Shown here in pieces: positions 1 to 23,236 of a DNA stretch of 23,236 bases. Source of the DNA: a virus. The stretch covers positions 1 through 23,236 of the IMG/VR virus record IMGVR_UViG_3300022928_000124. The stretch is one strand, 5' to 3'. A model generated the notes under the pieces. That model did not search any database. It saw only the letters and a program-made list of their open reading frames with translations, and was not told the origin of the DNA. A program made the position numbers and the translations under genes. Each line of letters begins with the position of its first letter. Positions within the stretch are counted from its first letter, which is position 1.

Positions 1-619
1 TGTCACTGTACTCTTCTTCAGGCTCATTTGCGTATTCTTCAATTTTGTCTGCATAGTTTTCATAACCTGCTAATTGTAGTATATCAGCTAGTTCTTGAAC
101 TGGAACACTTACCATTGCATCATCTTCACAACCACAGTCTTCTTCCATTTCAATATCATTTTCTTGAACCTTTGATTCTAAAACTCCACCTTCTAAATCA
201 TAAGCAACATCATTTAATTCATCCATTATTTGATTGAATGTGGTCATATCTACCTTGCTTGCAATTACATCTAAGTCACCATCATATTCGGTAAACAAGT
301 TATTAAAAGTAGGAGCATTATCATCTAGATACTCAAGAGCAGCATCACCATATTCGCCTACAAAATTATATACTTGATCATATCCCTTTTGTAATAGTTC
401 AGATGTTAATGGTGCTTTTTTTGCTTCATTCATTCTGTCTTCAATTTCTTGTCTAATCTCATCGTAGTTTTGACCTGGATACTTTTTCTCAAACTCTTCT
501 TTACCCATGCCTTCTTCTACGTCTTGGATCATATCTTTGACTGCGCCTTCTTCAACTGGTTGCTCTTGCTCCAATGAGATTATTTTATCTAAGTATTCTC
601 TCATATTGTCCATATTCAT
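1..619 (-). CDS. acidic hypothetical protein, C-terminus cut by window edge
   Basis: The reading frame is open from an ATG at 619 to the left window edge (206 residues seen, no stop), so the gene is partial at its 3' end. The start is chosen because AAGGAA lies 6 bases upstream; a second ATG two codons later is possible. The visible protein is strongly acidic, begins MNMDNMREYLDKIISLEQEQ, and contains a CGC triad around residue 163 (EEDCGCEDD), followed by a short predicted helical segment and a run of Asp/Glu. I recognise no domain. It lies 10 bases after the stop of the peptidoglycan-binding-like gene, whose stop codon abuts this gene's ribosome site, so it is probably co-transcribed and made late. 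A virion-internal or scaffold-like role is possible from position and acidity, but this is inference only. Confidence 0.75.
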   Translation of the reverse strand, partial: MNMDNMREYLDKIISLEQEQPVEEGAVKDMIQDVEEGMGKEEFEKKYPGQNYDEIRQEIEDRMNEAKKAPLTSELLQKGYDQVYNFVGEYGDAALEYLDDNAPTFNNLFTEYDGDLDVIASKVDMTTFNQIMDELNDVAYDLEGGVLESKVQENDIEMEEDCGCEDDAMVSVPVQELADILQLAGYENYADKIEEYANEPEEEYSD

Positions 620-629
620 TTTACTTTCC

Positions 630-1610
630 TTATGTGTTTGCACCAGTGATGCGTTTAATCATGTTTCTATTTGCTACTTTTGTAGTATTATCACTTTTTG
701 GTTGAGCAAGTTTAAGTGGATCTGCATTACCTTTTTTATCTGAGCCTTTAAATATGTCTCCAAAAGAATTTGCAATTCGATTTATAAAATCATCGCCAAC
801 TTTTTTCTCAGGTTGCTTTGGGCCTTGAGCCATACTATAGTTGCCCTGTGCATCTTTTTTATACATGTTAGGTGCCATAGGTAAACCTGTAAATCTATTT
901 TTATTACCAGGTCCACGTAGTTTATCAATGTCTTTATAAGGTGCTGAAGGATTTACTTTGCCTATTGTATCTGGCATATCTAATTCAGGACCTGTAGCAA
1001 ATCTTTTATCTGGGCCACCGCTCTTTGGTGTTGTCTTAGGTCTAGCAATTGGTGTTGCACCTGGTTGTCCAAATTGTTTCATTGCAGCTCTTGTCTGTGG
1101 ACCCATTATACCATCTGCATCTATTTTAGCACCTTTTGATATTAAATATTTTTGTATAGCTAGTGTTCTGTCATAATTTTTTGTATTAGCGGCAGTTGCT
1201 TTTACTTTGCCTTTTTTCATTGGCGTTTTAGATATAGTAGATCCTTGTGAAATATCACTGTCTTTAGCCGCTGGTGCTTTTGCAATTGTAGATCCTTGTG
1301 AAACATCAGGTTCTTTTCCAATACGTTTAGGAAATATTTTTTCACCTTTTTTACTAACTTTGTTGCCTAAATTATTAAGAAAGTCTATGAACGGTCTAGC
1401 ACTAGGATTTGTTTTACTAACTCTTTTAGGAAGTTGGTAGTCTTGTGGTACCAGGCCTCTTTTCTTCAAACGGTCTAACTGTAATTTAGTTGGTGTAATA
1501 TTTGTACCAGTATAATAACCTGTTTCTAAATCAATCTTTTCATTAACAGTAGATTCCTCTTCTGCTATAATATCTTTTAAAGAATCTATTGCTTTATATA
1601 AGTCATTCAT
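630..1610 (-). CDS. virion-associated candidate with peptidoglycan-binding-like domain
   Basis: A 326-residue basic, Pro/Lys/Gly-rich protein. Residues about 147-180 (YDRTLAIQKYL, then DGIMGPQTRAAMKQF) match the PG_binding_1 pattern, in which a D-G-hydrophobic-x-G-x-x-T turn precedes a helix ending in F. The flanks look disordered. Residues about 100-134 hold two 17-residue tandem copies of a DVSQGSTI-type segment. The N-terminus (MNDLYKAIDSLKDIIAE) is a short helix ending in I-A-E, the form cut by T4 gp21 prohead protease, so a processed head protein is possible. The start overlaps the stop of the preceding gene by one base (TAATG), with AAGG upstream. No lytic catalytic domain is visible, so it is probably not an endolysin by itself. 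It could be a capsid-internal or baseplate protein; the domain call is moderately sure and the location is inference. Confidence 0.8.
   Translation of the reverse strand: MNDLYKAIDSLKDIIAEEESTVNEKIDLETGYYTGTNITPTKLQLDRLKKRGLVPQDYQLPKRVSKTNPSARPFIDFLNNLGNKVSKKGEKIFPKRIGKEPDVSQGSTIAKAPAAKDSDISQGSTISKTPMKKGKVKATAANTKNYDRTLAIQKYLISKGAKIDADGIMGPQTRAAMKQFGQPGATPIARPKTTPKSGGPDKRFATGPELDMPDTIGKVNPSAPYKDIDKLRGPGNKNRFTGLPMAPNMYKKDAQGNYSMAQGPKQPEKKVGDDFINRIANSFGDIFKGSDKKGNADPLKLAQPKSDNTTKVANRNMIKRITGANT
1237..1308 (-). repeat. 51-nt imperfect direct repeat inside the PG-binding-like gene
   Basis: The 21-base string GTAGATCCTTGTGAAA(T/C)ATCA occurs at 1237-1257 and again at 1288-1308, exactly 51 bases apart with one mismatch. 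On the coding strand this gives two tandem 17-residue units with core D(V/I)SQGSTI(A/S)K. It looks like a recent in-frame duplication in a disordered linker. Confidence 0.8.
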
Positions 1611-2113
1611 TACTTTGCCTTTTCAAACTCATATTTACGGGTTTCTAATCCTTTTAGCATATTTTCATTATACTTGTCACCAAAACTATCTTCTGCTTTA
1701 ACATCTTTTGCATCTTTGTAATCTGGATCATCTAGTTTTGCACTATACTCGTCACCTTCTTCTTTTATTGCTTCTTCACGAGCAATCTCTTCTGGATGAT
1801 CACTGTTAATAACAACTAAGTGACTTGCTGGCACGCCAACTGTTTGAGTAATATATTCATATAGTTGATGAGCAGTTACTGGATATTTAAGTTCTGCGTC
1901 CATTATAAACACTTCAGCGTTGTTTAATGTTTGGAAATCCATTGGGTGTTCTTGTATAGGTGTCTTTTTAGGTTTACTAATACTTGCAACTTCATATTTT
2001 TCTAATGCAGTTTCAAGTGCATTCATTATTTCATCATCGCCTTTTTCGGCCATCTTAATGCGAAACTTATAAGTTTGTTCACTTTCTACAAGGTAACTTT
2101 TAAAACTTTTCAT
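1610..2113 (-). CDS. putative capsid-targeted internal head protein
   Basis: A 167-residue acidic protein of unknown function. Its first ten residues, MKSFKSYLVE, closely resemble the capsid-targeting sequence of T4 internal protein III (MKTYQEFIAE), which ends in the (L/I)-x-E site cut by the gp21 prohead protease; here the predicted cut is after LVE. The body (residues about 12-115) contains a well-ordered alpha/beta segment with EHPMDFQTLNNAEVFIMDAE, which I recall as conserved in marine myovirus proteins without a known role. The C-terminal 50 residues are charged and low complexity. The start at 2113 has AAGGAT 9 bases upstream and a late promoter at 2138-2145. The gene follows gp16 and is coupled by TAATG to the next gene. 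Targeting is inferred from the motif, and the function is unknown. Confidence 0.85.
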   Translation of the reverse strand: MKSFKSYLVESEQTYKFRIKMAEKGDDEIMNALETALEKYEVASISKPKKTPIQEHPMDFQTLNNAEVFIMDAELKYPVTAHQLYEYITQTVGVPASHLVVINSDHPEEIAREEAIKEEGDEYSAKLDDPDYKDAKDVKAEDSFGDKYNENMLKGLETRKYEFEKAK

Positions 2114-2137
2114 CTTTATGATCCTTTTATATGTATG

Positions 2138-2145
2138 TATTTATT
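2138..2145 (-). promoter_or_regulatory. T4-type late promoter (AATAAATA)
   Basis: The minus strand reads GGAATAAATACAT, matching the T4 late -10 consensus TATAAATA at 7 of 8 positions. It overlaps the gp16 stop codon (GAA TAA ATA) and ends 24 bases before the next start, leaving room for a short leader with the ribosome site AAGGAT. Confidence 0.65.
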
Positions 2146-2656
2146 CCTTTTTGTGTGTATTACGTCCTAATATTTCCTGTAATAATTGTGTACGATCTAT
2201 TGCATGTCCTTGTCCATCCTCTAAATCGTCACCATTGTCTCTTGCTTGTTTAGCAAGTTTTGCATCTAATGTTGCTTTCTTAATTTGCAAATCCACCATA
2301 CGCAGTTTTTTATTAACTTTGTGTTGTTTTGCACTTAATGCAGTATCCAACATACGACTTGCATTGTTAAATATTTCTCCACTAAAACGTGCCTCTACAT
2401 TCATACCCAAGTCCATGAGATCCTTAAATGTATCTTTTGCTAAGTCTGCAATGTCATCCATTTCTTTATCACTAGAGTCAAGCTCTCGTACACTAGGTAA
2501 AGCAGCATCTATTTTATCTACATTTGCCATAGCAGTTTGTAATTCAGGAATATCGTCTGCAGTTACAGTGTCTACAGTCTTTTCACTTTCTTCTTTAGAC
2601 AAAGGCATTTCTTCGCTAACTTCAACATTAAAAAGTTCTTCTAGTTTTTTTGTCAT
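2141..2656 (-). CDS. gp16: terminase small subunit gp16
   Basis: A 171-residue protein resembling the T4-like small terminase subunit (T4 gp16 is 164 residues). This subunit recognises viral DNA and stimulates the ATPase and nuclease of the large subunit gp17 during head filling. The diagnostic core is residues about 47-125: KIDAALPSVRELDSSDKEMD, then a helix with LAKDTFKDLMDLGMNVEARF and SGEIFNNASRML. This is the central oligomerising coiled-coil region conserved in marine T4-like phages. The acidic N-terminus and charged C-terminus are variable. It follows gp4 with a late promoter over the gp4 stop. Unusually, the large subunit gene gp17 does not follow; two uncharacterised genes and a partial third do. 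Identification is confident from family memory. Confidence 0.88.
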   Translation of the reverse strand: MTKKLEELFNVEVSEEMPLSKEESEKTVDTVTADDIPELQTAMANVDKIDAALPSVRELDSSDKEMDDIADLAKDTFKDLMDLGMNVEARFSGEIFNNASRMLDTALSAKQHKVNKKLRMVDLQIKKATLDAKLAKQARDNGDDLEDGQGHAIDRTQLLQEILGRNTHKKE

Positions 2657-2685
2657 GTGGGTTCCTAGTTATTAATACTAGTACT

Positions 2686-2693
2686 TATTTACT
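2686..2693 (-). promoter_or_regulatory. probable late promoter (AGTAAATA)
   Basis: The minus strand reads CGTTAGTAAATAAGTAC, a TAAATA-type late element that overlaps the gp4 stop (TAG). It lies about 30 bases upstream of the gp16 start at 2656. Positions 1 and 2 of TATAAATA are not matched, so it is weaker than the other late sites. Confidence 0.45.
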
Positions 2694-3132
2694 AACGTTT
2701 GCCGTTGTGAAAAATATCTTCTTCAGTTACAACTCTAAAGCGTAGACCTTTATGCTTTGCCCATTTTGCAGCAGCTTCCCACTTTGCATGGTTAATAGCA
2801 ATTGCAAGTTTTTCTTGTTTACGAGTTTTTTCTGTAAGTATTGTTTGTGATTTAGGTTTTACTTCTATAAGCTCAGCATGTTTTTTACCATTCTTATCTT
2901 GATACATTACAACAAAGTCAGGTACATAAACTGTACCTTTTCCTGTTAGTGGATTACGATAAGGTATTTGTATTGCTTCACTTGCCCAATTTACAACGCT
3001 TGGATGATTATCACAAAAACGCATAAATGCATGTTCCCATCCACTTCTGTATCTTGGAGATTTATTTCCACTATACTTTTGTGGATTTTTCATTTCATAT
3101 ATGCCGTTTGCAAATTTATTACGGCTAAACAT
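2692..3132 (-). CDS. gp4: head completion protein gp4 (T4 gp4/gp50 family)
   Basis: A 146-residue basic protein, close in size to T4 gp4 (about 150 residues), which is needed to finish DNA-filled heads before tails attach. Characteristic features include MFSRNKFANGIYEMKNPQKY at the N-terminus, RSGWEHAFMRFCDNHPSVVNWASE, the YVPDFVV strand, and ELIEVKPKSQ. The E..., PDF and E-x-K arrangement (E34, D72, E89-V-K91) is the PD-(D/E)xK endonuclease pattern of TnsA-like proteins and agrees with the suggestion that this family processes DNA ends. The start is 1 base after the stop of the previous gene, with GAGG upstream. It is part of the late tail/head operon 8753 to 1. Confident call; nuclease activity is an inference from the motif. 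Confidence 0.88.
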   Translation of the reverse strand: MFSRNKFANGIYEMKNPQKYSGNKSPRYRSGWEHAFMRFCDNHPSVVNWASEAIQIPYRNPLTGKGTVYVPDFVVMYQDKNGKKHAELIEVKPKSQTILTEKTRKQEKLAIAINHAKWEAAAKWAKHKGLRFRVVTEEDIFHNGKR

Positions 3133-3133
3133 T

Positions 3134-3505
3134 TTAAGCCTCTATTTGTCTGGCTATGTTTTCATTGGGAGTAATATTTTGTTCGTAACCTAATAAACTA
3201 GAACTGCGTCTACTTAAATTTAAAAAGGTAGGAACTGCACTTTTTAAATCAGCAACACCTTCAAATTGTTGTATAATATCTAAAATGTTTACATTAAGTT
3301 CGTTGGCAGCTTCTATTGTAGCAGCAGTTAGTGCTGCTGCAGCGTCAGTATTTGCAGTTCTTGCTACAAAAAAACTTTTTGCAGCTTCATATTCCATATC
3401 GGTCATACTAATTTGATTTGTAAAATAGTTTGTAAAATAATCCTGTACTCTTTGGTCAAAATTATCTGCAGGTTGTACTAGAGGTAAATTTGTATCCTGT
3501 GCCAT
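3134..3505 (-). CDS. conserved small myovirus protein, possible structural
   Basis: A 123-residue, mostly helical protein of unknown function. The N-terminal third has FDQRVQDYFTNYF followed by SMTDMEYEAAKSFFVART; the middle is an Ala-rich helix; the C-terminal third has FLNLSRRSSSLLGYEQNITP. I recall similar ORFs beside gp4 in T4-like cyanophages, with the same 'FLNLxRxxxSLLG' ending, annotated only as hypothetical or structural. It begins 1 base after the stop of the tail-tube-like gene (GCAGGAACATAATATG, with AGGA as ribosome site) and ends 1 base before gp4, so translation is probably coupled to both. No signal peptide or membrane segment is visible. Confidence 0.8.
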   Translation of the reverse strand: MAQDTNLPLVQPADNFDQRVQDYFTNYFTNQISMTDMEYEAAKSFFVARTANTDAAAALTAATIEAANELNVNILDIIQQFEGVADLKSAVPTFLNLSRRSSSLLGYEQNITPNENIARQIEA

Positions 3506-3506
3506 A

Positions 3507-4796
3507 TTATGTTCCTGCGTCTACTAATTTGCTTAAAGGTTTACTTACAATACTACTTTTTTCACCTACAGTTCTCATATCACTAATTTTAGCTGCATTG
3601 GATTTTGTGCCTGCTCTTGGAACTTGATTTGCAAAACCTATATCATATGTGCTAGAATTTATAATGTTACTTCTATATGTTTGAATATTTTGTCCTTCAG
3701 AAAATACTATACCATTTGTAGGCACTATATCACTATTATTAGGTCTTGTACTAGTTGTATTTTCGCCTTTAAAAAAATCTATTATTCCATTCTCAATTCT
3801 CCCCACACGGTCATTAACAAGTTTTTCTGCTGCACCAGTTACTGGTACTAATATATTACTACTAGGCTTTTTGCCAGTTAATAGATTGTTAGCAAAAATA
3901 CCAATAGTGTCCTGTATGACATTTTGGGTATTAAGACGTGATTGATTAAAGATTATATCTGCATCTGTAATTGTCCCAATTACATTTCCCTGAAATAAAT
4001 CTTTAGGACGTTCACCTGTTGTTGTTCTAATAGAACCATCTATAAATGCGTTATCTTCTCCAATAGCTGCATTATCTGCACTTAAATCACTTACCTCTAC
4101 ATCATAATGTATATCACCAAACCCACGTGGCGTAATATTATTGACAAAACCTGTAGCATACTTAACCGTTTCATATGCTATTTGCATTGTGTTTTCCATT
4201 AACCCGCCGTTAGCATAAGCATGTTGATCATGACTAAAAGCAGTAATTATAGGATTTACAAGAGTATACTCACCAAATTTATGATTGTGCATACTATAGA
4301 TTTTTATGTTTTTAAAAAATCTTTTATTACCTCTTTGTAATCCCCATTGTTGTTGGGTTCTGTTTGCGTACTTATCTGAAGTTGTATAACTGTTTCCATC
4401 TAAATCATAAGTAGGATCTGCATTATAATATATGTAATATTTGTGCCATAAGTTTCTTATATTTTCTTTTGCATCATCATGAAATCGTATTGTCACTGGC
4501 TGATATTGAAAACTATGATGACTTTGTGTTTTTCTATTGTATTGATTATGGGTTTGCACATCTAGTGTATAAGAAGGCAAGTCTGCACTTTTAACAAGAA
4601 TTGGAATTTCTAACTGTTGTATGGTATCAAATAATGTAGCAGCATCTGAGGTAAACTCAAATACAACATGGAATAAGTTACTGTATTTTGGTTGTAACTC
4701 ATAGTTATTGTCTACGAAAGTTTTTGATGCGTGTTTATAATCTCTAACCGTCTTGTCAGAGGTCATTCCATTTAAAAGTGGATTAACACTAGCCAT
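3507..4796 (-). CDS. tail-tube-like baseplate protein (gp48/gp54-like)
   Basis: A 429-residue protein directly downstream of the tail tube gene. Residues about 36-220 show the tail-tube-like pattern: a beta strand NLFHVVFEFTSD, then LEIPILVKSADLPSYTLDV, NQYNRKTQSHHSFQYQPVTI, a helix NIRNLWHKYYIYYN, FFKNIKIYSMHNHKFGEYTL, and VNPIITAFSHDQHAYANGG with ENTMQIAYETVKYATG. In T4, gp48 and gp54 are gp19-related proteins that cap the baseplate hub and start tube polymerisation; the position fits that role. The C-terminal 200 residues are Asn/Thr/Ser-rich and unrecognised, making the protein longer than T4 gp54 (320) or gp48 (about 364). I cannot decide which of the two T4 proteins it matches. The start has TAGGAG 11 bases upstream and follows the gp19 stop by 16 bases. 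Confidence 0.75.
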   Translation of the reverse strand: MASVNPLLNGMTSDKTVRDYKHASKTFVDNNYELQPKYSNLFHVVFEFTSDAATLFDTIQQLEIPILVKSADLPSYTLDVQTHNQYNRKTQSHHSFQYQPVTIRFHDDAKENIRNLWHKYYIYYNADPTYDLDGNSYTTSDKYANRTQQQWGLQRGNKRFFKNIKIYSMHNHKFGEYTLVNPIITAFSHDQHAYANGGLMENTMQIAYETVKYATGFVNNITPRGFGDIHYDVEVSDLSADNAAIGEDNAFIDGSIRTTTGERPKDLFQGNVIGTITDADIIFNQSRLNTQNVIQDTIGIFANNLLTGKKPSSNILVPVTGAAEKLVNDRVGRIENGIIDFFKGENTTSTRPNNSDIVPTNGIVFSEGQNIQTYRSNIINSSTYDIGFANQVPRAGTKSNAAKISDMRTVGEKSSIVSKPLSKLVDAGT

Positions 4797-4812
4797 GTAT
4801 AACTAACTCCTA

Positions 4813-5430
4813 TTAGCCAGTTACAACCTGTCCAACTGTTCTTGCTACACTTGAACCAATACCATCACCTAATGGTGTTTGAACTGCATTGTCAAATCTT
4901 ACACTAAGAGTAATCATTGCTGGTTCTTGTGATGCATAGTCTAAATCATTGTAGTTTACATTGGCTATAAAACAACCATATAGTTCCCAAGTTTCAAGAA
5001 CGTTAGGAGTACTAGCACCGTTACCACCATCTAATATTTCAAAACGTGTAATAAACTTATAATCAATACCTGAAGCTGCACTTGATTGTTCCATAAAATC
5101 AAATTGCTTCTGTACTTGCTCGCCTACTAGTTTTGAAACTGAACCGTTTACATCATCACGTAAGTTTACTGTGATTTGTTCCCAAGTATGTTTACCTACT
5201 AAGTATACTTTACTGTTGTAAATATCAATTATGTTCTCTTCAAATGTAACACTAGGACGAGTTATATTCATTATTTGTTTTGTCATTTCAGTTCTAGGTG
5301 TGCTTACACCAAAGTTTTCAAAACTCGCTCTAAAACGATATTTTAGTTTTGGCATTAACAAGCCTTGGCTTGCCGCACTCTGGTCACCGTCAATAGGTAC
5401 TGTAAACTTTGTTAATGATGAAACTGACAT
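4813..5430 (-). CDS. gp19: tail tube protein gp19
   Basis: A 205-residue homologue of T4 gp19 (163 residues), whose hexamer rings stack to form the inner tube through which DNA passes. Seen in order: PKLKYRFRASFENFG, MTKQIMNITRPSVTFEENII, VYLVGKHTWEQITVNLRDD, then ETWELYGCFIANVNYNDLDY and EPAMITLSVRFDNAVQ. This is the two-sheet tube fold pattern found in marine T4-like phages. The start is supported by AGGAG 9 bases upstream and by a late promoter at 5461-5468. A hairpin terminator separates it from gp18 upstream, so tube protein is probably expressed from its own transcript, as expected for an abundant protein. The extra C-terminal residues (QTPLGDGIGSSVARTVGQVV) are Gly/Ser-rich. Confidence 0.92.
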   Translation of the reverse strand: MSVSSLTKFTVPIDGDQSAASQGLLMPKLKYRFRASFENFGVSTPRTEMTKQIMNITRPSVTFEENIIDIYNSKVYLVGKHTWEQITVNLRDDVNGSVSKLVGEQVQKQFDFMEQSSAASGIDYKFITRFEILDGGNGASTPNVLETWELYGCFIANVNYNDLDYASQEPAMITLSVRFDNAVQTPLGDGIGSSVARTVGQVVTG

Positions 5431-5460
5431 TTCATTCTGCTCCTAATCTAATTATAAAAG

Positions 5461-5468
5461 TATTTATC
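5461..5468 (-). promoter_or_regulatory. T4-type late promoter for gp19 (GATAAATA)
   Basis: The minus strand reads CTGATAAATACTTTTAT, 7 of 8 matches to TATAAATA, 30 bases upstream of the gp19 ATG. It lies just downstream of the gp18 terminator, so it restarts transcription for gp19. Confidence 0.7.
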
Positions 5469-5481
5469 AGTTTTTTGTCAT

Positions 5482-5507
5482 AAAAAATGGGGGTATAAAC
5501 CCCCATT
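5482..5507 (-). terminator. intrinsic terminator after gp18
   Basis: A perfect 8-bp inverted repeat, AATGGGGG at 5486-5493 and CCCCCATT at 5500-5507, encloses a 6-base loop. On the minus strand the stem runs straight into TTTTTT, the classic rho-independent form. It begins about 18 bases after the gp18 stop and precedes the gp19 late promoter. A T run on the plus side (5511-5517) could give weaker bidirectional activity. Confidence 0.85.
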
Positions 5508-5525
5508 GTATTTTTTTAATTTTTG

Positions 5526-8500
5526 TTAAACTGTGCTTGAAGCTGCTACGTTTCCACTTGCAATTTCACCAGTATTCTTTAATCTTATTGGAATAAAGAT
5601 AAACTCTGCTGATTTTACAGGTTCAATAGCAACGTCTACATATAATTCATTACGATCAATTCTATCTGATGTATTATTTGTGTCATCACATACAACCAAA
5701 TAATCATAAACACCACGCTTTGCAACTAAATCATTAAGTGTTTGCTCAATCTGTTGCTTTATTTCGTCTCTTGTTATTTTATCATTTGGTTCAAATACAA
5801 AGCCTGTAGCAATTGTCTGTAATTGTCGTCTTAAATATCCTGTTAATCTTGATACGTTAATACGATCTAATGCACTTGTAGATACAGCTCTTGTTTTATT
5901 TCCATAGTTTAGTATTCCGCTACCTTGGAAAAATGCTATTGGATTAACTCTATTTGTGTATAGTGTATCTCTTACACTTTCACGAATATTGTCGTTTATA
6001 AATGCACCTGTTGATGCACTAATATATCCAATACTTGCAACATTGTCTACTAGTCCACGCCTTGTGCCTGCAGGAGCAAACCAAGGGAAACTAATATCGT
6101 CACTTCTTGCAATTGTTCTTAATATTGCATGACTTGCTGGAACAACAATTGTGTTATTATTTAAATCGTTTGTTGTTGCACTAGGATAAAACACTGCCAA
6201 ATATGGATCACTTGTTACTAATCCATCTTCATTATTATCTGAAGCTGCTGCAGCATTTGTTGCCCAGTTTTCTATAGCAGTACTTGTTGCAGCTAATCTC
6301 ATTGGGCTATCGCCTACAACAAAAGCAGTTTGACGTCTATCATTATTTAAACTTACCATGTTGCTTATAAGCTCTGGGTATCCAGGAGCCGCAATTACAT
6401 TAAATGTTCTTGCATCTTCACGTAATTCTGCACTAGCATCTAATGCACTCTTCATTGCATTTACAACTACTGTTCTTACTGCCTTACGTCCAAATGTACT
6501 TCCGCTACTTGTTACCCATGCATCCTTTTCAGTAGGAAGTGTAGGATATAATGTAGTGCTACTAAAGTTTGTTCTACTAAAGTAATCTGATTTAAATTGT
6601 TTTACACCATATGTGCTACGTCTTGTATTGAATAGTAGTATCCCACGTGGATAAACAGTAGGGTCAGGTCTATCAATATCTAAGTAGTCACTTGTCAGTA
6701 AAGTCTTTGTGGTTGGAATAGTGCCAGTGACAACATCTGTTGTGCCGTCACCCATAAAACGTGCATCACCAAAAATTATTCCATTTTCAGTTGTAGTATC
6801 TGTCTTATCTATAGCAACCCATTTTGCTTCACCGTCTACAGTCTGACGTCTGTAAAGTGCTGGATAATTTTCTAAGTCACTTGTGTCAATCCATAAATCA
6901 CCATTTACTAGCACACTATCATCACTTTGTAGTGTAGGAGCAGTAGTACTAAAAATTACACCGTTTGGATCTGTATCACCTAATGCAAATCCTCTTGTAT
7001 CTGTAATATTTTGGTATCCTTGCCATGTTGTTCCATTATGTATCATAATGTCTGCTTCAAATCCGCCTGCATACCAATATGTATCTGCATCTGGATTTGC
7101 ACTTGGAGCACTTGTACTTGCAGTATATGTAGGAGCAATCCAGTTACTTACTATTAAATCACTGTTATTACCTGCTCTGACTTGTCCTGTTGTAATACTT
7201 GTAGTAATACCTGCATCTGTTAAAGGAGTACCTGATGTATCTTTAAGAATTATCACTCCGCCTAAACTGTGAGAAATTACCAAGTATCCACCTGTGTCTA
7301 CACTTGCACTTACATTACTTACATTTGCGGCATTTATATCACTTGCCATATCTGCTAATGATGTACCACTTAATGTTACTGTAACTGCAGTGCTAAGTGT
7401 TGTACTGTTTGCTGAACTAGCCTGTATTGTAAACTGTTCACTTGCAGTTAATGGAGTAGCACTATTTACTAACCCAGTAATACTTGTTGCGCCTGTACTA
7501 TATCTTTGAAACAATTTATATGTAACAGTATCGTTTTCTGTAACGTCATATTGTACATAATAACTTCCTGTACTAATATCTTTACCACCTGTAGTATCTA
7601 GATTCTTAAGTGCAGTTTGGTCATTTTCATATGCTGGTGCAGTACTTGAAACAAATGCTGCAGTTGCAGTATTATATGCACTTACGTCTGCTAAAAATCC
7701 TAAGTTACTTGAAGTAGTTTTTACCCAAACACTGCCTGTTGGACGTGGGGTAGTATCTGTTGATTTCCATGCTGGAACTGTATAGTGTGGATCTTGTGCA
7801 ATTAATGGTCTTGCATAAGTTCCTGCAGTTAAACCTGCATCAGTAAGAATTGTTCCACTTGCATTTGCTAGTACAATTTTACCATCTGCAACACTGTCTA
7901 CACCTACTGCAGTACTGTTAGCAAAAATTTCAATTTTATTACTGTGTACTGCTGCAGTAACGCCTGTAATACTTGCATTGTTTATACTTGTTGCTAATTC
8001 AGCAACTGTGCTACCAACCATTGTTACAGTTGTGCCGTTAATTGTTATACTATCACCGTTTGTAAACCTTGGACTTGCAATTGTTCCTGCAACAGTAGCA
8101 TGAGCTATTTGCCAACTTGCACTTCCTACTAGTACCCAAGCATTGCTTCTGTTTTTATAATAAACAGGATTACTTGTATTTGTAGCAACTAGTGCATAAT
8201 CACCTATAGCACCAATTGAAGTTTTTGGAACACCAGTATCTAAGTCAGTTGTGCTTGTAATTACTGTAGGAATTTTATTTGTAAATGCACCTGTACTCTG
8301 GTTCCATTCGAAAATTCCCCAACGTGTATCTGCACTTACGTCCCACCATACTGTATTATTTGTAGGATTTCCTAATGGACGATTAGTACTACTTGCTAGT
8401 TGAGCTAGATCTATATCTGCTCTTGTTACGTATGCTCTGTTGCTTACGCCTAGTAAACTGTAAGCTGCCATTAATCCATATTCATTTAACTCGTATCCAT

Positions 8501-8753
8501 TTATAGGAGTACCTGCAGTTGTGTTATAAAATGTTGGATTTCCAAATGTAGCAGTAAGTTCTCTTTGACTTCCAATTAAGTAAGTCTTGCCTGCATTTGC
8601 TGGAGTAGTTCCTGCTGCAGTGCCTGTACCTGTTCCACTTGTTTTATTCTCTGCAGTTGCAATCACTATTGCTGCTACTGTGCCTGCTGTTGATGGTGTG
8701 TAATTACTTTCGTCTATTACTGTAACTTCTACACCTGGTGATATAAGTGCCAT
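5526..8753 (-). CDS. gp18: tail sheath protein gp18, unusually long
   Basis: A 1075-residue contractile sheath protein. T4 gp18 has 659 residues; the extra length lies in the middle. N-terminus: MALISPGVEVTVIDESNYTP and TYLIGSQRELTATFGNP, the standard sheath start. C-terminal conserved core, residues about 690-1060: YPRGILLFNTRRSTYGVKQF, DARTFNVIAAPGYPE, PASHAILRTIARSDDISFPW, FAPAGTRRGLVDN, ALDRINVSRL and VEPVKSAEF-type final strands, which form the interlocking sheath domain. Residues about 128-650 are variable: two copies of a module with sTxV-type strands and 'LATSINNA'/'MASDINAA' helices, alternating with W-containing beta segments. These probably form surface protrusions on the tail. The start has AAGGA 8 bases upstream and a late promoter at 8790-8797; an intrinsic terminator follows the stop. 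The identity is secure from the ends. Confidence 0.95.
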   Translation of the reverse strand: MALISPGVEVTVIDESNYTPSTAGTVAAIVIATAENKTSGTGTGTAAGTTPANAGKTYLIGSQRELTATFGNPTFYNTTAGTPINGYELNEYGLMAAYSLLGVSNRAYVTRADIDLAQLASSTNRPLGNPTNNTVWWDVSADTRWGIFEWNQSTGAFTNKIPTVITSTTDLDTGVPKTSIGAIGDYALVATNTSNPVYYKNRSNAWVLVGSASWQIAHATVAGTIASPRFTNGDSITINGTTVTMVGSTVAELATSINNASITGVTAAVHSNKIEIFANSTAVGVDSVADGKIVLANASGTILTDAGLTAGTYARPLIAQDPHYTVPAWKSTDTTPRPTGSVWVKTTSSNLGFLADVSAYNTATAAFVSSTAPAYENDQTALKNLDTTGGKDISTGSYYVQYDVTENDTVTYKLFQRYSTGATSITGLVNSATPLTASEQFTIQASSANSTTLSTAVTVTLSGTSLADMASDINAANVSNVSASVDTGGYLVISHSLGGVIILKDTSGTPLTDAGITTSITTGQVRAGNNSDLIVSNWIAPTYTASTSAPSANPDADTYWYAGGFEADIMIHNGTTWQGYQNITDTRGFALGDTDPNGVIFSTTAPTLQSDDSVLVNGDLWIDTSDLENYPALYRRQTVDGEAKWVAIDKTDTTTENGIIFGDARFMGDGTTDVVTGTIPTTKTLLTSDYLDIDRPDPTVYPRGILLFNTRRSTYGVKQFKSDYFSRTNFSSTTLYPTLPTEKDAWVTSSGSTFGRKAVRTVVVNAMKSALDASAELREDARTFNVIAAPGYPELISNMVSLNNDRRQTAFVVGDSPMRLAATSTAIENWATNAAAASDNNEDGLVTSDPYLAVFYPSATTNDLNNNTIVVPASHAILRTIARSDDISFPWFAPAGTRRGLVDNVASIGYISASTGAFINDNIRESVRDTLYTNRVNPIAFFQGSGILNYGNKTRAVSTSALDRINVSRLTGYLRRQLQTIATGFVFEPNDKITRDEIKQQIEQTLNDLVAKRGVYDYLVVCDDTNNTSDRIDRNELYVDVAIEPVKSAEFIFIPIRLKNTGEIASGNVAASSTV
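7068..8072 (-). repeat. duplicated module in the gp18 insertion
   Basis: Protein-level repeat: residues about 228-345 (7719-8072) and 436-562 (7068-7448) share an order of elements. First come strands ending in T-V-T-(M/L); then a helix, VAELATSINNA or LADMASDINAA; then (G)V(T/S)A(A/S)V and a strand; then I-V-L-A-N-A-S-G-T-I-L-T-D-A-G or I-I-L-K-D-T-S-G-T-P-L-T-D-A-G; then a W-containing segment. The 'LA.sINaa...gvsAsv' pattern resembles the flagellin hook IN motif (PF07196); that resemblance is from memory. Confidence 0.7.
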
Positions 8754-8789
8754 GTTCTCTTTCCTTTTATAAGGTATTTCATATACTGT

Positions 8790-8797
8790 TATTTATC
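8790..8797 (-). promoter_or_regulatory. T4-type late promoter for gp18 (GATAAATA)
   Basis: The minus strand reads GTGGATAAATAACAG, 7 of 8 matches to TATAAATA, 36 bases upstream of the gp18 ATG, followed by the ribosome site AAGGA. Confidence 0.7.
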
Positions 8798-8806
8798 CAC
8801 ACACCC

Positions 8807-8853
8807 TATAATTAACCTATTTTGCAGAATCCCTTTAAAGGTATGGGTAAATA
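8807..8853 (+). promoter_or_regulatory. possible plus-strand promoter elements before the HNH-like ORF
   Basis: A perfect TATAAT lies at 8807-8812 but has no convincing -35 box. A late-like GGTAAATA lies at 8846-8853, only 5 bases before the ATG, which would give an almost leaderless message. No good ribosome site precedes the start (ACACACATGAG). Either element could drive the gene; evidence is weak. CCTTTAAAGG nearby is a 10-bp palindrome. Confidence 0.3.
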
Positions 8854-8858
8854 CACAC

Positions 8859-9188
8859 ATGAGAGCTATTTGTGAACAATGCGGGCAACGTCCTAAAGCT
8901 ATAAATTATATAAGAAATGATAAAAAGTATTATAGAAAGAAATGCGAGCAGTGTTTAAAATTACACAAACCTGTTAAACCATTGTGGGTAGATAGTGGAT
9001 ATAAAGTAAAAAGAAAATGTGAGGCTTGCGGATTTAAACCAAGTATGAGAAGTCAAGTTACTGTTTTTTATATAGACGGTAACTTAAAAAATGTTAACAA
9101 CCGTAATCTGAAAACGGTATGCCTGAACTGTAATCAGGAGTTGATAAAGTTTGGTTGGAATCGAGGTGACTTAACACCTGATGTTTAA
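8859..9188 (+). CDS. small double zinc-ribbon, degenerate HNH-like protein
   Basis: A 109-residue basic protein with four CxxC pairs (C5/C8, C29/C32, C54/C57, C88/C91), enough for two four-cysteine zinc sites. The second half resembles the HNH endonuclease core: CEACGFKP, then YIDGNLKNVNNRNLKTVC and LNCN. Where HNH enzymes usually have (D)H before I-D-G-N, this protein has F-Y, and the final C-H is C-N, so nuclease activity is doubtful; a DNA- or RNA-binding role is possible. I recall relatives in marine T4-like phages, annotated as hypothetical. It is the only plus-strand gene in the left half, divergent from gp18, and its last 95 bases overlap the 3' end of the kinase gene on the other strand. 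The start lacks a clear ribosome site. Confidence 0.7.
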   Translation: MRAICEQCGQRPKAINYIRNDKKYYRKKCEQCLKLHKPVKPLWVDSGYKVKRKCEACGFKPSMRSQVTVFYIDGNLKNVNNRNLKTVCLNCNQELIKFGWNRGDLTPDV

Positions 9189-9783
9189 GATCTTCCATTG
9201 ACCCATTGTTATCAATTGTAACTGTGAACTCCTCATCACGTCTTGCCCATTTCCATTCACTTGCATGTACTTCAGGAAAAACAACCTTCATAGGATTATT
9301 CGACTCTTCACTTGAATTTGATTCATTACAATTAATTGCAGTTTCCCACCATAGTGGAACATTACCACGTCTAACTTGCCAAACTTGGCCACCGATATCA
9401 CGTATCATATTTTGTTCATTTGAAAATCTTACATCTGGTATGACATAGTCGCCAGGATTTTCTACAAGTTCTTTTTTTAGTAAACTAACCCACACACCAT
9501 CGTAGAAACCATCTCGCATACAGTCTGTGCCAAACTCTTGTAGCACTATTCTTGGAGTAATTGTTCTGCCTGTTTCAGCAGTCCAAAATTCATCAGGTTG
9601 TTCACGCCAGGCTCTGCTTTCATCAGTATCACCTTCAAGCATAGCTCTATCCCAACCAAATACAGTAGCAACACCATCTTTTAGTTTATCTGCAAAACTA
9701 ACTTTTTTGTATCCTTGTTCTACAAGTATGTCTGCAACTGTGCCTTTGCCACTACCAATTAGTCCACATATTCCTATAATCAT
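9094..9783 (-). CDS. deoxynucleoside monophosphate kinase (T4 gp1-like)
   Basis: A 229-residue P-loop kinase. MIIGICGLIGSGKGTVADIL contains the Walker A loop GLIGSGKGT at residues 7-15; F30-A-D lies in the usual substrate-side position; RIVLQEFGTDCMR and GDYVIPDVRFSNEQNMIRDI match the T4-like dNMP kinase family (T4 gp1, 241 residues). It would phosphorylate dNMPs to dNDPs for phage DNA synthesis. The start is fixed because the P-loop begins six residues in; the first 32 bases overlap the end of the radical SAM gene in another frame. The C-terminal tail, about 30 residues (LDSNQTLSTPDYSSG...), lies in the region overlapped by the plus-strand ORF and may be non-conserved. This nucleotide-metabolism gene sits inside a neck-protein operon, so it may be made late. 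Confidence 0.88.
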   Translation of the reverse strand: MIIGICGLIGSGKGTVADILVEQGYKKVSFADKLKDGVATVFGWDRAMLEGDTDESRAWREQPDEFWTAETGRTITPRIVLQEFGTDCMRDGFYDGVWVSLLKKELVENPGDYVIPDVRFSNEQNMIRDIGGQVWQVRRGNVPLWWETAINCNESNSSEESNNPMKVVFPEVHASEWKWARRDEEFTVTIDNNGSMEDLKHQVLSHLDSNQTLSTPDYSSGIPFSDYGC

Positions 9784-10852
9784 ATTTCTGTTTCCGTATT
9801 ACATCAAGTTTATCTGTAAATGCCTTAAACTTTATGTTATCTCTATAATCTGTCTTAAGTTGAATTACTAGTGTTTTTAAAACTTTAATTGCATTATCAT
9901 AATCGTCAACTCTTTTGCTATTACTTAACTTTACAATACTACAATTTATTTTATCTGTCAACTGCTTACGAAATTCTTTTGGTAATATACACGGATGTAA
10001 ATGTTGTGGGAAATCACATATATACATGTCTGCACCATAAGCATCTTGTTCATTTTCAATTATGTAATCTACTAAACTTTCAATATGAGGCACACTATAT
10101 GCACTTAATACAGTGTTAAACATAACACTACATTTTAGTGACAATATCTTTTTTATATTTTGATCTATTGTATCCCAATTTGTACCATACCTAATATATT
10201 CTGCAGGGTGTCCAACTGCATCTATACTAATAGTAATATGTAGGTTTTTAAATTTTTTTATACAATTTAAAAAGATATCATTTATCATACTTGCATTCGT
10301 TGTAATTAATAAATTTGTTTCTGCAGAACAAGTATCTAAAATCTCATAAAATTGCTGAATATAGGTTGGTTCTCCTCCAGTAAACATTAACTTTTTTACT
10401 TTGGGAACTATTTTTTTTATATCTTGGGATATTTGTTCTGTATGCTCAATATAATTCTTACTTAAAGAATATCCATAATATTCTTTTAAATTATGTTTAT
10501 TGTTTTCTTTTGAAATTCTGCTACTAAAAATAGGCTCGCAACTTCTACATGCAAAATTACATTTATTACTCAGCCTTAAATCTACATATTCTACACTTGG
10601 AGTAACAGGTATTTTATATTCTTGTAAGCTGCGTTGTCGCAAACTTAATTGATTATTTTCTTCAAGTTGTTTACAATTACTACATCCTTTTGGCCATATT
10701 CCATTTTCAAGTTCTGAGCGTACTGTTGCTAGTTCTTTACTATTCCAGTATTGTGTAGGTGTAAGGTTGCTATTTTCTGTAAAATTACAACAAGGTTTCG
10801 TGAAATTTTGACCAATAAACTGGTGCATATAGGGCAATGGGCATTTAATCAA
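9752..10852 (-). CDS. radical SAM protein, SPASM/twitch-like
   Basis: A 366-residue enzyme. The radical SAM signature is C98-N-F-A-C102-R-S-C105 (CxxxCxxC), followed by FTGGEPTY (GGE motif, residues 157-164), TTNAS, and ISIDA (208-212), all in the expected order for the partial TIM barrel. It would bind a 4Fe-4S cluster and cleave S-adenosylmethionine to a radical. The N-terminus carries further cysteines (C4, C21-C22, C57, C60) that could hold an auxiliary cluster. The start is a TTG at 10852: the first ATG would remove C4 and the P-x-P-x-M-H segment, which I recall as conserved. A weak AGG lies upstream. It follows gp13 by a stop plus one codon, in the same frame, and overlaps the kinase by 32 bases. 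No precursor peptide is visible; the substrate is unknown. Confidence 0.88.
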   Translation of the reverse strand: MIKCPLPYMHQFIGQNFTKPCCNFTENSNLTPTQYWNSKELATVRSELENGIWPKGCSNCKQLEENNQLSLRQRSLQEYKIPVTPSVEYVDLRLSNKCNFACRSCEPIFSSRISKENNKHNLKEYYGYSLSKNYIEHTEQISQDIKKIVPKVKKLMFTGGEPTYIQQFYEILDTCSAETNLLITTNASMINDIFLNCIKKFKNLHITISIDAVGHPAEYIRYGTNWDTIDQNIKKILSLKCSVMFNTVLSAYSVPHIESLVDYIIENEQDAYGADMYICDFPQHLHPCILPKEFRKQLTDKINCSIVKLSNSKRVDDYDNAIKVLKTLVIQLKTDYRDNIKFKAFTDKLDVIRKQKYDYRNMWTNW

Positions 10853-10855
10853 TTT

Positions 10856-11611
10856 TTAACCTATTATAAATGAAAGTGGATCAGAACCATCTACATAATT
10901 ACGTAGTTCTTCATCCAATTTATCAAGTTCAACTTGTGCTTCTGCTTTTAATGCATCACCATTCAAACTTGTGCCACCTTGAGGTCCAGCAATAGTACTA
11001 AACTTACTACGTGCTTCACCTAGTGTGTATTTTGCTAGTGCAAGTGCATAGTCTTGTATCCAAGGACCTGAATGTCTATCTTCAAGTAGTCTACTTTCTG
11101 GACGTAAGTTATATGTCCAAAGAACAATTTGTTCACCGTCTGCACTAAACTTACGAAGTAGTGTAATCTTTTTAGTTACAGGATTAAATTCGAAATTAAT
11201 AAATCCGCCAAATAACCTTGCACTTAATTCTTGGTACTGATAGTACATTTCATATGTAGCCATACCACCTATTCTACCACTTTGCAGCAAGTAAGTGTTC
11301 TGGAATGCAGCCTCAAATGGTTCAAACTGTGTGCCAGTATCACTACTGCCACTTCCTACACTACGTCTAAATGCTTGACGTACTTCCTCTATCTCATCAG
11401 GTAATGTATATTCTTGTTGTTCTTTGACAACACTTAAAAATACATAAGAACTTTCATATGCATTTTGACTACGTTGTCTGAAACGTTTTATAGATTTGTC
11501 TATTACATTATCATAATGATCTGGATCAAGTTCTACATCTACCATCCCGTCGCCTAAACGAAAACGGATGTAGTCTATTGTGTCTGCTCTTAAACTTGCT
11601 AGTGTCGCCAT
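10856..11611 (-). CDS. gp13: neck protein gp13
   Basis: A 251-residue homologue of T4 gp13 (309 residues), which with gp14 seals the portal and connects head to tail. The N-terminus (DTIDYIRFRLGDGMVDVELD, then DHYDNVIDKSIKRFRQR) matches the gp13 start, and the C-terminus (WIQDYALALAKYTLGEARSK, then LNGDALKAEAQVELDKLDEE and a final hydrophobic G) closely follows the T4 gp13 ending (remembered as [20 protein letters not shown] ... FGILVG). The middle (VFLSVVKEQQEYTLPDEIEE, VRQAFRR, YQELSARLFGGFINFEF) is a marine-type variant. A late promoter lies at 11634-11641, AAGGAT 10 bases upstream. Its partner gp14 lies 3.3 kb away on the other strand, which is unusual. Confidence is high for the neck family and slightly lower for the exact number. 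Confidence 0.82.
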   Translation of the reverse strand: MATLASLRADTIDYIRFRLGDGMVDVELDPDHYDNVIDKSIKRFRQRSQNAYESSYVFLSVVKEQQEYTLPDEIEEVRQAFRRSVGSGSSDTGTQFEPFEAAFQNTYLLQSGRIGGMATYEMYYQYQELSARLFGGFINFEFNPVTKKITLLRKFSADGEQIVLWTYNLRPESRLLEDRHSGPWIQDYALALAKYTLGEARSKFSTIAGPQGGTSLNGDALKAEAQVELDKLDEELRNYVDGSDPLSFIIG

Positions 11612-11633
11612 TAGTGTATCCTTGTATATACAC

Positions 11634-11641
11634 TATTTATT
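11634..11641 (-). promoter_or_regulatory. T4-type late promoter for gp13 (AATAAATA)
   Basis: The minus strand reads AATTAATAAATAGTG. It overlaps the stop codon of the 382-residue gene (TAA at 11640-11642) and lies 22 bases before the gp13 ATG. It restarts transcription of a virion gene after the non-structural cassette. Confidence 0.7.
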
Positions 11642-12788
11642 AATTATTGACTGCCTTAAGTATAACTGTATCATTGTTAATCCTACCATTAAGTTTAGTC
11701 TCAACACCTTTTATATTTGGTAAAAATTTACGTAATTGTACTTTACCACTTTTATTAAATTCTGCAAGTTGTTGTTCAGGCTTACGTAGTGTTTTTGCTA
11801 TACTCTCTTTTTCATTAAAGAATTGCAATGTTGTACCTTTAACTTGTAGAGTTTGGTGTTCTTCTGCAATGTACTTGCCTATTTTTCTTGTCTTTGTGTT
11901 AAAGACCCACAGTTCATTACACCCTATAATATCAGCAGGATTTATACTAGCAACTTTGTACTTTTCGTCTGACTTACAGTATTTCATTTTTGCAACTAAT
12001 TTTTCTGCACTCTTAGGTTTAGGTGACCTTGTTTTTCTATTTGCTTTGCTTTCTGCAGTAATTAAATCACATGCACCCACAATACCCTGAAACAGATCTA
12101 CTGCTTTTTTAACATCTACTTTATCTAGATGTGAGTAACCTTCTCTAAGTTGTTCGTCTTGTTCACTAACAGGTTTTTGCAACATCAGATATTCACCTAA
12201 TATTCCTTCATAGTAACTACGAATATGTCTTGCATGTGCTTGGTTAACTTGCATTGCTCTAAAGAATTTTACACTATCAAATTTTTTAAATGATTTAGGG
12301 TCTTCAATAAATTTATCTACTTGTTCATCTATTTCTGCAATAATGTTGCTACTTGCTTCTTTTATACGTTCTTGTATACTAGGCACATAAACGTTTTTAG
12401 GTGTTTTAGCCTCTTCTGCTTTTACTTCTTCTACAATAGATAGCCCTTTATTATAAAGTTGATCAAAGTATCCTGTCATCCAATTTACACTATCTTCTGG
12501 GGCATCTTTGCCTTCTGCTACCCAGTGGCAATAAGATGCTACAAATTGTTTAGCAAACATAGTTTCTTTATTTTTAAGAATTATCCTAACTCGTTCTTTA
12601 TCATAAACTTTCTTTATGTGTGCCTTGACTATTGTAACACATTCTTTAGAATCTACATTGAAATGGAAATAGTCTGTATGTTTTTTGTAATCATCCAAAG
12701 GTGCCGCCTTTGCACCTGTAGTTTTCCTACGTGTTATAGTTTTCTTTTTAGATAATTTTTTACCTTTTAGTGCAGTAATACTAGCCAT
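11640..12788 (-). CDS. conserved marine-phage hypothetical protein, basic N-terminus
   Basis: A 382-residue protein of unknown function. The N-terminus is strongly basic (KGKKLSKKKTITRRKTTGAK, residues 8-27), suggesting nucleic-acid contact. The middle is helical and charged, with HARHIRSYYEGILGEYLMLQ and a long helix around VDVKKAVDLFQGIVGACDLI. A second basic patch (KANRKTRSPKPKSAEKLVAK, about 249-268) precedes a beta-rich C-terminal domain with IIGCNELWVFNTKTRKIGKY and VKGTTLQFFNEK. I recall similar C-terminal segments in uncharacterised proteins of T4-like cyanophages and related marine phages. The start overlaps the preceding small ORF by 8 bases, with AAGGAATAC as ribosome site. It ends the ligase/SWIM cassette, so a DNA-metabolism role is a reasonable guess but unproven. 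Confidence 0.82.
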   Translation of the reverse strand: MASITALKGKKLSKKKTITRRKTTGAKAAPLDDYKKHTDYFHFNVDSKECVTIVKAHIKKVYDKERVRIILKNKETMFAKQFVASYCHWVAEGKDAPEDSVNWMTGYFDQLYNKGLSIVEEVKAEEAKTPKNVYVPSIQERIKEASSNIIAEIDEQVDKFIEDPKSFKKFDSVKFFRAMQVNQAHARHIRSYYEGILGEYLMLQKPVSEQDEQLREGYSHLDKVDVKKAVDLFQGIVGACDLITAESKANRKTRSPKPKSAEKLVAKMKYCKSDEKYKVASINPADIIGCNELWVFNTKTRKIGKYIAEEHQTLQVKGTTLQFFNEKESIAKTLRKPEQQLAEFNKSGKVQLRKFLPNIKGVETKLNGRINNDTVILKAVNN

Positions 12789-12960
12789 TAAAGTATTCCT
12801 TTTGTATTTGCTCTTCTAACCTGTTAAACTCTTCTCTTTTGCGATCAATTATATCATCAATTTTTCTAATTGCAGATATAACTTCAGGCTTGTTATTTAC
12901 ATTTTTTAAACTAGTTATTGTGCCTTCTAATTCTTGTATGTCCTGTAGTATGTCGTTCAT
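12781..12960 (-). CDS. small coiled-coil protein
   Basis: A 59-residue, highly charged protein beginning MNDILQDIQELEGTITSLKN and continuing with heptad-like helix IRKIDDIIDRKREEFNRLEE to the C-terminus; a dimeric coiled coil is likely. The start at 12960 is chosen over an in-frame ATG at 12984 because GAGGGAATA immediately precedes it and the longer form would overlap the previous gene by 17 bases. It sits between a small ORF (7 bases upstream) and the 382-residue gene (8-base overlap), so expression is coupled to both. Function unknown. Confidence 0.7.
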   Translation of the reverse strand: MNDILQDIQELEGTITSLKNVNNKPEVISAIRKIDDIIDRKREEFNRLEEQIQKEYFNG

Positions 12961-12967
12961 TATTCCC

Positions 12968-13249
12968 TCATAAAAGTTTTGCATTTGTGCCTGTAATGAT
13001 TGTTAGTTTCTTCATAATACTATTAACATCGTCTTTTGTCAACCAACCTCTTACAGTGTCACCTTTGTCAGTGATACCAGGCAATTCAATCTGATTTCCT
13101 GCATCAAATACACTTATCTCATACAATCCTTTATCGTTTCCATATGATATTTCATTTTTGACTATACTTAATATATAATTGTCAAATTCATAATTTGCAG
13201 ACATTCCTTTGGGAAATTTAGTTTCTTTCATTACATCAGGATTAAACAT
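12968..13249 (-). CDS. conserved small hypothetical protein
   Basis: A 93-residue protein beginning MFNPDVMKETKFPKG. The ATG at 13249 is preferred because AAAGGAG lies 6 bases upstream and it follows the SWIM gene stop by one base; an ATG 18 bases earlier would bury that ribosome site. The body, NYILSIVKNEISYGNDKGLY then EISVFDAGNQIELPGITDKG and VRGWLTKDDVNSIMKKLTII, reads as a small alpha/beta fold. I recall very similar short ORFs in T4-like cyanophages without assigned function. It is part of the ligase-SWIM transcript. Confidence 0.75.
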   Translation of the reverse strand: MFNPDVMKETKFPKGMSANYEFDNYILSIVKNEISYGNDKGLYEISVFDAGNQIELPGITDKGDTVRGWLTKDDVNSIMKKLTIITGTNAKLL

Positions 13250-13250
13250 G

Positions 13251-13448
13251 TCATTCTCCTTTATCATTTACTAAACCTTGCTCAACACCTTTTATATGTT
13301 TACATTTACGCCATGCAGGACAGGTACATTCCCAACCTCTATCATACATAGTAACAATGTACTCATCACCTTTACTACCAATTACAGGCCATTGTACACC
13401 TACTAAATGATGTCCTCGGGTTTCCATTAGTTCTGATGTATGTGCCAT
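13251..13448 (-). CDS. mini SWIM zinc-finger protein
   Basis: A 65-residue protein consisting almost entirely of a SWIM zinc finger: DEYIVTMYDRGWECTCPAWR followed by KCKHIKGV gives the CxC-x(n)-CxH pattern with C41, C43, C49 and H51. SWIM domains bind DNA or proteins in chromatin factors, transposases and helicases; as a free-standing mini-protein it may be an adaptor or a DNA-binding regulator. The start overlaps the ligase stop by one base (TAATG), implying translational coupling to the ligase. The N-terminal 25 residues (HTSELMETRGHHLVGVQWPV) are not part of the finger. Motif call is firm; the role is unknown. Confidence 0.85.
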   Translation of the reverse strand: MAHTSELMETRGHHLVGVQWPVIGSKGDEYIVTMYDRGWECTCPAWRKCKHIKGVEQGLVNDKGE

Positions 13449-14572
13449 TAGTCGTCCCTTTCGCCTGATCCATAATCAATAACAACAGGAAATCTAGGAA
13501 CGCCGTCATTACTTAGTTCAAAGTATCTACATGTTGCCCAATTAATAGTATCTTTATCATTTAGTAACTGTGCAAGTTTGTCTTGTGAACCTCTAACTCC
13601 ACTACTAAATTGTGTACCGTCTGCAAGTTCAAGTATAAATCTTTTTGCATACCCTGCCCAATTACCATTACCTTCTTGTATTTCTACAACTTTATATTCT
13701 TCTGTGATGAACTCTTTTCTCTTTAGCAAGTTTTTAGTTCTCTTAAATTCATAAGCAGTATCCTGCCTAATCATCTGACCTTCATATCCAGCAGTTGTAT
13801 ATTCACCATACAATTTGTCTATATCTGCTGATGTATTTGCTTCGTCATATTTTACTAAAACTATGTTATTACCTGAAACATTTTCACTTATCCACTTTGC
13901 TCTTTGTGTAAAAGTCATATCTGGATTTGCACTATCAAACATATCATAAACATGATACTGTACTAATTCAGCACTTTCTGCTAATTCATCTGCGCCTAAG
14001 TTTACTGTTTTTCTTACTAAACTTGTAATCTTTTGAAAGTTATCTTTAAGTTCATGATTGTAAAGTTCCCCGTCTAATGTAACTGTAGGAAACTGTTTGA
14101 TAAAATCTTTTAATTGCTCTGCAATATGTGGAACTGCAACAATCTTTTTATTGCTTCTACTGTAAAGTCCTCTACTGTTTACAACCATTCTAATACCATC
14201 TAGTTTAGGTTGTGTATAGCCACTTTCTACAGGAGTCTTTGTAAAATCATGTGCTAACATTGGCTTAAAAGCAGTATAAGAATCAATTTCATTAATATCC
14301 TCAAAATACTCTTTTTCTACTCTTTTATCCCATTCTGCTTGTGCTTCTGCTTTTGCTTGTGTAATATTTGTAGTACTGTTTGCTCTGCCTACATTTTTTG
14401 CTTCAGTAATATACCATTCACTTGTAACTTTTTTACCATCCTGCAAACCTGAGATAGTTCTTGTACCTGCTTGTGTTTCATCTAAGTTCCAACCATACTG
14501 CATAGTCCACTCACGTACTTTTCCAGTAGTATCTCTTTTGTATAATTTGGGTAAATTGTAGATTGTTTGCAT
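13448..14572 (-). CDS. ATP-dependent DNA ligase
   Basis: A 374-residue nucleotidyltransferase that seals nicks in phage DNA. Motif I is K123-L-D-G-I-R with K123 as the AMP-accepting lysine; motif III is L-D-G-E-L-Y (166-171); motif IIIa is Y-D-M-F-D (209-213); motif IV is E-G-Q-M-I-R (264-269); motif V is L-L-K-R-K (282-286). The last 85 residues form the OB-fold (EYKVVEIQEGNGNWAGYAKR). Residues 1-90, with YGWNLDETQAGTRTISGLQD and a conserved-looking G-R-A-N, resemble a WGR-type N-terminal domain rather than the T4 gp30 N-terminus. It is shorter than T4 gp30 (487), so probably of a different ligase branch. AGAGGA lies 6 bases before the ATG. A strong sigma70-like promoter lies just upstream, suggesting early or middle expression. 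Confidence 0.93.
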   Translation of the reverse strand: MQTIYNLPKLYKRDTTGKVREWTMQYGWNLDETQAGTRTISGLQDGKKVTSEWYITEAKNVGRANSTTNITQAKAEAQAEWDKRVEKEYFEDINEIDSYTAFKPMLAHDFTKTPVESGYTQPKLDGIRMVVNSRGLYSRSNKKIVAVPHIAEQLKDFIKQFPTVTLDGELYNHELKDNFQKITSLVRKTVNLGADELAESAELVQYHVYDMFDSANPDMTFTQRAKWISENVSGNNIVLVKYDEANTSADIDKLYGEYTTAGYEGQMIRQDTAYEFKRTKNLLKRKEFITEEYKVVEIQEGNGNWAGYAKRFILELADGTQFSSGVRGSQDKLAQLLNDKDTINWATCRYFELSNDGVPRFPVVIDYGSGERDD

Positions 14573-14606
14573 AATTGGTCCTCTTCTCTTTTCTAACTAT
14601 ATAATT

Positions 14607-14634
14607 AATATAACATAGTTTAGAGAAGTGTCAA
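14607..14634 (-). promoter_or_regulatory. sigma70-like promoter for the ligase cassette
   Basis: On the minus strand a perfect TTGACA (14629-14634) and TATATT (14607-14612, 5 of 6 to TATAAT) are 16 bases apart, about 35 bases before the ligase ATG. A 7-bp inverted repeat (CTTCTCT at 14583-14589, AGAGAAG at 14622-14628) flanks the -10 and might be an operator or leader hairpin. No late element is nearby, so this cassette is probably read by host RNA polymerase early. Confidence 0.72.
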
Positions 14635-14635
14635 C

Positions 14636-14860
14636 CTATTTTATAAGAAAAACTTTGAAACTTCCAGGATTGTGTGGAGTTCTACTGCATGATTTTGTGT
14701 GTGGATGATTACTAACCCATATAGGAAATTCTTTCATTATAGCACCTTGTCCAGTAACAACAACTACATATTTCAATTTCTCATAGTAAGCATCTTGTAT
14801 TTTACTATTAAATACACTCCATGCACTATGTATAGGAAGTCCATGTAAATCAAGTTTCAT
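14636..14860 (-). CDS. stand-alone Smr-domain protein
   Basis: A 74-residue protein that is essentially one Smr domain: L-D-L-H-G (residues 3-7), VVVVTGQG with the T-G-x-G loop (36-39), and a C-terminal G-S-F-K-V-F-L strand (66-72). Smr domains are found at the end of MutS2 and as small RNA/DNA nucleases, where the DxH and TGxG motifs are the expected active or binding elements. The start is put at 14860, not at the longer ATG 14902, because the DLHG strand normally lies at the domain edge and the longer form would run across the gp14 promoter and start. No clear ribosome site is seen. The gene is divergent from gp14 and upstream of the ligase. Whether it is a nuclease is inferred. Confidence 0.75.
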   Translation of the reverse strand: MKLDLHGLPIHSAWSVFNSKIQDAYYEKLKYVVVVTGQGAIMKEFPIWVSNHPHTKSCSRTPHNPGSFKVFLIK

Positions 14861-14875
14861 ACGTTTATTTAATAC

Positions 14876-14883
14876 GATAAATA
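14876..14883 (+). promoter_or_regulatory. T4-type late promoter for gp14 (GATAAATA)
   Basis: CGATAAATAGTAC matches TATAAATA at 7 of 8 positions, 17 bases before the gp14 ATG, followed by AAGGA as ribosome site. A weaker ATTAAATA element reads in the opposite direction at 14866-14873 towards the Smr gene, so the site may be divergent. Confidence 0.72.
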
Positions 14884-14900
14884 GTACGTAAGGAAAAAAC

Positions 14901-16082
14901 ATGCCACGAATATCACTATGGAAAGACGGTGCTCACACCAATGATTATAGATTCTTTGATAGAAGAATTAAGGAAATGTTTACTGTTGGTGGTACAGGAT
15001 TAAATGTACACAAGTACCTTGGCATACAAAGTCAAGGACAAAGTGATGATCCTAGCCAACCAAACTATGTAGAACCTGATCCACTGGGTATACAGGATTT
15101 TTTATTTTTAGAAAATAGAGATAGAAAATACGATCAAGACATTTATAGTCTCAGAGGTATATACAGTGTTACAGATACAGATTTTGATTTAAGCCAGTTT
15201 GGATTATTTTTAGCAAACGACACACTGTTTATTACATTGCATGAAAACGATATGGTTAATAATATAGGGCGTAAACTTATGCCAGGTGATGTAATAGAAC
15301 TACCTCATTTAACTGATTATAGTGCATTAGATGAAAGTGTAGAACTTAGTCTTAAACGGTACTATGTAGTACAAGAAGGCACAAGGCCTAGTGAAGGGTT
15401 TAGTCCTACATGGTGGAGTCATTTATGGCGTATTAAATGCACACCATTAGTAGATTCACAAGAATATAATGATATACTTAATCTAATACAAACAGATAAA
15501 GATGGAAACGAAACTACAAATACACTACGTGATTTGCTAAGTACTTACAATAAAGAATTAGAAATATCCAATAAAGTTGTAGCCGCTGCTGAAGCAGAGG
15601 TTCCAGAAAGCGGATATAAAACTGACCAATATTATATAGTACCTACAGGACCTGATGGGACACCACTAGAACCAAAAGGTGTAAATGCAGATGATACACA
15701 ACTTAATGCAGATAATACTGATGCAAGTGCAGATGCAAGAAGAATTACTCCACAAAATACAAATGCATACAGCGGTTACTTAGTAGGTGATGGACTTGCG
15801 CCTAATGGAGAAAACGTAACAATGGGTACAAGTTTTCCTAGTGACTCACAAGAAGGTGATTTTGTTTTAAGATTAGACTTTTTACCAAATAGACTATTTA
15901 GATATAATGGATCTCGTTGGGTAAAAATAGAAGATGATGTGCGTAGTCCATTAACCCCTGGTACAGGAAATACACAAAGAGATACCTTTATAAACAATAC
16001 TGGTACATTTATTGCAGATGATAATACTGTACAAGATAGTAGACAGTCATTAAGTGAAGCACTTAAACCTAGAGAAGATTAA
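14901..16082 (+). CDS. gp14: neck protein gp14, C-terminally extended
   Basis: A 393-residue homologue of T4 gp14 (256 residues), partner of gp13 in the head-tail connector. Core residues 1-195: MPRISLWKDG, DRRIKEMFTVGGTGLNVHKY, IQDFLFLENRDRKYDQDIYS, FDLSQFGLFLANDTLFITLH, KLMPGDVIELPHL, KRYYVVQEGTR and WWSHLWRIKCTPL follow the gp14 pattern of FG..., P-x-GD, P and the WW/LWR strand. Residues about 235-393 are an extra Asp/Asn/Thr-rich tail containing a G-D-F-V-L ... R-Y-N-G-S-R-W-V-K-I-E-D module (319-345) that also occurs in gp15 and gp18. AAGGA lies 7 bases before the ATG; the stop overlaps the gp15 start (TAATG). Orientation is opposite to gp13. Confidence 0.87.
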   Translation: MPRISLWKDGAHTNDYRFFDRRIKEMFTVGGTGLNVHKYLGIQSQGQSDDPSQPNYVEPDPLGIQDFLFLENRDRKYDQDIYSLRGIYSVTDTDFDLSQFGLFLANDTLFITLHENDMVNNIGRKLMPGDVIELPHLTDYSALDESVELSLKRYYVVQEGTRPSEGFSPTWWSHLWRIKCTPLVDSQEYNDILNLIQTDKDGNETTNTLRDLLSTYNKELEISNKVVAAAEAEVPESGYKTDQYYIVPTGPDGTPLEPKGVNADDTQLNADNTDASADARRITPQNTNAYSGYLVGDGLAPNGENVTMGTSFPSDSQEGDFVLRLDFLPNRLFRYNGSRWVKIEDDVRSPLTPGTGNTQRDTFINNTGTFIADDNTVQDSRQSLSEALKPRED

Positions 16083-17470
16083 TGCCACAACAATTTTTCT
16101 ACGATCAACAAATAAGAAGATTTCTATTACAGTTTATTCGTGCTTTCAGTAACTTTCAAGTTGAATATGGTAAAGACCGAGATGGACTTACCACATTACA
16201 AACTGTACCTGTAAAGTATGGTGATGCGACACGTATGGTAAGTTCAATTGTAAGAGAAAACAGTGAAAATAAAATATTACCTACACCTATGATAAGTTGC
16301 TACATTACAGGTTTAGAGTATAATCCAGAACGCAGACAGGATCCAACTTTTGTAGACAAAAAACACATACGTATGAGAAAGTTTGACGCTAACACAAATA
16401 GTTATACTACACAACAAGGAAATGCATTTACTATAGAAAGAATGATGCCTGTTCCTTATACATTACAAATGAGTGTTGATATATGGACAAGTAATACAAA
16501 TCAAAAATTACAATTGTTAGAACAAATATTAGTACTTTTTAATCCAGCATTAGAAATACAAAGTACAGATAATTATTTAGATTGGACAAGTTTAAGTTAC
16601 ATAGAACTTAGTGGTACACAGTTTAGTAGTAGGTCAATACCACAGGGGGTTGATGATCAAATAGATATTGCCACACTACAATTTACAGTACCAATATTTT
16701 TAAGTGCACCTGCAAAAGTAAAAAAATTAGGAGTAATTAATAAAATTGTTGCAAGTATATACGATGATAATGGTGGCATAGCAGACGGTGTAATTGATGG
16801 AGAGATACTATTAGGTACAAGACAAAAGTTTACACCAATGAACTTTGGTATAATATTATTGGGTAATACTGTACAGATCTTAGACAGGAATGAGACAACA
16901 ACAAATAAAGTAGATTATAGTCCGTTAAATGATCCTCCAACAAAGGTAGGTACAGATGACGTAAGTTGGGCTGCACTTATAAACCAATATGGTGAATTAC
17001 AAAGTGGCATAAGTCAATTACGTTTAGAAACCGGAGGCACTGCTGAAATTGTAGGTACTATTGCATTTCATCCTAGTGATCCTCACAAATTATTATGGAC
17101 AGTACAAAGCGACACTATTCCAACAAACGACTTGCCTGCTATAACAAAAATAATAAATCCTCTTAAAAGTGGACCTGATGCAGGATTAGCAACTGCTGCA
17201 ATTGGTCAAAGATATCTTATACTTAATGCAATTGGTGACAGCTCTAACACAGATGGCCCTGATGCTTGGGGAGATTTGGTAGCAAGTGCAAACGATATAA
17301 TTGAGTATAATGGAACAGTTTGGCAAATTGCTTTTAATAGCAGCGCCGAAGAAGGTATACATTATGTAACTAACACTACTACAAATTTACAATATAAATG
17401 GACTGGAACAGAGTGGATAAAGTCTTATGAAGGCGAATATAAGGCAGGCGATTGGTCTATAGTATTATAA
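16082..17470 (+). CDS. gp15: tail sheath stabiliser / completion protein gp15, extended
   Basis: A 462-residue protein; residues 1-225 match T4 gp15 (272 residues), the hexameric terminator that caps sheath and tube and joins the tail to the neck. Seen: MPQQFFYDQQIRRFLLQFIR, AFSNFQVEYGKDRDG, VPVKYGDATRM, LPTPMISCYITGLEYNPERR, PVPYTLQMSVDIWTSN, QILVLFNPALEIQ and DIATLQFTVPIFLSAPAKVK. Residues about 226-462 are an added region with an unrecognised domain (TRQKFTPMNFGIILLGN...; LETGGTAEIVGTIAFHPSDP, HKLLWTV) and two W modules near the end (YNGTVW 409-414, WTGTEW 440-445). It is translationally coupled to gp14, and its last 19 bases overlap the next ORF. Confidence 0.87.
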   Translation: MPQQFFYDQQIRRFLLQFIRAFSNFQVEYGKDRDGLTTLQTVPVKYGDATRMVSSIVRENSENKILPTPMISCYITGLEYNPERRQDPTFVDKKHIRMRKFDANTNSYTTQQGNAFTIERMMPVPYTLQMSVDIWTSNTNQKLQLLEQILVLFNPALEIQSTDNYLDWTSLSYIELSGTQFSSRSIPQGVDDQIDIATLQFTVPIFLSAPAKVKKLGVINKIVASIYDDNGGIADGVIDGEILLGTRQKFTPMNFGIILLGNTVQILDRNETTTNKVDYSPLNDPPTKVGTDDVSWAALINQYGELQSGISQLRLETGGTAEIVGTIAFHPSDPHKLLWTVQSDTIPTNDLPAITKIINPLKSGPDAGLATAAIGQRYLILNAIGDSSNTDGPDAWGDLVASANDIIEYNGTVWQIAFNSSAEEGIHYVTNTTTNLQYKWTGTEWIKSYEGEYKAGDWSIVL

Positions 17471-17814
17471 TATCTGTATTTCTTATTTTTAATCCTACTA
17501 CAATAGATGCAGGTGGTAAAATGTATCAGCCTAAAGGCGATAAAAAAATATACGGGAAAAAGAACGAATATTCACGTAGTCAGAAATTTAATCAAGGAAT
17601 AACAAAAAAACCTAAAATGGTCACTTGTATGCTGAAAAAAAGAATAAGAGCAAAAAACGGTGACGAAGTTTGTATATATCAAGGACAGAATAGAACTTAT
17701 GAAATGGCAATAGAAAAAAATTGCCCTAGAAAATATAAGTGTCTGTATAATCCGTATGGTGAAGAGCCAAATATCTATAGTGTAATCGATAGTTTAAATG
17801 AGTCAGCAAAATAA
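17452..17814 (+). CDS. small basic Cys-containing protein, possible secreted
   Basis: A 120-residue ORF if begun at the TTG at 17452. That N-terminus (MVYSIIISVFLIFNPTTIDA) looks like a signal peptide or membrane anchor with a possible cut after D-A. An ATG at 17521 after AGGTGG would instead give a soluble 97-residue protein, so the start is uncertain. The rest is Lys-rich, with four cysteines in MVTCMLKKRIRAKNGDEVCI and KNCPRKYKCLYNP, and ends NIYSVIDSLNESAK. I recall similar four-Cys ORFs, with a 'CP..y.C.Y.p....P.i..i..SL' ending, in marine phages and bacteria, function unknown. It overlaps the gp15 end by 19 bases and the Nudix start by 17. If exported, the cysteines could form disulphides. 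Confidence 0.65.
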   Translation: MVYSIIISVFLIFNPTTIDAGGKMYQPKGDKKIYGKKNEYSRSQKFNQGITKKPKMVTCMLKKRIRAKNGDEVCIYQGQNRTYEMAIEKNCPRKYKCLYNPYGEEPNIYSVIDSLNESAK

Positions 17815-18244
17815 ACAAATTAATCAAAGTGTAGGCGCACTTTTTTTAAGTAAAAAAACTAGTAGATACTTGTTTGTACTACGTAGTGGTGCTAGGTATG
17901 ATAGCACCTGGGCATTTGTTGGTGGGAAAGTTGAAAAGAATGAAACTGAATTCACTGCACTGCAACGTGAAATAGTAGAGGAAATAGGGTTTATGCCACT
18001 AGTGCTTAAAACTATTCCTGTGGAAAAATTTACAAACAGTAAAAATAATTTTACATATACTACATATGTTTGTCTAATAGAAGAAGAATTTGTTCCTAAA
18101 TTAAATGAAGAACATAAAGGATATGCTTGGAGCAAACTAGATAGTTGGCCGAAGCCACTTCATCCTGGTGTTTTTACAACATTTCAAGTAGATGAAATTA
18201 TAAGCAAAATTAAAACAATAGAAGATACAATGTGTAACTTATAA
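17798..18244 (+). CDS. Nudix hydrolase
   Basis: A 148-residue Nudix protein. The box is complete: G43-K-V-E-K-N-E49, then seven residues, R57-E58-I-V-E61-E62-I-G-F, matching Gx5Ex7REUxEExGU with all metal-binding glutamates. Before it, RYLFVLRSGARYDSTWAFVG is the usual first strand pair; after it, FTYTTYVCLIEEEFVP and EHKGYAWSKLDSWPKPLHPG complete the fold. It would hydrolyse a nucleoside diphosphate linked to another moiety; the substrate cannot be read from sequence. Candidates include oxidised dNTPs, ADP-sugars or NAD derivatives. The start overlaps the previous gene by 17 bases without a strong ribosome site, suggesting coupling. It is the last gene of the gp14-gp15 transcript; its stop lies within a 16-bp palindrome. 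Confidence 0.92.
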   Translation: MSQQNKQINQSVGALFLSKKTSRYLFVLRSGARYDSTWAFVGGKVEKNETEFTALQREIVEEIGFMPLVLKTIPVEKFTNSKNNFTYTTYVCLIEEEFVPKLNEEHKGYAWSKLDSWPKPLHPGVFTTFQVDEIISKIKTIEDTMCNL

Positions 18245-18262
18245 GTTACCGTGCAATTGCAC
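18234..18262. repeat. two adjacent perfect palindromes at a convergent gene junction
   Basis: GTAACTTATAAGTTAC (18234-18249, 16 bp) and GTGCAATTGCAC (18251-18262, 12 bp) are perfect palindromes separated by one base. The first contains the stop codons of both the plus-strand Nudix gene (18242-18244) and the minus-strand DUF115-like gene (18246-18248). No T tract follows on either side, so it is not a standard intrinsic terminator. It may still act as a bidirectional RNA hairpin or a protein site. Confidence 0.8.
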
Positions 18263-18992
18263 CTAAACTTGCAAAACTGTAATACTGGTTATATGTTATT
18301 TCTTTAACATTAGGACACCAGTTATATTCTTCCGGCATAAGTCCAGCATCTTTAGCAACGTAAAAAAATTCCACATCATTGTATGTTAAAAATATTTTTG
18401 TGCAATCAGATATAAATTTGCTGTTTGCACCTTCCGTATTAACTGCACCATAAGCATCATGCGTTTCAAAATATATATTATCTTCAGGCGTATTATATGT
18501 TGTCATTCCTATCATATATATTTTCTTATGCCCGTCAGCACACGCTAATCTTAGTGCCAAACTTCCTGTGTTTCCTGTGAACAATTGAGGATACAGATAA
18601 AAATGACCTTGGTGTTGTATTATATTTTTTACGTTACTGTAAACTATATTATCTTTTGTATATTCGGATAGTGCAATATCAGCACATATTTTTTTGTTAA
18701 TACATATTAAAAACGTTGGTGAAAAATCTTTGTATAATAGGTTGCAACCATATGTTTGTCCTACACTTTGAGCTCCATACTCGCCACCAGTTTGTCCCGT
18801 TAGTAAATTAAGATCAAAACCTTGTCTACTAGTGCTATTTCCTATGACATGAGCAATACCATTATGTGTATCATTGATAACAGTTTTTTCAACCCAAATC
18901 ATACTATTTGGATCGTTTCTGTTTTTCCAACTTACATTATGAGATACTGTTTCACCAGTGTAATCTGCAGTATAAAATTTACCTGCAGGCAT
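18246..18992 (-). CDS. DUF115/MptE-like Rossmann protein, putative glycosyltransferase-related
   Basis: A 248-residue protein. The central part has a strand-loop A-H-V-I-G-N-S-T-S-R (residues 47-56), then YGCNLLYKDFSPTFLICINK, a helix, and GSLALRLACADGHKKIYMIG. This G-N-x-x-S-R, then C-N...D..P.(F/Y)L(I/V) layout resembles the MptE/DUF115 family and sialyltransferase-like Rossmann folds, where G-x-G-P-S is usual; here G is S. The N-terminus (MPAGKFYTADYTGETVSHNV) I recall from a recurrent uncharacterised family in marine phages beside fibre genes. Its start overlaps the fibre stop by one base (TAATG), so the two are made together. A role in fibre or surface-sugar modification is plausible but unproven. 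Its stop lies in a palindrome. Confidence 0.75.
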   Translation of the reverse strand: MPAGKFYTADYTGETVSHNVSWKNRNDPNSMIWVEKTVINDTHNGIAHVIGNSTSRQGFDLNLLTGQTGGEYGAQSVGQTYGCNLLYKDFSPTFLICINKKICADIALSEYTKDNIVYSNVKNIIQHQGHFYLYPQLFTGNTGSLALRLACADGHKKIYMIGMTTYNTPEDNIYFETHDAYGAVNTEGANSKFISDCTKIFLTYNDVEFFYVAKDAGLMPEEYNWCPNVKEITYNQYYSFASLGAIAR

Positions 18993-21142
18993 TATATTCT
19001 GCCTACAACAACTTCTATTACGTCTGTACCTGCACCTGTTTTATTTTCTAATGCTTTGCCTATTACACTACCAATATAAGGATTACTTTCATCACGCCAT
19101 GCCATTGCATGTCCAGGTGTATCACTAGCAACCATTAAATCACCTTTGCGTATTTCACCAATAACTTTACACGGAACACGTCCTAGTAGTGCCACAGTAG
19201 CACCTTGACCTTCACTGTTCATTAAATATGCAGGATCAGTACTTACAATACCAGCAATACGTTTATCATACTTGTTTGTGCAGATTGTAACTTCTTCCTC
19301 GCCGCCAAAAACTAAGACAGTACCAGCATCATAGTCTGCATCACTGGTATATTTTTCTGCCAAGTCAGCATATTTTGCAGAAGTTGCAGTACCTGAAAAG
19401 TTTGTTGTACTTAATGTATTACTACTTGGATTATATGTTAGTCCAGTATCACTATTTGGACGCTGGTTTCCACTGGTACCACCTGTAAAAATTATATAAT
19501 GTGTAGCGTTTGTGCTATTATCAGCTGCAACATTAAAATTTGTTGCATTAGTAGCCGTACCACTCAATGTAGCCGTAACTGTACCAGCACTAAAATTTCC
19601 ACTGCCATCACGAGCAACAATAGTACTACCTGTATTTGAATTTGTGGCATTACTTGTAATTGTAACACTGCCACTTGAACCGCCGCCCGATAATCCTGTT
19701 CCACTTACACTAACATTTGTAATATCGCCAGTGTTTGTAGTAAAACCAGAATCGTTGTTAAAGATACTCAATCCAATTTCGTTTGCAGCTTTACGTCTAT
19801 CTGCACTTGCATCCAGTACTATAAACTCATCAGTGCCTGTCATCGCAGCAGTCATGTCGGTAAGTTCTGATAAATCCACATTCAGTGTAACAGACCCACT
19901 TGATCCACCGCCACTTAATCCAGTACCAGCAGTTACACCAGTAATATCACCTGTGTTAGTAGTAAAGCCTGCGTCATTACTAAAAATGCTTAATCCAATT
20001 TCGTTTGCCGCCTTACGTCTATCAGCACCTGCATCTAGTACTATAAATTCGTCAGTACCTGTCATTGTAGCAGTCATATCAGTTAGTTCACTTAGGTCAA
20101 CTGAAAGTGTGTGAGAAATACCTTCTCCTGATGTTGCACCGCTTGATGCTATACCAGTACCGCCAGTAATTGTGCCAACATAGTTGCCTGTAGTATCTGT
20201 ACCTAGTGCAATACTGTTTGCAGCAATAGTGGCTGATATACTTACATTGCCACTTCCATCAAATGAACCACTTGTTCCAGTTACATCACCTGTAAGACTA
20301 ATTGTTCTACCAGTTGCCAATGCAGTTGCGGTATCGGCATTTCCTGTAACATCACCTGTAACATCACCTGTAACATCACCAACAAATGCACCTTGAGAAA
20401 GTGTAATACCTGCGGCGGCAAAAGTGCTGTGTGTTGTTCCATCTACTGTTGCAGTTATAGTACCTGTGCCACTATCTGCAATTACCCAAGTTGTGTTACC
20501 TTCAGATAAACTATTTGAACTTAGACTAGATAACTCGCCATCAACATATGCCTTTGTAGCTGCATCTTGAGCACTTGTTGGATCACCCATACCTGTAATC
20601 TTATTAGTACCCATAGCAATAGTTGCACTATTAATAGTTGGGCTAGTTAATGTTTTATTTGTAAGTGTTTGTGTGCCTGTTAGTGTAGTAACTGTGCTAT
20701 CAATAGCAAGAGTTACAGTGTTGCTTGTTGCACTTGAATCTATTCCAGTTCCGCCTGCAATCGTAAGCGTTTCACTATCAAGATCAATAGCAATCGTACC
20801 ACTATCTGAAGTAACATCTAAGTCCTGTGCAGTCACTTGAGAATCAACATATGCTTTAATAGATTGTTGAGTTGCAAGTTGAGTTGCACTGTCAGAAGAC
20901 ATATCATCTTCGTCTAAAACTGCCGTTCCTGAAACACCTGTGTTTAATACTGCACTAGTTAATGTTTTATTAGTAAGTGTCTGCGTTGCAGTATTTTGTG
21001 TTAATTCAAAACCACCAGCAGTTGTGCCATCATGTACTCTAGCAGTATCAATAGTACTATCAATACTGATTTCACCTGCCGCACCTGTAAATGCATTGTT
21101 CTGGGCGGTTGTACCTCTTCTAAATTGTAACTGTGTTGGCAT
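18992..21142 (-). CDS. tail-fibre-like structural protein with Mtd_N-like start and chaperone-like end
   Basis: A 716-residue Thr/Ser/Gly-rich fibre protein. N-terminus QLQFRRGTTAQNNAFTGAAG, then VHDGTTAGG, resembles the Mtd_N module (fibre attachment) found at the start of many marine phage fibres. Next come two QTLTNKTLTS units, a DAATKAYVD repeat, VTGDVTGDVTGN tandem turns, and two 74-residue repeats (350-497). The C-terminal 129 residues (588-716: YADLAEKYTSDADYDAGTVL, then IAGIVSTDPAYLMNSEGQG, ALLGRVPCKVIGEIRKGDLM) form a conserved-looking domain resembling intramolecular chaperone/Peptidase_G2-type ends; the family match is from memory and the catalytic residues are not confirmed. A late promoter at 21160-21167 and AAAGGAT precede the ATG. 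It probably binds the host surface or links to another fibre. Confidence 0.85.
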   Translation of the reverse strand: MPTQLQFRRGTTAQNNAFTGAAGEISIDSTIDTARVHDGTTAGGFELTQNTATQTLTNKTLTSAVLNTGVSGTAVLDEDDMSSDSATQLATQQSIKAYVDSQVTAQDLDVTSDSGTIAIDLDSETLTIAGGTGIDSSATSNTVTLAIDSTVTTLTGTQTLTNKTLTSPTINSATIAMGTNKITGMGDPTSAQDAATKAYVDGELSSLSSNSLSEGNTTWVIADSGTGTITATVDGTTHSTFAAAGITLSQGAFVGDVTGDVTGDVTGNADTATALATGRTISLTGDVTGTSGSFDGSGNVSISATIAANSIALGTDTTGNYVGTITGGTGIASSGATSGEGISHTLSVDLSELTDMTATMTGTDEFIVLDAGADRRKAANEIGLSIFSNDAGFTTNTGDITGVTAGTGLSGGGSSGSVTLNVDLSELTDMTAAMTGTDEFIVLDASADRRKAANEIGLSIFNNDSGFTTNTGDITNVSVSGTGLSGGGSSGSVTITSNATNSNTGSTIVARDGSGNFSAGTVTATLSGTATNATNFNVAADNSTNATHYIIFTGGTSGNQRPNSDTGLTYNPSSNTLSTTNFSGTATSAKYADLAEKYTSDADYDAGTVLVFGGEEEVTICTNKYDKRIAGIVSTDPAYLMNSEGQGATVALLGRVPCKVIGEIRKGDLMVASDTPGHAMAWRDESNPYIGSVIGKALENKTGAGTDVIEVVVGRI
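19658..20095 (-). repeat. two tandem 222-nt coding repeats in the fibre gene
   Basis: Residues about 350-423 and 424-495 repeat with few changes: LSELTDMTA(T/A)MTGTDEFI, VLDA(G/S)ADRRKAANEIGLS, IF(S/N)ND(A/S)GFTTNTGDIT, then GTGLSGGGSSGSVT. The two LSEL codons start at 20095 and 19873, 222 bases apart. The units differ at many third positions, so the duplication is not very recent. Confidence 0.88.
20343..20378 (-). repeat. 12-nt microsatellite, three perfect copies
   Basis: CCTGTAACATCA occurs three times without mismatch, encoding consecutive VTGD units in the fibre. Gain or loss of a copy keeps the frame and changes the shaft by four residues. Confidence 0.9.
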
Positions 21143-21159
21143 TTTTTAATCCTTTGCTA

Positions 21160-21167
21160 TATTTATT
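21160..21167 (-). promoter_or_regulatory. T4-type late promoter for the fibre gene (AATAAATA)
   Basis: The minus strand reads ACATAATAAATATAGC, 7 of 8 matches to TATAAATA. It overlaps the stop codon of the upstream fibre gene (TAA at 21166-21168) and lies 17 bases before the next ATG. Confidence 0.68.
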
Positions 21168-23236
21168 ATGTCAGTACGCCTAAATCAACTGAACTTGTGC
21201 TTCCTACTGGTTCCATTTGATCATATACTTCACCTAAAGAAACACCAAAAGCATCACTGCCTCCTGATTCAAAAGGTGTTTCCTGTGTATCTTGTGCTAC
21301 GTTAAAACTTAAATCAAAATCACCATCACTACCTGGTGCAGTAGTAGTTGTACTTGCAGTAAATCCACTTGATCCGCCTCCTGACCCAGCGTTTGCATCT
21401 ACATATGCTTTAGTCGCCGCATCTTGGTTTCCTACAGGATCAGCAACATTTTGTACTCTATTAGATCCTAAACTAATTGTTTGTGTACTTGCTACTGCTA
21501 GTCCATTTAGTGTACCAACACTGGTAACATTGCTCAATGTGTCTAGTGCAGTTTCAAAATAAGTTTCAAAATCTGTAAGTGCAACCTGTTTCATAGTACC
21601 TGCGTCATTTACAACAACTCTATCGGCATCAGCAAGTGTTGTACTAGTTGCACTAGTGTCACCGTCAATTATATTAAGTTCACTTGCAGTTGCAGTCACT
21701 CCGTCAAGTATGTTTAGTTCTGCGGCAGTGGCAGTTACCAATGTATTGTTTAATCTTAAACCTGCACTACTACCATCATGTGTTTCAATATCAAAGTCAG
21801 TACCGTTTAGAATTTTAAATTCTGTACTTGTCATACGAACATTTATATTTTGCGATCCGGCTTTTATGTGTGCTATTTCAATAATACCATCTTCTGTGCC
21901 ATCACTAGCGTCACCAATCTTACCAGTAATTTTAGCAAACACAGTCTTTTGATCTGCATCATTGTCTGCACTGAACTTTATCTGACCAATATAGTTTGCA
22001 TCTGCACCTGTAATATCTCTAAATAGTTCAAACTCTGGAGCCGCACTACTGCCTGCAGTAGTACTAGTGATTGTATTGTTCTGATTATTACGTACAAGAT
22101 TTGATGTATCACTAAGGTCTGTACTTGCTATTGTAATATCGCCAGTACCATCAAAACTTTGACCAGCAATGTTTCTTGCAGTAGCAAGTGCAGTGGCAGT
22201 ATCAGCATTACCAGTTACATCACCAGTAATGTTACCTGTTACGTTACCTTCAATGTTAGCCACTAGTGTACCAGTAGTGACAGTTAAGTCACCGGTGCTT
22301 GCACCTGTAGCAGTAGTGGTGCCAACTACAAATTTATCTGCACTTTCGTCCCATATAATAGCAGCATTATCACCGGTACTACCACGTTCCATAACAATAC
22401 CTAGATCATTGGCATTGCTTGCCGCACCTGTGTTTAGTTCTATCAAACTGTCACTTACTACACTGTTTGTAGTACTAATAGTTGTAGTTGTGCCACTTAC
22501 AGTCAAGTTACCTGTTACAGTAAGATCTTGTCCTATAGTAACATTATCCGGTAGACTGATAGTTACAGTATCGTCTGTAACTGCTGTTGTAATTTCGTTA
22601 GCAGTTCCACTAAATGTAAGAGTGCTTCCTGTGGTATATGCGTCTGTGCCACTATCTCCTGCTAGATTAATAGTAGAACTAATACTAGCAAAACTTAATG
22701 CACCACTGCCATCTGTTTGTAGTACTTGATTAGCACTACCATCACTAGTTGGAAACTTATATGCGTTGTTGAATGTGATAGCACCACTGTCATTACCATC
22801 AATCTTAAACTGTACTTTGCTTGGTGTGTTAGCGTCTGCTGATGTACCATCTGTAGTAACTGAAACAGCAAACTGTGTTCTATTAGCATTGTTAGTGTTG
22901 TCAAAAGCAAAAGTACCACCGACAATAAGAGCTGAACCATTCCAATATTCGTGGTTACTTCTATATAGATAATCACCTGATTGTACAGCACTCGGTGAGG
23001 CAATTGTGCCTCTGTATCTTCTTGTTCTTAAATCTGGAGCGTCAGCACTATCATTGTACTGCTCCATGCGAATCTGTGCTGTTTGAGCACCTTCGCCTGT
23101 CATATGTAGTGTTACTTCAGGCGAGGATTGGTTAATACCAATATAATTACTACCTGTATCAATGCTAAGTGTACTGTCACTTATAATACTGGTTCCATCA
23201 GAACCTACAATTAGCAGTTCATTTGCACTGCCTAGT
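21166..23236 (-). CDS. large tail-fibre-like protein, N-terminus beyond window
   Basis: The frame is open from the stop at 21166 to the right window edge (690 codons). The in-frame ATG at 23103 is not the start: codons continue upstream as ELLIVGSDGTSIISDSTLSI, then NYIGINQSSPEVTLHMTG, a fibre pattern ('yiGIn.ssP...L.v') usual in phage tail proteins. The rest is Thr/Asp/Gly-rich with beta-helix-like turns: SLIELNTGAASNANDLGIVM, a GNVTGNITGDVTGNADTATA run, TELNILDGVTATASELNIID repeats, DAATKAYVDANAGSGGGSSG, and a final acidic segment VYDQMEPVGSTSSVDLGVLT. It shares the NADTATALAT module with the next gene, so the two are probably paralogous in part. Likely a long or accessory tail-fibre subunit; host specificity is inference. 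Confidence 0.85.
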   Translation of the reverse strand, partial: LGSANELLIVGSDGTSIISDSTLSIDTGSNYIGINQSSPEVTLHMTGEGAQTAQIRMEQYNDSADAPDLRTRRYRGTIASPSAVQSGDYLYRSNHEYWNGSALIVGGTFAFDNTNNANRTQFAVSVTTDGTSADANTPSKVQFKIDGNDSGAITFNNAYKFPTSDGSANQVLQTDGSGALSFASISSTINLAGDSGTDAYTTGSTLTFSGTANEITTAVTDDTVTISLPDNVTIGQDLTVTGNLTVSGTTTTISTTNSVVSDSLIELNTGAASNANDLGIVMERGSTGDNAAIIWDESADKFVVGTTTATGASTGDLTVTTGTLVANIEGNVTGNITGDVTGNADTATALATARNIAGQSFDGTGDITIASTDLSDTSNLVRNNQNNTITSTTAGSSAAPEFELFRDITGADANYIGQIKFSADNDADQKTVFAKITGKIGDASDGTEDGIIEIAHIKAGSQNINVRMTSTEFKILNGTDFDIETHDGSSAGLRLNNTLVTATAAELNILDGVTATASELNIIDGDTSATSTTLADADRVVVNDAGTMKQVALTDFETYFETALDTLSNVTSVGTLNGLAVASTQTISLGSNRVQNVADPVGNQDAATKAYVDANAGSGGGSSGFTASTTTTAPGSDGDFDLSFNVAQDTQETPFESGGSDAFGVSLGEVYDQMEPVGSTSSVDLGVLT

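Follow-up and report, generated by a model that had tools for sequence, protein, structure and literature searches.

A predicted capsid-targeting leader of the T4 type on a conserved phage protein, and its neighbour with exchangeable cell-wall-binding modules

The capsid-targeting leader of bacteriophage T4, worked out in that phage, is the classic route for loading proteins into a phage head, and the T4-type prohead protease gp21 acts inside the prohead. In the T4 record both internal proteins IPIII and IPII begin MKTYQEFIAE|A. Residues 4 and 7 of the IPIII leader serve targeting, residues 8 and 10 serve processing, and D at position 10 blocks clipping while targeting is retained (PMC9026906). 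The phages 121Q and phAPEC6, which encode homologues of the protein described below, have an inner body (PMC5646251, PMC7247149), and the proteins of phAPEC6 show no similarity to the inner-body proteins of phiKZ (PMC7247149).

The window, by which we mean the whole stretch of 23,236 nucleotides (23 kb) analysed here, is a fragment of a T4-related phage with late genes lying mostly on the minus strand. It is probably of marine origin, as the seawater phage 2.275.O of Vibrio is among its relatives. The features on which our analysis is based are the following.

10856-11611, minus strand: neck protein
9094-9783, minus strand: dNMP-kinase-like protein, named from position and appearance
5526-8753, minus strand: tail sheath
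4813-5430, minus strand: tail tube
3507-4796, minus strand: second tube-like protein
between the second tube-like and gp4-like genes, minus strand: gene of 123 aa
2692-3132, minus strand: gp4-like head-completion protein with a TnsA-like nuclease fold, from PHROGs and Pfam searches
2141-2656, minus strand: coiled-coil gene of 171 aa upstream of A, PHROG 16202 (unknown function)
1610-2113, minus strand: gene A, 167 aa, MKSFKSYLVESEQTYKF..., precursor of 19.3 kDa, pI 4.8, PHROG 14802
2084..2113, minus strand: capsid-targeting-like leader of A, MKSFKSYLVE, residues 1-10, predicted cut after E10 and before S11
1805..2071, minus strand: folded domain of A, residues 15-103, ferredoxin-like order (strand-helix-strand(s)-strand-helix-strand) in an AlphaFold2 model, block pLDDT mostly 63-83
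630-1610, minus strand: gene B, 326 aa, MNDLYKAIDSLKDIIAEEEST..., pI 9.9, mostly disordered
1560..1610, minus strand: leader of B, MNDLYKAIDSLKDIIAE, residues 1-17, a predicted helix ending I-A-E
1059..1175, minus strand: peptidoglycan-binding-like module of B, residues 146-184, ...ADGIMGPQTRAAMKQF..., PF01471/PF09374 at E ~0.001, under the cut-off
633..671, minus strand: conserved C-terminal tail of B, NRNMIKRITGANT, nearly the same in the LysM-type B of L020, L021 and L022
2..625, minus strand: gene C, cut by the end of the window, complete in L009 (9495-10298)

The stop codon of A and the start codon of B have base 1610 in common. The gene upstream of A had been taken for gp16, an identification that we could not uphold: the 171-aa gene matches only PHROG 16202, and neither a Pfam terminase model nor the PHROGs terminase small subunit. 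Between the gp4-like and coiled-coil genes of L084 lies a homing-endonuclease-like ORF (861-1442), judged by eye.

The first-pass annotation had described the start of A as nearly the T4 IPIII targeting peptide with an L-x-E protease site, and this description stands, as MKSFKSYLVE|S agrees with MKTYQEFIAE|A at all four functional positions (F4 and Y7, aromatic/hydrophobic; L8, aliphatic; E10). At least 186 stretches in IMG/VR carry closer relatives of A, and the best 80, which were read, form the clade of the window. Among 70 distinct A genes of this clade both L8 and E10 are present in every one, with synonymous codons in use (GAA 49 times and GAG 21 times for E10, several Leu codons for L8); position 4 is F or L, position 7 is Y or F, there is free variation at positions 5, 6 and 9, and a small residue prevails at position 11 (S in 59, N in 5 and A in 3 of the 70). 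That L8 and E10 are invariant is by itself nothing exceptional, given that 59 of the 167 columns of the clade alignment are invariant. Taken at the level of sequence, these data support a leader of A that is T4-like in its targeting positions and under purifying selection in the clade.

It had also been proposed to look for other starts of this kind, and the search singled out A. A strict form of the leader pattern gave one match each in 2.275.O (512 ORFs), 121Q (611 ORFs), G001 and G002 (495 ORFs together) and G005 (140 ORFs), always A in these five related genomes or contigs, with a chance expectation of 0.035-0.05 per ~500-600 ORFs by residue resampling; since the pattern was written after A and some homologues had been seen, the single matches speak for uniqueness and conservation and are not a blind prediction. 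A looser pattern (hydrophobic residues at 4, 7 and 8, with E10) picked out 5 ORFs in 2.275.O and 4 in 121Q. A and the gp22 scaffold are among them in each genome, and the 2 or 3 ORFs per genome besides these two are near the chance expectation of 1.3-2.0.

The suggestion that A might be an undescribed protein has to be withdrawn, as it belongs to PHROG 14802 (E 2.2e-11 over residues 1-150, and 9e-10 without the leader), and several giant phages have members of this family annotated as 'virion structural protein'. Homologues were found by tblastn in Vibrio phage 2.275.O, the PA5oct group, GAP32/CBB, the Erwinia/Serratia BF group, 121Q/PBECO4, Atu_ph07 and Phosso, and weakly in RaK2/K64-1. In 2.275.O, PA5oct, GAP32 and 121Q the sheath gene is followed by the tubes, the gp4-like gene, the coiled-coil gene and A in this order, in part with inserted genes; Atu_ph07 and Phosso have ribonucleotide reductase and other genes between gp4 and A. 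The PHROG 14802 proteins of RaK2, 121Q, GAP32 and PA5oct are homologous to A over most of its length and share its gene order in most cases, but they are longer (178-255 aa, against 167 aa in the clade of the window), and many giant phages have lost the E10 that the clade always keeps. No homologues of A were found in bacterial and archaeal genomes, nor in scans of viral contigs with the 2.275.O and PA5oct homologues as queries; a distant search with alignment A2 gave no result, the alignment being too diverged. The A homologue of RaK2, F403_gp488 (L250 2929-3549), has an annotated start that seems to lie 24 codons too early.

The residue at position 10 is what varies in this larger family. 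E10 was nearly invariant in our first alignment of 15 sequences and turned out to be often lost once further giant phages were added: among 15 giant-phage sequences, 6 have E at position 10, 5 have D, 3 have A and one has S, and their 10 distinct leaders have E in 4 cases, D in 3, A in 2 and S in 1. All 15 have a hydrophobic or aromatic residue at each of positions 4, 7 and 8. Thus the hydrophobic positions of targeting type are general among the giant phages and the clipping residue is not, and since E10 is missing from 6 of the 10 distinct leaders, clipping is not essential across the whole family. E10 is kept in 121Q, CBB and 2.275.O, where residue 11 is K, L and S, respectively; RaK2, XaC1 and PA5oct have D or A at position 10. 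The A leader of PA5oct has no E at position 10, yet the capsid protein of the same phage keeps a site of the FLVE|N type.

Presence of the family in virions, which had been expected for both A and B, is documented for homologues of A. CBB_210 was detected in CBB virions by mass spectrometry, its 13 unique peptides covering 60.5% of the protein (PMC5259590), and the PA5oct homologue EST35_0202 is marked ESI-MS/MS in its record. For phAPEC6, the mass spectrometry table lists gp270c at 16.20 kDa (4 peptides, 41.1% coverage) beside neighbours of 25.07, 28.76 and 40.42 kDa (PMC7247149). The 121Q genes that precede A have masses of exactly 25.07, 28.76 and 40.42 kDa, and 121Q_557 counted from Met38 has 16.20 kDa. 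From these masses and the gene order we infer that gp270c is very probably the counterpart of A in phAPEC6, annotated from a start that lies too far downstream, probably at Met38.

The AlphaFold2 model of A, made from 30 clade sequences (mean pLDDT 66), has low confidence over residues 1-11 and helices after residue 103, and it places the leader outside the predicted domain, in a predicted flexible state and not packed on it. In a Foldseek search against the PDB the model had no match at E <= 0.001; the best matches in the viral library are unnamed relatives, with Ip7 at rank 17. HPPK and ribosomal protein S6 were also among the Foldseek matches and were set aside as functional hints, the ferredoxin-like fold being common and none reaching E <= 0.001. 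The internal protein Ip7 deserves a separate word. By hhalign A resembles it with P 0.0011 when the leader is included and 0.26 without its 10 residues; the match to PHROG 2667 (Ip7), present in 6 of 15 members of the A family, is likewise lost, so that the similarity speaks for the leader and not for common descent, and A was rejected as a demonstrated Ip7 homologue.

In comparison with the T4-type internal proteins (IPI-IPIII, Ip7) A has a leader of ten residues with the same functional positions (4 and 7 for targeting, 8 and 10 for cleavage), which the leader of B does not have, and a cut predicted to be of gp21 type. The rest of the protein departs from that class: the T4 internal proteins are variable and basic, and their mature forms are accessory, whereas A is an acidic protein that is conserved and for the most part syntenic. 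The prohead core proteins of T4 (gp67, gp68, gp22) offer another comparison, and gp22 of 2.275.O and 121Q starts similarly, with an LxE site. However, genes of gp67, gp21 and gp22 type are separate from A and adjoin gp23 in G005, 121Q and 2.275.O; a reading of A as T4 gp67 or gp22 was dropped on account of this location.

Protease and capsid genes are absent from the 23 kb record of the window itself; a gp21-type protease is present in G005 (L260, 117 kb), a relative with the gene order of the window that carries A together with portal-, gp67-, gp21- (E 5e-29), gp22- and gp23-type genes. Its predicted gp23 junction, KKYLSE|AAST (predicted mature mass 37.1 kDa), resembles its A leader, KTYLME|AQKT, and is the most direct tie between leader and protease site within one genome, both cuts being predictions. 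In the contigs G001-G004 gp21, and in G001-G002 gp23, were not found, these contigs being fragments. For the capsid protein of 121Q the sequence gives 42.2 kDa and the gel 37 kDa (PMC5646251); cleavage at LTE43|S would leave 37.2 kDa. Two unrelated ORFs of G005 on the minus strand (2-967 and 5062-5733) begin MAKLFADYLKE|A and MFEFLKEELTE|A and are candidates for protease-site leaders; neither has a clear PHROGs family, and the MAKLFADYLKE ORF has no tblastn match in phages.

In 2.275.O and 121Q taken together, half of the A-cluster genes (7 of 14) have a site of the type [LI]xE[AS] at residues 3-24, as do 7 of the 11 genes that make up the gp67-21-22-23 module; elsewhere the count is 35 among 1098 ORFs. 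The Fisher p values, 2e-7 for the cluster and 2e-8 for the module, are too small, as the two genomes are related and some sequences had been seen beforehand. When blocks of seven genes are ranked, the A cluster and the core module share first place in both genomes, in 2.275.O with one further region. No gene of the A cluster has such a site at residues 61-82, and a single one of the 7 in each genome has it at the C-terminus. The same test repeated in PA5oct gave no enrichment.

We propose, at somewhat better than even probability, that A is a conserved head protein that enters the prohead by means of its leader and, in the clade of the window, is clipped after E10. Residues 1-10 would act as a capsid-targeting leader of T4 type whose hydrophobic positions 4 and 7 dock A onto the prohead core, a gp21-type prohead protease would cut after E10, and the mature protein of ~18.1 kDa would begin at S11 and hold the ferredoxin-like domain. 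Alternatively, the N-terminus of A could be a permanent docking helix with a hydrophobic stripe at 4, 7 and 8 that is never removed, the LxE match being partly fortuitous, which we regard as rather unlikely. The hydrophobic positions kept in all giant phages beside a residue 10 that is often D, A or S fit such a helix, as does the T4 leader with D at position 10, in which targeting goes on without clipping (PMC9026906); indeed, the residue-10 pattern would look the same under a targeting leader with optional clipping and under a permanent docking helix. Against the helix speak the constancy of E10 in 70 clade genes despite codon change, the mostly small residue at position 11, as at the capsid junction, and the predicted flexibility of a leader that is not packed on the domain.

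Another reading assigns A and its neighbours to the neck, the connector or the tail, presence in a virion not being the same as presence inside the head. The cluster does sit between tail-tube, head-completion and terminase genes, and the mass spectrometry studies report virion presence without localisation, but we consider this reading improbable, as N-terminal sites of protease type are equally dense in the A cluster and the prohead core module of two genomes, and T4-type gp21 works inside the prohead. A wider form of the proposal, to which we give little credence, would make A and its cluster leader-guided head contents throughout the broad range of T4-related large phages, including the inner body of the 121Q type, with B as an exchangeable cargo that binds the cell wall and is packaged and delivered along with the DNA. 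Returning to the narrower proposal of clade-specific clipping and leader-guided entry, injection of A would be an open guess, and any function given to A or B after assembly is likewise our surmise.

Neither the leader type nor the A family is new; what we add is the joining of the two, the variation of residue 10, and B with its leader and swappable peptidoglycan-binding modules. A T4-type leader on a protein conserved from this clade to giant phages of 350-490 kb would allow head contents to be predicted from sequence, and it would also give candidate components of the inner body of 121Q type. The variation of residue 10 among relatives amounts to a natural experiment that tells targeting and clipping apart. 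Annotated starts downstream of the leader, as probably in phAPEC6 gp270c, would conceal it from mass spectrometry searches.

We propose B as a second protein, this one accessory, in which its own conserved leader and a basic disordered chain would present a small peptidoglycan-binding module, and as a candidate head cargo. The first-pass annotation held that B, like A, has a capsid-targeting-like leader, here a short helix ending I-A-E. A helix is indeed predicted over residues 2-18, with low confidence; the leader, however, is of another type, MxDLYKAIxxLxxI..., which is not IPIII-like and usually ends [ILV]-x-E, so that the resemblance to the IPIII leader holds for A and not for B. In 17 proteins at the B position M1, D3 and L4 are invariant and L11 and I14 nearly so, with a mean column identity of 28%. 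The peptidoglycan-binding-like domain that had been assigned to B falls under the Pfam cut-off in the window (19.6 against 23 bits); a relative in L028 passes it (24.5 against 23), and others have a strong LysM module in its place (E down to 4e-13). This module is the sole well-predicted stretch of B (pLDDT ~80), in a body that is otherwise basic and predicted disordered, and no catalytic domain was detected in B. The gene is missing from many relatives, where C directly follows A; tblastn of B against phage records found nothing, and no B homologue was seen in the virion data examined here. An 86-aa ORF in L025 (10050-10310) and L028 (7032-7292) has the same MRDLLESLD start as the B of its own contig and an unrelated body.

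From its sequence B looks like a conserved leader joined to exchangeable cargo. Being basic, variable and accessory, it fits the variable cargo of T4 internal proteins better than A does, and its location in the head would be a guess. Independently of how A is read, B could instead be a tail- or lysis-associated cell-wall-binding protein whose leader docks to a part of the tail. We put the chance of this a little short of even, and head cargo on one side and tail or lysis roles on the other are about equally open. LysM modules occur in phage tail proteins, and the peptidoglycan-binding or LysM modules of B with no detected catalytic domain would suit such a role. What argues for head cargo instead is the base shared with the head-type gene A, the accessory, basic and disordered character of B, the usual [ILV]-x-E end of its leader, and the occurrence of the MRDLLESLD start on an unrelated protein.

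Gene C is acidic (pI 4.05), has an LAGY motif and ends with LYKSYKDFLEAEE. In L009, where A is 100% identical, the rest of C is followed by a 141-aa gene and then by a large-terminase-like gene. With hhalign, the C-terminal part of C gives a profile match to virion proteins of giant phages, among them 121Q_560/GAP32_207, at E 2.6e-5 and a probability of 75%. Motifs of the LAG[YIVQ] type and C-terminal ends like LYKSYKDF or LQEKYKKF recur in the acidic proteins of the cluster, in C (L009 9495-10298) and in its giant-phage counterparts, and some gp22 homologues have LAGI or LAGL at their end. Two relatives, L064 (6637-7059) and L067, have a Cu/Zn superoxide dismutase gene (PF00080, E 2e-46) close behind the A-C cluster on its downstream side.

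Some further ORFs deserve mention. Those with motifs of CxxxCxxC type at 9752-10852 of the window and at 15362-16423 of L009, which lie among the late structural genes, are radical-SAM-like by eye. Near the sheath gene and opposite to the late genes, the window has a Cys-rich ORF of 109 aa (8859-9188, plus strand), possibly an HNH-type or zinc protein, and an ORF similar in look and place occurs in G005 (65963-66304). Two long ORFs at 18992-23103 of the window contain repeated GDVTGNADTATALAT-like stretches and resemble repetitive fibre proteins.
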